Source: Propionibacteriaceae bacterium (lineage in GTDB: Bacteria; Actinomycetota; Actinomycetes; Propionibacteriales; Propionibacteriaceae). From it: DNA of 61,324 nt. Shown piece after piece: positions 1-61,324 of this stretch. Location: NCBI GenBank assembly GCA_030532825.1, contig JAUNKK010000009.1, positions 1 to 61,324 on the forward strand, in the 5' to 3' direction. Positions within the stretch are counted from its first letter, which is position 1. The number at the start of each line of letters is the position of its first letter. A program made the translations under genes and the position numbers. The notes beneath the pieces are model-generated. The model was not told where the DNA came from. It made no database searches and worked only from the letters and a program-made list of their open reading frames with translations.

Positions 1-593
1 ACCGAGCGTTCTCGACCAAACCGCCGAAACAACGGGGCCATGACCTCCACGAACGTGGTGGCTCCGGTGAAAGCGTCGTGGATGATGCCCATCATGGCCC
101 GCACCTCGTCAGCGGTGAAGTACATAGTCAAGCCCTCCACCACCACGAGCACCTCACCCGTAACCTCCACCTGCTCCGGCCAGGCCGGGTCCAGGGCTGA
201 AGCGGCTACGTTATAGACCCGATCCACCGGGTCCACCAGCTGATCACGCAACGCGATGACCTCTGGCAGGTCCAGGTTGTACCAGCGGACCTGCCCATCA
301 TCGACTCGATGGAAACGAGTATCCAGCCCACACGCTAGGTTGACGACGGTGCTACCCGGGTGTCGAGCGAGGAAGTCGCGGACGAGATCGTCGAACAGCA
401 GGGTCCGGGCCGCCACGCCCGAGGAGGCCATCGCATCCGACTGCGCGACGGAGAAGTCGTAGTCGAGCCGCGCGACCATCTCAACAGCCTGGGGATCGGC
501 GAGCACATGGGGGTGGGAACGCGAATACTGGGCGCGCGCCTGGAGAGCTATGAGCATGGTCTCGGGCACGCCACTTAGGTTCACCTTTTTCAT
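1..593 (-). CDS. Class I SAM-dependent methyltransferase, LCM/PPM2-like, 3' end cut by window edge
   Basis: Reading leftward from an ATG at 593, the protein begins MKKVNLSGVPETMLIALQAR and runs open to base 1, so the C-terminus is missing. It contains a glycine/alanine SAM-binding segment (STVVNLACGLDTRFHRVD), then WYNLDLPEVIALRDQL and EVLVVVEGLTMYF, a pattern typical of the leucine carboxyl methyltransferase-like family that methylates small molecules or polyketide-type acceptors. The substrate cannot be read from sequence. No other gene is coupled to it inside the window. Confidence 0.75.
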   Translation of the reverse strand, partial: MKKVNLSGVPETMLIALQARAQYSRSHPHVLADPQAVEMVARLDYDFSVAQSDAMASSGVAARTLLFDDLVRDFLARHPGSTVVNLACGLDTRFHRVDDGQVRWYNLDLPEVIALRDQLVDPVDRVYNVAASALDPAWPEQVEVTGEVLVVVEGLTMYFTADEVRAMMGIIHDAFTGATTFVEVMAPLFRRFGRERS

Positions 594-1016
594 AACGACC
601 ATTGTTCCCCCGACCGGTTCATGCCGAGACGGGATCCACAGGGTGGAAGGCCGATATACCGGCGCTGTCCGTGTCAACGCGGGCGACACCGCCTCCAATC
701 GGACGGTGGGGCCGCCCCGTCATAGTACGCCGTACCCCACTGATCGCGGGGATTGCCTTGACGTGCGAGGTGCTCTTCTCTCGAAACCCACGATGGAAGC
801 CCGGTGATGTTCGCCATGCTCACCGGAGCCGGGCTCGAAGAGGAGTTCTATGGCGGGCTCGCTGAAGTCGCGCATATCATCGTCAACACGACCAGACACA
901 GCGGCTGACCCGCATGCCCCTACGCTTTTCATGGATGGCTAGGGGCACCTCGTGGATATGGCCAACCATGTGCCGCTGGTGGGGTGATCTAGGACAGGCC
1001 GATGGTCTCACCGACG
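594..1016. other. Gene-poor stretch with a degraded fragment and repeat copy A
   Basis: No convincing intact gene. It holds copy A of a 63-bp repeat (659-721). A short open segment ending near 908 reads MFAMLTGAGLEEEFYGGLAEVAHI on the plus strand (here quoted in part), which looks like the tail of a lost protein; I cannot assign a family. Confidence 0.4.
659..721 (+). repeat. 63-bp dispersed repeat, copy A
   Basis: By eye this matches 1750-1812 at about 58 of 63 positions (offset 1091). Copy B overlaps the hairpin behind iolD. Copy A has only the left part of that hairpin, so it looks like a duplicated fragment of the iol operon end. Confidence 0.6.
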
Positions 1017-1373
1017 CTACTGGGGAATTCGCTGATTCGGAAGGTCCATGGCGTCGTGAAGCAGGCGAACCACTTGGACTGTCTCACCCACTTGGCGATA
1101 AATGACGAACTGACGAGGGTTGGTAATTCGTCTCACTGTCCGGAGAACGTCAGAGCGACAAGTCCGCAAGTGGAGGGACCGCACATCGCTCCGTAGATCA
1201 TCGCGTTCGTGGGACCCGGCCGTGTCGGGACTGTCGGCAATGCGTTCAAACGCTGCCTGGATGAGGGCTTCGTAGCCCTCCCTGACCGACTCCCCGAAGC
1301 GAGCGACCGACCATTCAAGAATGGCCAGAACGTCCTGCCTTGCCTCATCAGCAAGCTCAATTTGATAGCTCAC
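1017..1373 (-). CDS. ParE/RelE-superfamily toxin
   Basis: This 118-aa protein starts MSYQIELADEARQDVLAILEW and has the short basic fold expected of RelE/ParE toxins: an N-terminal beta strand, two helices carrying EWSVARFGESVREGYEALI, then strands RSLHL and RQFVIYRQVGETVQVVRLLHD. Such toxins cleave ribosome-bound mRNA (RelE) or poison gyrase (ParE); the sequence does not decide which. It overlaps the upstream antitoxin gene by 4 bp (ATGA), the usual coupled antitoxin-first order. Confidence 0.75.
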   Translation of the reverse strand: MSYQIELADEARQDVLAILEWSVARFGESVREGYEALIQAAFERIADSPDTAGSHERDDLRSDVRSLHLRTCRSDVLRTVRRITNPRQFVIYRQVGETVQVVRLLHDAMDLPNQRIPQ

Positions 1374-1639
1374 GAGTTCTTTTCTTGCGCCCTCTCGGTA
1401 GCCTGTTGCCCGAGTTCGTTGAGGTAACGCTTAAGATCGCTGACGGATAGAAGTGTACTCCTCCCGGCATCGAGGCTGGCGATGCCCTTATCTACTGCAT
1501 CACGGAGGGCGGCGTGCCGCGCTTGTTGCGAGTTATCAGGAATGTCCAGCGTGGCAAGCAGTGCTTCCGCAACCTCAGCGCATTCCTCTCGCGGCAAGGC
1601 ACGAGCCGCTTCGAGTACTTCGGACATGGTCGAACTCAT
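1370..1639 (-). CDS. Antitoxin of ParE/RelE-type module
   Basis: The 89-aa acidic, Ala/Glu-rich helical protein reads SEVLEAARALPREECAEVAE at its N-terminus, the style of 'addiction module component' antitoxins. It lies directly upstream of the toxin with a 4-bp overlap. A second in-frame ATG lies four codons downstream (1627), so the start is uncertain by that amount. It should neutralise the toxin and repress the pair's promoter (family knowledge). Confidence 0.7.
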   Translation of the reverse strand: MSSTMSEVLEAARALPREECAEVAEALLATLDIPDNSQQARHAALRDAVDKGIASLDAGRSTLLSVSDLKRYLNELGQQATERAQEKNS

Positions 1640-1749
1640 GAACCCATCCTACGTGCCCGGTTGAGGCCAAAGTTCATCGGCCAAACTCGCTAGACGGCGG
1701 GTATTTGAAGCGGACGTAGCTGGCCCTTGTGGGGCTGGAGCCCGTTACC

Positions 1750-1812
1750 CCGGCACTGTCCGTGTCAACGCGGGCTACACCGTCCCCAATCGGACGGTGG
1801 GGCCGCCCTGTC
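1750..1812 (+). repeat. 63-bp dispersed repeat, copy B
   Basis: Partner of 659-721, with five differences counted by eye. It runs into the hairpin following iolD. Confidence 0.6.
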
Positions 1813-1829
1813 GGGAACGGCCCCACCGT
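1794..1829 (-). terminator. Hairpin behind iolCBD
   Basis: ACGGTGGGGCC (1794-1804) and GGCCCCACCGT (1819-1829) are perfect 11-bp inverted arms with a 14-nt loop, 12 nt beyond the iolD stop. No T-tract follows on the minus strand, so it may stabilise the mRNA end or be a weak terminator. Confidence 0.55.
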
Positions 1830-1840
1830 GGCGAGCGGGC

Positions 1841-3727
1841 TCAGCGCAGGTAGTGGCGCTGGTCAGCTTTCTTGCCCTCGTACCAGGTACGGGCCTGTTG
1901 CGTGGATTCCAGACGGGAGACCTCCGAGATCGGCACATCCCACCAGCTGGAGCCAGGCGGGTTTGGACCGTACAGGTTGGTTTCGATGTGGATCATCACG
2001 GGACCGTCGAAGGCCACCGCCTCCGCGTAGGCCTTGCGGAACTCCGCCATGCCGTGGACGCGCAGCACCTTGATCCCCCACGATTCAGCGTTGGTGGCGA
2101 TGTCGACAGGCAGCAGGTCGCCGTCGGCGTTATGGGGGGTGTCGCCGGTGCGGTATCGGGTACCGAAACGCTGCGACCCGTGGGACTCCGACAACGAGCC
2201 AATCGACGCGAAGCCGTAGTTCTGCAGCAGCACGAAGATCACCTTCAGCCGCTCCTGGACGATGGTGGCCAGCTCCATCGGCAGCATCTGGTATGTGCCG
2301 TCACCGACGATGGACACCACCTCGGCATCGGGCCGGGCCAGTTTCACGCCCATCGCCGCCGGGATCTCGTAGCCCATGCAGGAGAAGGCATATTCGACGT
2401 GGTACTGCTCCGGGGTCGCGGCCTGCCACAGGCACTGCAGGTCGCCGGGCATGGAGCCGGCGGCGTTGATGACGACATCCGTGGGACCCATGAGCTCGTT
2501 GAGCGCCCCGAACACCTCGGTTTGCGCCGGCTCGGGCTGCTGGTCACGGTGGTAGCACTCATCGGTGGCCCTCGCCCACTCAGCCTTCAGCTGGGCGATC
2601 CGCTCGGCATAGTCCGGTGCGACACGGTAGCCGTCGAGTGCCGCCGTCAGCGCCTCCAGGGCCTCGCGGGCGTCCCCAACCACCATCTCGGCGCTGTGTT
2701 TCGCCGCGTCGAAGGCCGCCACGTTGATGTTGACGAACTTCACGTCCGGGTTCTTGAACTGGGTGTGCGACGCGGTGGTGAAGTCCGAGTAGCGGGTGCC
2801 GATACCGATCACGACGTCCGCCTCGTCGGCCAGGGCGTTCGCCGACGCCGACCCCGTCGACCCGACGCCGCCGACGGCCGCCGGATGATCGTGGTTGATG
2901 GCGCCCTTACCAGCCTGGGTATCGGAGACGGGAATACCTGTTGCGGTGGCGAAGGCCCGCAGCTGTTCGGAGGCCTCCGCATAGATCACGCCACCACCCG
3001 AAACCACCAGGGGCTTGGTGGCTCCGCGAATGATCTCGGCAGCGCGGGCGATGGCAGCGGGCTCAGCCGGTGGGCGGCGCACATGCCAGACCCGGCGCGC
3101 GAAGAACTCGACGGGGAAGTCGTAGGACTCGGCCTGCACGTCCTGCGGCAAGGCGATGGTGACCGCGCCGGTGTCCACGGGGTCGGTCAACACTCGGAGT
3201 CCCGCCAGCAGCGACGGGATCAGCTGCTCGGGCCGCTCAATGCGGTCAAAGAACCTCGAAACGGGGCGGAAGCAGTCGGTGGCGGCGGTCATCGGGGAGA
3301 CCGGGTCTTCCACCTGCTGCAGCACCGGATCGGGGTAACGGGTGGCGAACTGATCGGAGGGGAACAGCAGCACCGGCAGCCGGTTGGTCGTTGCCAGGGC
3401 CGCGCCGGTGACCATGTTCAGCGACCCGGGGCCGATCGAGGAGGTACACATCCAGGTGCTGAGCCGGTTCGTCGTCTTCGCGAAAGCGGCGGCCGCGTGG
3501 ACCATACCCTGCTCGTTACGGGGCATGATGTAACGCATCCGGTCCCCGTCCGGCTCCGGGTCCACTTCGTTCTGCAGCAGGGCCTGCCCGATCCCGGCGA
3601 CGTTGCCATGCCCGAAGATGCCGAAGGCACCCGCGATGAGTCGCTGCTCGACGCCGTCGCGTTCGGTGTACTGGTTGACGAGGAAGCGGATGACCGCCTG
3701 CCCGACGGTGAGACGCACTGTTGACAC
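1841..3727 (-). CDS. iolD: 3D-(3,5/4)-trihydroxycyclohexane-1,2-dione hydrolase
   Basis: The 628-aa thiamine-diphosphate enzyme opens the ring of THcHDO to 5-deoxyglucuronate in myo-inositol catabolism. The N-terminal PYR domain reads TVGQAVIRFLVNQYTERDG, with the family-typical QNEVDPEPDGDRMRYIMPRN and MVHAAAAFAKTTNRL. A central dehydrogenase-like domain and a C-terminal PP domain with VSIVGDGTYQM follow; the GDG is the start of the ThDP/Mg motif. Length fits the family (about 620-640). The start is GTG at 3727 behind AAGGAAA. It is third in a leftward operon, 9 bp after iolB, and is followed by a hairpin. Confidence 0.95.
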   Translation of the reverse strand: MSTVRLTVGQAVIRFLVNQYTERDGVEQRLIAGAFGIFGHGNVAGIGQALLQNEVDPEPDGDRMRYIMPRNEQGMVHAAAAFAKTTNRLSTWMCTSSIGPGSLNMVTGAALATTNRLPVLLFPSDQFATRYPDPVLQQVEDPVSPMTAATDCFRPVSRFFDRIERPEQLIPSLLAGLRVLTDPVDTGAVTIALPQDVQAESYDFPVEFFARRVWHVRRPPAEPAAIARAAEIIRGATKPLVVSGGGVIYAEASEQLRAFATATGIPVSDTQAGKGAINHDHPAAVGGVGSTGSASANALADEADVVIGIGTRYSDFTTASHTQFKNPDVKFVNINVAAFDAAKHSAEMVVGDAREALEALTAALDGYRVAPDYAERIAQLKAEWARATDECYHRDQQPEPAQTEVFGALNELMGPTDVVINAAGSMPGDLQCLWQAATPEQYHVEYAFSCMGYEIPAAMGVKLARPDAEVVSIVGDGTYQMLPMELATIVQERLKVIFVLLQNYGFASIGSLSESHGSQRFGTRYRTGDTPHNADGDLLPVDIATNAESWGIKVLRVHGMAEFRKAYAEAVAFDGPVMIHIETNLYGPNPPGSSWWDVPISEVSRLESTQQARTWYEGKKADQRHYLR

Positions 3728-3736
3728 GGGTTTTCC

Positions 3737-4612
3737 TTAAGGGTTGAGGGGGGTCATGGGAAGCCGGGGATCAACGTCCTGGGAAGCCCAGGTCTCGCGG
3801 ATCCAGGTGTATTCGGGGTCGTCGGTCATCAGCCAGGTGGAATCCTCGGCGGGTCCGGCCATGACATTGAGATAGTAGAGGTCGTAGCCGGGGGCGGCGA
3901 CGGAGGGGCCGTGATAGCCGTGCGGCATGGTGACGACGTCACGCGAGTGGACCTCAGCGCACACATCGATCTGATGGCCTGACGGATAGATGCGCTGCAG
4001 CGCCATCCCCGCCGAGCCGTTCCCCCCGGGACGCACCTCGTAGTAGTAGATCTCCTCCAGGATGCGTTCGACCTCATTGTGCTCGTCGTGTTTGTGTGGC
4101 GGGTAGCTGGACCAGTTCCCGCCGGGGGTCAGGACCTCGCAGGCCAACAGGTGGGAGGTTTCCACCTCGTTACCGAGCGCATAGTTGTTCACCTGCCGTG
4201 AGCACGGACCCGCGCCGCGCAGCGTCGTGACGACCTCCGTAACAGGGCAGTAGCGCACCGGGAGGTCGCGGGTGGCCTTCGCAGCGGGCAGCGCGAACCG
4301 ACCGCCGGCGTCGCTGCGGATGGTGAACGTCTGGCCCCGTCCGATGTAGAGGTAGTCGGTGATGGCAGTCCACACCTCGGGGCGGCCGGTGATGGTGTGG
4401 ATCTGGCCGTCAACCTCGACGGTACAGCCGCCCGCTAGGGGCAGCACCAGCAGTTCCGAAACCCCGGACGTCACCTGCTGTTCACCCCCCGCAGGCAGCG
4501 CCAGCACCCGGATGGAGCTCCACTCCCAACCGGCCCGCTCAATGCTCACGTCGGTCTCGAACTGTCCGTGGGCGGTGCTGCCCGCCTTGATCACATGGGT
4601 CTCGTTGTCCAT
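3737..4612 (-). CDS. iolB: 5-deoxy-glucuronate isomerase
   Basis: The 291-aa bicupin isomerises 5-deoxyglucuronate to 5-dehydro-2-deoxygluconate, the step between IolD and IolC. Visible metal-site and family motifs are SYPPHKHDEHN, EEIYYYEVRPGGNGSAGMALQRIY and MPHGYHGPSVAAPGYDLYYLNVMAG, in the usual C-terminal cupin. ATG at 4612 follows AGGAGA. It lies 8 bp after iolC and 9 bp before iolD, so the three are one transcript. Confidence 0.95.
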   Translation of the reverse strand: MDNETHVIKAGSTAHGQFETDVSIERAGWEWSSIRVLALPAGGEQQVTSGVSELLVLPLAGGCTVEVDGQIHTITGRPEVWTAITDYLYIGRGQTFTIRSDAGGRFALPAAKATRDLPVRYCPVTEVVTTLRGAGPCSRQVNNYALGNEVETSHLLACEVLTPGGNWSSYPPHKHDEHNEVERILEEIYYYEVRPGGNGSAGMALQRIYPSGHQIDVCAEVHSRDVVTMPHGYHGPSVAAPGYDLYYLNVMAGPAEDSTWLMTDDPEYTWIRETWASQDVDPRLPMTPLNP

Positions 4613-4620
4613 CGTTTCTC

Positions 4621-5601
4621 CTAGTGGGATCGGGTCCGGCTGATCACGGGTTTGACGTGGGGATTGGCCACCATCAGGCGCTCCACCTCATCGCTACGGG
4701 GCATGGCCGTTGAGCATTCCAACCTGGAAGCGACGATAGCGCCTGCCGCCGACGAAAACGCGACGATCTCCGGCAGCGGCCAGCCCTGCAGCAGGCCATG
4801 GCATACGGCCCCGCCGAACGCGTCCCCAGCGCCGAGGCCGTTGCATACCTTGACGTTGGTGACGGGGACGTAGACGCGTTCCGTCGCAGTGCGGGCGAGG
4901 GTGCCCATCATGCCCTGCTTGACGATGGCGATCTTGACGCCGCGCTCCAGCAGCGCCAGGGCTGCCGCGTCCGGATCGGTCTCCCCTACCGCGATCCGGC
5001 ACTCCTCCAGGTTGCCGATTGCGACGTCCACATGTTCCAGCACCCCCGCGATCTGCTCCGTCGCGGCCCCCTCGGAGGGCCAGAAGCGCTGCCGGTAGTC
5101 CAGGTCCAGGACAGTGAAGCCGCCGAGGCGCCGACGCAGAGCCGCCATATGGGCGCCCCGCGACGGCTCCACGGAGAGCCCGCTGACGGTGAGCCAGAGA
5201 ATGCGGGCCGTGGCCACCTCGTCGGGCAGGTCGCTGGCGTCAATCTCAAGGTCGGGGGTGGTGGGCTGGCGGTAGAAAAACAGTGGGAAGGAGTCAGGTG
5301 GGAAGACCTCACAGAACGTGACCGGGGTGTTGAACTCCGGGTTGACCACCACATGGCTGGCGTCAACGCCCAGCCGTTCCAGTTCTCGGCGGATAAACCG
5401 GCCGAACGGGTCGTCGCCCACGCCCGTGACCGCGATGACGGTGTGCCCGAGGCGGGCGGCGGCGACGGCGACGTTCGCGGACGAGCCGCCCAGGAACTTC
5501 CCGAAGCGGGTGACCTCTTCGAGGTGGGTGTTCAGCTCCAGTGGGTACAGGTCCACGCCGCACCGGCCGATGGTGCAGACGTCGGGTACCGGATCATCCA
5601 C
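4621..5601 (-). CDS. iolC: 5-dehydro-2-deoxygluconokinase
   Basis: The 326-aa PfkB/ribokinase-family kinase phosphorylates 5-dehydro-2-deoxygluconate. The N-terminus carries the substrate lid and GG motif (TRFGKFLGGSSANVAVAAAR). The C-terminal catalytic signature CNGLGAGDAFGGAVCHG contains the Asp of GAGDAF. I chose GTG 5601, which has AAGGAGT a few bases upstream. It is the first gene of the leftward iolCBD operon and is divergent from the GntR regulator. Confidence 0.92.
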   Translation of the reverse strand: MDDPVPDVCTIGRCGVDLYPLELNTHLEEVTRFGKFLGGSSANVAVAAARLGHTVIAVTGVGDDPFGRFIRRELERLGVDASHVVVNPEFNTPVTFCEVFPPDSFPLFFYRQPTTPDLEIDASDLPDEVATARILWLTVSGLSVEPSRGAHMAALRRRLGGFTVLDLDYRQRFWPSEGAATEQIAGVLEHVDVAIGNLEECRIAVGETDPDAAALALLERGVKIAIVKQGMMGTLARTATERVYVPVTNVKVCNGLGAGDAFGGAVCHGLLQGWPLPEIVAFSSAAGAIVASRLECSTAMPRSDEVERLMVANPHVKPVISRTRSH

Positions 5602-5674
5602 GGCGATGACTCCTTGGGGCAGGGGTTGAGTTCAGTTTGCCTTTTCTCACCCCCGCAGTCAAGCTATGTACTTA

Positions 5675-5699
5675 CATTACAGGCGCAACGGACGCTTGT
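5675..5699. promoter_or_regulatory. Candidate iol operator between iolC and gntR
   Basis: CATTACAGGCGC (5675-5686) is followed by CGCTTGT (5693-5699). ACAGGCG and CGCTTGT form an imperfect inverted pair (6 of 7). The 12-mer recurs with one change at 18241-18252, before the second iol operon. A -10-like TATGAT overlaps the downstream edge (5699-5704). Confidence 0.5.
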
Positions 5700-5726
5700 A
5701 TGATCGCTAGCAACTAACCATAAATG

Positions 5727-5746
5727 TCATGCCAAAGCAGGCATGA
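5727..5746. promoter_or_regulatory. Inverted repeat in the gntR leader
   Basis: TCATGCC (5727-5733) and GGCATGA (5740-5746) are perfect 7-bp arms with a 6-bp spacer, 20 bp before the regulator start. It is a possible autoregulatory site. Confidence 0.4.
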
Positions 5747-5765
5747 TCCGCCCCGAGGACCGCCG

Positions 5766-6509
5766 ATGGAACCAACATACGAACCAGAAATCGCCCTGGA
5801 CCGTGACTCACAGGTTCCTCTATATCAGCAGATCGCCAAACCCATCGAGGCAGCGATCCTGTCCGGGACGCTACCCGCGGGGGCCATGATCGAGGACGAG
5901 GTGTCCATGGCTAGCCGCCTGGACGTCGCCCGCCCCACCGCCCGGCGCGCCTTGCAGGAGTTGGCAGCCCGTGGCCTACTGACGCGACGGCGCGGCGTCG
6001 GCACCCGCGTCACCCCGCCGCACGTCCATCGCCCCATGAAGCTGTCCTCGCTGAACGACGACCTCGCCGAGGCCGGGTTCAGCCCCACCACGAAGGTCTT
6101 GTCCTACGAGGTGCGCGAATCCACCCCGGAGGAGGCCGACCAGCTGGCCATCCCAACCGGCGACGGTCTCCTAGCCATACGCCGTCTCCGCTACGCCGAC
6201 AACCATCCTCTGGCGCTGCTAACCAACTTGATCCCCCTGGACATCGCGCCCACATGGCAGGAGTTGGGCGAGCACGGCCTGTACCGCTGCTTCGCCATGC
6301 GCAACGTGGAGGTCACCTCCGCCCGGCAGACGATCGGGGCCCGGGGAGCCACCGCCGAGGAGGCCGAGGCGCTAGGCGAGATGGCAGGAGCCCCCCTGCT
6401 GACGATGGACCGCACCGGTCACGCGGCGGACGGCCGCATCGTCGAGGTCGGAAGTCACGTCTACCGCCCAAGCCTGTACTCATTCCACTTCTCGCTGTTC
6501 ACATCCTGA
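5766..6509 (+). CDS. GntR/HutC-family regulator, probable inositol repressor
   Basis: From ATG 5766 (after GAGGAC) the protein is 247 aa. It has an N-terminal winged HTH (VPLYQQIAKPIEAAILSGTL, then VARPTARRALQELAARGLL and the wing RRRGVGTRV) and a C-terminal UTRA ligand domain ending VEVGSHVYRPSLYSFHFSLF. A longer reading from 5724 lacks an RBS. It is divergent from iolC. Family members repress until a sugar or sugar-phosphate binds the UTRA domain; the likely effector is an inositol intermediate (inference). The shared motif at 5675 and 18241 makes it the candidate regulator of both iol operons. Confidence 0.85.
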   Translation: MEPTYEPEIALDRDSQVPLYQQIAKPIEAAILSGTLPAGAMIEDEVSMASRLDVARPTARRALQELAARGLLTRRRGVGTRVTPPHVHRPMKLSSLNDDLAEAGFSPTTKVLSYEVRESTPEEADQLAIPTGDGLLAIRRLRYADNHPLALLTNLIPLDIAPTWQELGEHGLYRCFAMRNVEVTSARQTIGARGATAEEAEALGEMAGAPLLTMDRTGHAADGRIVEVGSHVYRPSLYSFHFSLFTS

Positions 6510-6990
6510 CGCAGCGAGGGTCGTCCTGGGTAGCTGACAGATCACGTCTGGCCGTGTAACGCCCTGAATCAAACGACCAGCCGCCCCGCCGCTCTTACCC
6601 GGCACCCGACGCGGGCAGCAGACGCTGAGACAGCCTTTCGCCCTGCCCGCTGCCGCCGAGAACACCTCCACCCAAGGCCACCCAAGACCGGGCTTCCCAA
6701 CATCACACCTTGCCCTGAGCCAAGAGACAGGTCCGCACATCCCAACCTCTCCTTGGCTTGGGGGTTCATCGGTATGCCACACCAGCGACAAGTGATGTCA
6801 TCGACCTCTGCGAGTCACACCCGACCCAATCGACGGGAGAAAGAATGCACTTTTGGCCATGAAACCCATCCACTATTCTAGAAAGCTTGGTTGAGGTACT
6901 TGCACCATGACTTCCGCCCACTTAACGTGAAGACATCTTCAGCGCGCGAGAAGTATCAAGAAACCAACCCAATCCTCAAAGGAGAAGGAA
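6510..6990. other. Non-coding left flank and leader of the lanthipeptide cluster
   Basis: No gene found in 480 bp. Sequence becomes noticeably more AT-rich after about 6840, which I take as the left border of the acquired cluster. The lanA promoter must lie in 6850-6980, but I cannot pick convincing -35/-10 boxes. Confidence 0.4.
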
Positions 6991-7146
6991 ATGCACAAGA
7001 AGCACAACGAAGAGATCATCGACGACCTCGCCGAGATGAGCGACGCCGAGATCGAGGACCTGCTGGGCGCAGGATGTGGAGTGGTCTGCACCTTGACCCT
7101 CGACTGCAACACGGGCACTCTTGGACGCTGGTGGGGCTGCTGCTGA
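6991..7146 (+). CDS. lanA: Type II lanthipeptide precursor, mersacidin/actagardine-like
   Basis: The 51-aa peptide starts at ATG 6991 after GGAGAAGGAA. The acidic leader is MHKKHNEEIIDDLAEMSDAE, then IEDLLGAG, with a double-glycine-type site (GA/AG) suited to a C39 peptidase. The core begins about residue 28-29: CGVVCTLTLDC (29-39), NTGTLGRWWGCC (40-51). CTLTLDC matches the lipid-II-binding CTLTxEC box of mersacidin and actagardine, with Asp in place of Glu. The core has five Cys (29, 33, 39, 50, 51), four Thr (34, 36, 41, 43) and no Ser, so at most four methyllanthionine rings. It is first in the cluster and is followed by a strong hairpin. Confidence 0.9.
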   Translation: MHKKHNEEIIDDLAEMSDAEIEDLLGAGCGVVCTLTLDCNTGTLGRWWGCC

Positions 7147-7157
7147 GTAATGGTCAT

Positions 7158-7198
7158 CCTTGGGGGTTAGGACCACGCTGCAATCCTAACCCCCAAGG
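7158..7198 (+). terminator. Strong hairpin after lanA, likely partial terminator
   Basis: CCTTGGGGGTTAGGA (7158-7172) pairs perfectly over 15 bp with TCCTAACCCCCAAGG (7184-7198), loop 11 nt. No T-run follows, so read-through into the transporter genes is expected. Such an element gives excess precursor message over the downstream genes. Confidence 0.8.
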
Positions 7199-7253
7199 TC
7201 TCAATTAAGTCAGATTAGAGCCGGGCCCCCGCTACACACCAAAGGAGCATTGC

Positions 7254-8261
7254 GTGATGTTCACTCAAATTTCACAGAGCTCAGCGAGTATTGCTTCAGC
7301 GGCTTATCCTCAAACACCTCCACTCGCTATCAAAACCCAAGGGATCACCAAAAAATACGGAAGCCAAACCGTGGTCAGCAACCTCAATATCGCTATTCCA
7401 CAGGGTAGGATCTATGGTTTCCTGGGCCCGAATGGCGCGGGTAAGTCCACCACCATGAAGATGCTCCTGGGACTGACCAAACCAACCAGCGGTGAGATCC
7501 GCATCTTCGGTCGCGACCTGCCTTCCGGCAAGGCAGAGATCCTGCCCAGGATCGGCTCCCTCATTGAAGGCCCCGCCTTCTACCCGCATCTCAGCGGGGT
7601 TCAGAATCTACGCCTTGTGGCCGACTATCTGTCCTGCCCCAAAGGGTCCGTCGAGGCAGCACTTGACATCGTCGATCTCACCAACGCCGCCGAAAAACCA
7701 GCCCGCCAGTACTCCTTGGGCATGAAACAACGCCTTGGCATCGCGATGGCACTGATCTCTGATCCCGAGTTGCTGCTGCTGGATGAACCGACCAACGGCC
7801 TTGACCCTGCCGGAGTGGCCGAGATCCGTTCCCTGATCATCAACCTTGCACGCGAGCGCGGCATCACCGTCATGGTCTCTTCCCATCTGCTGTCAGAGAT
7901 CGAACAGATGGCTGATGTGGTCGGGATCATCCAGGCAGGCCATCTCCGCTACCAAGGCACCTTAGAGAACCTGCGCGACCAAGGGCATCTTGTGCTGAAG
8001 ACCGCTCCGGTTGACGCTGCCGCCGCTCATCTTAAAGCACTGGGACTGCAGCCACAGATCGCTGGAGAGGAGATCAGTGTGCCGCTCCTGAGCGATGACC
8101 TGATTGCTGAGGCCGTGAGCCAGCTCGTCACTGCAGGGGTGCGCATCGCCCGAGTCGAACTTCGGCGCAAGAGCCTTGAGGGAGCTTTCCTCGAACTGAC
8201 GGAGGCTTCCACTGTCATCGCAAAGCCTCAGCCATCCAGAACCCAGAGGAGCCGAGCATGA
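7254..8261 (+). CDS. Lantibiotic immunity ABC transporter ATPase (LanF-type)
   Basis: The 335-aa ABC ATPase has Walker A GPNGAGKST, signature YSLGMKQRLGIAMAL and Walker B LLLLDEPTNGLDP. The roughly 80-residue C-terminal extension is typical of bacitracin/lantibiotic self-protection transporters. GTG 7254 or ATG 7257 follows AAAGGAGC. It overlaps the first permease by 4 bp (ATGA). Its role should be to power expulsion of the mature peptide from the producer's membrane, with the two permeases downstream. Confidence 0.88.
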   Translation: MMFTQISQSSASIASAAYPQTPPLAIKTQGITKKYGSQTVVSNLNIAIPQGRIYGFLGPNGAGKSTTMKMLLGLTKPTSGEIRIFGRDLPSGKAEILPRIGSLIEGPAFYPHLSGVQNLRLVADYLSCPKGSVEAALDIVDLTNAAEKPARQYSLGMKQRLGIAMALISDPELLLLDEPTNGLDPAGVAEIRSLIINLARERGITVMVSSHLLSEIEQMADVVGIIQAGHLRYQGTLENLRDQGHLVLKTAPVDAAAAHLKALGLQPQIAGEEISVPLLSDDLIAEAVSQLVTAGVRIARVELRRKSLEGAFLELTEASTVIAKPQPSRTQRSRA

Positions 8262-9031
8262 CCGCCCTCACCCTAGAGATCCGCAAGTACCAGAACAGCC
8301 GCCTGTCATATGTGGTCCTAGGTCTGGCCGGCTTCCTATCTCTCTGGCTAGCGACTCTGGTCATCATCGGGGCGGCCCGCGCTGTCCCCGGTCCGCAAAC
8401 CACACTGACAATGACCCTCTACAATTTTGTCGGCCTCACCACGCTACTCATGGGACCAGCCGTCGCGATACTCGCCGGGCGGGTGGCTGGCGTGGATCAG
8501 GAGGAACGCATGGGCCAGCTCTATCGGGCACTCGGGCAATCGCCTCTTCAACAGTTCTTGACCAAGCTGACGCTGCTGACGATTCTCGCGGGCTTTGTGA
8601 ACTTCAGCATGCTGCTCGTCGGGGTCACGGTGGGGGCGCATGCCGGTCTAGGGGGCGCTCCCTCATACGGCGCATCCGGCTGGCCTGTCGTTATCCTGAC
8701 CCTGGCAGCCACACTCGCGGTCAGTGCAGTCCAGTTGGCTTTGGCTAGTATATTTGATCAACCCTCGGCCGGTGTTGTTGTGGGTATCGCGGGATCGTTG
8801 GTGGCCACGTTCGCACCCTTTTTGAATATCCCCGCACTCGCCTGGGCACTGCCCTGGGGACTAACCACCGCAGCCACGCCGTACCTGCCAGAAGCACGCC
8901 AATTCGAAGGCAATTCTGATTTTCTTTTGGTAAGGAACCCCAGCCTCTTGGCAGGTATCGCGCTCATCGTTGCCATCATTTGGACAGCTATCGCAGCTTG
9001 GTTCACGGCACACTTGGAGGAGAAATCATGA
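8258..9031 (+). CDS. Immunity ABC permease 1 (LanE-type)
   Basis: The 257-aa protein has about six hydrophobic segments (for example LSYVVLGLAGFLSLWLATLV near residue 15 and FLTKLTLLTILAGFVNFSML in the middle) and no long extracellular domain, like ABC-2 permeases of the lantibiotic self-protection group. The start overlaps the ATPase stop and the end overlaps the next permease start (both ATGA), which implies one complex made from one message. Confidence 0.82.
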   Translation: MTALTLEIRKYQNSRLSYVVLGLAGFLSLWLATLVIIGAARAVPGPQTTLTMTLYNFVGLTTLLMGPAVAILAGRVAGVDQEERMGQLYRALGQSPLQQFLTKLTLLTILAGFVNFSMLLVGVTVGAHAGLGGAPSYGASGWPVVILTLAATLAVSAVQLALASIFDQPSAGVVVGIAGSLVATFAPFLNIPALAWALPWGLTTAATPYLPEARQFEGNSDFLLVRNPSLLAGIALIVAIIWTAIAAWFTAHLEEKS

Positions 9032-9822
9032 CCACTGCCACTATGAATCCAACTCGATCCCCTGCAAGACACAACCAGATCAACCTCCTGACGGTTTGGC
9101 GGAATGAACGACTCAAAATCCGTCGCTTCTGGTTCTTTGTTGGAGCTGTGGGGCTTGGATCTTTCGCCCAGCTCCTCGGCGTGTCAAACTATCAAAATCA
9201 TCAGGCAACGTTCGTTGAGCAGAACATTACCTGGCTCGCGATCTGGGGCGAGGGCGCCGTCCTCGTCACCAAGATTTTTCTGCCCCTCCTCTACGTCGTG
9301 ATCATCAGTCAAGCCGCGGGACTTGAGTACCAGACACGAGGGTGGCAACGCCTAGCCTCGCTAAACCGTACTGTGCCAGCTGTGTTCGGCAAGCAACTGG
9401 CGGCTCTCGAAATCGCGGTGATTGGTCTCGTCATCTACACCATCGCCACCATCGTGAGCGGCCTGGCCCTCGGGTTCGACCCCAGCGAACTGCCCCCCTA
9501 CATCCTACGTGCTGGTTGCGGGGCGCTTGGGGCATGGGCTCTCAGCTCGGTCACCCTGCTAATTGGCACACATTTCCGGTCGTTCGCGGTCATCGCCACC
9601 GTTGGCGTCGCGGCCGTGATACTCGGCATGGGGATGTCTGTTCTGTTCCCGGCAATCACCACCGCTTACCCCTATAGCCTCATCGCCCAGGGCTTGGTCG
9701 GCCAAGACTTTTCCGACTTGGCCTCGCCTATCGCCATCATCGGCACAGCAGCACTGTCTCTGGCATGGGTGGCCATCAGCACCGGCCTGATGTGCCTGAC
9801 GATCAAGCATCGAGAATGGTGA
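9028..9822 (+). CDS. Immunity ABC permease 2 (LanG-type)
   Basis: I chose ATG 9028, which overlaps the previous stop by 4 bp and has GGAGGAGA in front; an in-frame start at 8980 lacks these. The 264-aa protein has about six membrane segments, including FWFFVGAVGLGSFAQLLGV, IFLPLLYVVIISQAAGLEYQ and AVIATVGVAAVILGMGMSVL. It should form the heteromeric channel with permease 1. A gap of about 270 bp follows before lanM, with no gene in it. Confidence 0.82.
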   Translation: MTTATMNPTRSPARHNQINLLTVWRNERLKIRRFWFFVGAVGLGSFAQLLGVSNYQNHQATFVEQNITWLAIWGEGAVLVTKIFLPLLYVVIISQAAGLEYQTRGWQRLASLNRTVPAVFGKQLAALEIAVIGLVIYTIATIVSGLALGFDPSELPPYILRAGCGALGAWALSSVTLLIGTHFRSFAVIATVGVAAVILGMGMSVLFPAITTAYPYSLIAQGLVGQDFSDLASPIAIIGTAALSLAWVAISTGLMCLTIKHREW

Positions 9823-10093
9823 AACCCTTGACCATTATGCAGGCGACCGCTTACCGTTGAACAGCTACACATCATTACCATCCTGTATGCAGGACCGCAT
9901 CGACTATCACCGCATCGGAGGCCTGGACCAACCTCTAACCAAGGCCACAGTACATCTTTTCTTGGCTCTTAGATGAAGTCGTATCAAACATACAACTGGC
10001 CCTGGTTAATCCTAGCGCAACTCAGGGCTTCGAGAGCCCGGAATAACCCGATAAAAACCAGATTTACACAACTCTTCTCGAGGAGAGCCACCC

Positions 10094-12865
10094 ATGACAA
10101 AAACTCATTCCACACCGGCCATCCCCTTTCCTGGGATCATTGATTCAGCGCTTGGAACCGTCTTCGATCAGACGCTCCACCCGCTGGTTCCGGAGGGAAC
10201 ACTGAAGGGATATGCTTTTCATGCACTGGAAACCCCGCTGGTCTACCTTATGAATGAACGCCGCCTGCAGGGAAATCTAGCTGGAAAGACTCCTGAAGAA
10301 CAATACCTGCGGTTCGCGGAAGACATATCCGGGGCCCTGAGCGAGTTGCAGGAGCGTTTCCCGGAACACTGGGCACGCTGGGTCGAGATCAGCGCCCACC
10401 TAAGTGAATCACTGAAGGAGATCTTGCGCCATGCCACTGAAGATATGCCCGCCATCTCAAGGCTTCTTCACACAGATGGGCGCCCCACTGTCAAGGCCAT
10501 CAAACCGCTCGGTGACGTCCACCCTCAAGGGATTGTGTGTGAGGTGGTAACTTCAGCAGGCGCTGTCTACCACAAGCCGCGTCCTGGCGGGAATGAGCTC
10601 TTCCTCGCTGCTCTTGACAGGTGGATGTCTGAACGAGCTGGGTATCGCCCTTGGCTGGCTCTCCATTTTCCGAAGGTCATCGATCGCGGTGATTATACGT
10701 GGGTGACCCCTGTACGGCCAGAGCCCCTCCCCCACCGTGACGCTGCTATTTACTATTACCGTCGCGCCGGCCAGCTGCTCGGGCTTGCCTATCTGGTAAA
10801 TCTCACCGACCTACATCACGAGAACATCGTCGCCACGGCAGCCCAGCCAGTTCCAGTGGATGTAGAGACGATTATGAGTGTGTTACCTCGAACTCCAGAT
10901 GGTCTTCCCGATGCCACTGAAGCTGTTCTGAAACAGACGGCTTCCTCCACTGCATCCCCAGGTCTCCTGCCGCTCGGCACCACCGTGAAGGAGCTGGGTG
11001 GCGACATCAGCGGTTTCGCGGCCGGTACTCTCCGGACGCTCCGGCGGATTCTCGACCGGCAAGGTCGTTCCGATATGCGCTACGTGCGCGCCAGCTTAGA
11101 GTTCACTCCTGATACGAACCGTCCTAAGCTGAACGGCATCCCGGTACCGGCAGCAGGGTACGTTGATGATATCGTCGAAGGTTTCGCCACGACCCTGCAT
11201 ATCGCACTGGAATATCGCGATGAACTAACTGTTTTCATTCGGAATCACTCACCCAACCTGCACGTGAGAGTGCTAGCTCGCATGACCAATCACTACTCGG
11301 CGCTGTTGGCCGGTCTGTCCCGGGTGGGGCGCACTACCTCCCCCGAGGCGCTTTTCGACGTGCTGCGCCGGACCGCTTCTGGGCTTGCCGAGCCTCTAGT
11401 GGCTTCGGAGAAAGCTCAACTGCGCCAATGGGCGGTGCCTCACTTCTGGACCACCGCAGATTCCACGGCGATTCGGGACCCCTGGGGTAAGGACGTGGGT
11501 CAGCTCGGAGTCGCCCCGGCTACCCGGACTATCGCAAAGATCACCTCGCTCACGGAGACGGATATCGAGTATCAGGTCTCCCTCATCCGGTTAGCTCTCC
11601 AAGACCTGGAGCAGGTTGCTCTCCCCCTGCACGGTGGACTTACCCAGCTCAGAGAGGGCTCATTCGAAAATTTCGCGACCTGCTACTTCGACGCCCTACG
11701 CGCCCAAGCCGTTGCTGGCCGGGACGGCAGCGTTAACTGGCCTACTTTGATCATTGATGAGGCGGGCCAACTGTTGATCCAGCCCTTGACCGGTGGGCTA
11801 TACCGGGGTGTCTCTGGGGTGGCGGAACTCTTGGCCACTACTTGTCCACCGGGGGAAACCTGGCACCAGCTGGCCGAGTCGCTGCTTAACACTCTACGGC
11901 TTGAAATTGAATCGTCTCTCACTGAAGCACCCCAAGCCTATTATCACGGCCCAGCGAGCCGACTCGCTGCGGCAGGACGACTGAGTTTAGCCTTCAACCT
12001 TGCTGCCCCCTGGCTGCGGCCCTACTTCGAAAAACTCCTCAGCACCTTGTGCGAAGCCGATTCCTCGCGTTCACTGGATCTGCTTGAGGGGCCGGCAGGG
12101 CACATCGTCGCCCTGCGGAATCAGCCAAGCCAGCACGCTCGAGCAGTCTGTCATCGCCTCGGCCATCAGCTGTTGGCGATGACCTCCTGCGGATGGGACT
12201 CGAAGGAGGCCTTCCCCTGGAGCCGGAATGCCAGTTTCGCGCACGATTCCGGAGGTGTGGGCACCGCGCTGCTCATTTCGGCCGGTCTGGCAGAAGACCC
12301 GGAAATGGTCGATGGCTGGCGTGGTGCCTGGGAGTTTGAGAATACCTTCAAACTTGATGAGGGCTGGGACGATGCACGCTACCCGGAGACGACATACTCA
12401 ACGAACTGGTGTCATGGCCTGGCGGGGATTGCTCTGGCACGCATCGTCTGGCTGCAGACCATTCATGGCAGTACTTTCCTCGAGAGGATAGTTTCAGCCA
12501 GCGAGATCTCCCAGATCCGCAGTGAGCTCGACGAGGCTTCTGGGATTCTCATGCGCACCCTGCATGATTGTGGATCCCCCAGCCTGTGTCACGGCATCGC
12601 GGGCGGTGCCATGGTGCTCGACGCCGCAGGGCGACTGCGCGACCGGCAGGACTGGCGCAAGGTGGCTGACGACCTCGTCACCCGCGCCGGCGCCACACTT
12701 TCTCGCTCTCCCCGTATGTGGGGCAAGCACGACGTGCGTGACTTCGGCATCATGACCGGGCCGGGTGGTCTAATCCTCGCACGCAGTTTCATCCGCAGTC
12801 CGCATGAGAGCCTCGGACCGCTACTGCCCACCATGGGACCAATTCCAATTGGAGGCACGGCATGA
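10094..12865 (+). CDS. lanM: Type II lanthionine synthetase LanM
   Basis: The 923-aa bifunctional enzyme dehydrates Ser/Thr in the precursor and cyclises Cys onto the products. The N-terminal kinase-like dehydratase shows YHKPRPGGNE (Lys161), TDLHHENIVA (Asp239, His242, Asn244) and VDVETI (Asp256). The C-terminal LanC-like cyclase has zinc ligands in NWCHGLAGI (Cys773) and LCHGIAGG (Cys832, His833). Length is normal for the family. ATG 10094 follows GAGGAGAGCC. Its stop overlaps the lanT start by 4 bp. Confidence 0.95.
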   Translation: MTKTHSTPAIPFPGIIDSALGTVFDQTLHPLVPEGTLKGYAFHALETPLVYLMNERRLQGNLAGKTPEEQYLRFAEDISGALSELQERFPEHWARWVEISAHLSESLKEILRHATEDMPAISRLLHTDGRPTVKAIKPLGDVHPQGIVCEVVTSAGAVYHKPRPGGNELFLAALDRWMSERAGYRPWLALHFPKVIDRGDYTWVTPVRPEPLPHRDAAIYYYRRAGQLLGLAYLVNLTDLHHENIVATAAQPVPVDVETIMSVLPRTPDGLPDATEAVLKQTASSTASPGLLPLGTTVKELGGDISGFAAGTLRTLRRILDRQGRSDMRYVRASLEFTPDTNRPKLNGIPVPAAGYVDDIVEGFATTLHIALEYRDELTVFIRNHSPNLHVRVLARMTNHYSALLAGLSRVGRTTSPEALFDVLRRTASGLAEPLVASEKAQLRQWAVPHFWTTADSTAIRDPWGKDVGQLGVAPATRTIAKITSLTETDIEYQVSLIRLALQDLEQVALPLHGGLTQLREGSFENFATCYFDALRAQAVAGRDGSVNWPTLIIDEAGQLLIQPLTGGLYRGVSGVAELLATTCPPGETWHQLAESLLNTLRLEIESSLTEAPQAYYHGPASRLAAAGRLSLAFNLAAPWLRPYFEKLLSTLCEADSSRSLDLLEGPAGHIVALRNQPSQHARAVCHRLGHQLLAMTSCGWDSKEAFPWSRNASFAHDSGGVGTALLISAGLAEDPEMVDGWRGAWEFENTFKLDEGWDDARYPETTYSTNWCHGLAGIALARIVWLQTIHGSTFLERIVSASEISQIRSELDEASGILMRTLHDCGSPSLCHGIAGGAMVLDAAGRLRDRQDWRKVADDLVTRAGATLSRSPRMWGKHDVRDFGIMTGPGGLILARSFIRSPHESLGPLLPTMGPIPIGGTA

Positions 12866-15093
12866 GGATTGTGTTGCAACAGAGCGAGCAGGACTGTCTG
12901 TTGGCTTGCTACTCGATGGTTCTCAGCAGCATGGGCTCGCGGGTTTCGCCCGGGGAACTACGCGACTGGAAACCCCTACCCTCTGACGGCTTGAGCGTCG
13001 GATTCTTACGCCTTCTCAACTCCGAATACGGGTTGACGATGAGCGCCCGCAAGGTGGACCGGAACCAGGTTTCCGATGACAACCTGCGCAGACTCACTAC
13101 CCCCGTGATCGCCCATTGGGAGGGGCATCACTTCGTAGTCATTGAAAAGTTCGGACGTCGGCATGTCAGCGTGGTCGATCCTGCACTCGGACGTCTGCGG
13201 ATAACCTACCAGGATTTCTGGGCTATGTTCACCAATGCTCTGGTGTTCTTGAGACCCTCCGATGACTTCAAGCGACACCATTCAGCGTCATCACCTCATC
13301 AATCCTTGCGTGCGCTGTTCCCTGCAAGCGCCGGTGCCCTACTAGCCCTGAGCATCATTCTGGCGCAGCTCGTGACACTAGGTGTCACTGCCGGAACGCG
13401 GCAGCTAGTCCACCTGGGTCCTCCGGCACCCATCCTGGTTCTCGGAAGCTTAGCGCTGACAGCAACGCTGACAGCCGCCTCATTCACCATCCGCTCCCTT
13501 GGACTGCAACGCGGCTCTAACCACTTCGAAAGCACGTACACCAAGCGGCTCTTCTCCGGAGTGTTCAGACAACGTTTGTCTTACTTCACCACCCAGTCGG
13601 TTGGAGCAATCACCGAGAAAATTGGCTTGAGATTCATCCTCAAAAACGCCTTGGTCATGACGATCCTTCCGTCGGTGCTCTCGGTCCTTTCACTGCTTCT
13701 CGCACTGATCTACCTAGTCTTGGTATCCCCACCTCTGGCCAGCCTGCTGGTGGCTGGCTCTATCCTCTATTTCCTGGTGAGCCTGTTCCTAACACGCCGG
13801 CAGATGGAAGCTAGTCAGACCCAGGTGCAGGCACAGGTGCAGATGAGCGGAGAGACCCAAGCGACCCTGACGAACATCGACGCCGTGAAGGCGACTGGAA
13901 CCGAAGAGCATCACCTGCGACGCTGGACTTCAATGAACCAACGAGTCAATATGGAGTACAACCGCGTCATCCGGTGGAGCACCCTGACAGCAGGCGTACA
14001 GACCGGTTACACCACCAGCATGTTGGCGCTCATCGTGGCCACAGGCCTCTGGCTGGTCGGCAGAGGGCAAGCCAGTATCGCCGACATCATCCTATTCCAG
14101 ACAGGCATGGCGTTATTTACCGGCGCGGTATCCGAGGCCCAAGGCGTGGTGCAGCAGATTGCCAACGTCGCTGTTTACCAGGACAAGCAAGCCGATCTCT
14201 TCCATGTTTCACCCTGCTTCGGGGAATTAATACCCGCGGATGAGCCCGGCAGGATCGAGGCCAGGTCACTCGCCTTCGGCTACCCGGGAAGCGCTTTGGT
14301 ATGCAACGGGATCGATCTCCAGGCCGTACCTGGCGAGAAGATTGCCGTATTTGGACCATCAGGAGCCGGAAAATCCAGCCTACTGTGCGTACTGCTGGGG
14401 CTCAATGACTTCTCTGGCACCCTGAAAGTGGGCGATGCCCATTTCCGAGAGAGTACCGGTGTGGTCTTTCCCAAGATGACCTTGGTGGAGGGAACCATAC
14501 ACGAAAACCTGATGTTGGGGTACGACCATGATGTCAACGATACAGACCTGTTAGACATCCTCGCGGATGTCAACCTAGATCAAACCGTGAACCGCCTTCC
14601 GGCCAAGCTGGATTCACGCGTCCAGGCGGGTGGCCGTAATTTCTCAACTGGACAGGCACAACGGCTCCTGCTGGCTCGCGCGCTGGTGCGAGGACGGCAA
14701 TTCCTATTCCTCGACGAAGCCGTCAGTAGTCTCGATGAGGACAACCGTCGCCACATCTACAAGCATGTGATCCGCGGAGAGCGTTACCGAGACGTCACCA
14801 TGGTCATGGTAAGCCACGACCCCGCAGTCATGGAGTATTGCGAAACAGTTTGGACCCTGACAGATCAGGACTCATTCGATGTGATGCCCGCCTCAGGACG
14901 CAGGTTCATGTCCGCGACGGTCACGGCTCCCACATCGCTAGCCGGAAAAACTCTCGATGCACTGCCGCGACGGGCCAAGCAGGCGGTAGACGACGCTCCT
15001 GAGTTGATGACCTATCCGAAACCACCCCGGCGTTACGAGATAGACCTGGTTCCTGGACGCCTTGCGCCCAGGCAGTGGCTGCGCCACGTGTGA
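12862..15093 (+). CDS. lanT: Peptidase-containing ABC exporter LanT
   Basis: The 743-aa protein combines three parts. The C39 leader peptidase occupies about residues 1-135, with catalytic Cys12 (SEQDCLLACYSMV), His90 (EGHHFVVIEK) and Asp106 (VVDPALG). A six-helix ABC membrane domain follows. The nucleotide-binding domain has Walker A GPSGAGKSS (from about 498), a divergent signature FSTGQAQRLLLARAL and FLFLDEA. It should cut the precursor after its double-glycine-type site while exporting it, so no separate LanP is needed. A C-terminal extension of about 70 residues after the ATPase is longer than usual. Confidence 0.94.
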   Translation: MRIVLQQSEQDCLLACYSMVLSSMGSRVSPGELRDWKPLPSDGLSVGFLRLLNSEYGLTMSARKVDRNQVSDDNLRRLTTPVIAHWEGHHFVVIEKFGRRHVSVVDPALGRLRITYQDFWAMFTNALVFLRPSDDFKRHHSASSPHQSLRALFPASAGALLALSIILAQLVTLGVTAGTRQLVHLGPPAPILVLGSLALTATLTAASFTIRSLGLQRGSNHFESTYTKRLFSGVFRQRLSYFTTQSVGAITEKIGLRFILKNALVMTILPSVLSVLSLLLALIYLVLVSPPLASLLVAGSILYFLVSLFLTRRQMEASQTQVQAQVQMSGETQATLTNIDAVKATGTEEHHLRRWTSMNQRVNMEYNRVIRWSTLTAGVQTGYTTSMLALIVATGLWLVGRGQASIADIILFQTGMALFTGAVSEAQGVVQQIANVAVYQDKQADLFHVSPCFGELIPADEPGRIEARSLAFGYPGSALVCNGIDLQAVPGEKIAVFGPSGAGKSSLLCVLLGLNDFSGTLKVGDAHFRESTGVVFPKMTLVEGTIHENLMLGYDHDVNDTDLLDILADVNLDQTVNRLPAKLDSRVQAGGRNFSTGQAQRLLLARALVRGRQFLFLDEAVSSLDEDNRRHIYKHVIRGERYRDVTMVMVSHDPAVMEYCETVWTLTDQDSFDVMPASGRRFMSATVTAPTSLAGKTLDALPRRAKQAVDDAPELMTYPKPPRRYEIDLVPGRLAPRQWLRHV

Positions 15094-15393
15094 CGAGCGC
15101 CAGGGTGAGCAACCTGAGCGAGGACGCCCTCAGCAGGCCAAAAGTCACAAGGATCCTGGTCCATGGTCCAATGTGATTCCCGCAGGGTTCCCCTAGTATT
15201 AAGATAGCACTGGATTCCTGGCAGCGGCACGCCGGATCAGCTATCTTCCGGCATCTGCACCAGCATCACCGGCAAGGAAGGTAGGTATCATATCATCATC
15301 TAATCAGATTCCAGCACAGTCCCGGGCAGAAAGCATCAACCAACAGTCTCGTAAAAAAATCAGCTATCCAGCTCAGCCCCTCAGGAGGAAAAA
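15094..15393. other. Leader region of the secreted-peptide/two-component unit
   Basis: A 300-bp gap with no gene recognised. A small hairpin GCCGGA (15231-15236)/TCCGGC (15247-15252) lies in it. The 3' end is AT-rich and leads to a strong ribosome site, TCAGGAGGAA, before 15394, so a promoter for the peptide and kinase probably lies here. Confidence 0.35.
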
Positions 15394-15555
15394 ATGTTCA
15401 TTCACAAACTGATTGCGGTCACCGCAGCCACACTAGCTTTAACACCCCAGGTCGAGGCTTCCAACATACCCCAAACGGTCGAGATAACGCCGCCCTCTAG
15501 CTCATCTTCCCCGCAGTACCTGTGTCACATTGCCCCTCTCTTCTGCGGCCTCTGA
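15394..15555 (+). CDS. Small secreted Cys-loop peptide, candidate signal for the adjacent kinase
   Basis: A 53-aa reading frame follows a near-perfect AGGAGG site. Residues 1-22 (MFIHKLIAVTAATLALTPQV, EA) look like a Sec signal peptide with likely cleavage after VEA. The mature part is a Pro/Ser/Thr linker (TPPSSSSSP) ending CHIAPLFCGL, where Cys44 and Cys51 could form a small disulfide loop. It ends 11 bp before the preferred histidine kinase start. It has no lanthipeptide leader. I infer a secreted pheromone or sensor partner; it matches no family I recognise. Confidence 0.6.
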   Translation: MFIHKLIAVTAATLALTPQVEASNIPQTVEITPPSSSSSPQYLCHIAPLFCGL

Positions 15556-15566
15556 AGTGCAGCCCA

Positions 15567-16811
15567 GTGAGCTCCCGCACCCCTAAACTGGATTGGATAT
15601 CCAAGAACGCCTGGAAGCAGCAAGGATCAGACTACGCTACTCTCACCCCATGGTGGCTTCGCGTAGGACTGCTCTTAGCAGCTTTGGTGGGATTGGCTAG
15701 CGACGCCACTTCCACTTCCTGGACGCCAGCAAACATCTGGATTATAGTCCAGTTTATTTTATCGTATGCGGCCATTGGCTTGTGCCTTATCTCGATACAA
15801 GCATCGCTCATCCTCTGCGCAATGGCCATGGGAACGACGTTTACCACCCATCTTCCCTTCTTCCCCATGATAGTGGCAACGGTAATCATGCTGGCGATAT
15901 TCACGTTGTTCCGCCACCGCCTAATGGCTATTCACTGGGGCTTGACCATCGCATGGCTCAGCGCAACCATTTGGTTCATAAAGATCAGGGGAATCAGCAG
16001 CGGATCAGCTTTCTGGTGGGGTTCTATCTCGGTGCTCTGTGGCACCAGCCTGGTCGGCCTAGCCCTCCGGTACCTTGTGGTAAGGACGGTCAAGATACGC
16101 CGACAACTAGTTGCCGTCAGAGCCCGCCAAGAAGAAGTGCGTCGCGAAGAACGTCAGCACCTGGCGCGGGAGCTTCACGATGTGGTGGCTCACCACATAA
16201 CTGTTATCACGATGAATGTCATAGCTCACCGGAACTCCCGAGACCCTGATCTACTCCAGGACGTTTTAGGCATCATCGACGACTCCGCTCGCGAGGCACT
16301 CTCTGAGCTAAGAGCGCTACTAGACGTCCTACGGACAGGAGAGAAAGAGGATCCCAAAGCTCTCACCGAACAGATAGACTGCGCCCCAAGCATAAGCGAA
16401 CAGATTGACCGGCATATAGAATCACTAAGAGGATTGGGCTTTGCCATAACCTCAACGGACACCGACCCAAGGGTAGAATCACTTCCTTTCTCGCTCCGAA
16501 ACACATGCGCACGCCTGATACAGGAATCAGTTACCAATATCGCCAAACATGCGCATACAGGAGCAGCCTGCTCCATCGCTCTGGTCGTCGAGAAGACAGA
16601 GGTGCAGGTCAGAATCACAAATTCCCACCCCAAGATCACCGCCCACCAGAGGCCGGGAGGATACGGATTGACCTCTCTCCACGAAAGAGTCACCGCAGTG
16701 AACGGCAGCTACTCATCTGGACTTCGCGGCGATCAGTGGGTGGTAGAAGCCCGCATCCCCATTCACAATTCAGATCCTTCACACTCGACATCCCGAAGGA
16801 ATCCAGAATGA
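15567..16811 (+). CDS. Sensor histidine kinase, NarL/LiaS-type
   Basis: The membrane kinase has about five or six N-terminal helices (from WWLRVGLLLAALVGLASDAT), a HisKA_3 box RQHLARELHDVVAHH with the phospho-acceptor in ELHD, and an HATPase domain (LIQESVTNIAKHAHTG; GGYGLTSLHERV). I chose GTG 15567, just after the small peptide stop; GTG 15522 would overlap that peptide by 34 bp. It should phosphorylate the regulator at 17448 and tune the lanthipeptide genes. The usual direct kinase-regulator junction is broken by about 640 bp carrying an IS remnant. Confidence 0.85.
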   Translation: MSSRTPKLDWISKNAWKQQGSDYATLTPWWLRVGLLLAALVGLASDATSTSWTPANIWIIVQFILSYAAIGLCLISIQASLILCAMAMGTTFTTHLPFFPMIVATVIMLAIFTLFRHRLMAIHWGLTIAWLSATIWFIKIRGISSGSAFWWGSISVLCGTSLVGLALRYLVVRTVKIRRQLVAVRARQEEVRREERQHLARELHDVVAHHITVITMNVIAHRNSRDPDLLQDVLGIIDDSAREALSELRALLDVLRTGEKEDPKALTEQIDCAPSISEQIDRHIESLRGLGFAITSTDTDPRVESLPFSLRNTCARLIQESVTNIAKHAHTGAACSIALVVEKTEVQVRITNSHPKITAHQRPGGYGLTSLHERVTAVNGSYSSGLRGDQWVVEARIPIHNSDPSHSTSRRNPE

Positions 16812-17039
16812 TCCGACCATTCGCCACGTCGAGCGACGGAACGCAGACTAGATATTTCAATACAGTGACTACGACTAGTGATTAACCTTTTTATAAAGGC
16901 TTGCTAAGGAGGCTTATTCAGGGACGCCGCTGACTGGCCCTTGACAAGGTGGGATGCCGCTTGGGTGGCCGCGCTTGAATAACCCTCAAGCTATACCGTT
17001 TCAAGCAAGGACGCGCTAGCTTTCGATTGGATCCACCCA

Positions 17040-17400
17040 GGCATCTGCGGCCGGCGCAGATACCAGCAGGTTACCCAGTTCCTCATAGCCAGGAACTGTC
17101 GTCGATCGGGAGTGCGGGCGACTCCTACGATAACGCGATGGCCGAGTGGCGGAGTGATCGGGCTCTACCCAACCGAGTGCACCACACGAGACAGGCCATT
17201 CAAGACCGTCGACCAGGTCGAACTCGCCACCTTCATGCGGGTCGACTGGCACAGCACCGGACGCCTCCACTCAGCATCCGCCATCTGCCCCCATCGAGGA
17301 CGAAAACGCGTACTACGATCACCACCAGCCCCCAGCTACCCCGGGGCGGTTCAGATACCCACCCAAACCCTCTCCGACAAGTATAAACACCTCCAGCAAC
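17040..17400 (+). mobile_element. IS3-family transposase OrfB remnant
   Basis: One frame gives SIGSAGDSYDNAMAEW (about 17100-17150), the conserved end of the IS3 DDE domain including the last catalytic Glu. The match continues in another frame as FKTVDQVELATFMRVDW and STGRLHSASAICP, equivalent to the usual 'VEWFNHRRLHSAIG' end. The element is frameshifted and has lost its 5' half and inverted repeats. The remainder of the 16812-17447 gap shows no gene. Confidence 0.85.
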
Positions 17401-17447
17401 CCCAAAATCAGCCACAAATAGCACGAGTCAGGTGGTAATCTGTCGTC

Positions 17448-18131
17448 ATGGCAGACATCACTGTTCTAGTGGTTGATGACCAGCCACTCATGCTCTATGC
17501 CATGAGGACCCTCCTCGACAACGAGGACGGCGTCTCAGTAGTAGGGACGGCCGAGGACGGTCAGGCAGCAGTTGAACAGGCCCATGCGCTCATCCCAGAC
17601 CTAGTTCTGATGGATCTCAAAATGCCCCGTCTAAACGGGGTCGAAGCCACACGAAGGATCGTCGCAGAGTTGCCCAGCACCAGGGTGTTGGTGATCACAA
17701 TGTTTTCTACGCTAGACCATGTGGTCCCCGCCCTCCGGGCAGGGGCCTCAGGGTATCTGGTCAAGGACGCCCGCGCTGAGGAGATCCTTGCCGCCATCCA
17801 TGGCAGCATGGACGACAACCTGCCGCTGTCCCCCGGCGTCGTGCGCCTCCTAGCTCAACAGGTGATCGGCGGCGTCCATGACCCGAAGGCCGTATCCGGG
17901 TCAGCCGCGACGGAGATAGGCCTGGCGCCCCGCGAGATCTCCGTCCTGCAGCTCCTGGGACGGGGGCTCAGCAACCGTGAGATCGCCAAAGAGATGTACA
18001 TCTCCGAGGGCTCCGTCAAGGCCTACCTGGCCAACGCCTGTACGAAACTCGGCGTCCGCGATCGGCTCCAGGCCCTGATCCGGGGATTCGAGTTGGGCAT
18101 CGTCAGCCCCCGGCTCTCCATCGAGAGTTGA
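17448..18131 (+). CDS. Response regulator, NarL/FixJ family
   Basis: The 227-aa protein has a receiver domain with phospho-acceptor Asp56 (LVLMDLKMPRLNGVE) and the switch region TRVLVITMF followed by KDAR. A C-terminal LuxR-type HTH reads GLAPREISVLQLLGRGLSNREIAKEMY. It is the partner of the upstream kinase and probably activates or times the lanthipeptide operon. Expression independent of the kinase gene is likely because of the IS remnant in between. It is the last gene of the inserted cluster. Confidence 0.9.
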   Translation: MADITVLVVDDQPLMLYAMRTLLDNEDGVSVVGTAEDGQAAVEQAHALIPDLVLMDLKMPRLNGVEATRRIVAELPSTRVLVITMFSTLDHVVPALRAGASGYLVKDARAEEILAAIHGSMDDNLPLSPGVVRLLAQQVIGGVHDPKAVSGSAATEIGLAPREISVLQLLGRGLSNREIAKEMYISEGSVKAYLANACTKLGVRDRLQALIRGFELGIVSPRLSIES

Positions 18132-18240
18132 ATGATCGGCCTCGGCATGACGAAGCGGCCAACACCGTCGGCATGGAGTGGAGCCACGACCCGGGGTTCG
18201 CCGTCATCGGCTGGTCTGCACACCCCGCCCACCAGTTTGT

Positions 18241-18255
18241 CATTACAAGCGCTTG
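18241..18255. promoter_or_regulatory. Candidate iol operator before the transaldolase operon
   Basis: CATTACAAGCGC (18241-18252) matches the motif before gntR/iolC in 11 of 12 bases. CAAGCGCTTG (18246-18255) is a perfect palindrome. A TATGAA box sits at 18262. Confidence 0.5.
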
Positions 18256-18336
18256 ACTTGGTATGAACATTGGGGTTGACTGGGTTGTCGAGGCGGCGAG
18301 GAAGCTGCTGCACGCGACGAGGAGGAACCCAAGTAC

Positions 18337-19416
18337 ATGTCCGACATCACCTACACCCCAGGGCCGCTCCTGGACGCGGCCCGCAACACCAAAACCGCAC
18401 TCTGGAACGACTCCTCCGACCTGGACGAGTTGCGCCAGTCCATCTCATACGGCGGCGTGGGCGCCACCTGCAACCCCGTGATCGCCTACACCACCATCAA
18501 GAAGCACCTCGACATCTGGACGCCGCGCATCCAGGCCATCGCCGACGCGCACCCCACCTGGGGCGAGTCGGAGATCGGCTGGCAGGCCGTCAAAGACATG
18601 TCGGTTGAGGCCGCGAAGCTTCTCGAACCGATCTTCGACGAGCACAAGGGCCGCAACGGGCGCCTCTCCGTCCAGACGGATCCCCGCTTCCACCGCGACG
18701 CCAAGAAGCTGGCCGACCAGGCGGAGGAGTTCCACAACCTGGCCCGCAACATCGTCGTGAAGATCCCCGCGACGAAGATCGGGCTGGAAGCCATTGAGGA
18801 CGCCACCCGCCGCGGCGTGTCCATCAACGTCACCGTCTCCTTCACCGTGGCCCAGGCCGTGCAGGCCGCCGAGGCCATCGAGCGCGGCCTCAAAGCCCGC
18901 GAAGCCGACGGCCACGACACCTCCGAGATGGGCCCGGTCGTCACCATCATGGTGGGCCGCCTCGACGACTGGCTGAAGCATGTGGTCGCCCGCGACGGCA
19001 TTTTCATCGACCCGTCGGCGCTCGAATGGGCAGGCATTGCCGCCATGAAGCGCGCCTACGAGATCTTCCAGGAGCGCGGCTTCCGCGCCCGGGTGTTGGC
19101 TGCGGCGTTCCGCAACGTCAACCAGTGGGCCGAGTTCGTCGGTGGCGACGTGGTGGTCTCCCCGCCCTTCAAGTGGCAGCAGATCATCGCCAAGTCCGAT
19201 TACGAGACCCGCGAACGCATCGCCGACCCGGTGAAGCCGGAGTACATCGCCGAGTTGGAGCGCATCCCGGACTTCCGCCGCGCCTACGAGGTGGATGGCC
19301 TGAGCATTGCGGAGTTCGAGGAGTTCGGGCCCACCCGCAAGACGCTGCGCCAGTTCCTGGCCGCCGACGCGGACCTTGATGCCCTCGTTCGCGACATCAT
19401 CGTCCCCGCTCCCTGA
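18337..19416 (+). CDS. Transaldolase-family enzyme of the inositol locus
   Basis: The 359-aa TIM-barrel enzyme shows the transaldolase hallmarks GGVGATCNPVIAYTTIKKH, RLSVQTDPRFHRDAKKLADQ and NIVVKIPATKIGLEAIEDA, where the Lys of VVKIPAT is the expected Schiff-base residue; the barrel closes with NVTVSFTVAQAVQAAEAIERG. ATG 18337 follows GAGGAGGAACCC. It is 83 bp before iolG in a rightward operon. No IolJ aldolase is present in the window, so it may cleave the phosphorylated intermediate (2-deoxy-5-keto-gluconate 6-phosphate) or a related sugar phosphate; that is inference. The alternative is an ordinary pentose-phosphate transaldolase. Confidence 0.85.
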   Translation: MSDITYTPGPLLDAARNTKTALWNDSSDLDELRQSISYGGVGATCNPVIAYTTIKKHLDIWTPRIQAIADAHPTWGESEIGWQAVKDMSVEAAKLLEPIFDEHKGRNGRLSVQTDPRFHRDAKKLADQAEEFHNLARNIVVKIPATKIGLEAIEDATRRGVSINVTVSFTVAQAVQAAEAIERGLKAREADGHDTSEMGPVVTIMVGRLDDWLKHVVARDGIFIDPSALEWAGIAAMKRAYEIFQERGFRARVLAAAFRNVNQWAEFVGGDVVVSPPFKWQQIIAKSDYETRERIADPVKPEYIAELERIPDFRRAYEVDGLSIAEFEEFGPTRKTLRQFLAADADLDALVRDIIVPAP

Positions 19417-19499
19417 CCGCCACCCGCTGAGCGACCGCCCGGCGCCCGGCGCCAGCCTGCCGCCGGGCGGTCGCGCTCATCCTTAGGAAGGAACCCCTC

Positions 19500-20495
19500 A
19501 TGCTGCGTATCGCAGTGATCGGCGCCGGGCGGATCGGCAAGGTTCATGCCGCCACCGTCGCCGCCCACCCCCAAGCCCAGCTAGTGCTGGTCTGCGACCC
19601 ATTCATTGAGGCCGCGAAGGCACTCGCCGAGCCCCTGGGGGCCCGCGCCTCCGCCGACGCCGCGGAGGCGTTCGCCGCGGACGATGTGGACGCCGTCGTC
19701 ATCGGCTCCCCCACCCCTCTGCACGCCGAGCACGTGCTAGCCGCGACCCGTGCTGGCAAGGCGGCGCTGGTCGAGAAGCCGGTGGCGGCCTCCGTCGAAG
19801 CGGCCCGTGACTTGGCGGCCGAGCTGGCAACGTTCAAACATCCGCCCGTCATGGTCGGATTCCAGCGACGCTACGACCCGTCGATCGCGAAGGCCCAGCG
19901 CCTCGCGGCTGAGGGGCGGGTCGGCCGCGTGGAGCAACTGACGATCGTCTCCCGCGACCCGGCCCCGCCGTCGGCCGAGTACCTGGCCCAGTCGGGCGGG
20001 GTGTTCAAGGACATGGTGATCCACGACTTCGACGAGGCCCGATTCTTCCTGGGCGAGATCGCCTCCGTGACTGCCGTCGGCCAGAAGCTGGACCCGGCGC
20101 TGGCCGAGGTCGACGACTTCGACGGCGCCGTCACGATGCTGCGCGCCGAGAGCGGCGCCGTGGCCGTCATCAGGAACACCCGCCACTGCGCCTCCGGCTA
20201 CGACCAGAAAGTGGAGGTCTTCGGCTCCGAAGGGGAACTGGTGGTGGAGAATCTCCGCTCCACGGCGCTGGTGGTCAACGACGCCAACGGCTCGGCCACC
20301 CAGGAGGTATTCCTGAACTTCTTCCTGGAGCGCTACGCGGATGCCTACCGGGACGAGTTGACGGCGTTCATCGATGCCATCAACAATGGCTCGCCGGTGA
20401 CGCCCACCGTCGAGGACGGGGTTGCGGCACTGGTGCTGGCCGAGGCCGCAGAGCAGTCGGCCCGCACGGGATCGACTGTGGAGGTAAAGAAGTGA
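19500..20495 (+). CDS. iolG: Inositol 2-dehydrogenase, Gfo/Idh/MocA family
   Basis: The 331-aa NAD-dependent dehydrogenase oxidises myo-inositol to 2-keto-myo-inositol (scyllo-inosose), the first pathway step. The N-terminal Rossmann motif is VIGAGRIGKVHA. EKPVAA carries the conserved catalytic-site Lys, and GVFKDMVIHDFDEARFF has the His/Asp pair usual in IolG. ATG 19500 follows AGGAAGGAACC. The end overlaps iolE by 4 bp (GTGA). Confidence 0.92.
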   Translation: MLRIAVIGAGRIGKVHAATVAAHPQAQLVLVCDPFIEAAKALAEPLGARASADAAEAFAADDVDAVVIGSPTPLHAEHVLAATRAGKAALVEKPVAASVEAARDLAAELATFKHPPVMVGFQRRYDPSIAKAQRLAAEGRVGRVEQLTIVSRDPAPPSAEYLAQSGGVFKDMVIHDFDEARFFLGEIASVTAVGQKLDPALAEVDDFDGAVTMLRAESGAVAVIRNTRHCASGYDQKVEVFGSEGELVVENLRSTALVVNDANGSATQEVFLNFFLERYADAYRDELTAFIDAINNGSPVTPTVEDGVAALVLAEAAEQSARTGSTVEVKK

Positions 20496-21355
20496 AAATC
20501 GCCGGGGCCCCGATCACGTGGGGCGTATGCGAGGTGCCGGGCTGGGGCTTTCAGATGTCCCCAGACCGGGTGCTGTCGGAGATGGTCTCGCTGGGGCTCA
20601 CGGCGACGGAGTTCGGGCCGCAGGGCTGGCTTCCGGTGGAGGCGGAGGCCCGCGCAGCCGCGGTGAAAGCGCACGGCCTCACCCCCGTCGGCGCGTTTTT
20701 CCTGGCCGTGATGCACGACCCGGACCACGACCCGATCCCGGCGGTGAAGGCCGAACTGGAGGCGTTCCGCGTCGCCGGCGGGTCGGTGCTGGTGCTGGCC
20801 TGCGACTCGGGTCGCGAGGGCTACGACGACCGCCCCGTCCTGGATGAGCAGGGCTGGGCGACGCTGTACGCGAACCTGGATCGCATCGCGACCGTGTGCG
20901 CCGAGGCCGGGGTGACGGCCTGCGTGCATCCGCACTGGGGCACCATGATCCAAAACGCCGACGAGGTGGAGCGGATCCTGGACGAAACCTCCGTCGGGCT
21001 GTGCCTGGACACCGGCCACCTGATGGCCGGCGGGGCCGACCCCGTGGACATCGTGCGACGCCACCCCGGGCGAGTCACGATCGTGCACGCCAAGGATGTC
21101 CACAAGCAGATGAGCGATAAGCTCCTGACGGGCGAACTCACCTGGAGCCAGGGCATCAAGGGTGGAATGTTTGCGCCCATCGGCGACGGCGACGTGGATT
21201 TCGCGGCCATCGCCGAGCTGTTGAGGAAGGCAGACTTCGACGGCTACTGGGTGCTGGAACAGGACATCATGCTCGACGAGGACCCCGCCCCCGGCGCGGG
21301 CCCCATCGACAACGCCCGCAAGTCCTACCAGGCGCTACAGGCCCTCGCAGGCTGA
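20492..21355 (+). CDS. iolE: Inosose dehydratase-like TIM-barrel enzyme
   Basis: The 287-aa protein begins KIAGAPITWGVCEVPGWGFQ, very close to IolE enzymes that dehydrate 2-keto-myo-inositol. Metal-site motifs are VTACVHPHWGT, VGLCLDTGHLMAGG and VTIVHAKDVHK, ending with GYWVLEQDIML. GTG 20492 is forced by the overlap with the iolG stop. A strong terminator lies 23 bp downstream, closing the operon. Other sugar-phosphate isomerase/epimerase activities are the main alternative. Confidence 0.88.
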   Translation: MKIAGAPITWGVCEVPGWGFQMSPDRVLSEMVSLGLTATEFGPQGWLPVEAEARAAAVKAHGLTPVGAFFLAVMHDPDHDPIPAVKAELEAFRVAGGSVLVLACDSGREGYDDRPVLDEQGWATLYANLDRIATVCAEAGVTACVHPHWGTMIQNADEVERILDETSVGLCLDTGHLMAGGADPVDIVRRHPGRVTIVHAKDVHKQMSDKLLTGELTWSQGIKGGMFAPIGDGDVDFAAIAELLRKADFDGYWVLEQDIMLDEDPAPGAGPIDNARKSYQALQALAG

Positions 21356-21377
21356 GCCTGCGGGTTTGCCCCCGCTG

Positions 21378-21415
21378 CCCCGGGTAGACCGGATCCCCGG
21401 CCTACCCGGGGTTTT
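21378..21415 (+). terminator. Rho-independent terminator of the second iol operon
   Basis: CCCCGGGTAG (21378-21387) and CTACCCGGGG (21402-21411) form a perfect 10-bp stem followed by TTTT. Confidence 0.9.
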
Positions 21416-21639
21416 CCATGCCATCCAGCTGGCGCCTCCGCGGGAAAGGCCAAGGCCGTCACCGTAAAGGTGCGAAAGAAAAGAGACATCGGCTTGGCGG
21501 GCTCGTGAGTCGTCCCCTATCGCTGGGCACGATCGCCCTCCAAACGGACAGCTGCGCAGCAGAGACCACCACGCCGGGAGCTTCCTGCGCTGGAGCATTG
21601 ATCAGGATTTCCGCACCCCTTGGAGACGCACCTCAGCAC

Positions 21640-22051
21640 GCCGGAGAACGGCGCGCCGGATCGGCCAATATGCCTCCCCTCGGGAACACGATTCGAATCC
21701 CTCGCCACCCTGACCGTCAGGACCTTGGCGCAGACACTTGAGGCACGGGTCTGGCATGTCCGCGCCCAGCGGGGCGAGCGGGAAATTGACCTGCTCGTTG
21801 AAGGGCGCGGGGGCCGCCTGGTTGGCATTGAGGTGAAACTCCCCGCTTCCGTGTCTGACAAGGACGTACGCCATCTGTTGTGGTTGCGGGACCAGCTGGG
21901 CGAGCAGATCCGCGACCTTGTGGTCATCACCACGGGCCCGACGGCGTATCGTCGCCCCGACAGGGTGGCCATGGTTCCCCCTGGTCCTCCTGGGGCTGTG
22001 AGGTCCCGACAGTTCGCTGTGCTCAATGACCGAGCCCAAGTAGGACTTTGA
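21640..22051 (+). pseudogene. Remnant of DUF4143-type ATPase (C-terminal part only)
   Basis: The frame reads GTRFESLATLTVRTLAQTLE, RGEREIDLLVEGRGGRLVGI, EVKLPASVSDKDVRHLLWLR and LVVITTGPTAYRRPDRVAMV. This is the C-terminal nuclease-like domain of the AAA-plus-DUF4143 family. The ATPase part and the first half of DUF4143 are missing, and nothing upstream restores it, so it is a decayed gene. Confidence 0.75.
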
Positions 22052-22120
22052 CAAGGCGCTCAAGGAGAGCGGCCTAGGGCGTCCCTCATAGAATGGAACC
22101 CGATCACGAAAGGAAGTAGT

Positions 22121-23146
22121 TTGTCCGGTCCGCAGTTCCCTGGAACCCCCCAACCGCCCAGCCAGTTCCCCGGTAACCAGCCACAACCCACCATGCCGCC
22201 GCCCCCACTCCCTGCTCCAGGGACGGCAACGCAGCCCGTCGGCATCACCGGCAGCCGGGTCACCGTGCAGGAGCGTGGGACTTTCGTGCTACCGGGGCTC
22301 TTGGGTATCGTCGCGGTGCCGGCGCTCGGCATCATCATCGGCGGGCTGGTCGGGATGCTCGTCCCCGAGTCGTCGGGTGACGTGCCGGGTGGGCTCATGC
22401 TGGCCGCGTTGATCGCCGTCGTGTTCTCTGTCGTGGTGCTGCCCACCAGCATCGTCATGATCAGCCCCGGCGAAGCGCGCGTGCTGGAGTTCTTCGGCTC
22501 CTACATCGGGACCGTCAAGAAACCGGGCCTATGGTTCGTGACGCCGTTCACCCAGAAGCGTCGCATCTCCATCAAAGTCCACAACTTCGAAACCAACGAG
22601 CTCAAGGTCAACGATTTCGACGGCAACCCCATCAACATTGCCGCCATTGTCGTGTGGCAGGTGGCCGACACCGCCAAGGCCACCTATGCCGTCGAGGGCT
22701 TCGAGTACTTCATTCGCGTGCAAGCCGAGGCGGCGCTGCGCCATATCGCTATGAGCCACCCGTATGACAACCAGCACACCGAGGTGACGCTGCGGGGCGA
22801 CACCGAGGTGATCGCCCAGGAGATGGCCTCCGAGGTGGCGGCCCGGATCGCCCTGGCTGGCCTTGAGGTGATCGAGACGCGCATCTCGTCGCTGGCCTAT
22901 GCTCCCGAGATCGCGCAGGCCATGCTGCAGCGCCAGCAGGCCGACGCCATCATCGCCGCCCGCGAGAAGATCGTTGAGGGCGCCGTGTCCATGGTGCAGG
23001 ACGCCTTGGCCCAGCTGGAGCGCTCCTCCGTCGTCGACCTCACCCCGGAGCATCGCGCGGCGATGGTCTCCAATCTGCTCGTGGTGCTGTGCGGCGACTC
23101 CCGCGCCACCCCCGTCGTCAACGCCGGGGGCATGCTGCGGCAGTAG
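22121..23146 (+). CDS. SPFH/stomatin-like membrane protein
   Basis: The 341-aa protein starts at TTG 22121 behind AAAGGAAG. It has a Pro/Gln-rich cytosolic N-terminus (about 40 residues), two hydrophobic segments (LPGLLGIVAVPALGIIIGGL and GLMLAALIAVVFSVVVLPTS), then a band-7 domain (ISPGEARVLEFFGSYIGTVK through AAIVVWQVADTAKATYAVEG) and a C-terminal helix typical of SPFH proteins (EIAQAMLQRQQADAIIAARE). Family members organise membrane microdomains and protease complexes; the specific partner is unknown. Confidence 0.85.
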   Translation: MSGPQFPGTPQPPSQFPGNQPQPTMPPPPLPAPGTATQPVGITGSRVTVQERGTFVLPGLLGIVAVPALGIIIGGLVGMLVPESSGDVPGGLMLAALIAVVFSVVVLPTSIVMISPGEARVLEFFGSYIGTVKKPGLWFVTPFTQKRRISIKVHNFETNELKVNDFDGNPINIAAIVVWQVADTAKATYAVEGFEYFIRVQAEAALRHIAMSHPYDNQHTEVTLRGDTEVIAQEMASEVAARIALAGLEVIETRISSLAYAPEIAQAMLQRQQADAIIAAREKIVEGAVSMVQDALAQLERSSVVDLTPEHRAAMVSNLLVVLCGDSRATPVVNAGGMLRQ

Positions 23147-23207
23147 TCGCAGGTCCCGGGGCTGGCCCACCCTTGCCCGCCCGGCCCCGGGACGGCCTCG
23201 TGCAAGA

Positions 23208-24413
23208 ATGAGGCGCATGCGTCGTCTCGACCCTGCCATGATCCGATCCGCCGGATGTGCACTGCTGGGCGCCCTAGCCCTAGCCTCCTGCGCAGCCCCT
23301 GGGACCCCACCCACCCCCTCCCCCGAACCAGCTGCCGAACCTGCCTCCGCGCCCCTCAGCAGCGAGGCGCCCAGCCCCACCCCGTCGCAACCCGCCTGTC
23401 GGCTGCGCGCGGAAGCCATGCCGGTGGCGGAACAAGTCGGACAGTTATTCATGATCGGCGTCAACACCAGTGGGCTCGACGACACGACCCGCGAAGCCAT
23501 CCGCGAGCACCACATCGGCTCGGCTGTGCTGCTGGGCAACACTGGCCAAGGCACCCAGCCGATCCGGAAACTCACCGCCGAGCTGGGTGAGCTGGGCGAC
23601 ATACTGGTGGCCGTCGACCAGGAGGGCGGATCCGTGCAGCGCCTGACGGGCCCTGGTTTCAGCGATATCCCCACGGCCCTGAAGCAGGGCAAGCTGACCG
23701 ACGGGGAGTTGCAGGCCGAGACCGCGGCCTGGAGCCAGGAGCTGGCCGATGTCGGCGTCCACTACAACCTCGCGCCTGTCGCCGACGTGGTGCCCGAGGC
23801 CAAGCAGAACAGCAACGCCCCCATCGGGAAGCTACACCGCAACTTCGGCAACGATGCCGCAACGGTGAGCGCAGCGGTGACCGAGTTCGTGTCGGGCTCG
23901 CATGATGCGGGACTGGTCACGTCGCTCAAGCACTTCCCCGGCCTGGGTGAGGTCACCGTCAACACCGACTTCGGGGTCGCCGTCGACGAAGACATCACCG
24001 CCGACGACGAGTATCTGGAGCCGTTCCGCGCCGGGATCGCAGCAGGCGCCGACTCGGTGATGGTGTCGTCCGCTATCTTCCAACAGATCGACCCCGACCA
24101 GGAGGGCGTCTTCAGCACAGCGATCATCGAGGAGTTGCTGCGCCAGGATCTCGGCTTCGACAAGGTAGTGATCAGCGACGATCTGGGCGAGGCTGCCTCC
24201 GTTGGCGACGTAGCCCCGGCTGACCGCGCGACCCGTTTCTTTGCCGCGGGCGGGGACCTGCTCATCAACGCCAACCCAGCGATGATGGCCGACATGGCCA
24301 AGGCCACTATCGCCTGGGCGGAGGCAGATCCCGCCAACGCCGAACGGGTGACGCAGTCCGCGGCCCGGGTGCTGGCCCTCAAGGAGTCGGCCGGTCTGGG
24401 GTCGTGCGGCTGA
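23208..24413 (+). CDS. Glycoside hydrolase family 3 lipoprotein, NagZ-like
   Basis: From ATG 23208 the protein is 401 aa; a longer frame upstream overlaps the SPFH gene and is spurious. A lipoprotein signal ends LALASCAAPG, then a Pro/Ser/Ala linker of about 60 residues. The GH3 domain shows AEQVGQLFMIGVNTSG, VAVDQEGGSVQRL, HRNFGNDAATVSAAVTEFV and LKHFPGLGEVTVNTD; the last is the KHFPG...D loop with the conserved catalytic-region residues. It should cleave beta-N-acetylhexosamine units in the cell wall from outside. ALRQDLGFDKVVISDD-type nucleophile motif (VVISDDL) is present. Confidence 0.88.
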   Translation: MRRMRRLDPAMIRSAGCALLGALALASCAAPGTPPTPSPEPAAEPASAPLSSEAPSPTPSQPACRLRAEAMPVAEQVGQLFMIGVNTSGLDDTTREAIREHHIGSAVLLGNTGQGTQPIRKLTAELGELGDILVAVDQEGGSVQRLTGPGFSDIPTALKQGKLTDGELQAETAAWSQELADVGVHYNLAPVADVVPEAKQNSNAPIGKLHRNFGNDAATVSAAVTEFVSGSHDAGLVTSLKHFPGLGEVTVNTDFGVAVDEDITADDEYLEPFRAGIAAGADSVMVSSAIFQQIDPDQEGVFSTAIIEELLRQDLGFDKVVISDDLGEAASVGDVAPADRATRFFAAGGDLLINANPAMMADMAKATIAWAEADPANAERVTQSAARVLALKESAGLGSCG

Positions 24414-24562
24414 GAGCACCCTCGATTCACCTGGGCAGAGACTAACGCCGGGTCTCCTGACGCCCTCCCTGTCCCAGGCATCCCGTCACGATGCGGAGGA
24501 TTTCGGGACGACCCTACGACGAACCTGGGTTTCCAAACCTGTATCCTGCCGAAAAGCTGGCG

Positions 24563-26065
24563 TCAGTCCTCGGAAACGAGTTCGCCTCGCCGGAAGGTGC
24601 TGACCAGTTGGGCGGCCTTGTCGAACTCCTCATCGACGCCGGGCGCGGGCTTGGTGGCCAAGCTCACCCCAACCGCAACCACAACGTTCACCACAAAGCC
24701 GGGCAGGATCTCATACAGGTCGAAGATGCCGCCCTCCAGCGAGCCGAAGATAGCGACGACAACGGCACCGGAGAGCATTCCCAGGAAAGCCCCCCACGTG
24801 GTGAGGCGCCGCCAGTACAGGCTCAACAGCACGACCGGTCCGAACGACGCCCCGAACCCAGCCCAGGCGAACGCCACCAGGGCGAGGATCGTCTTGTTGG
24901 CATCCCAGGCCAGGACCGTCGCGACGATGGACACCACCAGCACCGCCATCCGACCCATGAGAGTGCCGACGTTGCCCGCCTGCGACTTGAAAAACACCTT
25001 GTAGAGATCCTCCACCAGCGCCGACGACGACACCAACAACTGTGATGAGATCGTCGACATGATGGCCGCCAGGATGGCCGCGATCATGAATCCCGCGACG
25101 AAGGGCTGGAACAGCAGCTGCCCCAGCGCAATGAACACGGACTCCGCGTCGGGAAGCCGACCCTCATCACGCCGGTAGGTTGCGATGCCGACGAGCGCCG
25201 TCGCCGCCGCCCCCAGACACGCCAGGATCATCCAGCTAATACCGATGCGCCGCCCCGACACTGCCTCCTGTGGCGTACGAAGCGCCATGAACCGCACGAT
25301 GATGTGCGGCTGCCCGAAATAGCCCAGGCCCCAGGCCACCGACGACACCACGCCCATCACCGTCGTGGACGCACCCCACAGCACGAACGTGTTAGCGTCA
25401 ACCTCAAGGATGGTGTCGATCATCGGCTGAATCCCACCCAGGCGGATCACCCCGAACAGTGGCACGCACACCAGCGCCGTCACCATCATCAGTCCCTGCA
25501 CCGTGTCGGTCCACGCGACGGCCAGGAACCCGCCAACCAGCGTGTAGAGCACGACGCTGATCGCGATAATCAGCACCCCGTAACGCTGCGGTATGTCGAA
25601 CGACGCCTCGAAGAATTTTCCACCCGCCACCATGCCGCTGGAAACGTAGAAGGTGAAGAACACCAGCGTGATGATGCCGGCGGCAATCCGCATAAGGTTT
25701 CGGGCATCGTGCAACCGGTTGCTGAAGAAACTGGGGATGGTGATGGCATTGCCCGCCACCTCGCTGTAGGTACGCAGCCGAGGCGCCACGAATCGCCAGT
25801 TCAGCCAGGCGCCAATCGTCAACCCGATGGCCATCCACAACTCAACCATCCCGCTGGCATACAGCGCCCCGGGTAGCCCCATGAGCAGCCAGCCGGACAT
25901 GTCCGCGGCCCCGGCAGATAGCGCCGTCGTGAACGGGCCGATGTCGCGTCCGGCCAGCATGTAGTCATCGAAGTTCTTCGTCCGCCCCAATGCCCAGAAC
26001 CCGATCCCGAGCATTGCGATGAAGTACACGACCATTGCGATGGCCTGGTAGGTCTGCGAGTCCAT
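24563..26065 (-). CDS. putP: Sodium/proline symporter
   Basis: The 500-aa SSS-family transporter has about 13 membrane helices and the PutP N-terminus YFIAMLGIGFWALGRTKNFD, followed by MLAGRDIGPFTTALSAGAADMSGWLLMGLPG, where Ser/Asp residues form the Na+/proline site. YFGQPHIIVRFMA is another family signature. ATG 26065 follows AAGGAGG. It imports proline with sodium, as nutrient or osmoprotectant. It is 59 bp downstream of glgX on the same strand. Confidence 0.93.
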   Translation of the reverse strand: MDSQTYQAIAMVVYFIAMLGIGFWALGRTKNFDDYMLAGRDIGPFTTALSAGAADMSGWLLMGLPGALYASGMVELWMAIGLTIGAWLNWRFVAPRLRTYSEVAGNAITIPSFFSNRLHDARNLMRIAAGIITLVFFTFYVSSGMVAGGKFFEASFDIPQRYGVLIIAISVVLYTLVGGFLAVAWTDTVQGLMMVTALVCVPLFGVIRLGGIQPMIDTILEVDANTFVLWGASTTVMGVVSSVAWGLGYFGQPHIIVRFMALRTPQEAVSGRRIGISWMILACLGAAATALVGIATYRRDEGRLPDAESVFIALGQLLFQPFVAGFMIAAILAAIMSTISSQLLVSSSALVEDLYKVFFKSQAGNVGTLMGRMAVLVVSIVATVLAWDANKTILALVAFAWAGFGASFGPVVLLSLYWRRLTTWGAFLGMLSGAVVVAIFGSLEGGIFDLYEILPGFVVNVVVAVGVSLATKPAPGVDEEFDKAAQLVSTFRRGELVSED

Positions 26066-26124
26066 GGGGCCTCCTTAGGATTTCGCAGCAACCTACCCCG
26101 ACGACCGCTCATGTGCCAGACATC

Positions 26125-28479
26125 TCAAAAACTCGTCGGCGCCTCCGTGTCGTGCCAAACCACGATCGACCAGGGCTGCAGGACGGTGCCACCCTCGACG
26201 ATGTCGCCGGTCTCCTCGGCCCAGTGGTTACATGACGGTTCCGCCCACGCCGCGGTGTCGATGAGGCGACGCCACACCCTGCCTTCCGCGGCGGGCACGA
26301 CCGTGAACTCCACCTCCACGTCCGCCATATTCACCATCATGTAGAAGTTGTCAGCCGGCGAGTTGATGTAGACCGACACCGCCCGGTCACCTTCCTGCGG
26401 GTACCCGGCCTGCGAGGGACTGTGGAACAGGTAAGAGGTGTCCAGGTCGTCGGGCACCATATCGCCGTACTGCTTTTGCTGCAGCGCCTCGTGCCGGTGC
26501 CTGAGGTTCGCCAGGAACGTCGCGAACCGGAATAGCCCGTTGACGTGCGGCTCCGTCGAAAACTCCCCCAGGTTGTCGTGATAACCGGCATCCGTGACTC
26601 CGGGGGCGAGCGGCACCCGCTGCGGAGCATTGGTTGGGATCATGGCGTAGTTATTCCACATCGCCACCGAGTCCAGTTCCCACGGATTGTTGTTGCCGTT
26701 CTGGGTGCGGCCGAACTCGTCACCCGCGACGAACATCGGTACCCCACGCGAGAAGTACAGCAACGTCAGGAAGTTTCGAATCCGCTGACGTCGCAGCTCC
26801 TGCGACCCCCCCGAGTCCCACGACAGGTTGTTGTCCGACCCGCCGTCGGAGGGCCCAAAGGGATAGGGCAGGTCGTTGTTCTTTTCCTGATAGCTGACTA
26901 GGTCGGCCAGGTTGAAGCCGTCGTGGGCGTCGATGAAGTTGATGGTTTTCTGCGGACCGCCGTTATCGGCGAAGTGGTGATGATCGCCGTTCACCACTTC
27001 CAGCAGGCCAAGGGCGTTGCCATCGCCTTTCGCAAACCGACGGACGGCATCACGGTAGCGGCCGTTCCATTCACCCCAGCCGCGCGGGAAGTTGCCCACC
27101 TCATAGCCCCACAGGTCCCAGGCCTCGGCAATGACCTCGATGTGCTCCTCCTCCGCGAACTCGGCGATGGCCACCAGCAGCGGATGGTCGGTGAAGAAGC
27201 GCTTCTGCTGGGTCCAGTCCTCGCGGTCGGCCTCGGCGGGTTTGCGGCCCAGCACCGTCGCCAGATCGAACCGGAAACCGTCAGCGCCCATCTCGACGGT
27301 CCAGTGGCGCAGCGAATCCAACACCAGTTGCTGCGCCATCGGTGAGGAGTAGTTGAGCTGATTCGACGTCCCCGTCGCCCCATCGACCAGGGCATGGTTG
27401 GAGGTCATGACGTAGTACTCGGCTGCGGCGAAACCACCCAGTGAGGTGAAGCCGACGGTGTTCGGGTCACCATTCCAGTTGCCGCCCTCGGCCGTGTGGT
27501 TATAAACGACGTCCAGATACACCTCCATGCCCGCCTCGTGGAAGGCCGCCACCATCTCCTGGAACTCCTTCGTGGGGCCGCCCAGCGACTTGTCGAAGGA
27601 GTAGTTGCGGTTGGGGGCGAAGAAGGACAGGGTCATGTAGCCCCACGAGTTGGTGTGCCCAGGCCGTGATGACTCGGAGTACGTCGTCTCGTGGATGGGC
27701 AGCAACTCCAGGGTGGTAATGCCCAGGGCCTTTAAGTAGGGGGCCATCATGCCGACGCCGCGGTAGGTACCCAGATACTCCTCCGGGATGTCGACGACAC
27801 CCTCGAAGCCGGGCTCGCGGCTCAGCAGGGTGCCGAGTTGGGCAATCGACGGGTGCCCCACCAGCTGCCGTACCGAAGCCTCGTAGATTGCCGACTTCTC
27901 CGGCGGCAAGCCGGGCTTCTGGAACGTGGGGTTGTTCGGTGGCAAGACGACCCCCTTCGGGGCGATCTGGCCGGTATCGGTCTCGCGACGCGGTGCGCCG
28001 TGGTACTCGTCAGGGCCGGTCCCGAAAGCCCCGCCGTCGAGGCCGTGCTCAAGAACCGCATCGGAATAAGTGGTGTGCGTGACCTCCCGGGCGTAGGGGT
28101 CGAACAGCACCTTGTTGGGGTTGAAGCGGTTGCCTGCGTCATCAATGTCGGAGACGAACCCGACGCCGCTGCCCGGCGTCCAAGCCGGGTCGTAGGGCCA
28201 GTTCTCGCCCCACACCCGGAAACCGTAAAGGTCCAGCGCCTTAACACCAGCGATCTGGGCGCGCCAGACATTGTCGGGGCCTTTCGACATGGTGAAGGAC
28301 GCGGCTGCATCGACCCCGAGTGCCTCAGGGTAGAACTCAAGCAGCACCCGGGTGGCATCCGGGGCGAAGACGGCGAACGTGGCGCCGTTCTCGGTCAGGT
28401 GCGAGCCAAGTGGCCACTCGACCTGACCCCACATCTCAGGCTGGAGAGGAACCAACGAGGAAATGTCCATATCAGACAT
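26125..28479 (-). CDS. glgX: Glycogen debranching enzyme GlgX / isoamylase-type
   Basis: The 784-aa protein has a CBM48 N-domain (PLGSHLTENGATFAVFAPDA) and a GH13 barrel. Barrel motifs are VYLDVVYNHTAEGG, GFRFDLATVL (nucleophile Asp), EVIAEAWDLWGY (acid/base Glu) and FIDAHDGF (Asp). It hydrolyses alpha-1,6 branches in glycogen limit dextrins. Length fits isoamylase-type GlgX (about 700-780). Its start is ATG 28479 after GGAAAG. Confidence 0.93.
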   Translation of the reverse strand: MSDMDISSLVPLQPEMWGQVEWPLGSHLTENGATFAVFAPDATRVLLEFYPEALGVDAAASFTMSKGPDNVWRAQIAGVKALDLYGFRVWGENWPYDPAWTPGSGVGFVSDIDDAGNRFNPNKVLFDPYAREVTHTTYSDAVLEHGLDGGAFGTGPDEYHGAPRRETDTGQIAPKGVVLPPNNPTFQKPGLPPEKSAIYEASVRQLVGHPSIAQLGTLLSREPGFEGVVDIPEEYLGTYRGVGMMAPYLKALGITTLELLPIHETTYSESSRPGHTNSWGYMTLSFFAPNRNYSFDKSLGGPTKEFQEMVAAFHEAGMEVYLDVVYNHTAEGGNWNGDPNTVGFTSLGGFAAAEYYVMTSNHALVDGATGTSNQLNYSSPMAQQLVLDSLRHWTVEMGADGFRFDLATVLGRKPAEADREDWTQQKRFFTDHPLLVAIAEFAEEEHIEVIAEAWDLWGYEVGNFPRGWGEWNGRYRDAVRRFAKGDGNALGLLEVVNGDHHHFADNGGPQKTINFIDAHDGFNLADLVSYQEKNNDLPYPFGPSDGGSDNNLSWDSGGSQELRRQRIRNFLTLLYFSRGVPMFVAGDEFGRTQNGNNNPWELDSVAMWNNYAMIPTNAPQRVPLAPGVTDAGYHDNLGEFSTEPHVNGLFRFATFLANLRHRHEALQQKQYGDMVPDDLDTSYLFHSPSQAGYPQEGDRAVSVYINSPADNFYMMVNMADVEVEFTVVPAAEGRVWRRLIDTAAWAEPSCNHWAEETGDIVEGGTVLQPWSIVVWHDTEAPTSF

Positions 28480-28667
28480 CTTTCCACGGGCCCCGCGGTC
28501 GACACGACGATTCCCGTTTTACTTTGACAAGGGAAGGAACTGCCCGGCTGCCAGGGGAGCCCGCCCCCTGACCCGCGCGGAGCACGAGTGCTGCTTCGGT
28601 GCGACTGACGCCAGCACCCACCGGCCATCACAGTAACGCTGGCAAAATCACAGAAAGGCTTGCCTGC

Positions 28668-29306
28668 ATGAGTGAACAATACCCTTCCCCCCCTCAACAA
28701 CCCCCGCAGGGCAACGCTCCATACGGCCAGCCTCAGGCAAGCTTTCCAGGCCCCTCCCACGCACAGCCTTACGGATCGCAGGGCCCGGGACTGCCACCAA
28801 ACCAGTATGGCCAGTACGCACCCAGCCCTGGGGCACAGCGCCCCGGAGTCGTGACTGGCGCCGGGACGCTCGGAATCGTTAGCGGTGGCCTCGGCATCAT
28901 TTCCGGCTTCCTGACTCTCATCAGCACTTCTGCGCTCTCAAAACCCATACGGCAAGCTAGGCTCAAGGCTGAGAGCCTCCAGACCCTGGCCATGTTGGGC
29001 TACATCCAAGGCTTCGGCGTCTTCCTGACAGCAGTTGCGCTCCTGGCCAGCGGGATCATGTTCCTCAACAGCAAGGGCTACCCGGTCCTCCTCTACGGGG
29101 CCTTCGCCCAAGCGGGATTCACCCTAGCCAATTCGGTGATCACTCTCATGACCCCGTCGCTGCTCGGCGTCGACAAGGCAGCGAATGGGTCTACGCTCGT
29201 CGGTTTCAATGTCGGCACTGCCCTGAACCTCATCATCGGGCTGGGGCTGGCTGGTTTCACCATCTACCTGCTGAACACGCCAGCCACCAAGGCCTGGCGG
29301 AAGTAG
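28668..29306 (+). CDS. Membrane protein with Pro-rich N-terminus, function unknown
   Basis: From ATG 28668 the protein is 212 aa. The first 80 residues are rich in Pro, Gln, Gly and Tyr (for example YPSPPQQPPQGNAPYGQPQA) and probably cytosolic. Four hydrophobic helices follow, starting GAGTLGIVSGGLGIISGFLT and ending ALNLIIGLGLAGFTIYLLNT. This layout is common among small actinobacterial membrane proteins. I do not recognise a family. A rho-independent terminator follows at 29387. Confidence 0.75.
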   Translation: MSEQYPSPPQQPPQGNAPYGQPQASFPGPSHAQPYGSQGPGLPPNQYGQYAPSPGAQRPGVVTGAGTLGIVSGGLGIISGFLTLISTSALSKPIRQARLKAESLQTLAMLGYIQGFGVFLTAVALLASGIMFLNSKGYPVLLYGAFAQAGFTLANSVITLMTPSLLGVDKAANGSTLVGFNVGTALNLIIGLGLAGFTIYLLNTPATKAWRK

Positions 29307-29386
29307 GCAAACACATTGAAGGCAGCTTCCTCATGCTGTTCTCGGCGTAGCTGCGACGCATGACAGGCACCGCAGGCAGTGCAACC

Positions 29387-29428
29387 GCGCTCAGCCCTCC
29401 CGGCGCGGGCGGGCTGAGCGCTTTCCTT
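29387..29428 (+). terminator. Rho-independent terminator
   Basis: GCGCTCAGCCC (29387-29397) and GGGCTGAGCGC (29411-29421) form a perfect 11-bp stem followed by TTTCCTT, between the membrane protein and mshB. Confidence 0.8.
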
Positions 29429-29488
29429 GACGGCTAGCGGTTTCGTCGGCAGCGGCCGTTACTGGCATCAGCGAGTACGCTGGCCCGC

Positions 29489-30382
29489 GTGTCTAATCGC
29501 CGTTTGATGTTTGTTCACGCCCACCCCGACGACGAGTCGTCGCAGTCCGCCGCAACGATGGCGCGCTACGTTGACGAAGGGGCGCAGGTCACTCTGGTCA
29601 CCTGCACGCTCGGGGAGCTCGGGGAGATTCTGGTACCCGATTGGGAGCACTACTCCCCCACCGAGCTGGGCGCCAAACGCATCAGCGAGATCGCCGAGGC
29701 GCTGGAGATCCTAGGCGTCACCGACCACGTATGGCTGGGCGGGCAGGGCCGCTACCACGATTCCGGTATGGCCACCGATGATGAGGGCAGCGTCATCCCG
29801 CGCGAGAAGTTGCCCGACGGCGCGTTCTGGGCTGCAGATCTACTTGAGGCCGCAAACCACCTGGTGCCCGTGATTCGCGACCGCCGCCCTCAGGTGATCG
29901 CCACCTACGACGAGTTCGGCAACTACGGGCACCCCGACCACATTCAGGCCCACCGCGTCGCCATGTATGCAACGCAGCTGGCGGGCGTGGCGTCGTATCG
30001 CCCCGACCTGGGAGAGCCGTGGCAGGTCAGCCGGATCCTATGGATCACGCTCAACCCGAACGCCTGGTTGTCTGCCCTGAACCAGGCTCAGGAGCAGGCC
30101 CCTGAGCTACTGGAGGGGCTCGATCCGGAGACGATGCGCCGTCGCTTCCGCCTCGACCCGCAGGGCATCGCAGCGATCATCCCGTTCGGTGACCGTTTCG
30201 AGCGCTGCGAGGCCGCGCTGCGCGCCCACCGCAGTCAGGTGGACATGGAAGCCGGGTTCTGGCGGCTGTACCGCTTCATGCGTACCGCCGACGGCGCCGG
30301 TGAGGCTTACCGCCTAGTTACCGGGGTGCCGTTCCCCGACGATGGCCCTGCGGACGACCTGTTTGCCGGGCTGGACGTGTAG
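29489..30382 (+). CDS. mshB: N-acetyl-GlcN-Ins deacetylase (mycothiol biosynthesis)
   Basis: The 297-aa zinc deacetylase removes acetyl from GlcNAc-Ins, a mycothiol precursor. The PIG-L fold begins RRLMFVHAHPDDES, with the AHPDD zinc motif. The second zinc His is in NYGHPDHIQAHRV. KRISEIAEALEILGVTDHVWLGGQGRYHDSGM is typical of MshB/Mca. GTG 29489 is the first start. The close relative Mca (mycothiol S-conjugate amidase) cannot be excluded. Mycothiol use supports an actinobacterial host. Confidence 0.88.
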   Translation: MSNRRLMFVHAHPDDESSQSAATMARYVDEGAQVTLVTCTLGELGEILVPDWEHYSPTELGAKRISEIAEALEILGVTDHVWLGGQGRYHDSGMATDDEGSVIPREKLPDGAFWAADLLEAANHLVPVIRDRRPQVIATYDEFGNYGHPDHIQAHRVAMYATQLAGVASYRPDLGEPWQVSRILWITLNPNAWLSALNQAQEQAPELLEGLDPETMRRRFRLDPQGIAAIIPFGDRFERCEAALRAHRSQVDMEAGFWRLYRFMRTADGAGEAYRLVTGVPFPDDGPADDLFAGLDV

Positions 30383-30390
30383 CTCCGGGA

Positions 30391-31292
30391 CTACGGGGTT
30401 GCGCCCGGCCCGGATGGTAGGGCTAGGCGGGGGCCGTCGCGGACGGCAAGGCCGTCGATCACGAGGGAATCGACGCATCGAGCCAGTTGGCTGCCGTCGG
30501 GCCAGGCTAGGTCGATGAGCGGCACCGGGCACGGCGAGTCGCGCAGTGCCGCCATGATCTGTCCCCGGCACTGCCGGTCGGTGCCCTCCCAGGCCTGTCC
30601 CACCGGGGTGGGCCATCCCACGCCGGGTACCCCTTCGCCCGCCATGTGCACCAGCGAGTCACAGGGCACGCCTCACATCGTGGCGACCTGGCCGTGCACA
30701 CCGTCGCCCCCAATTCCATCGATGCGGCGGCCCAGGTGGCGGCCAGGTCGTCGTCATTTGGCACGAAACGCCAACCCCGCTTCCGCTCCAGCGTCGTCTC
30801 CGACCGGGTGGGATGAGCCACACCCCCGGCGATGCGGGCCAAGACTCGCCGCACGTTGACATCAAGCACCAGGGAGCGCCGACGAAATGCGAAAGCCACC
30901 ACGGCCGCCGCTGTATAGGCGCCGATACCGGGGAGCGCCAGCAACTCCGCTTCGGTCTGCGGTAGCTCGCCGCCGTGCCGTTCCACGATCACCGACGCGG
31001 CCGAGTGCAGACGCAGCGCCCGCCGCGGATAACCCAGCCGACCCCAGGCCCGCAGCACCTCATCTGGGGCCGCTGCCGCGAGCAATGCCGGGGTGGGCCA
31101 GCGCTCCAGCCAGGACAACCACGCTGGAATGACGCGAGCGGTCGGTGTCTGCTGGAGCATCACCTCACTGACCAGCACACCCCACGGGGTGACGCCTGGG
31201 GCTCGCCACGGCAGCGGCCGGGCCGCGGTGGCAAACCAAGCGACAAGGCGGGCAACCACCTGGGTTTCGTCCCCCGTACTCGCCTCACACAT
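30391..31292 (-). pseudogene. mutY: A/G-specific adenine glycosylase with a C-terminal frameshift
   Basis: The catalytic part (31292 to about 30600) is intact: VMLQQTPTARV with the catalytic Glu, LLALPGIGAYTAAAVVAFAF helix-hairpin-helix, LDVNVRRVLARI with the Asp, and a 4Fe-4S loop C-X6-C-X2-C-X5-C (VCTARSPRCEACPVTRWC). After PAWDGPPRW the frame drifts to nonsense, whereas the next frame continues the family pattern as QAWEGTDRQCRGQIMAALRD to a stop at 30391. A single-base shift near 30595-30615 explains this. The core may still work with an altered tail; sequencing error is possible. Confidence 0.8.
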
Positions 31293-31448
31293 ACCGCCAC
31301 GCTACCCGCAGCCAGTACCCCATGCCCTGGACCAAGGGGTTCGCGGCTTGCGCACCCCCAACTTCCAGCTCCGTATGCTCCTCATCTGCGGCGGCCACAA
31401 CACCTAACCCGACACTCAAGTCCGAGGAGCCCAACACCAGAACTGCCG

Positions 31449-32999
31449 CTACGCGTGATCAGGCCGAGGACGGGCAAAGACGAAGGCGATCAGGGCTGAC
31501 CCCGTGATCATGATCCCAGTGAGAAGCAAACAGTTAAGGTGGAGGGCTGTCAGGAAAGCATCAGCCGCCGCGGTCCTTAATGCCGTCTGCTGAGTAGCAT
31601 CAGGAAGCGTAGCTGCAATCTGCTGCGCCGCCATGATCGAGTCTCCAGCCGCTGTCAGAGAGGGTGCTCCAGAGAGCACAGGCGCCATTTCGCTACGATA
31701 GACGTGGGTGAGGATCGACCCCAGGAGGGCAACTCCTATTGTGCCACCAACCTCTCGGATAGAATCATTCACACCAGACGCAACGCCAATCTCATCTCCC
31801 GGCGCAGCAGATAAAATGATGTCTGTCGCCGGGCCCTGAGCGAATGCCAGGCCCATCGCCATGAAGAACATTGCCGGCACCACAACCGCCCAGTATGGAT
31901 TGGTGGCGTTGGCGAATGACACGATCCAGAACCCAACTCCCATCAAGGCGATGCCGAGAGGGATACAGCGCCCAGCACCGAAGCGGCGAGCCAGGAGGGG
32001 AGCAATCGGAGAACAGATCCCCATGATGACTGCAAATGGCAATATTGCCAATCCGGCCTGAAGCGCACTGTAACCGCGCACAGCTTGGAAATAGATCGTG
32101 ATGGTGAAAGTGAAACCAAACAACGAGAAAAACGCCAGACCAATGGCGAAACTACATACCGCGACCTTAGAGGCTTTAAACAGCCTCAGATCCAGCATGG
32201 GCAAACCAACTCGTCTCTCCCATGCGATAAAGACGACTGCTAGCACGATCGAGGCGGTGAAACCTCCAAGGATAGGAAGGGTGAACCAACCAACCTGCGG
32301 GCCTTCTATGAGAGAACCAACGAATAACCCTAGCGCTGCTACTGCTAGAATCACTCCGAGTATGTCAAAACGCCCTAAATTACTGCCCTTGGATTCGGGC
32401 ACGAGGAGTGGTACGAGGGCAGCAAGCGGCAGCACGATCACGACATTAATCAAAAACAGCGCCGGCCACTCGAAGTGCCGCAGGAGCAAGCCGCCAACCA
32501 CGGGACCGAGAGCAATTCCAAGCCCAGCTGTGGCCGCCCAAAGCCCTACAGCCAGGGCATGATGTTTCGTGTCTTTGAATATTATCGAGACGAGAGACAA
32601 GGTCGCAGGAAACACTAGGGCAGCACAGACACCCAACAGCGCCCTTAGTCCAATAAGCACTGCAACGTCACCGGTCATCGCGGAGGCACAGGAAACCACG
32701 ACAAAGCCCAGCAGCCCCAGGATAAGAATCCTGCGCCTGCCTAGCCGATCTCCAAGGTATCCGCAGGGCAACATCAATACAGCGAATACGAGCGTATACG
32801 CGTCTACGATCCATTGTAGTTGCGTGGTAGAGGCGCCAAACACCCGTCCTAAAGTCGGTATACCTACATTGATGATGGTGTTATCCATCACGCCCACGAG
32901 TTCGGCCAGGCAGAGCACTGCAAGCGCAACATACTTGCCCCGGGGATGAGATATCAGCTTTGATTTCGAGGGCCGGGTGCCCGTCGTTTGCGGTTTCAT
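31449..32999 (-). CDS. MFS efflux pump, DHA2/EmrB-QacA type
   Basis: From ATG 32999 (after AGGGGAG) the protein is 516 aa; the longer reading from 33062 has no RBS. About 14 helices and family motifs are visible: LVGVMDNTIINVGIPTLGRV, CGYLGDRLGRRRILILG (motif A) and LGIALGPVVGGLLLRHFEWP (motif C). It sits 63 bp after the KS-CLF gene as the last gene of the polyketide operon, so it most likely exports or gives resistance to the product. Confidence 0.88.
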   Translation of the reverse strand: MKPQTTGTRPSKSKLISHPRGKYVALAVLCLAELVGVMDNTIINVGIPTLGRVFGASTTQLQWIVDAYTLVFAVLMLPCGYLGDRLGRRRILILGLLGFVVVSCASAMTGDVAVLIGLRALLGVCAALVFPATLSLVSIIFKDTKHHALAVGLWAATAGLGIALGPVVGGLLLRHFEWPALFLINVVIVLPLAALVPLLVPESKGSNLGRFDILGVILAVAALGLFVGSLIEGPQVGWFTLPILGGFTASIVLAVVFIAWERRVGLPMLDLRLFKASKVAVCSFAIGLAFFSLFGFTFTITIYFQAVRGYSALQAGLAILPFAVIMGICSPIAPLLARRFGAGRCIPLGIALMGVGFWIVSFANATNPYWAVVVPAMFFMAMGLAFAQGPATDIILSAAPGDEIGVASGVNDSIREVGGTIGVALLGSILTHVYRSEMAPVLSGAPSLTAAGDSIMAAQQIAATLPDATQQTALRTAAADAFLTALHLNCLLLTGIMITGSALIAFVFARPRPDHA

Positions 33000-33062
33000 G
33001 GTTCTCCCCTCTAATCCGACGATGCGTATGGCTAGGCTATGCGCGAACGGCGACACTCCCAC

Positions 33063-35792
33063 TCAAACAACGCGCAGGGCGGAGGCCACCTGGCGGAGGC
33101 GTTCTTCTGGATCGTCGCCATTGAGATCAAAGACCAGCCGTAATCCGCCTGGCGCCGCATGGTCTCCCTGAGTTTCAGATCCCTGATTTTCAGATCCATC
33201 AGACCGCAACCGAGCTACTAGATCAGCCAAATTCACCCCCTCAAAGATGACAGGATGGCAGGCCGTTTCCGGGATAGAGACAACTCTTTCCGAAGCTTGT
33301 GCAACATGCGGGGAAGCATGAGGAACGCGGGCAACCCTAAGTCGATATCCAGCGTTCTGAAACACCGATCGAAGTACTGTTTCAGCAGAGTCAACATCAG
33401 GACCCGCAGCCAATTCGAGAAGGTGTCGGAACGCCCAGAGAGCCCCGTCAGCGCCAAGAGCCGTAAAGCCCCCAGGTTCTAAAGCAACAGATGCACTTTT
33501 TGGCGTAGCCTGCAGATACCCGATGACGCGGTCACCGTCTGTGATGTCGGCCGCTCTCCGCACCACAAGAGAAACGGACGCTTCGACTAAACGCACGGAC
33601 TCGCCAAATTGTCGCGACCAGGCATCAGCGATTTCCGGCGCCAGCACAGCGTTAACTCCTCCGAGCAACACGGCATCTGCGTCATTGTTTCGCAGGATTG
33701 TTGCGGCGGCTCCAACTGCAGCACCAAAGGAAGAGAGATCAGAATCCACCACGAAGTTAGTGCCGCGTAGGTCGAAGCTGTTACCGGCACGACCCGCAAC
33801 AATGTTGTCCATGTATCCGGGCAGCGCCGCCTCGGTGGTTGCGTCGGCTTTGGACGAGAGAACCTCCTGCAAGGCGGTATACCACTTTCGCGATGTGGTA
33901 TTCGAAATCCCGCAGTCTGATCCTGCCAAGGACAGCAGTTCATAGAACTCATCCCCACGAATGCACTCGTTTCGGTGGAGAGCGGCCTCTGAACCAGATG
34001 CCATTGCAACCACAGTCGCGATACGCTCGGGATCATCGACGGTGCGCCCCGACAGCAAACCCGCATCACGCAGCGCCAGAAGACTTGTAGCCAGAAACAG
34101 TTGCTGCGCTCGGTCTGTCTGCTGCAACGTGCTTGGAGGAATTCTCACGTCGCGGACAGGAAACTGGAAGTCACGAATCGAACCATCCCCAGGCAAGGCA
34201 TCCCAAGCCTCTCCAAACTCTGCCCTACCGGGGAGCCCCTTAGTTGCGGAAAGCCCTGGCATAATGATAGAGGCACCGACGACCGCCATCCAGGACCCTT
34301 GCACAGCATCCTCGGTCGTCATGGTCCTAGGCAGCTTCGCAACCAAAGCACGATGATAGGCCTCCTCATACTGCTCCACCAGTACTGATGAGTCCACCCC
34401 ACCGAAGCCAAACGCGTTCGCCATAGCGCGCCGAGGACGATCGGGGTGACGCGGCCAATCACCACCATCCGTCAGTAGTCGCAGTACATCGCGCCGTTCA
34501 GATAGAGCCTGATTTGGCTGTCTTACCCCAAAGGTGGGAAAGAATCGCCCATCCTCCAGACTCAATAGGATCTTCACCAAATTCGCAATACCGGCCGCGG
34601 GAAATCCATGACCAATAAGAGTCTTACCAGAACCAATGATCAACGGCTCTTTGCGGTTATCTTCAGAAATCAGCTGCCCGATGGATTCGATCTCGGTTGC
34701 GTCTCCCGTTGGGGTTCCAGTCGCATGGACTTCCAAGTAGTCGAAATCGCAGGCTGTCACTTCAGCCTGCTTCAGCGCTGCACGCATAGCGGAGACCTGA
34801 CCGCGCGAGGAAGGTGCGTAAATGGCTTTGCCACTACCGTCCGAGCGAGTGGCGGCACCGCGAATTACCCCAACCACCGGATCTTCGTCAGCGATGGCCC
34901 GGTCCAACCGCTTCAATACGACTGCGCCCGCCCCTTCCCCCGGGATCAAGCCATCCGCTTCCGCGGAAAGCGGATGGCTTCCTTGGCCCGACAGCCCACC
35001 GATCTTCGCGAAGGACACGTTACCGACGACACCCATGTTCGCCATGGCTCCGACGGCAACCGTGATATCCAGGTCATCGCGCATGAGGGCAGAGATCGCA
35101 ACATCCACCACCAACAGTCCCGAGGCGCAGGCACCATCGACGAGCGTGGCTCCTCCCGTCACGCCAACGGCCGACGCAACTGTCGGCGCCAAGGCGCTAG
35201 CGAGCACCTGCTTCGAGTAAGGATCTGACCGCCCAAAGAGCCGATCCGCAGCCCTTGACCAGGCAGCGGTCCAAGCCATCGGCGTTGTACCCGCCGGAGA
35301 TCCGACATCTGCCATGAGCGAAGCAAAATAGCGCTCGGCCTGATACCGAAGTGAGTAGTCAGCCAGTTGCTCGTCCCCGAGCATGTTCCCCAGATACAAC
35401 TCCGCCCGGATAGCACGAAGCCTGTCCTGAGTGTAACCGGCGGCAGCAAGGGCCTGGAGAGCCGCGTCAATCGCAAACAATTGAGTGCGATTCGCCAACG
35501 CTATTTGGGAGAGCTGATCCTGATCTAAGCCATAGGAAGCAGGATCGAAACAATAGTCGTCAACGAATCCCCCGAGAATGCAGTAAGTCCGCTCGGGAGC
35601 ACCTCTGTCTTCACTGTAGTATTGCTCGCTATTCCAGCGCTCCTTTGGGATAGGGGTAATCCCCGGGTTTCCTTCAAGCAGATTGTGGCGGTACTCGGCA
35701 AGCGACCTGGACGTAGGAGGAAGCACGCACCCAGCCCCCAGAACGGCGATAGGCAGAAAGGGAGAGCATCCAGGATTGGCTATATAAGGCAT
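33063..35792 (-). CDS. KS-CLF protein, PUFA-synthase (PfaC)-like
   Basis: From ATG 35792 (after GTGGAG, 1 nt past the preceding stop) the protein is 909 aa. Residues about 10-470 are an active ketosynthase: Cys near 222 in VDGACASGLLVVD, His in EVHATGTPTGDATE, and a second His in TLIGHGFPAAGIA. Residues about 480-850 are a second KS fold whose Cys site is replaced (VDSDLSSFGAAVGAA), like a chain-length factor. KS-CLF fusion is a PfaC feature, but the two DH domains of PfaC are absent here. It should condense malonyl units iteratively with the AT-ACP-KR-DH partner. Confidence 0.85.
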   Translation of the reverse strand: MPYIANPGCSPFLPIAVLGAGCVLPPTSRSLAEYRHNLLEGNPGITPIPKERWNSEQYYSEDRGAPERTYCILGGFVDDYCFDPASYGLDQDQLSQIALANRTQLFAIDAALQALAAAGYTQDRLRAIRAELYLGNMLGDEQLADYSLRYQAERYFASLMADVGSPAGTTPMAWTAAWSRAADRLFGRSDPYSKQVLASALAPTVASAVGVTGGATLVDGACASGLLVVDVAISALMRDDLDITVAVGAMANMGVVGNVSFAKIGGLSGQGSHPLSAEADGLIPGEGAGAVVLKRLDRAIADEDPVVGVIRGAATRSDGSGKAIYAPSSRGQVSAMRAALKQAEVTACDFDYLEVHATGTPTGDATEIESIGQLISEDNRKEPLIIGSGKTLIGHGFPAAGIANLVKILLSLEDGRFFPTFGVRQPNQALSERRDVLRLLTDGGDWPRHPDRPRRAMANAFGFGGVDSSVLVEQYEEAYHRALVAKLPRTMTTEDAVQGSWMAVVGASIIMPGLSATKGLPGRAEFGEAWDALPGDGSIRDFQFPVRDVRIPPSTLQQTDRAQQLFLATSLLALRDAGLLSGRTVDDPERIATVVAMASGSEAALHRNECIRGDEFYELLSLAGSDCGISNTTSRKWYTALQEVLSSKADATTEAALPGYMDNIVAGRAGNSFDLRGTNFVVDSDLSSFGAAVGAAATILRNNDADAVLLGGVNAVLAPEIADAWSRQFGESVRLVEASVSLVVRRAADITDGDRVIGYLQATPKSASVALEPGGFTALGADGALWAFRHLLELAAGPDVDSAETVLRSVFQNAGYRLRVARVPHASPHVAQASERVVSIPETACHPVIFEGVNLADLVARLRSDGSENQGSETQGDHAAPGGLRLVFDLNGDDPEERLRQVASALRVV

Positions 35793-35793
35793 T

Positions 35794-36117
35794 TTAACTC
35801 CACTCAGACATTTCAAGGTTCTTGAGAATCCCTAGCGACCTACGCCAATCAGACAAAACGCCGCTATTTGACACGGTGTCGGACGCGACGCAGTAGGCGC
35901 GACTGGCGGCTCTAGATTGGGCTAGAACTCGCCTGAGTCTCCCAGGTTCACTAGGAAGAACTGTCAAGGAATGGACGTCGCATAGCGCCAGCTTTTGAGA
36001 ATCCAAACCTTCCCACGAGACAGACGAGGATCTGAGCATAGCTGCGCGCCACTTATCGCGAAAACCTGTTGAATTTCCTTCCAGCATTCTACTCCTAGGT
36101 ATGCCGCCGATCAACAT
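35794..36117 (-). CDS. Unknown 107-aa protein inside the polyketide operon
   Basis: ATG 36117 lies 2 nt beyond the synthase stop, and the TAA stop ends 1 nt before the KS-CLF start, so all three genes look translationally coupled. This argues it is real despite no recognised family. The protein is basic and Ser-rich (MLIGGIPRSRMLEGNSTGFR at the start; VLAQSRAASRAYCVASDTVS later) with no membrane segment or clear motif. It could be a small subunit or a phosphopantetheinyl-type accessory reduced beyond recognition; I see no evidence for the latter. Confidence 0.5.
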   Translation of the reverse strand: MLIGGIPRSRMLEGNSTGFRDKWRAAMLRSSSVSWEGLDSQKLALCDVHSLTVLPSEPGRLRRVLAQSRAASRAYCVASDTVSNSGVLSDWRRSLGILKNLEMSEWS

Positions 36118-36119
36118 CG

Positions 36120-39100
36120 CTAAGCCGTAGCGTAAGCGAGGTTGCGAGCCACCGTTTGATTGTTCAGCTTCTGCACTACGATCCGCTCGACCCCGATCAG
36201 TGGAGTACCATCGCATTCCGCCACATAAAGCGAAAATGCGTACTGCCCCTGGTTCAAAGGTTGGACCTTAAGGCATCCGAGCACCTCCGTGCTTTCAGGC
36301 GAGGGGCTATTGATAGCAGCGTTCTCTAAACGCACCGGGATGACCTGGTCGCCGAAGCGGTGGAAGATGTCGATCAATGCAAGACGACCCACATTGTCAA
36401 GTAGCAAGGGCTCCGTCGCCAGGCGTGATCCCCCCACCGCGAGGACCTCACGCGCGTCGGCCGAGACATCGAATCGACCCACCATAACCCCCTGGGAAGT
36501 GCGCCAGGCGCCCCGCAGCTTTCGGAAGCTTGGCCCGAATGCGATATAGGACTCGGCGTCTGCATAGTAGGCGTCAAGGTCGAACCTGACCGCTTGGTCC
36601 CTGAGAAGTTCATCCCAGTCGTAGGGGCAGGGAGAAACACTTCTGCGGGGTGATAGCAGCGCCTGCGAGCGCTTGCGCGCTCGTTCCAGGACGATACCGT
36701 TGGGGCTGACTACATCGGCAGATATTGCCGTCATAAAACGATCAGTCCCCTGGCTGGAAACGGCGATTTGCAAGTCGCAAACCCGCCCCTTTGAGCATTT
36801 AACAAAATGCTCAAATTCGGCGGACTCGATCATTAGATCATCGCGCCCCGAAGAAAGCCTCGCTGCCTCAGACATAGCTTCCAAATGGAATACGCCTGGT
36901 AGAGTCGGGGAGCCCTTGACAAGGTGATCCGTCATCATCTTGTCAAGCCTTGTGTCCAGTCGGCGTGCATAAATCATGCCTTCAGCACTTTGTGAGACAC
37001 AAGTATCTAGCATAGGGGAATGGCCCTGATCCACAATGGAGCCACAAATCACCGAATTCGCAATGGCACGACGATCGGGGGTTAAGCAGTCAAGCGCCGA
37101 CCGGGGTTCATTGGTACCCAAAGCTCCGAAGATCATCACCTGGGGATCGGCGCCGCCCGCCAATTCCCGCAGGAAGTGCCGACATCCCTCTTGAGGTGGT
37201 AAATAGCGAAGTCCACGTTGCTGCTCCTGAACCTCCCGAACGCTCTGATGCGTCGCCATCCCGACTTCCGCCCAAGCGGTCCAATCGATGGCGACCATGC
37301 GGACGGCGGGGTAGCGTTGCGAAAGTTGGCAGCACAGGGCAGAAACTGCCGCGGACGCCGCAGTGTAGTCAGTCTGCCCATCCATCCCAAAGCGACCCGA
37401 AATCGATGTGAACGCGACAACGAAGTCAAGTTCCGCAGGGTCAACGGTTCGCAGCAAATTGTGGAATCCCTGGAGCTTGGTCTCGATCAAGCTTGATGCT
37501 AGTGCATACTGCTTCTTTGGGAGCTGACCCAAAGATTCAAGGCCTGCGGCGTGCACAAGACCCCGAATGCCCCCGTAGCGGGAGTGGATGTCCCCCATTA
37601 CCTCAGCGACATCATCCGCATTCGTCACATCGCAGGCGCGATACTCAATCGGGACGGAGGCAGCTTTTATTCGCTCAATACTCCTCTTGAGTTGCCGATT
37701 ATTCGCGATTCGGCGGAACTGCTGCTGCAGTTCTATCGGACGACTCGAGGGACTGCGGCGTCGCAGCATACCTATGATTTCAGATTGAGCTTTGCCGAAT
37801 TCTTCGTCTGTCAATTTAAGGTACGGAAGCGACACGGGATCATCTATTTGCGAACGCCCTAGTATTACTATGGGACTAGGCTTCCCATCAGCAGCGACAA
37901 GGTCACTTTGCGCCAGCCCAATTGCACATTCGAGAGCGATTCCTCGGGACCCCCCCGTGAATACCACTGCCCCTTTGGTGGCCCGACGGTGTTCTGGCGC
38001 ACCGGCTGGAGCTGGTAGGACTTTGATGACATGACGCAGATCACCTAGGTAGCTCACTTCATCGTCTTCAGAGCCGGCCCTGAGTTCTGCTACAAACTTG
38101 TCGGCGACCGAAGCACCTGGCGCATCGTCCACATCCACCAGGCAGAGGTTCAGATTAGTTAGTTCTTTGGCAAGGCTCTTGACGAAGCCAACGCTCAAGC
38201 AGCCCAGCGCATCTCCGTTTGTCGCGGCCTTAAGACCGTACCCGCCGCCGCAGTTCGTCAGAACTGCAATCAAGGCACGATCACCGGCTGCCGACAGATC
38301 TGCGAAGTACTCTTGGTACACACTGAACGTGCGTGCGAAAGAGCGCTGCCAAGCCTCTGAGAACTTCGCTGTGTCGAGGGTCAAGGCATCACGTGGTTCT
38401 GTGTAGCTCGCCAGATCGACTATGCCCTCCCGGGGTCCGCAGCGTTTATGCTCAGCAGCAATGTCTTCAGCCAATGTTGCTTGGTCAACGGCATTGTCCA
38501 GCATCCGCACCGGTGCCGCACTGACCCAGACGTCGGCACCGGCAGCTTCCAGACGGTGTCGCACGCGCTGAGTCAAATCTTGATTGGCCGAAGGCACGAG
38601 AAAGAGGCGGGCGCCACGCAGTTCTCGGGGTTTCCCGGGAGACTGCTTTAAGTCACGCACGAGCGCACGGGGCACGTACCGCAGCGCAATCTCAGTCTCG
38701 TCTCCGGAAGCCGGATCAAGCGCAGTAGGCTCGGGTGGTTTTGTCCCCTCAGGGCGTCCCCCGGTGGCTTGGGCGAGGCGTTCAGCCAACAGCGACACAC
38801 TCACCACCCCATGAAGATCAAGATCACCCTCGACGACCCCATGCCGCCCAGCCACGACAGCAATCACCTGAGCCCGCTTGACCGAATCAACCCCCAAATC
38901 GGCCTCCAAATCCAACTCAGGCTCAATCACATCAGCCGGATAACCAGTCGCCAAAGCAAACTCAGCCACCAACTCACCCACCAAGCTCACGGCAGTAACA
39001 GAACTCGCCACTTCACTCGAAGGCCGTCCGCCAACCAGATCCGAAACCTCCGGCACCACACGCACCTCAGATTCACCCTCATCTCCCCCGTCAGCAGCAT

Positions 39101-40817
39101 GCAAAGGCCCCGATCCACCTGCCGCTTGGGCGAGGCGTTCAGCCAACAGCGACACACTCACCACCCCATGAAGATCAAGATCACCCTCGACGACCCCATG
39201 CCGCCCAGCCACGACAGCAATCACCTGAGCCCGCTTGACCGAATCAACCCCCAAATCGGCCTCCAAATCCAACTCAGGCTCAATCACATCAGCCGGATAA
39301 CCAGTCGCCAAAGCAAACTCAGCCACCAACTCACCCACCAAGCTCACGGCAGTAACAGAACTCGCCACTTCACTCGAAGGCCGTCCGCCAACCAGATCCG
39401 AAACCTCCGGCACCACACGCACCTCAGATTCACCCTCATCAAGTGAGTTGTCACCGCACGCTCCCTCGTCACCCGAGGTGACCGTTTGCAACACCTGATG
39501 ACCATTAGTCTCGTTGAACCGCTCGACGAGTTGTTCCACAGTCCAAGACAGCTCCCCGAAGTCTTGGCCGTATTCATTTTCCAGGCGTGTTCTGAGCTGT
39601 TGCTGTATTTTGGGAACCAGACCGAGTCGATTCAGCGGGCGGTCACAAGGAACGACGTAGCGCGGATACCCAGTGACCGCGCTCACGAGCTCGAGTATTT
39701 TCTCTTTACTGACCTTCGCCGAGGGCAACCCATCGGCTGGCATGCACACTCCTAGACTAGTCAGGTAGAGTCGCACGTGTTGTTCATTCTCCATAGCCGT
39801 CCGTTGGCGCGAGTCCATGGGAACGCAGGAAAGATCCCCCTTCTCCTTTTCAATGATCCCTGTTAATATCTCGTTCGGGCCAACCTCAACGAAGTCCTCA
39901 ACCCCCAACTTGGCGGCTTTACGGAGGAGAGCGTCAAAGTCAAAAGGTTGAATCAGCTGCGCAGATAGCAGATCCGGGAGATTTCGTTCTGTTTGCGGAA
40001 CCACATCACCGGTTATGCTTGACAGGATGGTCACCGATGGAGCATTGAACGTGAGCTCCCGAAGCCTGGAGCGCAGTGGCGCCACACACGGCCTGAGCAA
40101 GGCGCAGTGGTAGGCATGCGTCACCCGAAGCCTGGTTACAGCTAAGCGCTGCTGACCGGCCTCCTGTTCGAAAGCAGCAATAGCCGCTTCTGACCCAGAC
40201 ACGATGCGCTGAATATTAGAATTAATGATGGATTCGGTGATTTCACCCGATGAACTTGCCAGCAACAGAAGTCGCCGGTAGACCCGCTCCTCGGCCTCGC
40301 TCTCGATCCTGACAGCCAACATTTTACCGCGCTGGCTTTCCGGTAGTCGCGACACCTCTTCTGCACGCGCCATCACCGCAGCTAACCCATCTGCGAAACT
40401 GAGCATGCCGCCGGCCACATAAGCGGCATATTCGCCCAGACTATGACCAATCAATACACCCGGGGGAGGCGCGAAAGTCATCAATCGACGGAACAACGCA
40501 ACGCTCGCCGTGAAGATTCCGCACTGCATGGCTGTGGGCGCCAGCAAGGTCGTGGCCGTGGCACCAAGGTCTGTGTAGATGCACTCGGAGAGCGACATTC
40601 CATACCTAGACCGATAGAGACAGTCTGCTTCGTCGAAAACTGAGGATATGGTCGGATCGATCCAACGAAGCTCCGCGAGTTCATTTAAATACTGGCTTCC
40701 ATGCCCAGGAAACACGACTCCATAAGTCGGCTCATCCTGAATTCGAGAGAGGAAAATTCCCTCAGCGCGCAACGCCCGACGTTGCGCAGCAAGATTCCCC
40801 TGATCCTCTTTCAACAT
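36120..40817 (-). CDS. Iterative polyketide synthase: AT-(ACP*)-ACP-ACP-KR-DH
   Basis: From ATG 40817 (1 nt after the upstream stop) the protein is 1565 aa. Domains by residue: AT about 30-335 (Ser126 in GHSLGEYAAY, His237 in HAYH); a degenerate ACP about 371-436 whose attachment Ser is Pro402 (LNRLGLVPKI); ACP1 (Ser526, DLGVDSVKRAQ) and ACP2 (Ser645), identical repeats of the PUFA type; KR about 730-1250 (FTGGSRGI; FTSISGRFGMDGQTDYTAAS); DH about 1270-1560 (TDHLVKGSPTLPGVFHLEAM). There is no KS, ER or thioesterase in cis. KS is supplied by the KS-CLF protein. The chain is probably polyenic or hydroxylated and released by the adjacent alpha-oxoamine synthase (inference). Confidence 0.88.
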   Translation of the reverse strand: MLKEDQGNLAAQRRALRAEGIFLSRIQDEPTYGVVFPGHGSQYLNELAELRWIDPTISSVFDEADCLYRSRYGMSLSECIYTDLGATATTLLAPTAMQCGIFTASVALFRRLMTFAPPPGVLIGHSLGEYAAYVAGGMLSFADGLAAVMARAEEVSRLPESQRGKMLAVRIESEAEERVYRRLLLLASSSGEITESIINSNIQRIVSGSEAAIAAFEQEAGQQRLAVTRLRVTHAYHCALLRPCVAPLRSRLRELTFNAPSVTILSSITGDVVPQTERNLPDLLSAQLIQPFDFDALLRKAAKLGVEDFVEVGPNEILTGIIEKEKGDLSCVPMDSRQRTAMENEQHVRLYLTSLGVCMPADGLPSAKVSKEKILELVSAVTGYPRYVVPCDRPLNRLGLVPKIQQQLRTRLENEYGQDFGELSWTVEQLVERFNETNGHQVLQTVTSGDEGACGDNSLDEGESEVRVVPEVSDLVGGRPSSEVASSVTAVSLVGELVAEFALATGYPADVIEPELDLEADLGVDSVKRAQVIAVVAGRHGVVEGDLDLHGVVSVSLLAERLAQAAGGSGPLHAADGGDEGESEVRVVPEVSDLVGGRPSSEVASSVTAVSLVGELVAEFALATGYPADVIEPELDLEADLGVDSVKRAQVIAVVAGRHGVVEGDLDLHGVVSVSLLAERLAQATGGRPEGTKPPEPTALDPASGDETEIALRYVPRALVRDLKQSPGKPRELRGARLFLVPSANQDLTQRVRHRLEAAGADVWVSAAPVRMLDNAVDQATLAEDIAAEHKRCGPREGIVDLASYTEPRDALTLDTAKFSEAWQRSFARTFSVYQEYFADLSAAGDRALIAVLTNCGGGYGLKAATNGDALGCLSVGFVKSLAKELTNLNLCLVDVDDAPGASVADKFVAELRAGSEDDEVSYLGDLRHVIKVLPAPAGAPEHRRATKGAVVFTGGSRGIALECAIGLAQSDLVAADGKPSPIVILGRSQIDDPVSLPYLKLTDEEFGKAQSEIIGMLRRRSPSSRPIELQQQFRRIANNRQLKRSIERIKAASVPIEYRACDVTNADDVAEVMGDIHSRYGGIRGLVHAAGLESLGQLPKKQYALASSLIETKLQGFHNLLRTVDPAELDFVVAFTSISGRFGMDGQTDYTAASAAVSALCCQLSQRYPAVRMVAIDWTAWAEVGMATHQSVREVQEQQRGLRYLPPQEGCRHFLRELAGGADPQVMIFGALGTNEPRSALDCLTPDRRAIANSVICGSIVDQGHSPMLDTCVSQSAEGMIYARRLDTRLDKMMTDHLVKGSPTLPGVFHLEAMSEAARLSSGRDDLMIESAEFEHFVKCSKGRVCDLQIAVSSQGTDRFMTAISADVVSPNGIVLERARKRSQALLSPRRSVSPCPYDWDELLRDQAVRFDLDAYYADAESYIAFGPSFRKLRGAWRTSQGVMVGRFDVSADAREVLAVGGSRLATEPLLLDNVGRLALIDIFHRFGDQVIPVRLENAAINSPSPESTEVLGCLKVQPLNQGQYAFSLYVAECDGTPLIGVERIVVQKLNNQTVARNLAYATA
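38767..39083 (-). repeat. 317-bp perfect direct repeat, copy 1 (ACP2)
   Basis: Identical base for base, by eye, to 39124-39440 (offset 357 bp = 119 codons, in frame). It encodes an ACP plus its linker. Confidence 0.95.
39124..39440 (-). repeat. 317-bp perfect direct repeat, copy 2 (ACP1)
   Basis: Partner of 38767-39083, separated by 40 bp of unique linker. Zero differences, including third codon positions, indicates a recent duplication or ongoing gene conversion. Confidence 0.95.
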
Positions 40818-40818
40818 A

Positions 40819-42009
40819 CTAGATGACTCCCTTCTCGCGGGCAATATCGCTGATCACAGAGATCGATCGGTCGATGTCATTCTTATCCAAGAGCGCTGTC
40901 ACCGTTGTTCTGAATCGGCTCTTTCCCTTCGGCACAGCCGGGAAGGCGGCAACAGAAAGAAAGATCCCTCGGTCACGCGCCTCTTGCGTCATCTGCATCG
41001 CCAGATCATCGTCGCCGATGGGGATCGGAATAATCGGAGACACCCCTGACTCAATAGCGAAACCTTGATCAATCAGACTTTGCCGAAAGGCAATCGTATT
41101 GCTCCAAAGTCGCTCACGCAGCTCAGGCCGTTCACGAATCGCTCGGAGAGCCGCAGATGCCCCACCAACGAGCACCGGTGGAAGGCTGGCATTGAAGATA
41201 TAGCCGTGAGCAGCATGCCTGATATAGTCACAGATTTCGAGGCTGGCAGCTACAAAGCCCCCCGAAGCCCCGAAAGATTTACTGAGAGTTCCCATCAGGA
41301 TATCAGGCTTGATGCCAAAGTGCTCACAACTACCCCGCCCGGTCTCCCCAAAAACACCAATGCCATGCGCATCATCCACCATGAGCAAGGCTTCATAGCG
41401 CTGACATAAGTCCTGGATTTCCTCTAGTGGGGCAAGGTCGCCATCCATGGAGTAAACTCCGTCAACAACAACGAGACGACACTCATACTTCTTGTTACGC
41501 TGCAAGATTTGTTCCAACTTTGCAAGGTCATTATGTGGGAAAATTCGAAGTTCTGCTCCCGATTGCGCGCAACCATCGGCTATGCTTTGATGATCAAACT
41601 GGTCGACGATGTAAACTGTTCGAGGACCGCCAAGCGCAGATAAGGGCGCAACATTTGCAAGGAAACCCGAACTGAATAGTACAACGTCATCGAAACCCAA
41701 CCACGCCGCCAGCTCTTCCTCGAACTCTCGATGCAGCAAAGTTGTGCCGTTGTGCAGTCGGGCACCACACGTCGACAGACCGTACTGTTGCAAGACCCGC
41801 TGCGCCGCGGCGATCACTTCCTCATCAACGCTGAGCCCAAGGTAGTTGTTGGAGGTCAGCATGACCACAGTTTCCCCCATAGCCAGTTTCGACGTGTTTC
41901 GCTGGGCGCTAGCGAGGACTTGCCCGTACGGATAGGTTCCCTCAGCCATCCCTTGTCGCACAACGGTTGAAATTTCACGGAAGCGGCTGGCGTAGCTGGC
42001 GTTGATCAT
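40819..42009 (-). CDS. Alpha-oxoamine synthase (AONS/KBL/SPT-like), polyketide release enzyme
   Basis: From ATG 42009 (after CGGAGT) the protein is 396 aa; GTG 42057 is an alternative. PLP-enzyme motifs: LTSNNYLGLSVDEEVIAAAQ, GTTLLHREFEEELAAWLG, VVDGVYSMDGDLAPL, DDAHGIGVFGETGRG and TLSKSFGASGGFV, whose Lys binds PLP. Such enzymes condense an amino acid with an acyl thioester with loss of CO2, giving an alpha-amino ketone. As first gene of a coupled operon with a synthase lacking a thioesterase, it probably releases the chain. A stand-alone biotin role is unlikely because no bio genes are near. Confidence 0.88.
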   Translation of the reverse strand: MINASYASRFREISTVVRQGMAEGTYPYGQVLASAQRNTSKLAMGETVVMLTSNNYLGLSVDEEVIAAAQRVLQQYGLSTCGARLHNGTTLLHREFEEELAAWLGFDDVVLFSSGFLANVAPLSALGGPRTVYIVDQFDHQSIADGCAQSGAELRIFPHNDLAKLEQILQRNKKYECRLVVVDGVYSMDGDLAPLEEIQDLCQRYEALLMVDDAHGIGVFGETGRGSCEHFGIKPDILMGTLSKSFGASGGFVAASLEICDYIRHAAHGYIFNASLPPVLVGGASAALRAIRERPELRERLWSNTIAFRQSLIDQGFAIESGVSPIIPIPIGDDDLAMQMTQEARDRGIFLSVAAFPAVPKGKSRFRTTVTALLDKNDIDRSISVISDIAREKGVI

Positions 42010-42153
42010 ACGAACTCCGAGACTTGTGCGGCGGTGCGTCTTGGTGGATAGTACCACAATCTGATTGGCCGGGCCACCTGGAAGCCCCGCATTTATCGAG
42101 CAATACTGGGGGCGTGGCGTCCAACGGAGTGTAGGAAGTGCTACTATCTACTT
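42010..42153. promoter_or_regulatory. Divergent promoter region of polyketide operon and merR
   Basis: The 144 bp between the two starts hold a near-palindrome at 42042-42059 (GTGG atagta CCAC core) and TACTAT boxes on both strands (42142-42147 for merR, just 7 bp before its ATG, suggesting a leaderless message). The merR product may act here. Confidence 0.4.
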
Positions 42154-42810
42154 ATGTCAGCCACAACGACTCACGAAAGAGAGCCGGCTTCCATCTCGGC
42201 ACTGTCACGGAGGTCCGGCCTCTCCGTCGCCACGATCAAGTACTACATCCGCGAGGGTTTGATCCGCTCAAACCAGGACCTTGGAGCAGACGAGGCGGAG
42301 ATCGTTGACCAACTGAAGCTCATCCGGGGGCTTGTGCACGTCGTTGGGCTGTCAATCCAACAGGTCCGCGAGGTGCTCAACTTGGTTAGGAACCCGACGG
42401 CAGATCCTGCGACCTCAATGACCAGCGCGACTATGGTTCTGCCACTGGCTGGAGCCCGGGTGTCTGATCCAATCAGCGACAGCCTCGACTTCAAGGATGC
42501 CCGCGAGGCCCTGGCCAGTGTTGGCTTCGACGAGCTACCGGATGCCCCATATGTCGCTCAGCTTCTCTCCGCCATAACACTGGCTGGTGAGTGCGGCGCT
42601 GGCTTCGACACCGAACACCTGGCCGCTTACAGCCGTGCCGCTCGGGAATGCGCCGAAGCTGACTTCAAGCATCTCCCGTTGGATTCACCGATTCGCGCGG
42701 CCCAGGTCGCCGTGCTAGGCACCGCAATCTACGGTCCGGTTTTGGTCGGGTTGCGGCGTCTGGCTCATAGGGAACTCACCAACCGTCTCCCCACTGCCAT
42801 GAACGAGTAG
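42154..42810 (+). CDS. MerR-family regulator
   Basis: The 218-aa protein has an N-terminal MerR winged HTH: SISALSRRSGLSVATIKYYI, REGLI, then ADEAEIVDQLKLIRGL and LSIQQVREVLNLV. The C-terminal half has a helical sensor domain without an evident metal-binding Cys cluster (a single Cys pair is far apart). It is divergent from the polyketide operon and 12 bp before an oxidoreductase gene, so it may control either. Confidence 0.85.
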   Translation: MSATTTHEREPASISALSRRSGLSVATIKYYIREGLIRSNQDLGADEAEIVDQLKLIRGLVHVVGLSIQQVREVLNLVRNPTADPATSMTSATMVLPLAGARVSDPISDSLDFKDAREALASVGFDELPDAPYVAQLLSAITLAGECGAGFDTEHLAAYSRAARECAEADFKHLPLDSPIRAAQVAVLGTAIYGPVLVGLRRLAHRELTNRLPTAMNE

Positions 42811-42822
42811 GAGGTATCAGAA

Positions 42823-43791
42823 ATGCCGAACGAAACCCGGACCCTTGCTGTGGTCCAGGCAGCCCAGTACCTACGTTTTGGCCCGCCTGACGTGTTGCAG
42901 GTCACGGAGGCCCCGGGTCCACAGCCTGGCCCGCTCGATGTCGTGGTGAAAGTCACCGCCATCAGCGTTAATCGGATTGACACCACTGCACGGGCTGGTC
43001 AGAGCAAGTTCATGACTGGACGCCATCTACCGCAACCTACCGGTCTGGACTTCAGCGGGGTGGTCGTTGACCTCGGCACAGAGACGCATGGTTTTACGTT
43101 GGGGCAGCGCGTGTGGGGTTTCCTCGGCACTGATCGCCTAGGGAAACAAGGCACCGCAGCAACCCACATCGCGGTGGACGCGGACCTCGTCGCACCGGCA
43201 CCCACCTCTGGGAAGCTAGCCGACCTTGCCGCTCTCCCCCTGGTCGGCGTCACATCCTGGCAGGCACTCGAAGAACTGGGCGTCGTGGCTGGCTCGCGAC
43301 TGCTCATAGTGGGTGGCGCTGGCGGCGTGGGAAGCACAGCCATTCAGTTGGCTCGGGCCCGCGGTGCACACGTTGACACCATTAGTTCAGCGAGGCACGA
43401 AAAACTGCTGCGGCAGTTGGGGGCTGAATCCCGATTCGACCCAGACGCCGTACCATGGTCGACGCTGGGCGACCGTTATCAGGCGGTCTTCGACACCACC
43501 GGCAAGCACCTGCGGCAGTTGCGGCGCATCGCCCAATCGGGGCAGTTCATCACGATCTCGCCGAGCGGGGTTCCCATGAGCTTGCTGTCCAAGGTCCTGC
43601 CCGGGCCCACAATCAAGTTCATGTCCGTTCAACCTAACCGCACCAGTCTCGCGGCCCTCACCGATCTAGTTGAAAGCCAACAGTTGATTCCGATCATTCG
43701 GGCGCGGTTCCCGCTCTCCGAGATCGCCCAGGCACATGCACTCGTTGAGACCGGACATGGCGCCGGGAAGGTCCTCGTCGACATCGGTTAG
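42823..43791 (+). CDS. Zinc-independent quinone oxidoreductase / alcohol dehydrogenase-like (MDR)
   Basis: The 322-aa medium-chain reductase has the GroES-like N-domain (PLDVVVKVTAISVNRIDTTA; TGLDFSGVVVDLG) and an NADPH Rossmann motif RLLIVGGAGGVGSTAIQLAR. It lacks the zinc-binding Cys set of alcohol dehydrogenases, matching QOR-type enzymes. It lies 12 bp downstream of merR after AGGAGGT, hence one operon; an electrophile or quinone detoxification role is plausible. Confidence 0.85.
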   Translation: MPNETRTLAVVQAAQYLRFGPPDVLQVTEAPGPQPGPLDVVVKVTAISVNRIDTTARAGQSKFMTGRHLPQPTGLDFSGVVVDLGTETHGFTLGQRVWGFLGTDRLGKQGTAATHIAVDADLVAPAPTSGKLADLAALPLVGVTSWQALEELGVVAGSRLLIVGGAGGVGSTAIQLARARGAHVDTISSARHEKLLRQLGAESRFDPDAVPWSTLGDRYQAVFDTTGKHLRQLRRIAQSGQFITISPSGVPMSLLSKVLPGPTIKFMSVQPNRTSLAALTDLVESQQLIPIIRARFPLSEIAQAHALVETGHGAGKVLVDIG

Positions 43792-43804
43792 GCCTTTGAG
43801 CCAA

Positions 43805-43851
43805 TTTGACTCTAGTCAAATATTGACCAGAGTCACATTTTGTTGTACTCT
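43805..43851 (+). promoter_or_regulatory. Promoter with overlapping TTTGAC/GTCAAA inverted repeats
   Basis: TTTGACT (43805-43811) and AGTCAAA (43814-43820) are perfect arms; GTCAA/TTGAC overlap at 43815-43827. TTGACC (43823-43828) and TACTCT (43846-43851) are a -35/-10 pair with a 17-bp spacer. The rest of the 43792-44144 gap holds only short broken frames. Confidence 0.6.
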
Positions 43852-44144
43852 AAATTGATGGTCAAGTGCCGCAATAACAGCAGCCGCGGAAGTGGTTCTT
43901 CATGGCCAGTAGACGCCGCCTGGCCCAACGCGGGCGCGACGAAGCCGCCACCGCGCACGTCACTGAAGCCGTCGACTAACCACGTCGAGGCCATGCGCCT
44001 CAAACGGGTACCGCCCTTCAGGCACAGGCGGCGGCAGCCATATCACTTCGTTGTCTCTCAGATGGCGATATATCCAGAGACATTAACCACCTGCCACTTC
44101 CGACACCGCACTCCGCTGCGCCGCAATCCCGCCAAGGAGTTGCC

Positions 44145-46541
44145 GTGCTCATCCCGATGAACCGTGTCCGTTCCAACGACGTACCCCTCGTCGGCGGTAA
44201 GGGGGCGAACCTTGGAGAACTGGCCGCCGCGGGCTTCCCTGTGCCGGACGGATTCTGCGTCACAGTGGACGCCTACCGACGCGCCGTCGCCCCGTTCCTC
44301 GACCGCCTCTTGAAGCTGGTGACGGCCGGCGAGCATGCGGCGGCGCGGACACTGGTGGCCGAGGCCCCACTGCCGGAAGGCCTAGCCGCCCAGGTCGACG
44401 CTGCGCTAGCCACACTGGGGCCGGTGGCGGTGCGCTCTTCCGCTACCGCCGAGGACCTGCCCGAGGCGTCCTTCGCTGGGCAGCAAGAGACTTTCCTCGG
44501 TGTCTCAGGTTGTGACGCTGTGCTGTCGGCAATCCGGCGCTGCTGGGTGTCGCTGTGGACTGACCGGGCCATCGCCTACCGCGCCCGAAACGGCTTCGCC
44601 CATGACGCCGTGCAGCTCGCCGTCGTGGTGCAGTCCATGGTGGCGGCCGATAGCGCGGGGGTCGCGTTCACCGCGGACCCAGTGACGGGGCGGCGGGACG
44701 ACGCCGTGATCGACACCTCGTGGGGACTGGGCGAGAGCGTCGTCTCGGGGGCGGTCACCCCCGACTCGTTCGTCGTCCATTCGGGACGCCTCACGCAACG
44801 GCGCCCAGGCGACAAGCCGACCCGCGTCGACCTCCGAGCGGACGGCACAATCGAGACGACGAACGTCGCCGACCAGTCCCGCCGCGCCCTCAGCCTGAGC
44901 GATCGCGACGCGCTTCGGGTGGCGCAGCTCGCGCGCGATGTCGAGGCCCACTATGCGACTCCCATGGACATCGAGTGGGCGATTGCCGGGGGCGAGGTGT
45001 GGCTGCTGCAGGCCCGCCCCATCACCACCGTCACCACGCCGCCAGCCACCGCGTCGCCCGGCCGGCGGCGGCCCAGTCGGCTCAGCCGGTTCATCCGCAC
45101 CGACATCATCGAGCATTTTCCCGGCCCGCATCCGCTAGACGTCAGCATGGCGCGGATGGTCGTCCGCGTTCTGCACCAGTTCTTCCGTGTGGTGGGTCTC
45201 CGGTTCAGCCCGCAGGACCTGGTGTCGCTGGATGACGACGGGGTGGCGCGGCTCGCCTATCCCCGGGTCTCCATGTGGGGAATCCCCCTCGGCGTAATCC
45301 GGTTTCTCCGGCGCTCACAACTGGACCCGCGGAACTGGGACACCACGCATGGGGCTCAGGTGCGGGCCGCCATTGCGAAGTTCGCTGCGCTGGACGCGCG
45401 ATCGTTGTCGAACCGGGAACTAGCCGACACCTTCACCAAGATCGTTGGCACGACGGAGACGACAACGCGTATCCGATTCGTTGACTACCTCGCTGCCCAT
45501 GGGATGTGCGGGATCAAGCTGAACCTGATGCTACGGCTGGCCCGCGTGGCCACCACACAGCTCGACCTGTTGGGCGACCTGGACTACGCGACGGTGATCA
45601 TCGACCGCAGGCTCCAGGAACTGGCGAATTCGGCACCGCAAGAGGTGCGACTGAGCTCAGACCAGGACCTCGACGTCGCCGCGCTCCGGGAGGCGGACCC
45701 CGACTGGTGGGTGGCCGTCGAGGACTTCCTCGCGAGCTACGGGGCCCGCAGCACCAGGACCTATGAGCCGTTCTCCACCCGCGCCTGGCGCGAAGACCTG
45801 CCGGGTTTCCTGCGCCTCCTGGCGACCATGGGACGATCCCCCGACGAGGCCCCGTCGCCCCGGCGTTCGCACAAGCAGATCGTCACCGAGGCCGCCCTGC
45901 GCCTCCCCCGCCCACTGCGCAGCCACTTCTTCCGGCTCGTGGACGAGTACCGCGCCGGCTACGTCATGCGAGAGGCCTCCGTCATAGACCTGGAGGAGCT
46001 ATGCGCCGCGCTACGCCGGATCGGCCTGGAAGCCGGGCGGCGCATGCAAGAGGCAAACCTCCTAGCCACACCCGACGAAGTCAAGTTCCTATCCGAGGAC
46101 GAGCTGCTCGCCTGGCTGCGCGGAGCCCCGGTGGACATCGCCGGGATCGTGGCGCGCCGTCGCCGGGCCCGTCCCCTGGCCGAACCAGCGTGGTACGCGG
46201 GAGTGGACGACGGCGACGGGGATTCCATGTCGGGCGTGGCCGCTAGCCCGGGCCGGGCAACCGGTATCGCGCGGGTGATCACCGACCCAACCGACTTCCA
46301 TCGGCTGCAGCAGGGCAACGTCCTGGTGTGCCGCGCCACCAATCCTGCCTGGACACCGCTGTTCGCGCTCGCCTCCGCGGTGGTGGCCGAGACCGGGGGT
46401 CAGCTGTCCCACGCCGCGATCGTCGCCCGAGAGTACGCGATCCCGGCGGTGCTGGGCGTCCCGGGAGCGACCAGCAGCATCGCCGACGGGCAACTCATCA
46501 CCGTCGACGGATCCCAAGGACGGGTGCTACCCGGAGGCTAG
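44145..46541 (+). CDS. PEP-synthase/rifampicin-phosphotransferase-like enzyme
   Basis: The 798-aa protein starts at GTG 44145, 5 nt after AAGGAG. The N-terminal ATP-grasp domain reads VPLVGGKGANLGELAAAGFP, VAVRSSATAEDLPEASFAGQ and DTSWGLGESVVSGAVTPDSF. A helical middle follows. The C-terminal swivelling His domain has GGQLSHAAIVAREYAIPAVL with the phospho-carrier His. This arrangement and length fit rifampicin phosphotransferase relatives and short PEP synthases, which split ATP into AMP and Pi while phosphorylating a substrate. It lacks the C-terminal PEP-binding barrel of true PpsA, so drug or other small-molecule phosphorylation is more likely. Confidence 0.8.
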   Translation: MLIPMNRVRSNDVPLVGGKGANLGELAAAGFPVPDGFCVTVDAYRRAVAPFLDRLLKLVTAGEHAAARTLVAEAPLPEGLAAQVDAALATLGPVAVRSSATAEDLPEASFAGQQETFLGVSGCDAVLSAIRRCWVSLWTDRAIAYRARNGFAHDAVQLAVVVQSMVAADSAGVAFTADPVTGRRDDAVIDTSWGLGESVVSGAVTPDSFVVHSGRLTQRRPGDKPTRVDLRADGTIETTNVADQSRRALSLSDRDALRVAQLARDVEAHYATPMDIEWAIAGGEVWLLQARPITTVTTPPATASPGRRRPSRLSRFIRTDIIEHFPGPHPLDVSMARMVVRVLHQFFRVVGLRFSPQDLVSLDDDGVARLAYPRVSMWGIPLGVIRFLRRSQLDPRNWDTTHGAQVRAAIAKFAALDARSLSNRELADTFTKIVGTTETTTRIRFVDYLAAHGMCGIKLNLMLRLARVATTQLDLLGDLDYATVIIDRRLQELANSAPQEVRLSSDQDLDVAALREADPDWWVAVEDFLASYGARSTRTYEPFSTRAWREDLPGFLRLLATMGRSPDEAPSPRRSHKQIVTEAALRLPRPLRSHFFRLVDEYRAGYVMREASVIDLEELCAALRRIGLEAGRRMQEANLLATPDEVKFLSEDELLAWLRGAPVDIAGIVARRRRARPLAEPAWYAGVDDGDGDSMSGVAASPGRATGIARVITDPTDFHRLQQGNVLVCRATNPAWTPLFALASAVVAETGGQLSHAAIVAREYAIPAVLGVPGATSSIADGQLITVDGSQGRVLPGG

Positions 46542-46763
46542 CTCTCAACCCCCGAGACTCTGGCGGCGCATCGCCGCACGCAAACGTCAAGGTGCTGGTC
46601 TCGCCGGTGGGTAGGCTCACTGCACCTACACAGGATCAGGTCAAAACCCCACGGCAGGACAACGAGCGATATCGGGCCCACCGATGTCACGCCCGAGGCA
46701 CTTCGGATTCCCGGCCGCGCGTGATATGCGCGCACCGCAGCGATCCACGACTACATTCCCTTG

Positions 46764-46806
46764 CCTACCTTTTCGTAGTAACGTCAGCTGACTACGAAAA
46801 GGTAGG
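46764..46806. promoter_or_regulatory. Perfect 16-bp inverted repeat before the hipB-like gene
   Basis: CCTACCTTTTCGTAGT (46764-46779) and ACTACGAAAAGGTAGG (46791-46806) are exact complements with an 11-bp spacer. The right arm abuts the GGGAG ribosome site. This looks like an autoregulatory operator, as in hipBA. Confidence 0.75.
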
Positions 46807-46814
46807 GAGCAGCA

Positions 46815-47069
46815 GTGGGCAAGAATGAGGTTAGTGGGGTCGTCACGTCGCCGGAGTCGCTGGGCCGCATCCTTCAGCAGTCACGCCTTGCCACCCGCCT
46901 CACGCAGCGCGAATTGGCGGAACAACTAGGCATTTCGCAGCGCTACGTGTGGGAGATGGAGACCGGCAAGCCATCGCTGTACACGGATCGGCTTTTCGCC
47001 TACATGCGCGCCACCGGCATGCGACTGACCGCCACCATCGACATCGACGAGGAACTATTCCATGGGTGA
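46815..47069 (+). CDS. Xre/HipB-like antitoxin-repressor
   Basis: The 84-aa protein starts at GTG 46815 after GGGAG. It has a clear HTH: LGRILQQSRLATRLTQRELA, EQLGISQRYVWEMETGKPSL, then the short strand TATIDIDEE seen in HipB. It overlaps a HipA-like start (ATG 47062), as in hipBA operons, but that toxin gene is broken, so this is an orphan antitoxin or repressor. Confidence 0.8.
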   Translation: MGKNEVSGVVTSPESLGRILQQSRLATRLTQRELAEQLGISQRYVWEMETGKPSLYTDRLFAYMRATGMRLTATIDIDEELFHG

Positions 47070-47223
47070 CCTCGCCGTCGACCTTCATGAGACCCGCATC
47101 GGATACCTCCGCGGCCCGTGGCGCACCTTCGACTTTCATCCGAGCGCCGACTTCGTCGGATTTCCCGTCGCTTGGGCTTCACACCAGCGACATGGAACCG
47201 CAGCGTGGCACTTGCAGCGCTGA
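47062..47223 (+). pseudogene. Truncated hipA-like toxin gene
   Basis: MGDLAVDLHETRIGYLRGPW and RTFDFHPSADFV match the HipA N-terminus ('G.L.....W.F.Y'). The frame then leaves the family and stops at 47223, leaving about 52 of the expected 400 or more residues. The junction lies next to a fragment of fhs-like sequence. Confidence 0.7.
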
Positions 47224-47268
47224 CCAGTCTCAAGGACTCGCCCGGTGGCAGGCTGACGCTGGTGGCCA
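47203..47268 (+). pseudogene. Short fhs-like fragment
   Basis: In another frame the DNA encodes VALAALTSLKDSPGGRLTLV, against VSLAALTRLKDSPVGKLALV in the intact fhs at 48512. The nucleotide match is clear over about 66 bp. It appears to be debris of a second fhs copy fused to broken hipA. Confidence 0.65.
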
Positions 47269-47283
47269 CCCGTCGGGCACTGC

Positions 47284-47567
47284 GTGCACGGCACCTTCAA
47301 TGCCCGGACTCTCCGAGCCATGAACGACTGGATCGATGACGGCTATAACCCACGCTGCTACAACTGCGATGTAGTCTTTGTCAATACTGACAAGAACAGC
47401 GACAACCAGGGAGTGGTCAACGCTGTCGGTGGTCGTGGCCAATGCCAACGGCACCGGCCACATCGACTGTCACCTCGTTTGGACCACGCAACACAACAAC
47501 CGAGATCAATGGCCCCTACTTCCAGAAGGCAATCTACGACATGTTCCTGCAAAGCGATAAGGACTAA
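47284..47567 (+). pseudogene. Degraded gene of unknown function with two frameshifts
   Basis: Three successive frames give protein-like pieces: FNARTLRAMNDWIDDGYNPR and CDVVFVNTDKNSDNQGVV, then VVVANANGTGHIDCHLVWTT, then EINGPYFQKAIYDMFLQSDK ending TAA at 47567. Together they look like one small secreted or structural protein after two frame changes. It ends 5 bp before the lipoprotein gene, so both once shared an operon. No family recognised. Confidence 0.45.
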
Positions 47568-47572
47568 TCGCC

Positions 47573-47998
47573 ATGAAGTTGGCACGGGCCTTGTTTGCGG
47601 GCGCTCTCCTTCCTATGACGCTCTTGGGCGTCGCGTGCTCCACGCCCAAATCCCCTGACGCTGATGACAGCTGGACGGAAGTGCCGGCTCCGTCAGCCGA
47701 TACGACAACAGCCCCCGATGACACACCCCGCGACGATCTCACTGAGCTGCGGGATCTGAACTGGACCGACTATGAGGTGACGGGGGAGCGTGAGCTCCGA
47801 GTTCACTACGTGGCAGGGAACCCAGCCTGTTTCGGAGTCAACGTCGCGGTGCAGGAAACCGAAACTGAGATAGCGATCAACCTGGTTGAAGGCGCCGTCC
47901 CGGGAGCTCCCGAAATGTGCACTGCCGTGGGACGCATGGGCTCCCTGCTGATTCAGTTAGAGCACCCCATCGGGGAACGCACCATCACGCAGGGGTAA
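47573..47998 (+). CDS. Small lipoprotein, function unknown
   Basis: The 141-aa protein has a lipoprotein signal MKLARALFAGALLPMTLLGV followed by ACST, with lipobox GVAC. A Thr/Pro/Asp linker is followed by a compact domain (WTDYEVTGERELRVHYVAGN PACF; EIAINLVEGAVPGAPEMCTA) holding two Cys that could form a disulfide. It is probably anchored on the outer face of the membrane. I do not recognise the domain. Confidence 0.7.
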   Translation: MKLARALFAGALLPMTLLGVACSTPKSPDADDSWTEVPAPSADTTTAPDDTPRDDLTELRDLNWTDYEVTGERELRVHYVAGNPACFGVNVAVQETETEIAINLVEGAVPGAPEMCTAVGRMGSLLIQLEHPIGERTITQG

Positions 47999-48392
47999 CC
48001 GTCGGGCTCCCCGACCGTCAGGAGCGGGGTGAGCGGTACGAAGCATCATCTCCAAGGAGAAGCGCACGCCATCCAGCCCGGAAGCACCCCTGGCCTCGGC
48101 AGGCTCGTCGAGGCCAGGGCGCGTTCGCCTGAACCACCGTGCGCGACGCGTTCACCGTCCCCTTCCCACACGTCGGCAAACCAGCTAATGTCAGGCTCAG
48201 TTCGAAGATCGCGCGACTGGGCGGTGTTCGAATGGGCGCCCTGGCCGGTTCGTCGCAGCAACGGCCCACGGCGTGACGGCACGGGTGCCCGTCGAGTCAG
48301 TCCAAGCGCGCCAGCTTCGAGCAGCGCTGATCGCGGAACGCCACTCACGGACCCGATCAGCATCGCCTTGACAACGTCGACTAGGAGTATGG
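47999..48392. other. Gap before fhs with no recognisable gene
   Basis: Nearly 400 bp with frames broken in all directions and no protein family visible. The fhs ribosome site AGGAG is at the end (48382-48386). No folate riboswitch-like structure was recognised by eye. Confidence 0.35.
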
Positions 48393-49997
48393 ATGCTGAC
48401 TGACGCTGAGATCGCCGAGCAGGCGCCGATAAAACCCATCGCCGAGATCGCCGCCGACGCCGGGCTGCTGCCCGAGGAGCTCGAACCCCACGGAAAGGAC
48501 AAAGCCAAGGTCTCGCTGGCAGCACTGACCCGTCTCAAGGACTCGCCCGTCGGGAAGCTGGCGTTGGTCACCGCCATCACCCCCACCAAGTCCGGCGAGG
48601 GCAAGACGACGGTGTGCGTCGGGCTAGCCATGGCCCTCAACCGCATCGGGCAGCACGCCATCGTGACGCTGCGGGAGCCATCCTTGGGGCCGTGCTTCGG
48701 TATCAAGGGCGGCGCGGCCGGTGGCGGCTACGCGCAGGTGCTGCCCATGGCCGACATCAACCTGCATTTCACCGGCGACTTCCACGCAGTCACCACGGCC
48801 CACAACCTGCTGTCGGCGCTCATCGACAACGCCCTCCACCACGGCACCACCGACCTTGATCCTCGTCGCGTCACCTGGCGGCGGGTCGTCGACCTCAACG
48901 ACCGGGCGCTGCGCCAGATCGTCGTCGGTTTGGGCCGCACCACGGACGGCGTGCCCCGCCAGTCAGGTTTCGACATCACCGTCGCCAGCGAGGTGATGGC
49001 CACGCTCTGCCTGGCTGATTCCCTGGCGGATCTGAAGCAACGCCTGGGCCGCATCATCGTCGGCTTCACCCGCGATCGCCGCCCCGTGACGGTGGCCGAC
49101 CTGGACGTGCAGGGCGCCATGGCCGTCCTGCTGAAGGACGCCATCAAACCCAACCTGGTGCAGACCATTGAGGGCACCCCGGCGCTCATCCACGGCGGTC
49201 CCTTCGCGAACATCGCGCACGGCACCAACACCGTCCTGGCTACCCGATTGGCTCTGAAGCTGGCGGACTTCACCGTCACTGAGGCCGGCTTCGGGGCAGA
49301 CCTTGGAGCCGAGAAGTTCTGCAACATCGTCGCCCCGGCCAGCGGCCTGCGGCCCTCGGTCGCGGTCGTGGTGGCCACCGTCCGGGCATTGCAGGAACAC
49401 GGCCTGGAGAATCTGACCCAGCATGTGGAGAACCTCCGGGCATTCGGGCTGCCCATCGTGGTGGCGCTCAACCACTTCCCCAACGATGCTCCCAACGAAA
49501 CCCAGGCAGTCCTTGATCATTGCGCCGGGCTCGGTGTCCCAGCGGCTATCTGCGACGTGTTCGGCCAGGGCGGCGCGGGCGGCGAAGACCTAGCTCGGCT
49601 CGTCGTAGCGGCCGCGGAGACGCCGTCGCAACTGCACCACACCTACCGGCCGGAGGATTCGCTGCGCACCAAGCTTGAAGCGATCGCCCGGCAGGTGTAT
49701 CACGCCGACGGTGTGGAATTCACCACGACGGCGCTGCGCCAACTGAAGGAGCTGGCACCCTACGACTCGCTACCGGTGTGCGTGGCGAAGACCCAGTACT
49801 CGTTCAGCGACGACCCGTCGCGGACCGGGGCGCCTCGCAACTTTCACATCAGGGTGCGGGAGCTCGTGGTTAATGCGGGTGCGGGGTTCGTCGTCGCACT
49901 CACCGGCGACATCATGCGGATGCCGGGACTACCAAAGACTCCCGCGGCCCAGCGGATCGACATCACCGACGACGGGGGGATCACCGGGCTGTCGTGA
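48393..49997 (+). CDS. fhs: Formate--tetrahydrofolate ligase
   Basis: The 534-aa ATP-dependent ligase makes 10-formyl-THF from formate. The nucleotide loop is TPTKSGEGKTTVCVGLAMAL. Family motifs are REPSLGPCFGIKGGAAGGGYAQV, MADINLHFTGDFHAVTTAHN, VTEAGFGADLGAEKFCNI and FVVALTGDIMRMPGLPKTPA. Length is close to the usual 550-560. The start has AGGAG five bases upstream. Confidence 0.95.
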   Translation: MLTDAEIAEQAPIKPIAEIAADAGLLPEELEPHGKDKAKVSLAALTRLKDSPVGKLALVTAITPTKSGEGKTTVCVGLAMALNRIGQHAIVTLREPSLGPCFGIKGGAAGGGYAQVLPMADINLHFTGDFHAVTTAHNLLSALIDNALHHGTTDLDPRRVTWRRVVDLNDRALRQIVVGLGRTTDGVPRQSGFDITVASEVMATLCLADSLADLKQRLGRIIVGFTRDRRPVTVADLDVQGAMAVLLKDAIKPNLVQTIEGTPALIHGGPFANIAHGTNTVLATRLALKLADFTVTEAGFGADLGAEKFCNIVAPASGLRPSVAVVVATVRALQEHGLENLTQHVENLRAFGLPIVVALNHFPNDAPNETQAVLDHCAGLGVPAAICDVFGQGGAGGEDLARLVVAAAETPSQLHHTYRPEDSLRTKLEAIARQVYHADGVEFTTTALRQLKELAPYDSLPVCVAKTQYSFSDDPSRTGAPRNFHIRVRELVVNAGAGFVVALTGDIMRMPGLPKTPAAQRIDITDDGGITGLS

Positions 49998-50044
49998 GCC
50001 GACGCGCCACCAACCGTCACAGGTGCCCGCGGTATTCGCGCCTC

Positions 50045-52285
50045 CTAGTACAGCTCGGCGTGGATGCGGCGGGCACCGCGATGCTCCAGCAGCGCCCTAG
50101 CGTCGGCGACCATGGCCGCCGAACCGCACAGGTAGAACCCAGCATCGACATCGAAGTCCGACGACGTCAGGACGTCCGTGACGCGACCCCGCACGGTTTC
50201 TGGCACATCCTCGCGGCTGATGCAGCGGGTCACCGTACCGGGCAGGGGATCGTCGAGGCATGCTGTCAGGTCGTCGTCACGGGTGCGGCAGCCGAAGATC
50301 AGGGTGGCGTCTGCCAAGGCGGATGGCGGTAGCTGGGCGAACATGGGCAAGAACGGCGCCAGCCCGGTGCCGGTGGCGACGAACACCCGCCGATCTTCCC
50401 CGGAGGCTAAGACGAATTGGCCGAGCGGTAATTCTATGTGGGTTTGTGTCCCCGGCTCGGCGGCCGCGACGAACCGGGAGCCCAGACCACCAGTGCGGGT
50501 GCTGATGAGCAACCGTAACGCGTCCCTGTCGACTCCGGCGATGGAATAGTCGCGCCAGGCGTCGTAGCCGACGTGCAGGCGGGCGAACTGCCCGGGCGCC
50601 CACTGCCCAAGGCCGCCGTCGATGCGGAAAGTGACCTCCCAGATATCGCGCGTGAGGCGGCGCTTGGCGACCAGGACAGCGCGGTGTTTACTGGGCGGAA
50701 GGCACCGGGTTTCCGACGCCCGCGTTGGGCCCTGCTTCAAGGCTGCCTGGATGGCCGGATAACCCTTGGCTCCCAGTGCCTGGGAGGCGGCCGCCACTCC
50801 ACCCATCAGCGCCCCAGCGATCCCAAGACTGCCCACGTCCTGGCCTGACAGGTACAGCCCGCGGATCGCGGTGCGCGGCCCCACCGGATGGGCACGAAAT
50901 CGCGCTGGGTTGGCTGGTAGACCGTAGAACGCACCGCTGGGGTGCGAGGTGAAGTGCTCGACGGTCAACGGCGTCGAAACCTCCATGTATGCGACGAGGC
51001 CACTCAGGCCGGGGATGGCGGTCTCGGCTAGGCGGAGCAGCTCGTCCCCGAGCCGGTTCTTGAGGACCGAGTAGTCGGCTCCGCGATTGCCTTGCCGCGT
51101 TTGTTTCCAATCGTCGAAAGCCGACGGGGATAGGAACGAGATGATCTCCGCGGTGGGCACCGGTTCGCCGGATTTGGCGGATGGGAAGGATACGAAGACT
51201 GCGCTTGGGAAGCCCTCAAGCCCGACGGCGGCGGCCTCGTCATGATCGAAACCCCGGTAGATCCAGTAGTTGCCACCGTCTACACCGATGCTGCGTGGGT
51301 CTTCGCGTAGCCGGAGATAGGCGGTCACGGCGGAGGGGCCGGTACCGAGCTTTTCGATCAGTTGCCGCAGCGGCGCCGTAGCGTGCCCGATCGGTCCCTC
51401 GGTGGGCAGCAAACGGCCGAAGGTGATGGCCGCACCGGCGTTGGAGATCACGACGGGGGCACGGTAGGTGACCTCGGGGACCCCAGGGGTCCGGTGGTCT
51501 CGGACGCGCACACCCACGGCAGCCCCATCCTCGACGAGGATCTCGACGGCCTCCTGAGCGACACGCACCGCCCCGCCTGCCTGCTCGATGCCCTTCTCGA
51601 AGGTGCGGGCGATACGGGCGCTACCACCTGCCGGAAACCAGCCACCACCCAAATAATGGCTGACAATGATGGCGTGGATGGCGAAGGCGCTGCTCGACGG
51701 CGGCAGGCCGTAGTCGCCCCACTGACTCGCGACGAGCGCCCGTAACTTCGGGGAACGAAAGCGCCGCTTCAGATACTGCTCCGTCGTCTGGCAGCCACGG
51801 CGGCCGGTGAGCCACCGGATGGCGCGAATCACCGGCGCGACCTGCCGCGGCACCATGCCATGGACGAACCCGAGCGTGCTCCAGCGCCCCACTCGCCTCA
51901 GGTCGCGGAAATACCGCTGGATGGCGCGGGCCTCGCCGGGGAATGCCTCCACCAGGGCCAGTTCATACCCGCCAGGATCGGCCGGGACGGGGAGTTCCAG
52001 GCCCGGGTAGTGGAACCGGTCGTAGTGCTCGGGCATCCGGTTCCACTCCAGTTCCCCACCGGAGAGGTAGTCGAAATACGAGCGCATGTAGCTGCCGGGG
52101 CCTAGCTGGCCGACATAGTGCAGGCCAACGTCCCAGGATGCCCCGTCGCGTCGGAAGGCATGGGTGAGGCCACCAGGTTCAGTGTGTTTCTCCAGCACCA
52201 GCACCCGCTTGCCCGCGACCCGCGCTAGCAGTCCCGCCGCGGTGAGCCCGCCAATTCCTGAACCGATCACGATGACGTCGTACAT
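50045..52285 (-). CDS. Fusion flavoprotein: CrtI/RetSat-like oxidoreductase plus ferredoxin-reductase-like domain
   Basis: From ATG 52285 (after TTGGAG) the protein is 746 aa. Residues 1-500 are a phytoene-desaturase/retinol-saturase-like FAD domain: MYDVIVIGSGIGGLTAAGLL, VLEKHTEPGGLTHAFRRDGA, GGGWFPAGGSARIARTFEKG and the closing FAD motif GLYLSGQDVGSLGIAGALMG. Residues about 520-746 are a ferredoxin-NAD(P)H reductase module: APGQFARLHVGYDAWRDYSI (FAD), GEDRRVFVATGTGLAPFLPM and GFYLCGSAAMVADARALLEH (NAD). The fusion could pass NAD(P)H electrons to the reductase/desaturase within one chain. It is divergent from a TetR gene. Confidence 0.85.
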   Translation of the reverse strand: MYDVIVIGSGIGGLTAAGLLARVAGKRVLVLEKHTEPGGLTHAFRRDGASWDVGLHYVGQLGPGSYMRSYFDYLSGGELEWNRMPEHYDRFHYPGLELPVPADPGGYELALVEAFPGEARAIQRYFRDLRRVGRWSTLGFVHGMVPRQVAPVIRAIRWLTGRRGCQTTEQYLKRRFRSPKLRALVASQWGDYGLPPSSSAFAIHAIIVSHYLGGGWFPAGGSARIARTFEKGIEQAGGAVRVAQEAVEILVEDGAAVGVRVRDHRTPGVPEVTYRAPVVISNAGAAITFGRLLPTEGPIGHATAPLRQLIEKLGTGPSAVTAYLRLREDPRSIGVDGGNYWIYRGFDHDEAAAVGLEGFPSAVFVSFPSAKSGEPVPTAEIISFLSPSAFDDWKQTRQGNRGADYSVLKNRLGDELLRLAETAIPGLSGLVAYMEVSTPLTVEHFTSHPSGAFYGLPANPARFRAHPVGPRTAIRGLYLSGQDVGSLGIAGALMGGVAAASQALGAKGYPAIQAALKQGPTRASETRCLPPSKHRAVLVAKRRLTRDIWEVTFRIDGGLGQWAPGQFARLHVGYDAWRDYSIAGVDRDALRLLISTRTGGLGSRFVAAAEPGTQTHIELPLGQFVLASGEDRRVFVATGTGLAPFLPMFAQLPPSALADATLIFGCRTRDDDLTACLDDPLPGTVTRCISREDVPETVRGRVTDVLTSSDFDVDAGFYLCGSAAMVADARALLEHRGARRIHAELY

Positions 52286-52388
52286 TGCCGCTCCAACCAA
52301 TTTATTTGACGATGTCTAAAAACAGTAGCATGCGCCCGCACACCAGTTCCTGCCCGCTATCACCGCGGACCACCCGTAGACTCGCGAC

Positions 52389-53066
52389 ATGACAACGAGG
52401 GGACCTGGCCGCCCAAAAGCGAACGAGAGGCGCGACCTGCGTGCCGAGTTGCTGGCAACGAGCCGTGAACTGCTGAACACGGAGGGGCCGGGCGCGCTGA
52501 GCCTGCGCGAGGTCGCCCGACGCGCGGGCTACACCCACCAGGCCCCCTACCACTACTTTGAGAACCGCGAGGCGCTCCTGGCAGCGTTGGTCGCCGATGG
52601 GTTCAGGGAATTGGCCGATCAGCTGGGCGCCGCCAACGACCGCGCCGAGACGGAGGGGGTGAGCGTTGCCGTCGAGGCCTCGGGCAATGCCTACGTGGGT
52701 TTCGCCCTGACGAACCCAGGCGTGTTCCGGATCATGTTCCGGCCTGATATGTGCGACCCGAGCGCTTTTCCCACCGTGCTGGAGGAGAGCGCCCGCGCCC
52801 GCGCCGAGTTGGGCCGTCTGGCCCGTATTGCGCATGGCCAGCACGTATCCCCCGAACGGGAGATCCTCCTCTGGGCGCACGTGCATGGCTTGGCGTCCCT
52901 GTTTTTGGATGGGGCGCTCGCCATCGACTATCCCACCACCGAAGCACGGCTCGCTTATGCGCGGACCCTCAATCGGCTGGCGGTTCCCATGCTGTTGATG
53001 GGGCTGCCGGCCCCCGCCGTCACAGCTGATTTCGCAACGGCGAAACCGGGCTCGGATGCGATCTGA
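52389..53066 (+). CDS. TetR-family regulator with WHG-type C-domain
   Basis: The 225-aa protein has an N-terminal TetR HTH (TSRELLNTEGPGALSLREVA; GYTHQAPYHYFENREALLAA) and a C-terminal ligand domain of the WHG type (EILLWAHVHGLASLFLDGAL). It is divergent from the fused flavoprotein gene over about 100 bp that includes TTTGAC gatg-type imperfect inverted sequence at 52306-52322, so it probably represses that gene and itself. Confidence 0.85.
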   Translation: MTTRGPGRPKANERRDLRAELLATSRELLNTEGPGALSLREVARRAGYTHQAPYHYFENREALLAALVADGFRELADQLGAANDRAETEGVSVAVEASGNAYVGFALTNPGVFRIMFRPDMCDPSAFPTVLEESARARAELGRLARIAHGQHVSPEREILLWAHVHGLASLFLDGALAIDYPTTEARLAYARTLNRLAVPMLLMGLPAPAVTADFATAKPGSDAI

Positions 53067-53120
53067 TACTAGCTGGGGCTTCGCTCGTCGCATGCTGGAC
53101 GCCGCCAGTAGGGTGCGATC

Positions 53121-53624
53121 ATGACCTCCGACTCCCTCAGCGCAGCACGACACGACGGCGGCGACCGGTTTCTCGCCTTGTTCCTGATGCTCAGCATGGA
53201 AGGTCGACGCCTTCCACAGCGTGCCGCAGAGCGGCAGGTGCGCGAACTCATCGCGGAGTTCTTCGCCTGGCCGAGCGTGCGGGACGCCAGCCCCGACGCT
53301 GTCGCCGAGGAACTGACTGACGCGGCCGCCTCCTACTTCCAGACCTGCCTCACCGACAACCAGTACACCTCCGCCATGTTCGGGCTGAGACGTCTCAACG
53401 CCCAGGAGGTTCGGGGCAAGATCGCACGCGACTTCGCGACGACGGTGGCAGCCGTCGTAGCCTCGGGCACCGCCGACGGTATCGGGGCGCCCCTACTGCC
53501 CGCCCTTTTAGCCGGATTGCGCCAGGCCCTCGGCGACGGGGCGGACGAGCTGGCGCGGACGGCCGTCGCCAAGGATCGCGCGGCCAGCCAGGCCGCCGCC
53601 ACGTTGTGGGGTGAAGCATGCTGA
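53121..53624 (+). CDS. Helical protein of unknown function
   Basis: The 167-aa, Ala-rich protein ([60 protein letters not shown]) appears all-helical with no signal or membrane segment. It has an intact coding pattern, and its end overlaps ynfA by 7 bp, indicating a shared message. I recognise no family. Confidence 0.65.
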
Positions 53625-53947
53625 AGTCCATGGTGCTGTTCCTAGCCGCGGCCCTCTGCGAGATCGGCGGCGCATGGCTGGTGTGGCAGGGGGTTCGGGA
53701 ACATCGCGGCTGGGCGTGGATCGGTGGCGGCGTGATCGCGCTGGGGCTGTACGGGTTCGTCGCGACGCTGCAACCGGATGCCAACTTCGGCCGTATCCTG
53801 GCCGCCTACGGGGGCGTGTTCGTCGCCGGTTCCCTGGCCTGGGGCATGGTGGTCGATGGCTTCCGGCCCGACCGCTGGGACGTCATCGGGGCGCTCGTGT
53901 GCCTGGCCGGGGTAGCCATCATCATGTACGCACCGCGGGCGGCATGA
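53618..53947 (+). CDS. YnfA/UPF0060 family small membrane protein
   Basis: The 109-aa protein has four helices: [60 protein letters not shown] and [20 protein letters not shown]. These match YnfA, a small-multidrug-resistance-like family proposed to act in efflux. ATG 53618 is inside the end of the preceding gene. Confidence 0.92.
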
Positions 53948-54101
53948 CCCGGCAGTGTCTTAACCGTCGAGCAGGGCCAGCCGGTCCGCGGTTGGGGAAT
54001 CCGGCGGGGCCGGGTAGGCGAACATGAACCAATCGGGGTGCTCCGGCAGGGTCATGTGTGACTATCGCCGCCCAGGGTTCCGTCCCTGACGGCGGCTGCC
54101 C

Positions 54102-55433
54102 TCACCACGTCAGCAGCGTGAGGCTATCACCCCGGATACCGATAAGATGCCCGTCAGCCATCTTGAATTGTTCGTAGGCGGCCATGGTGTCCGGCCACAA
54201 GGTCCCCTCCTTGCCGGGAACTAGCGCGATGGCCTGGCTACCATCGACCCCGACGGCGCCAGCCAGCCACACTCCACTCGGCAGAGCGATGAACTCATAC
54301 CTTGGGTCCTGCTCATAGCTCACGAGATTGATCTCGCCCGTCGCCATGTCGATGGTCCCCATCTGCAGAGTCGGATACGGGATCTGCACGATGGGCGGGC
54401 CTGTCTCGTCTCGCGGGTCCTCATCGACCAGCATGGTCACCCACCTATCGGTGTTGCGCCAGAGTTCCTTGCCGGTTGCCGGATCAAGGGCAACGACTGA
54501 CGTGCCTTGCCCCTCGCTGAGAAACAGGAGGTTGTCACCCCACACCCTCAGGGTGCCGGGCTCCAGCGTGGTGGTCCACAACTCGCGTCCATCCAGACTG
54601 ATGGCCGTGGCCACGCCTTCCTGGGTTAGCCCGACGAGGGTCTGCCCCACCCATGCTGAGCGGTAGAACGCCCCGACGGTGGATCCGTCGCTGATCCTCA
54701 GGGACAGATAGCACGCATATTCGTAGGGGGCGGCTTGTCCATCGGAGCAGAAGTCTGCGACCCCGTCGTGTTCGCGAACCCAGAACCACTCCCGCGTATC
54801 GTCGATGGTCACTGACCACTCCTTCTGGGCCCCGGCTTCAAACGACGCCGCGCGGCTGAGCACTATCTCTCCCTCGGTCGAGTAGTCCATCTCGTAGAGC
54901 GCGCCCGACGGGGCCACGTTGAAATAGTGGTCAGACGGGACCATCACTCGGGTCACCAGGCGGCCGTCCACCGCGTCGTATACCAAAAGTCGCGAACCGC
55001 CCGATTCCTCCCACACCCCAAGCCTGCCGTCGGGCAACTTTGGACCAGGGGCGAAGTACTGGACGCCTGGCGCATCGGCCGTCAGGGCGGCGGACCACAT
55101 CTCTTCCCCAGTCTCCCAATCCAGGAGTCTCATGGTGCTGTCTTGCTGGTTTGGACTCGGCAGGACGACGAGGCCCTCCGGGATGCCCATGATGTTGCCG
55201 TTTGTTCCCGGCTGCGACACCGTCCACGCCGCCACTGGCTCCACCGTCGGGTCGATCGTCGGCGACGCGGAAACGCTGGGTTCCTCTGGCGCGGCGGATG
55301 GGGGCGAGGTCTCGTCGGAGTTTTGGCATGATGTTGCCATCAGCGTTGCCGCAAGCAACCCGACGGCAACCCACCTCGCGCGGCGACCCCTTCGGCTCAG
55401 AACTCCCGCAGGCACTTCGTCGACTTTACTCAT
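54102..55433 (-). CDS. PQQ-like beta-propeller lipoprotein
   Basis: The 443-aa protein has a long basic N-region, a hydrophobic stretch and lipobox (VGLLAATLMATSCQN), then a Ser/Pro/Glu linker. The rest has repeated propeller blades such as MRLLDWETGEEMWSAALT, AISLDGRELWTTTLEPGT and VVALDPATGKELWRNTDRW. It is probably surface-anchored; binding partner unknown. Just downstream on the minus strand, 53957-54055 encodes a 31-residue tail-like fragment (MTLPEHPDWFMFAYPAPPDS in part), possibly debris. Confidence 0.8.
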   Translation of the reverse strand: MSKVDEVPAGVLSRRGRRARWVAVGLLAATLMATSCQNSDETSPPSAAPEEPSVSASPTIDPTVEPVAAWTVSQPGTNGNIMGIPEGLVVLPSPNQQDSTMRLLDWETGEEMWSAALTADAPGVQYFAPGPKLPDGRLGVWEESGGSRLLVYDAVDGRLVTRVMVPSDHYFNVAPSGALYEMDYSTEGEIVLSRAASFEAGAQKEWSVTIDDTREWFWVREHDGVADFCSDGQAAPYEYACYLSLRISDGSTVGAFYRSAWVGQTLVGLTQEGVATAISLDGRELWTTTLEPGTLRVWGDNLLFLSEGQGTSVVALDPATGKELWRNTDRWVTMLVDEDPRDETGPPIVQIPYPTLQMGTIDMATGEINLVSYEQDPRYEFIALPSGVWLAGAVGVDGSQAIALVPGKEGTLWPDTMAAYEQFKMADGHLIGIRGDSLTLLTW

Positions 55434-55631
55434 GCTGGCTCCTCATTGACTCGACAGCTAGGGAGATTCTCGCACCTACGGTCTTCAACGGCTGCGCTTT
55501 AGGCAAATCAGGGGCCCACCGTTTCGCCTACGCAGCGGGCGATCACAGCAGCGTCACGAAAACCACGCGCCTACGCGGTCACGGGGCCACCGGGCATCCG
55601 GTTGCGGCTGGCCGACGATCCGTCGGTGGCA

Positions 55632-56222
55632 TCAGGCTGGCGGGGGTTCGAGTTTCGCAACCAGGTGCTCCATCGCGTGGAGTGCCCCTTCGAGTTGTTC
55701 GGCGCTGAGGGGCCCTAGATGCTTGGCTGCGGTCAACAGGCCGAGCGTGGTGCTCGACAGCGCGAGGCCGAGCGCGTCGGCGTCGATGTGGGCGTCGAGC
55801 GCCCCGGTCTTCTGCAACTCTCTGATCCACTCGACTACGGCAAGGTGCCGGGCACGGTATCGGCCGTCCGCCACTTGCGCGGCATACGTGCCGAGAACGC
55901 CGCCGTCGTCGAGGAAGGCGGCGGTCATCAGGGGTTCATCGAGAAGGACGCGGACTCCGACCCGGTAGGCCACGCTGAGACGGGGCGGATCGTCACCCAA
56001 GAGTTGTCTGCTGGCTACAATCATGCGGCTCATTGCTCTTTGAAGCAGGACGTCGAGAATCTCTTGTTTGCTGGCGAACTCGCGGTAGATCGCCCCTTTC
56101 GCAATGCCGACGCGTTCGGCGATCGTCTGCACGCTCACTGCGTCGAAGCCAAGCTCTAAGATGAGTGCCTCCGCGACATCGAGGATGCGGTCACGCCGAT
56201 TCGGAATGCGGGGGCGTGGCAT
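55632..56222 (-). CDS. TetR-family regulator
   Basis: The 196-aa protein has an N-terminal HTH: RDRILDVAEALILELGFDAV, SVQTIAERVGIAKGAIYREF, ASKQEILDVLLQRAM. It overlaps the end of the hydrolase gene by 32 bp, so both share one transcript. A perfect inverted repeat upstream of that transcript (57126-57159) is its likely operator. Confidence 0.88.
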   Translation of the reverse strand: MPRPRIPNRRDRILDVAEALILELGFDAVSVQTIAERVGIAKGAIYREFASKQEILDVLLQRAMSRMIVASRQLLGDDPPRLSVAYRVGVRVLLDEPLMTAAFLDDGGVLGTYAAQVADGRYRARHLAVVEWIRELQKTGALDAHIDADALGLALSSTTLGLLTAAKHLGPLSAEQLEGALHAMEHLVAKLEPPPA

Positions 56223-57114
56223 CGGTAGTCCCGTCCAGGTGCTTGAGGAAATCGATCAGCGCGGGCAGTACTAGGTCCGGCCGGTCACGCTGCACCCAAT
56301 GGCCGGCGTTGGGGATGACCACCAGCTCCGCCTCCGGAATCCGCCCGGCGGCCGCTTCGGCGTAAGCCAACGGCACCCCGGAGTCGTGATCGCCGTGGAT
56401 CATCAAGACTCGACGGGGGAAGGAGCCCAGGCGGTCGGTGTAGTTGGTTTTGAGCCGGTTCCGGAGGAATTGGTCACGTTGCCACTGGCCGAATGCGGTG
56501 AGTCCCGCGCCTTGGGATGCCGCTCGCATGATGGCGTCGAGTAGTTCGGGCGTGCGTTGCTCAGGATTGCGGATGATGTTGCGTACGCTGCTCATCATCC
56601 ACTTGCGGTTTTTGCCGTAGGCATTCATCACGGCGCGCATCATGCCGGTGCGTACCATCAGCCAGGTGATGGCGTGGGCCGGTTTCGCGAACCAACCTTC
56701 AAACTGATAGTCCATCAGCCCGTAACCGCCGAGCAAGATCGCCCCGGTGACTGCTCGCGGGTGTTGGAGGACATGCCCGATGGCCATGCCGCCGCCTAGC
56801 GACAGTCCGCCGATTGCGTAGCTATCCAGCCCGAGCGCGGCTACGAATTCGCTCACGTAGTCGACCAGTCGCTCTTGCACCGCGACCCATGGGGCAGGCG
56901 GGCTCTCCCCGTATCCCGGATGATCGGGTGCGAGCACTCGGTAACCGGTCGTCGCCAAGGCGGGTCCCACACCTCCCCAGGACAGCTCCGCACTGTCGAG
57001 GCCTCCTCCGTGCAGCAGGAGCAGAGTCGCTGCCTCGGCCTGGTCATCGGGTAGCCACTCCAGGTAAGACACCACTCCCCAGGGCAGTTGCACGAACTTC
57101 CGTTCCACACCCAC
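56191..57114 (-). CDS. Alpha/beta hydrolase
   Basis: The 307-aa enzyme has the fold's landmarks: oxyanion motif LLLLHGGGLDSAELSW, nucleophile Ser in GGLSLGGGMAIG, acid Asp in MIHGDHDSGVP and His in PNAGHWVQRD. It belongs to the carbon-carbon hydrolase/esterase group (MhpC-like). Substrate is not evident. The start is GTG 57114, with the operator-like repeat 12-45 bp upstream. It is co-transcribed with tetR, so it is probably induced by its substrate. Confidence 0.85.
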   Translation of the reverse strand: MGVERKFVQLPWGVVSYLEWLPDDQAEAATLLLLHGGGLDSAELSWGGVGPALATTGYRVLAPDHPGYGESPPAPWVAVQERLVDYVSEFVAALGLDSYAIGGLSLGGGMAIGHVLQHPRAVTGAILLGGYGLMDYQFEGWFAKPAHAITWLMVRTGMMRAVMNAYGKNRKWMMSSVRNIIRNPEQRTPELLDAIMRAASQGAGLTAFGQWQRDQFLRNRLKTNYTDRLGSFPRRVLMIHGDHDSGVPLAYAEAAAGRIPEAELVVIPNAGHWVQRDRPDLVLPALIDFLKHLDGTTDATPPHSESA

Positions 57115-57125
57115 AACTGCCTCCC

Positions 57126-57159
57126 CGTTATGACCGAATACTAGATCCTGGTCATAACG
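57126..57159. promoter_or_regulatory. TetR operator candidate
   Basis: CGTTATGACC (57126-57135) and GGTCATAACG (57150-57159) are perfect 10-bp arms with a 14-bp spacer, directly before the hydrolase-tetR operon. Confidence 0.75.
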
Positions 57160-57252
57160 ATACCAGCGACAGGCACAGCGCTAGTGCACCCCGTCGCCCC
57201 TCACCCGGAACCGTCGCAACAACCCACCCCTCACCTCTCCACTGGCCTTCGT

Positions 57253-57326
57253 GCACGAAACGCCGTCAACTGCCTAAAGACCAGCCGCCCACCACCTCAG
57301 CAAGCGCCATCCATGGCGTTTCATGC
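57253..57326. repeat. 74-nt hairpin element, unit 1
   Basis: It begins GCACGAAACGCCGT and ends ATGGCGTTTCATGC, nearly complementary arms. The loop has TGCCTAAAGACCAG. Partner at 57341-57414. Confidence 0.7.
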
Positions 57327-57340
57327 CCAACGGCTCCCGC

Positions 57341-57414
57341 GCACGAAACACCGTCTGCCGCCTAAAAGAGCAGTGGTCCTAGTCGCAGCCAGCAGCGTCG
57401 ATGGCGTTTCGTGC
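57341..57414. repeat. 74-nt hairpin element, unit 2
   Basis: It begins GCACGAAACACCGT and ends ATGGCGTTTCGTGC. It has the same length as unit 1 and starts 88 bp after it. The loop shares CCTAAA and CAG; the remainder differs. Confidence 0.7.
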
Positions 57415-57479
57415 TCACACGTGGCCGGAAGGTTGTCCACAACCACAGGCAACTGCTTCCGTCGTGCTGGTTACGAGAC

Positions 57480-57752
57480 GAACGGGTTCTCCCTGACTTC
57501 CGGGCAGTCAGTCAACTGCAACTCCTGTTCGGCGAGTTCCGCCTGGAGGCGCTGCTCCTACGCGAGGGCCTTGGCGACCTCCTGGCCCACCTGCCGGGCC
57601 CGGTGCTCCGCGACGAAAACCCGCACAGCCCGCCGCTGTGCCCGCAGATTGTCGCGTTCAGCGAGGGCAGCGTTATAGCGCTGACTAACCTCGACCAGCG
57701 AGGCCTGGGCCTTCAACTGCTCGCGGGCACGCTTGACGGCTTTGTGCCCTGA
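57480..57752 (-). pseudogene. Coiled-coil gene fragment with an internal stop
   Basis: The minus strand reads HKAVKRAREQLKAQASLVEV, SQRYNAALAERDNLRAQRRA, EHRARQVGQEVAKALA, then TAG (57558-57560), then EQRLQAELAEQELQLTD in the same frame. The heptad-like Leu/Ala pattern on both sides of the stop suggests one coiled coil broken by a nonsense change. No family recognised. Nothing else is seen in 57760-57855. Confidence 0.45.
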
Positions 57753-57855
57753 CGATTCAGTTGCCCGAGGTTGTCAATTCCTCGACGGGGAAGCGCCGAC
57801 AGGCCGGAAAGGACCGCAATACTCCGCACACTCAATCCGGCCAGCAACCCTCTGG

Positions 57856-58386
57856 TCAGGCGCGGGACTCGATGGCGTCGAAGACCGCCACAATCTCGTT
57901 CCTGTGGCGCTCGATGGGCTGGTACTGTGCGTCGGCAAAATCGGTGAAAATGTCGGCCGCGACCGAGGCACGCACCACGCGCATGTCAAAGTTAGCCAAC
58001 ACGAGGCGCCACGCCTCCGTCGCACGAACCCCACCCCCGGCGCCGTAGGAGACCACAGCAACGGTCTTGCCAAACAACTCGGGGTACAGGTGGTCGATCG
58101 CGTCCTTGAAGGCGCCGGGGACGGAGTGGTTGTACTCCGGCGTGACGAAGATGTAGGCGTCGAAGGAGTCGATCTTGTCGCTCCACGCCTGAATCGCCGG
58201 GTCGCCGTAGTTCTTGTTCGCCATCATGGCGGGAACCGCGGAGGTGACCCGGGGCAGGTCGAACTCCTTGAGGTCGACCAGTTCATAGCTGGCGGAGCGC
58301 CCCTGCGCCTGGTCAAGAATCCAGCGCGCGAAAGACTCGCCGTTGCGGCCGTCGCGGATGGAGCCGAGGATGATGCCGATCTTCAT
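57856..58386 (-). CDS. NAD(P)H-dependent FMN reductase
   Basis: The 176-aa flavodoxin-like protein opens MKIGIILGSIRDGRNGESFA, the phosphate-binding loop of this family. FMN-contact motif VTPEYNHSVPGAFKDAIDHL and YGAGGGVRA follow. It reduces FMN or quinones with NAD(P)H. ATG 58386 follows GAAAGGAAG. Confidence 0.9.
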   Translation of the reverse strand: MKIGIILGSIRDGRNGESFARWILDQAQGRSASYELVDLKEFDLPRVTSAVPAMMANKNYGDPAIQAWSDKIDSFDAYIFVTPEYNHSVPGAFKDAIDHLYPELFGKTVAVVSYGAGGGVRATEAWRLVLANFDMRVVRASVAADIFTDFADAQYQPIERHRNEIVAVFDAIESRA

Positions 58387-58885
58387 AGCTTCCTTTCAGT
58401 TGAATTTGTAACAAAATACTAGGCGACGAGACCACGTCAGGCGACACGGGACAGGTGGCTCTAAAGAGACTCAACACGCCCTAGGAAAGCGATCCGCTGC
58501 CCGGTTCGGCACGAACCCCTCCAGCCCCACCGTCGACCGGGGAAATCCACTAGCCGGAGGCCGGACCGGCTGCCCCCTGGCTTGACCTAACCTCAAAGCC
58601 CGGCCCAGTCGATCACCGTCGACTATCTAGTCAGTTGACATCCGCACCTGGACCGGTTAGCGTCTAGCCAATCGACTGTTCGTGATCATACGGCATATGG
58701 GCTATTTGCTTAAGTCGCAAGCATAGGAATACTCCGCGTTGCAGCATGCAATTTTGGGGGTTCGCCGAGCATTCCGCAGGGACACTGGAATCATCAACCG
58801 CCAGTCCACAGCTCTGGACAATTGGCGCTGTGCTCACAACTCGGCACATATACATGTGGCCGAAAACAATGCGGAAAGGAACATC
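58387..58885. other. Non-coding stretch before the protease
   Basis: About 500 bp without a recognised gene. AT content rises toward the protease start. GGAAAGGAAC precedes ATG 58886. No confident promoter was assigned. Confidence 0.35.
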
Positions 58886-59782
58886 ATGGCAAGATTTCTC
58901 ACCGTAAACAAGGTGGGTTCTTTAGCAGGGACCTTCCTAGTCTGCCTGTCGGGTTTGGGACTGGTAACACCAACGTCACCGGCTAGGGCCGACGACGCGG
59001 CATCAACTCAGGCGACGCCCATTGGCGTGGACGATCAGGGCAATCAGTTAGACCTCTCCCCCGACCCCGACGCGACGGCTACCCTCGAATCTGGGGCGAC
59101 GGAAGGTTTCGTGGCTAGCCATTCCCCGGATGGCGACACGGACGAGAAGATCATCGGCGGGGATGACCGCCGACGTATAACCAACACCACCGAGTTCCCA
59201 AATAGCGCCGTCGTCTACATACACCGGAGCAACGGGAGGCAGTACTGCACGGGATGGCTCGTTTCTCCCGATACCCTCGTGACCGCCGGCCACTGCATCT
59301 ATGACGACAACGGGTGGAACTTCAATCTCGAATACAGCCCCGGAGCGAACGGCAGCGAGCGACCATATGGCACCGCGACGGCAGCACAACTCTGGACGGA
59401 CACCACGTGGGTTAGCGACCGCGATTCCCGCCAGGACTGGGGCATCGTGAAACTCGACCGCGCATTCCCTGATGCGGGATACTTCGGACTCCGCTGGCAG
59501 ACCGCAAGCTACGACGGCACCGAGGTTCAGCTGCGCGGCTGCCCGCAAGACCGCCCGGCAGGGGAACTGTGGGGCATGGGAGGCCCCATCACGGAGTCCC
59601 AGCCGAACAATCTGCGATACCAGATGGATACCTATAACGCCCAAAGTGGCTCGCCGGTATTCCTAGGCGACGTGCACCAGTCAATCGCCATTCACACGGG
59701 CAGCGTCGGCTCCGAGGAACAGAACAGGTCCACCCGAATCACCGAGGGTCTGTGCAACATCATTCTCGATTTGAGGTCCTGA
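58886..59782 (+). CDS. Secreted V8/glutamyl-endopeptidase-like serine protease
   Basis: From ATG 58886 the protein is 298 aa; in-frame codons upstream have no RBS. The signal peptide (about 1-35) ends SPARA. A propeptide runs to about 88, followed by IIGGDDRRRITNTTEFPNSA, the mature start pattern of S1B enzymes. The catalytic triad is His136 (VTAGHCIYDD), Asp184 (RQDWGIVKLD) and Ser254 (AQSGSPVF). The enzyme should be secreted and self- or trans-activated. Specificity for Glu is suggested by the family but not proven. Confidence 0.9.
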   Translation: MARFLTVNKVGSLAGTFLVCLSGLGLVTPTSPARADDAASTQATPIGVDDQGNQLDLSPDPDATATLESGATEGFVASHSPDGDTDEKIIGGDDRRRITNTTEFPNSAVVYIHRSNGRQYCTGWLVSPDTLVTAGHCIYDDNGWNFNLEYSPGANGSERPYGTATAAQLWTDTTWVSDRDSRQDWGIVKLDRAFPDAGYFGLRWQTASYDGTEVQLRGCPQDRPAGELWGMGGPITESQPNNLRYQMDTYNAQSGSPVFLGDVHQSIAIHTGSVGSEEQNRSTRITEGLCNIILDLRS

Positions 59783-59944
59783 CCGCGCAATGCTGGCCTG
59801 TTCCAAGGGGACCGAAACAGACCGGGCACGCACCCAACATCGTCATCCATGACCTGACGACGGTCTCCGTAGCACCCTGGGGCGGATGCGCCAAACCGGG
59901 GAAGTTGTCAATCCTCAGTCGTCAGCTGGCGGCAACACTAGCCG

Positions 59945-59960
59945 GTCAACGATCGTTGAC
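59945..59960. promoter_or_regulatory. Perfect 16-bp palindrome
   Basis: GTCAACGATCGTTGAC is fully self-complementary and lies in the 240-bp gap between the protease and the broken hydrolase. No gene start is adjacent; role unknown. Confidence 0.4.
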
Positions 59961-60022
59961 TTCCCGCATGAAGAGGTCCACGTGTTTCGCTTCCATTTGT
60001 TGAATAACTACCTGATGAGACT

Positions 60023-60927
60023 CTAAAGATAGCCCTGAAAGAATGGAACCAGCGCGTCTAGCGCGTCGTCAGCCCGATGATCATACAACCCAATGTGGGT
60101 TGCTCCCTCGACGACATGTAGGATCTTGTCGACGCTCGCCGCCTTGCGGTACAGGTCCTCGCTGAACCAGAGCGTGTTCGCCTTGTCATCGGCGACGATC
60201 ATCAACGGCTGGGTGAGGAACCGGTTGGCGAGGTAGAACGCATCGCAGGTGACGAGGTCCATCAGATTGCTGGCCAGCATCCGGCTCACGGCGTTGGAGT
60301 GCTGGGCGCGGGGGTGTGGTAGCACTCGTGGGCCTCAATCATGTCGGGCAGGGTGATGCCCTCCAGACTCTTCGGGGTGAGTTCCACATATTCCGCTTCC
60401 GCTCCCGCAGTCTGAGCTGACCGGAGGCTGGCAACCACTTCGAGTTGCGCCATGAGCCCCTGCGACTCCGGGGTCTCTCGGCCACCCCAGCTGTACCGGG
60501 TACCGTCACCGATATTGACGGCACTGACCGTTCCCAGTGCCTTGATCCTGCGATCGCGCATTGTGGCCGCAGCACCATACCCGCCGCAGCAGATGCCGAG
60601 GACGCCGATGCGGCCCGGGTTCACGAAGGGACGTGTCGTGAGGAAGTCAACGGCTGCCATGACGTCCTCAGTGCGTACGTAAGGATTCTCCACCTGACGT
60701 GGCTCTCCACCGCTTTCACCCTGATAGGCGGCGTCGTAGGCCAGCGTCACGAACCCCTGCTCCGCAAGCTCTTGAGAGTACAGGCTCGCGGCCTGTTCCT
60801 TGACTCCGCCAGCCGGATGGACGGTCACGATGGCGGGGTACGATCTGGCAGCGTCAAAGCCCTTGGGCAAATAGAGTCGTCCCGCAATACTGATGTCCCG
60901 ATGTGGGAACTTTACTTATTCAAACAC
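60023..60927 (-). pseudogene. Alpha/beta hydrolase broken by a nonsense codon and a frameshift
   Basis: A GTG at 60927 with an AGGAG site starts MFE, then TAA (60916-60918), then in the same frame VKFPHRDISIAGRLYLPKGF, the normal N-terminus of dienelactone-hydrolase-like enzymes. The nucleophile region GVLGICCGGYGAA is intact. At a C5 run near 60312 the frame breaks: ECYHTP goes on as junk, while the next frame continues RAQHSNAVSRMLASNLMD and ends with PLMIVADDKANTL (Asp) and EGATHIGLYD (His). Two independent lesions make this a pseudogene rather than one read error. Confidence 0.8.
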
Positions 60928-61027
60928 GGCACTCCTGTAAGTGTTATGAATCTCGATGCCTTAGCCTCCAACACATCGAGGTGAAACTGTAGCAACGTCG
61001 CACATTTGAGACAATGACATAAAATGG

Positions 61028-61043
61028 AATAGAGAATTCTATT
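61028..61043. promoter_or_regulatory. AT-rich inverted repeat upstream of lysR
   Basis: AATAGA (61028-61033) and TCTATT (61038-61043), 4-bp spacer, in the divergent region between the broken hydrolase and lysR. Could be a LysR site. Confidence 0.35.
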
Positions 61044-61087
61044 TTACGGAACGATGAATTACTATTTGCTTTTGGAGGTGCGCGTCA

Positions 61088-61324
61088 GTGATGAACCGGC
61101 TAGAAGCCCTGCGGTTTTTCTGTACCGCTGCGGGGACGCTGAGCTTCAGGAACGCCGCGATGCAGTTGTCCGTCTCACCCCAGACGGCGACCCGGATGAT
61201 CGCCGATCTAGAGGCGGAGTTCAGCGACCAGCTGTTTCACCGAAACACCAGAAGCATGCAGCTAACCAGTGGAGTGGTGTGGGTTTCGTGGGTATGGGTA
61301 ACCAGGGTCTGTGGTCGAACGCGT
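61088..61324 (+). CDS. LysR-family regulator, cut by window edge and possibly disrupted
   Basis: GTG 61088 or ATG 61091 follows TGGAGG. The N-terminal HTH is clear: RLEALRFFCTAAGTLSFRNA, AMQLSVSPQTATRMIADLEA, FSDQLFHRNTRSMQLTSG. Family members normally continue after QLT with a Glu/Asp-Gly linker helix; here VVWVSWVWVTRVCGRTR follows, which fits no LysR. The gene may be interrupted by an element from about 61270, or the window simply ends in an unrelated junction. It is divergent from the hydrolase pseudogene. Confidence 0.7.
   Translation, partial: MMNRLEALRFFCTAAGTLSFRNAAMQLSVSPQTATRMIADLEAEFSDQLFHRNTRSMQLTSGVVWVSWVWVTRVCGRTR

Follow-up and report, generated by a model that had tools for sequence, protein, structure and literature searches.

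In a 61,324-nt stretch of DNA from a Propionibacteriaceae bacterium (the window, meaning the whole stretch analysed), the gene of an alpha-oxoamine synthase (AOS) is the first gene of a minus-strand operon that encodes a split polyketide synthase (PKS). This arrangement raises the question of how such a synthase would free its chain and what would leave the cell. Open reading frames (ORFs), translations and Pfam give the order AOS, AT-(psiACP)-ACP-ACP-KR-DH, KS-CLF and DHA2 efflux pump (Table 1). A moderately probable answer is that this is a mobile cluster for an exported polyenyl alpha-aminoketone, built by an iterative PUFA/enediyne-type synthase and released by the AOS.

The original prediction had described a coupled operon with a fifth member, a 107-aa protein, and only 1–2 bp between its first four genes. 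The AOS, AT-to-DH, KS-CLF and MFS pump ORFs were confirmed, and the spacing is correct for the ORFs as drawn. The AOS and PKS genes are 1 nt apart, but with the 107-aa ORF disregarded, 327 nt separate the PKS stop from the KS-CLF start; a further 63 nt precede the ATG of the MFS pump. Two genes overlooked at that stage, encoding a MerR regulator and a medium-chain oxidoreductase-like protein (MDR), are transcribed divergently from the operon and go with it, being kept together in Propioniciclava flava VG341.

Table 1. Positions of the cluster features in the window and the evidence for each.
Feature	Position	Strand	Evidence
DHA2-family MFS efflux pump	31449..32999	-	ORF open from 33062; TIGR00711 241.6 bits vs cut-off 230.2; 73% identical in P. 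flava
KS-CLF didomain protein	33063..35792	-	ATG 35792, GGAG upstream; two Pfam ketoacyl-synt stretches; 63% identical in P. flava
Apparently non-coding 327-nt gap holding the 107-aa ORF	35793..36119	-	Codon statistics; no family match
AT-(psiACP)-ACP-ACP-KR-DH polyketide synthase	36120..40817	-	Pfam AT, PP-binding, KR, PKS_DH_N, PS-DH; motifs; 57% identical in P. flava
Tandem ACP duplication	38767..39440	-	Exact 317-nt repeat, period 357 nt (39124-39440 and 38767-39083)
AOS, 396 aa, ATG 42009	40819..42009	-	BioF/KBL/SPT-type matches; 77% identical in P. flava
Putative MerR operator copy 1, GATAGTACCACAATC	42047..42061	+	Palindrome
Putative MerR operator copy 2	42134..42148	-	Palindrome, 5 nt ahead of MerR start
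MerR-family regulator	42154..42810	+	PF13411 E 1.1e-9; 68% identical in P. flava, same divergent position
MDR (quinone/enone oxidoreductase-like), candidate trans enoyl or enone reductase	42823..43791	+	PF08240/PF13602; 59–60% identical in P. flava

The signature motifs of the synthase can be read from the translations: DGACAS, EVHATGT and GHGF in the KS, GHSLG and HAYH in the AT, LGVDS in each of two ACPs, GGSRGI with Ser and Tyr in the KR, and DHLVKGSPTLPG in the DH. The predicted KS-CLF was borne out, since its C-terminal part alone matches the ketoacyl synthase N-domain (Pfam, E 1.1e-18), with the Cys region replaced by VVDSDL in the CLF half. The predicted AT, two ACPs, KR and DH likewise stand, but the additional degenerate ACP (psiACP) has no Pfam ACP match, and its resemblance to an ACP is at the level of a motif only (LGLVP in place of LGVDS). 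For both synthase proteins, the PKS_plus_SDR (NF045894) and PfaA models are within the top three NCBIfam matches, all below their cut-offs. Since only one ACP was detected in the P. flava copy, tandem ACPs are no fixed feature of the cluster.

The domain scan found no integral ER in the synthase proteins, and no PfaD-type ER was matched among the proteins scanned with Pfam and NCBIfam. The original prediction of a window lacking an ER holds for the synthase itself, but may not for the cluster, to which the MDR, a possible enone or enoyl reductase, belongs. Its claim that no thioesterase is present agrees with Pfam for the 22 window proteins submitted. Because there is no integral ER, a polyene is predicted in preference to a saturated sphingoid base.

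The domain set KS, AT, tandem ACP, KR and DH without ER is also that of RerA from Rhodococcus erythropolis PR4, which makes polyenes up to C22 and has a PPTase partner, RerB (PMC11563203). However, RerA is a single polypeptide in the order KS-AT-ACP-ACP-KR-DH and RerB bears a thioesterase; the comparison covers these two of about 39 cluster genes, the sole ones described (PMC11563203). Here the proteins are split and a PPTase-like gene is found only in P. flava. Secondary lipid (Pfa-like) synthases of Types A–T share KS, CLF, ACPs, KR and DH, with a PPTase nearby, and the accessible text reports both split and fused rearrangements, whereas the words "oxoamine" and "aminotransferase" are absent from its main text (PMC3098273). 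Rather than the PfaD-type ER and several tandem ACPs of Pfa/PUFA systems, two ACPs are present in the window and one in P. flava. Enediyne PKSs (PKSE) carry KS-AT-ACP-KR-DH-PPTase in one protein, together with cassette genes, whereas Pfam places the domains on separate proteins in this cluster.

The separation of KS from AT, which the original prediction could not match to a described cluster, is not unique. In at least three other actinobacterial loci of the same order or class (L022/G222, L067/G535 and L077/G533), AT and ACPs lie on one protein and KS-CLF on another. They differ in their fusions: L022 has KS-CLF joined to SDR, KR and DH, L067 has it joined to KR and DH, and L077 has SDR-KS-CLF with a separate KR-DH. 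No AOS match occurs in the stretches examined around any of them.

The AOS of both the window and P. flava contains DHQSI, DDAHG and LSK, and with them the PLP-binding Lys, the stacking His and the DxxH of the family. It matches Aminotran_1_2 in Pfam (E 5.6e-52) and BioF/KBL/SPT-type models in NCBIfam, none over its curated cut-off among the best 25 of 52 matches, and it fits the family at large rather than one isofunctional group (BioF, KBL, SPT or ALAS). The nearest solved structure is a serine palmitoyltransferase (PDB, E 5e-81). In a 13-row tree, the two cluster AOSs lie apart from 10 others with a support of 89/100, below the mark set by the tool. A role in primary metabolism as a KBL was rejected as the main reading, as the same genome encodes a separate KBL-like AOS (L002) with the Val signature. 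That gene also bears on the reservation, made at the outset, that the cluster AOS might be a primary-metabolic enzyme using free acyl-CoA; the cluster AOS could act on acyl-CoA.

At the position of V79 in ThAOS, the cluster AOS carries Ala. According to the accessible part of the ThAOS study, the V79A change raised activity, which was highest with L-Ser, and KBL, SPT, ALAS, AONS and Alb29 have residues other than Ala there (PMC11906848). Ala at this position only permits larger side chains; serine is the favoured candidate for the amino acid used.

Release by an AOS of the chain of a bacterial iterative PKS has been demonstrated for PfSgaAB of Pseudomonas fluorescens MYb115, which yields sphingolipids. 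In the accessible text, an iterative type I PKS neighbours a free-standing AOS that has SPT activity, and the SPT structures 3A2B and 8GUH named there are also the best PDB matches of the cluster AOS (PMC12134224). The present AOS gene similarly adjoins that of a PKS that we infer to be iterative. PfSgaAB differs in its one monomodular PKS, its C24–C28 sphinganines and a putative KDS reductase (PMC12134224, same text), and the cluster in having KS-CLF apart from AT-ACP-ACP-KR-DH, with MerR, MDR and an efflux pump.

This precedent, the closeness of the AOS to SPT and the retention of the MDR with the operon would suit a saturated or mono-unsaturated sphingoid base of the PfSgaAB type, for which the MDR would serve as a trans ER in every round and the AOS would use serine to form 3-ketosphinganine for lipids. 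P. flava has an SDR gene next to that of the pump and, after the MDR gene, one for an aldo-keto reductase; either product could reduce the ketone. However, the window holds no match to either of them, and the scan of the cluster genes revealed no separate SDR resembling a KDS reductase. PfSgaA is, in the text available, a single monomodular PKS (PMC12134224). Moreover, the MDR is divergently transcribed; among solved structures it matches a quinone oxidoreductase best, with PKS and FAS ER domains lower in the PDB list. An efflux pump, too, suggests that the product is exported and is not a membrane lipid. We regard a sphingoid base of this kind as unlikely.

Other PKS-linked AOSs are more distant in organisation. 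In fumonisin biosynthesis, an AOS joins the chain and the amino acid. The fungal fumonisin, AAL toxin and sphingofungin systems also give sphingoid-like products from a PKS (PMC12134224, in part), but their organisation is unrelated. AOS-type PLP domains in PKS/NRPS assembly lines work with carrier-protein systems, and one was modelled on the SPT structure 3A2B; these are fused into the line, whereas the cluster AOS is a separate protein (accessible text of PMC3870968). A plasmid of Streptomyces sp. NBC_00158 (L057) has an actinobacterial PKS-linked AOS, as an SDR-AOS fusion, and an MFS pump, but its PKS has at least three KS matches and an annotated thioesterase, and its AOS lies elsewhere in the tree, on a long branch, with Val at the key position.

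All six genes occur together in P. flava VG341, a member of another genus, at 57–77% identity and in a different chromosomal place; seven neighbours from the window were tested, and none is matched there. MDR homologues at E < 1e-100 occur only in the two cluster-bearing genomes among 147 of the family. GC3 is 0.57–0.59 in the four operon genes vs 0.72–0.85 in seven window neighbours; judged by this measure, their composition is foreign in the window. The gene cluster appears to move between bacteria.

These two copies, in the source genome and in P. flava, are the only members found. A single-protein pattern scan of genome contigs returned nothing and missed P. flava itself; one based on a two-row alignment, insensitive with its two octapeptide patterns, gave 79 pattern matches, of which one, in P. 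flava, encodes a relative. None of 134 pattern matches in viral contigs encodes a relative, plasmid protein matches were all below 60% identity, and plasmid DNA matches were absent. Within the order, 3/391 genomes matched at E 1e-60 (own, P. flava and G222), and within the class 41/394 matched with alignment A1, own included. Twenty neighbourhoods, several ending at contig ends, were opened from the 40 non-own class genomes; neither these nor G222 had an AOS match at E 1e-3. In 396 phylum genomes, seven AOS matches reached E 1e-85, own included; wider stretches around three of the six other loci (44–45% identity) held no PKS match, nor did the 4-kb locus of the L048 AOS.

The gap between the PKS and KS-CLF genes bears on whether the window copy is functional. 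The 107-aa ORF, rejected as a functional subunit on codon statistics, has a flat GC by codon position (0.50/0.54/0.53). Its codon score of -0.06 is lower than that of any of 63 in-frame windows from the cluster genes, which doubled as the training set (mean 0.098, minimum 0.016), and falls within the spread of 126 out-of-frame ones (mean -0.122, maximum -0.003). Neither Pfam nor NCBIfam gives a match to it at E 10, and it has no counterpart in the P. flava stretch.

In P. flava, the same slot is 788 nt long and holds a 263-aa ORF that matches a PPTase domain in L073 (29% over 153 aa; E 5e-6 with 23 loci, 5e-7 with 2 loci), which itself matches ACPS at E 2e-19, as expected of an Sfp-type PPTase relative. 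Direct profile matches of this ORF are faint (best Pfam E 6.8; NCBIfam EntD E 0.01), a PF01648 search of the P. flava genome does not find it, PDB gave nothing relevant, and its AlphaFold (AF2) model is unusable (mean pLDDT 34). The ORF has no match anywhere in the window, in keeping with the original statement that no PPTase is encoded there. Because the P. flava slot holds a PPTase-like gene, the window copy has probably lost its own.

With its PPTase gene apparently missing, the window copy may be decaying or silent. The apparently non-coding slot and the foreign composition would agree with a non-functional acquisition that has lost the PPTase gene, carries a freshly duplicated ACP region and makes nothing. 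Against this, the enzyme frames are all open with intact motifs, and the genome has other PPTase-family genes (four ACPS matches); such decay seems quite improbable to us. ACP activation would depend on a PPTase encoded elsewhere in the genome.

In the preferred reading of an exported polyenyl aminoketone, the AT would load malonyl units onto the tandem ACPs and the KS-CLF protein would extend the chain iteratively in trans. Processing of each round by KR and DH, with no built-in ER, would leave the ACP carrying a conjugated polyene. The PLP-dependent AOS would then replace a thioesterase, joining the polyenoyl-ACP to an amino acid with loss of CO2 to free a 2-amino-3-keto-polyene, or, with serine, a polyene 3-ketosphingoid base. 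The MDR might reduce the enone beside the ketone thus formed or occasionally serve as a trans ER, and the MFS pump would export the product. MerR would control the divergent promoters: a palindrome is common to both and recurs in the P. flava promoter, and although 3/100 shuffles of the window alone did as well, which is weak, it likely marks the MerR operator.

The AOS product, from a beta-ketoacyl- or polyenoyl-ACP, might instead cyclise to a pyrroline or pyrrole or dimerise to a pyrazine. A conference abstract hypothesises that the product of TamD, an ACP-AOS fusion, cyclises to the tambjamine bipyrrole (PMC4698589), and one aminoketone made by ThAOS was trapped in the form of a pyrrole (PMC11906848, in part). 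Yet the conserved set includes no dedicated cyclase or oxidase gene, and a heterocycle and a linear aminoketone look alike at the level of sequence; we hold a heterocyclic product to be rather unlikely. The position of the AOS at the head of the operon, and the lack of an identified loading domain in the cluster, could also suggest that it supplies a starter unit, as an aminoketone or an amino acid-derived acyl group. AOS products, however, are ketones and not thioesters, and priming the KS would need further enzymes. The conserved set shows no such enzymes and no other release enzyme; a starter role seems very improbable.

The core of the earlier interpretation, an iterative PUFA/enediyne-type synthase whose chain the AOS would release, survives, given that the unit recurs, a KBL-like AOS is encoded separately and PfSgaAB provides a precedent; it is corrected as to the 107-aa protein and the split, and a polyene is preferred to a saturated sphingoid base. 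Precedents are published for each half, PfSgaAB (PMC12134224, in part) and RerA/RerB (PMC11563203). The open-licence literature yielded no characterised cluster with this gene set, no described system joining both halves and no PUFA/enediyne-type synthase with an AOS.

We give about even chances to a new release logic in the PUFA/enediyne lineage, in which a split polyene synthase has its conjugated chain offloaded by a dedicated AOS to give exported polyenyl alpha-aminoketones (sphingoid-like pigments or antibiotics), under a MerR switch, from a six- to seven-gene cassette carried between genera of Propionibacteriaceae. If this is true, the product would be an undescribed amino-lipid, three synthase proteins and a PPTase would form a compact system for PKS/AOS coupling, and a class of nitrogen-bearing polyenes would be indicated for actinobacteria with small genomes.

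The minus-strand operon of the original prediction is present with AOS, AT-ACP-ACP-KR-DH, KS-CLF and MFS pump genes, on a contig of a 3.33-Mb genome in 219 contigs (C102; estimated 97.5% complete), and the catalytic motifs of its KS, AT, two ACPs, KR, DH and alpha-oxoamine synthase (AOS) are all intact. In the KS-CLF protein, the C-terminal part resembles a ketoacyl synthase domain but lacks the catalytic Cys region. Both functional ACPs form an exact 317-nt direct repeat, so the duplication is either very recent or produced by the assembly; one ACP was detected in the corresponding PKS protein of Propioniciclava flava VG341, versus two in the window. A Pfam search of 22 window proteins gave no thioesterase. 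To the predicted gene set we add the MerR and MDR genes.

Features of the window and of related loci
Feature	Location	Strand	Remark
ABC transporter	7254-8261		lanthipeptide-like block
LanM-like DUF4135/LANC protein	10094-12865		lanthipeptide-like block
C39-peptidase ABC exporter	12862-15093		lanthipeptide-like block
Histidine kinase	15522-16811		lanthipeptide-like block
LuxR-type response regulator	17448-18131		lanthipeptide-like block
Presumed MutY-like glycosylase	30507-31292		adjoins cluster
MFS pump	31449-32999	-	operon, fourth
KS-CLF	33063-35792	-	operon, third
AT-ACP-ACP-KR-DH (PKS)	36120-40817	-	operon, second
ACP direct repeat	38767-39440		within PKS
AOS	40819-42009	-	operon, first
MerR	42154-42810	+	divergent
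MDR	42823-43791	+	divergent
P. flava SDR	L019 7587-8261		far side of pump
P. flava aldo-keto reductase	L020 740-1639		directly after MDR

A single syntenic relative was found, in P. flava (NZ_PPCV01000001.1, G034:C11, 584,125 bases), which belongs to the same family as the window but to a different genus (Actinomycetes, Propionibacteriales, Propionibacteriaceae). The six cluster genes keep the same order there, with identities of 73% (MFS), 61-63% (KS-CLF), 52-58% by piece and 57% overall (PKS), 76-77% (AOS), 68% (MerR) and 59% (MDR), and none of the seven neighbouring window genes tested matched within the 32 kb of P. flava that were examined; the cluster behaves as one unit. Among 147 family genomes sampled, MDR relatives at E < 1e-100 were found only in the two cluster-bearing genomes, with three others at 1e-41 to 1e-46. 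In the window, GC3 is 0.57-0.59 in the four operon genes, 0.69-0.70 in the two divergent genes and 0.72-0.85 in the seven neighbours; the P. flava counterparts of the operon enzymes and pump lie near 0.80, similar to that genome's own genes, with a further, PPTase-like gene at 0.71. To us, this composition points to a recently acquired cluster in the window genome and to an older or compositionally matched copy in P. flava. The SDR and aldo-keto reductase flanking the P. flava copy, which could act on the cluster product, were left out of the shared set because neither was matched in the window. The gene adjoining the cluster on the pump side, which we take from its look to be a MutY-like adenine glycosylase, may be truncated, its last ~35 residues appearing by eye to be out of frame.

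The 107-aa protein originally placed between PKS and KS-CLF is ruled out as a gene: GC is flat across its codon positions, and its codon score is lower than in all 63 in-frame windows from real cluster genes, falling among 126 out-of-frame windows. From PKS stop to KS-CLF start there are 327 nt in the window versus 788 nt in P. flava, where a 263-aa frame without a match in the window occupies the slot. Its product is phosphopantetheinyl transferase (PPTase)-like, and the window has probably lost this gene. Matches of the product to PPTase models are weak (EntD, E 0.01; AusB, E 0.15). It also resembles the C-terminal domain of a class-level relative's synthase protein (29% across 153 residues, with E 5e-6 in a search of 23 loci and 5e-7 in one of two), and this domain is in turn an ACPS-family match at 2e-19; a second such synthase protein is also similar (E 8e-5). 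By eye, it shows P1a-like (QGRP) and P1b'-like (ASVSH) motifs, of the kinds described for secondary-lipid PPTases (PMC3098273). Against this identity, a PF01648 search of the P. flava genome missed the gene while detecting two others, Pfam returned 4PPT_N alone (E 6.8), a PDB search gave no relevant match, and the predicted structure was unusable. Four ACPS-family matches lie elsewhere in the window genome, so ACP activation in trans is possible. On another contig of that genome (G000:C125), very long frames of the modular PKS type hold several KS matches, and the contig has its own ACPS-family match.

The domains of the synthase (KS, AT, tandem ACPs, KR and DH) are also those of RerA, which works with the PPTase-TE protein RerB to produce conjugated polyenes of up to C22 (PMC11563203); the window cluster has an AOS in place of the TE. 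Release from an iterative PKS by an AOS has been demonstrated for PfSgaAB, where the AOS has a nearly exclusive preference for L-serine over alanine and glycine (PMC12134224). The nearest solved structure to the cluster AOS is serine palmitoyltransferase (SPT), and the cluster AOS carries Ala where KBL enzymes have Val and SPT has Ser; in ThAOS, V79A raised efficiency, with L-Ser giving the highest activity (PMC11906848). In a 13-row tree the two cluster AOSs separated from ten other enzymes, the KBL-like AOS of the window genome among them, at a fork support of 89/100, below the tool's mark. By analogy, the synthase would build a conjugated polyene chain, which the AOS would release with an amino acid. 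The RerA domain set, the AOS in place of the TE, the PfSgaAB precedent and the SPT-like AOS with Ala make a polyenyl 2-amino-ketone the leading prediction, with serine as the favoured amino acid. The idea of an iterative synthase with AOS release is thus retained, while its sphingoid-like or amino-polyene product is revised to a predicted polyene aminoketone. The MDR could reduce the enone expected in this product or act as a trans ER. Among solved structures it matches a quinone oxidoreductase best, and enoyl reductase domains of PKS and FAS rank lower.

In both genomes, the divergent AOS-MerR gap holds two palindrome copies near GATAGTAGCACTATC. Allowing one mismatch to GATAGTRSCACTMTC, whole-genome scans found it in P. 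flava at both cluster sites and in no other place, and in the window genome at copy 1 and at a single additional site, which is on a different contig; copy 2 lies beyond one mismatch. For the window alone, 3 of 100 shuffles gave an equally good palindrome, which may therefore be due to chance there; for the P. flava locus none of 100 did. One copy lies 5 nt ahead of the MerR start in both genomes, suggesting a putative operator of an autoregulated MerR. The other window copy overlaps a GTG at 42057 that lies upstream of ATG 42009; the ATG is therefore the probable AOS start, in agreement with the start in P. flava.

A second lower-GC block (7254-18131) resembles class II lanthipeptide clusters; ORFs of at least 30 aa at 9600-10150 included no clear precursor candidate.

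The split of KS from AT is not itself new, since an AT-ACP-ACP protein stands beside a KS-CLF protein in at least three loci from genomes of the same order or class (L022, L067, L077), with no AOS match within the stretches compared. These loci and L078 carry KS-CLF with KR and DH, preceded in some of them by an SDR, and no AOS match. AOS-type domains of PKS/NRPS assembly lines differ in being fused into the line (PMC3870968). Another PKS-linked AOS lies on a plasmid of Streptomyces sp. NBC_00158 (L057 11202-15239, NZ_CP108162.1), with a multi-KS PKS, an SDR-AOS fusion, a thioesterase and an MFS pump. Beyond the window and P. flava, the synthase-AOS combination was not found among 391 order genomes, among 394 class genomes, for which 20 of the 40 non-own neighbourhoods were inspected, in contigs of 84,980 species by insensitive pattern scans, or on plasmids among the matches listed; the literature searched yielded no published PUFA/enediyne-type synthase combined with an AOS. 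One of the 6,101 SgaAB homologues reported (PMC12134224) could share this architecture. The cluster is real and has very probably moved horizontally, and it is plausibly a new variant of PKS/AOS coupling.
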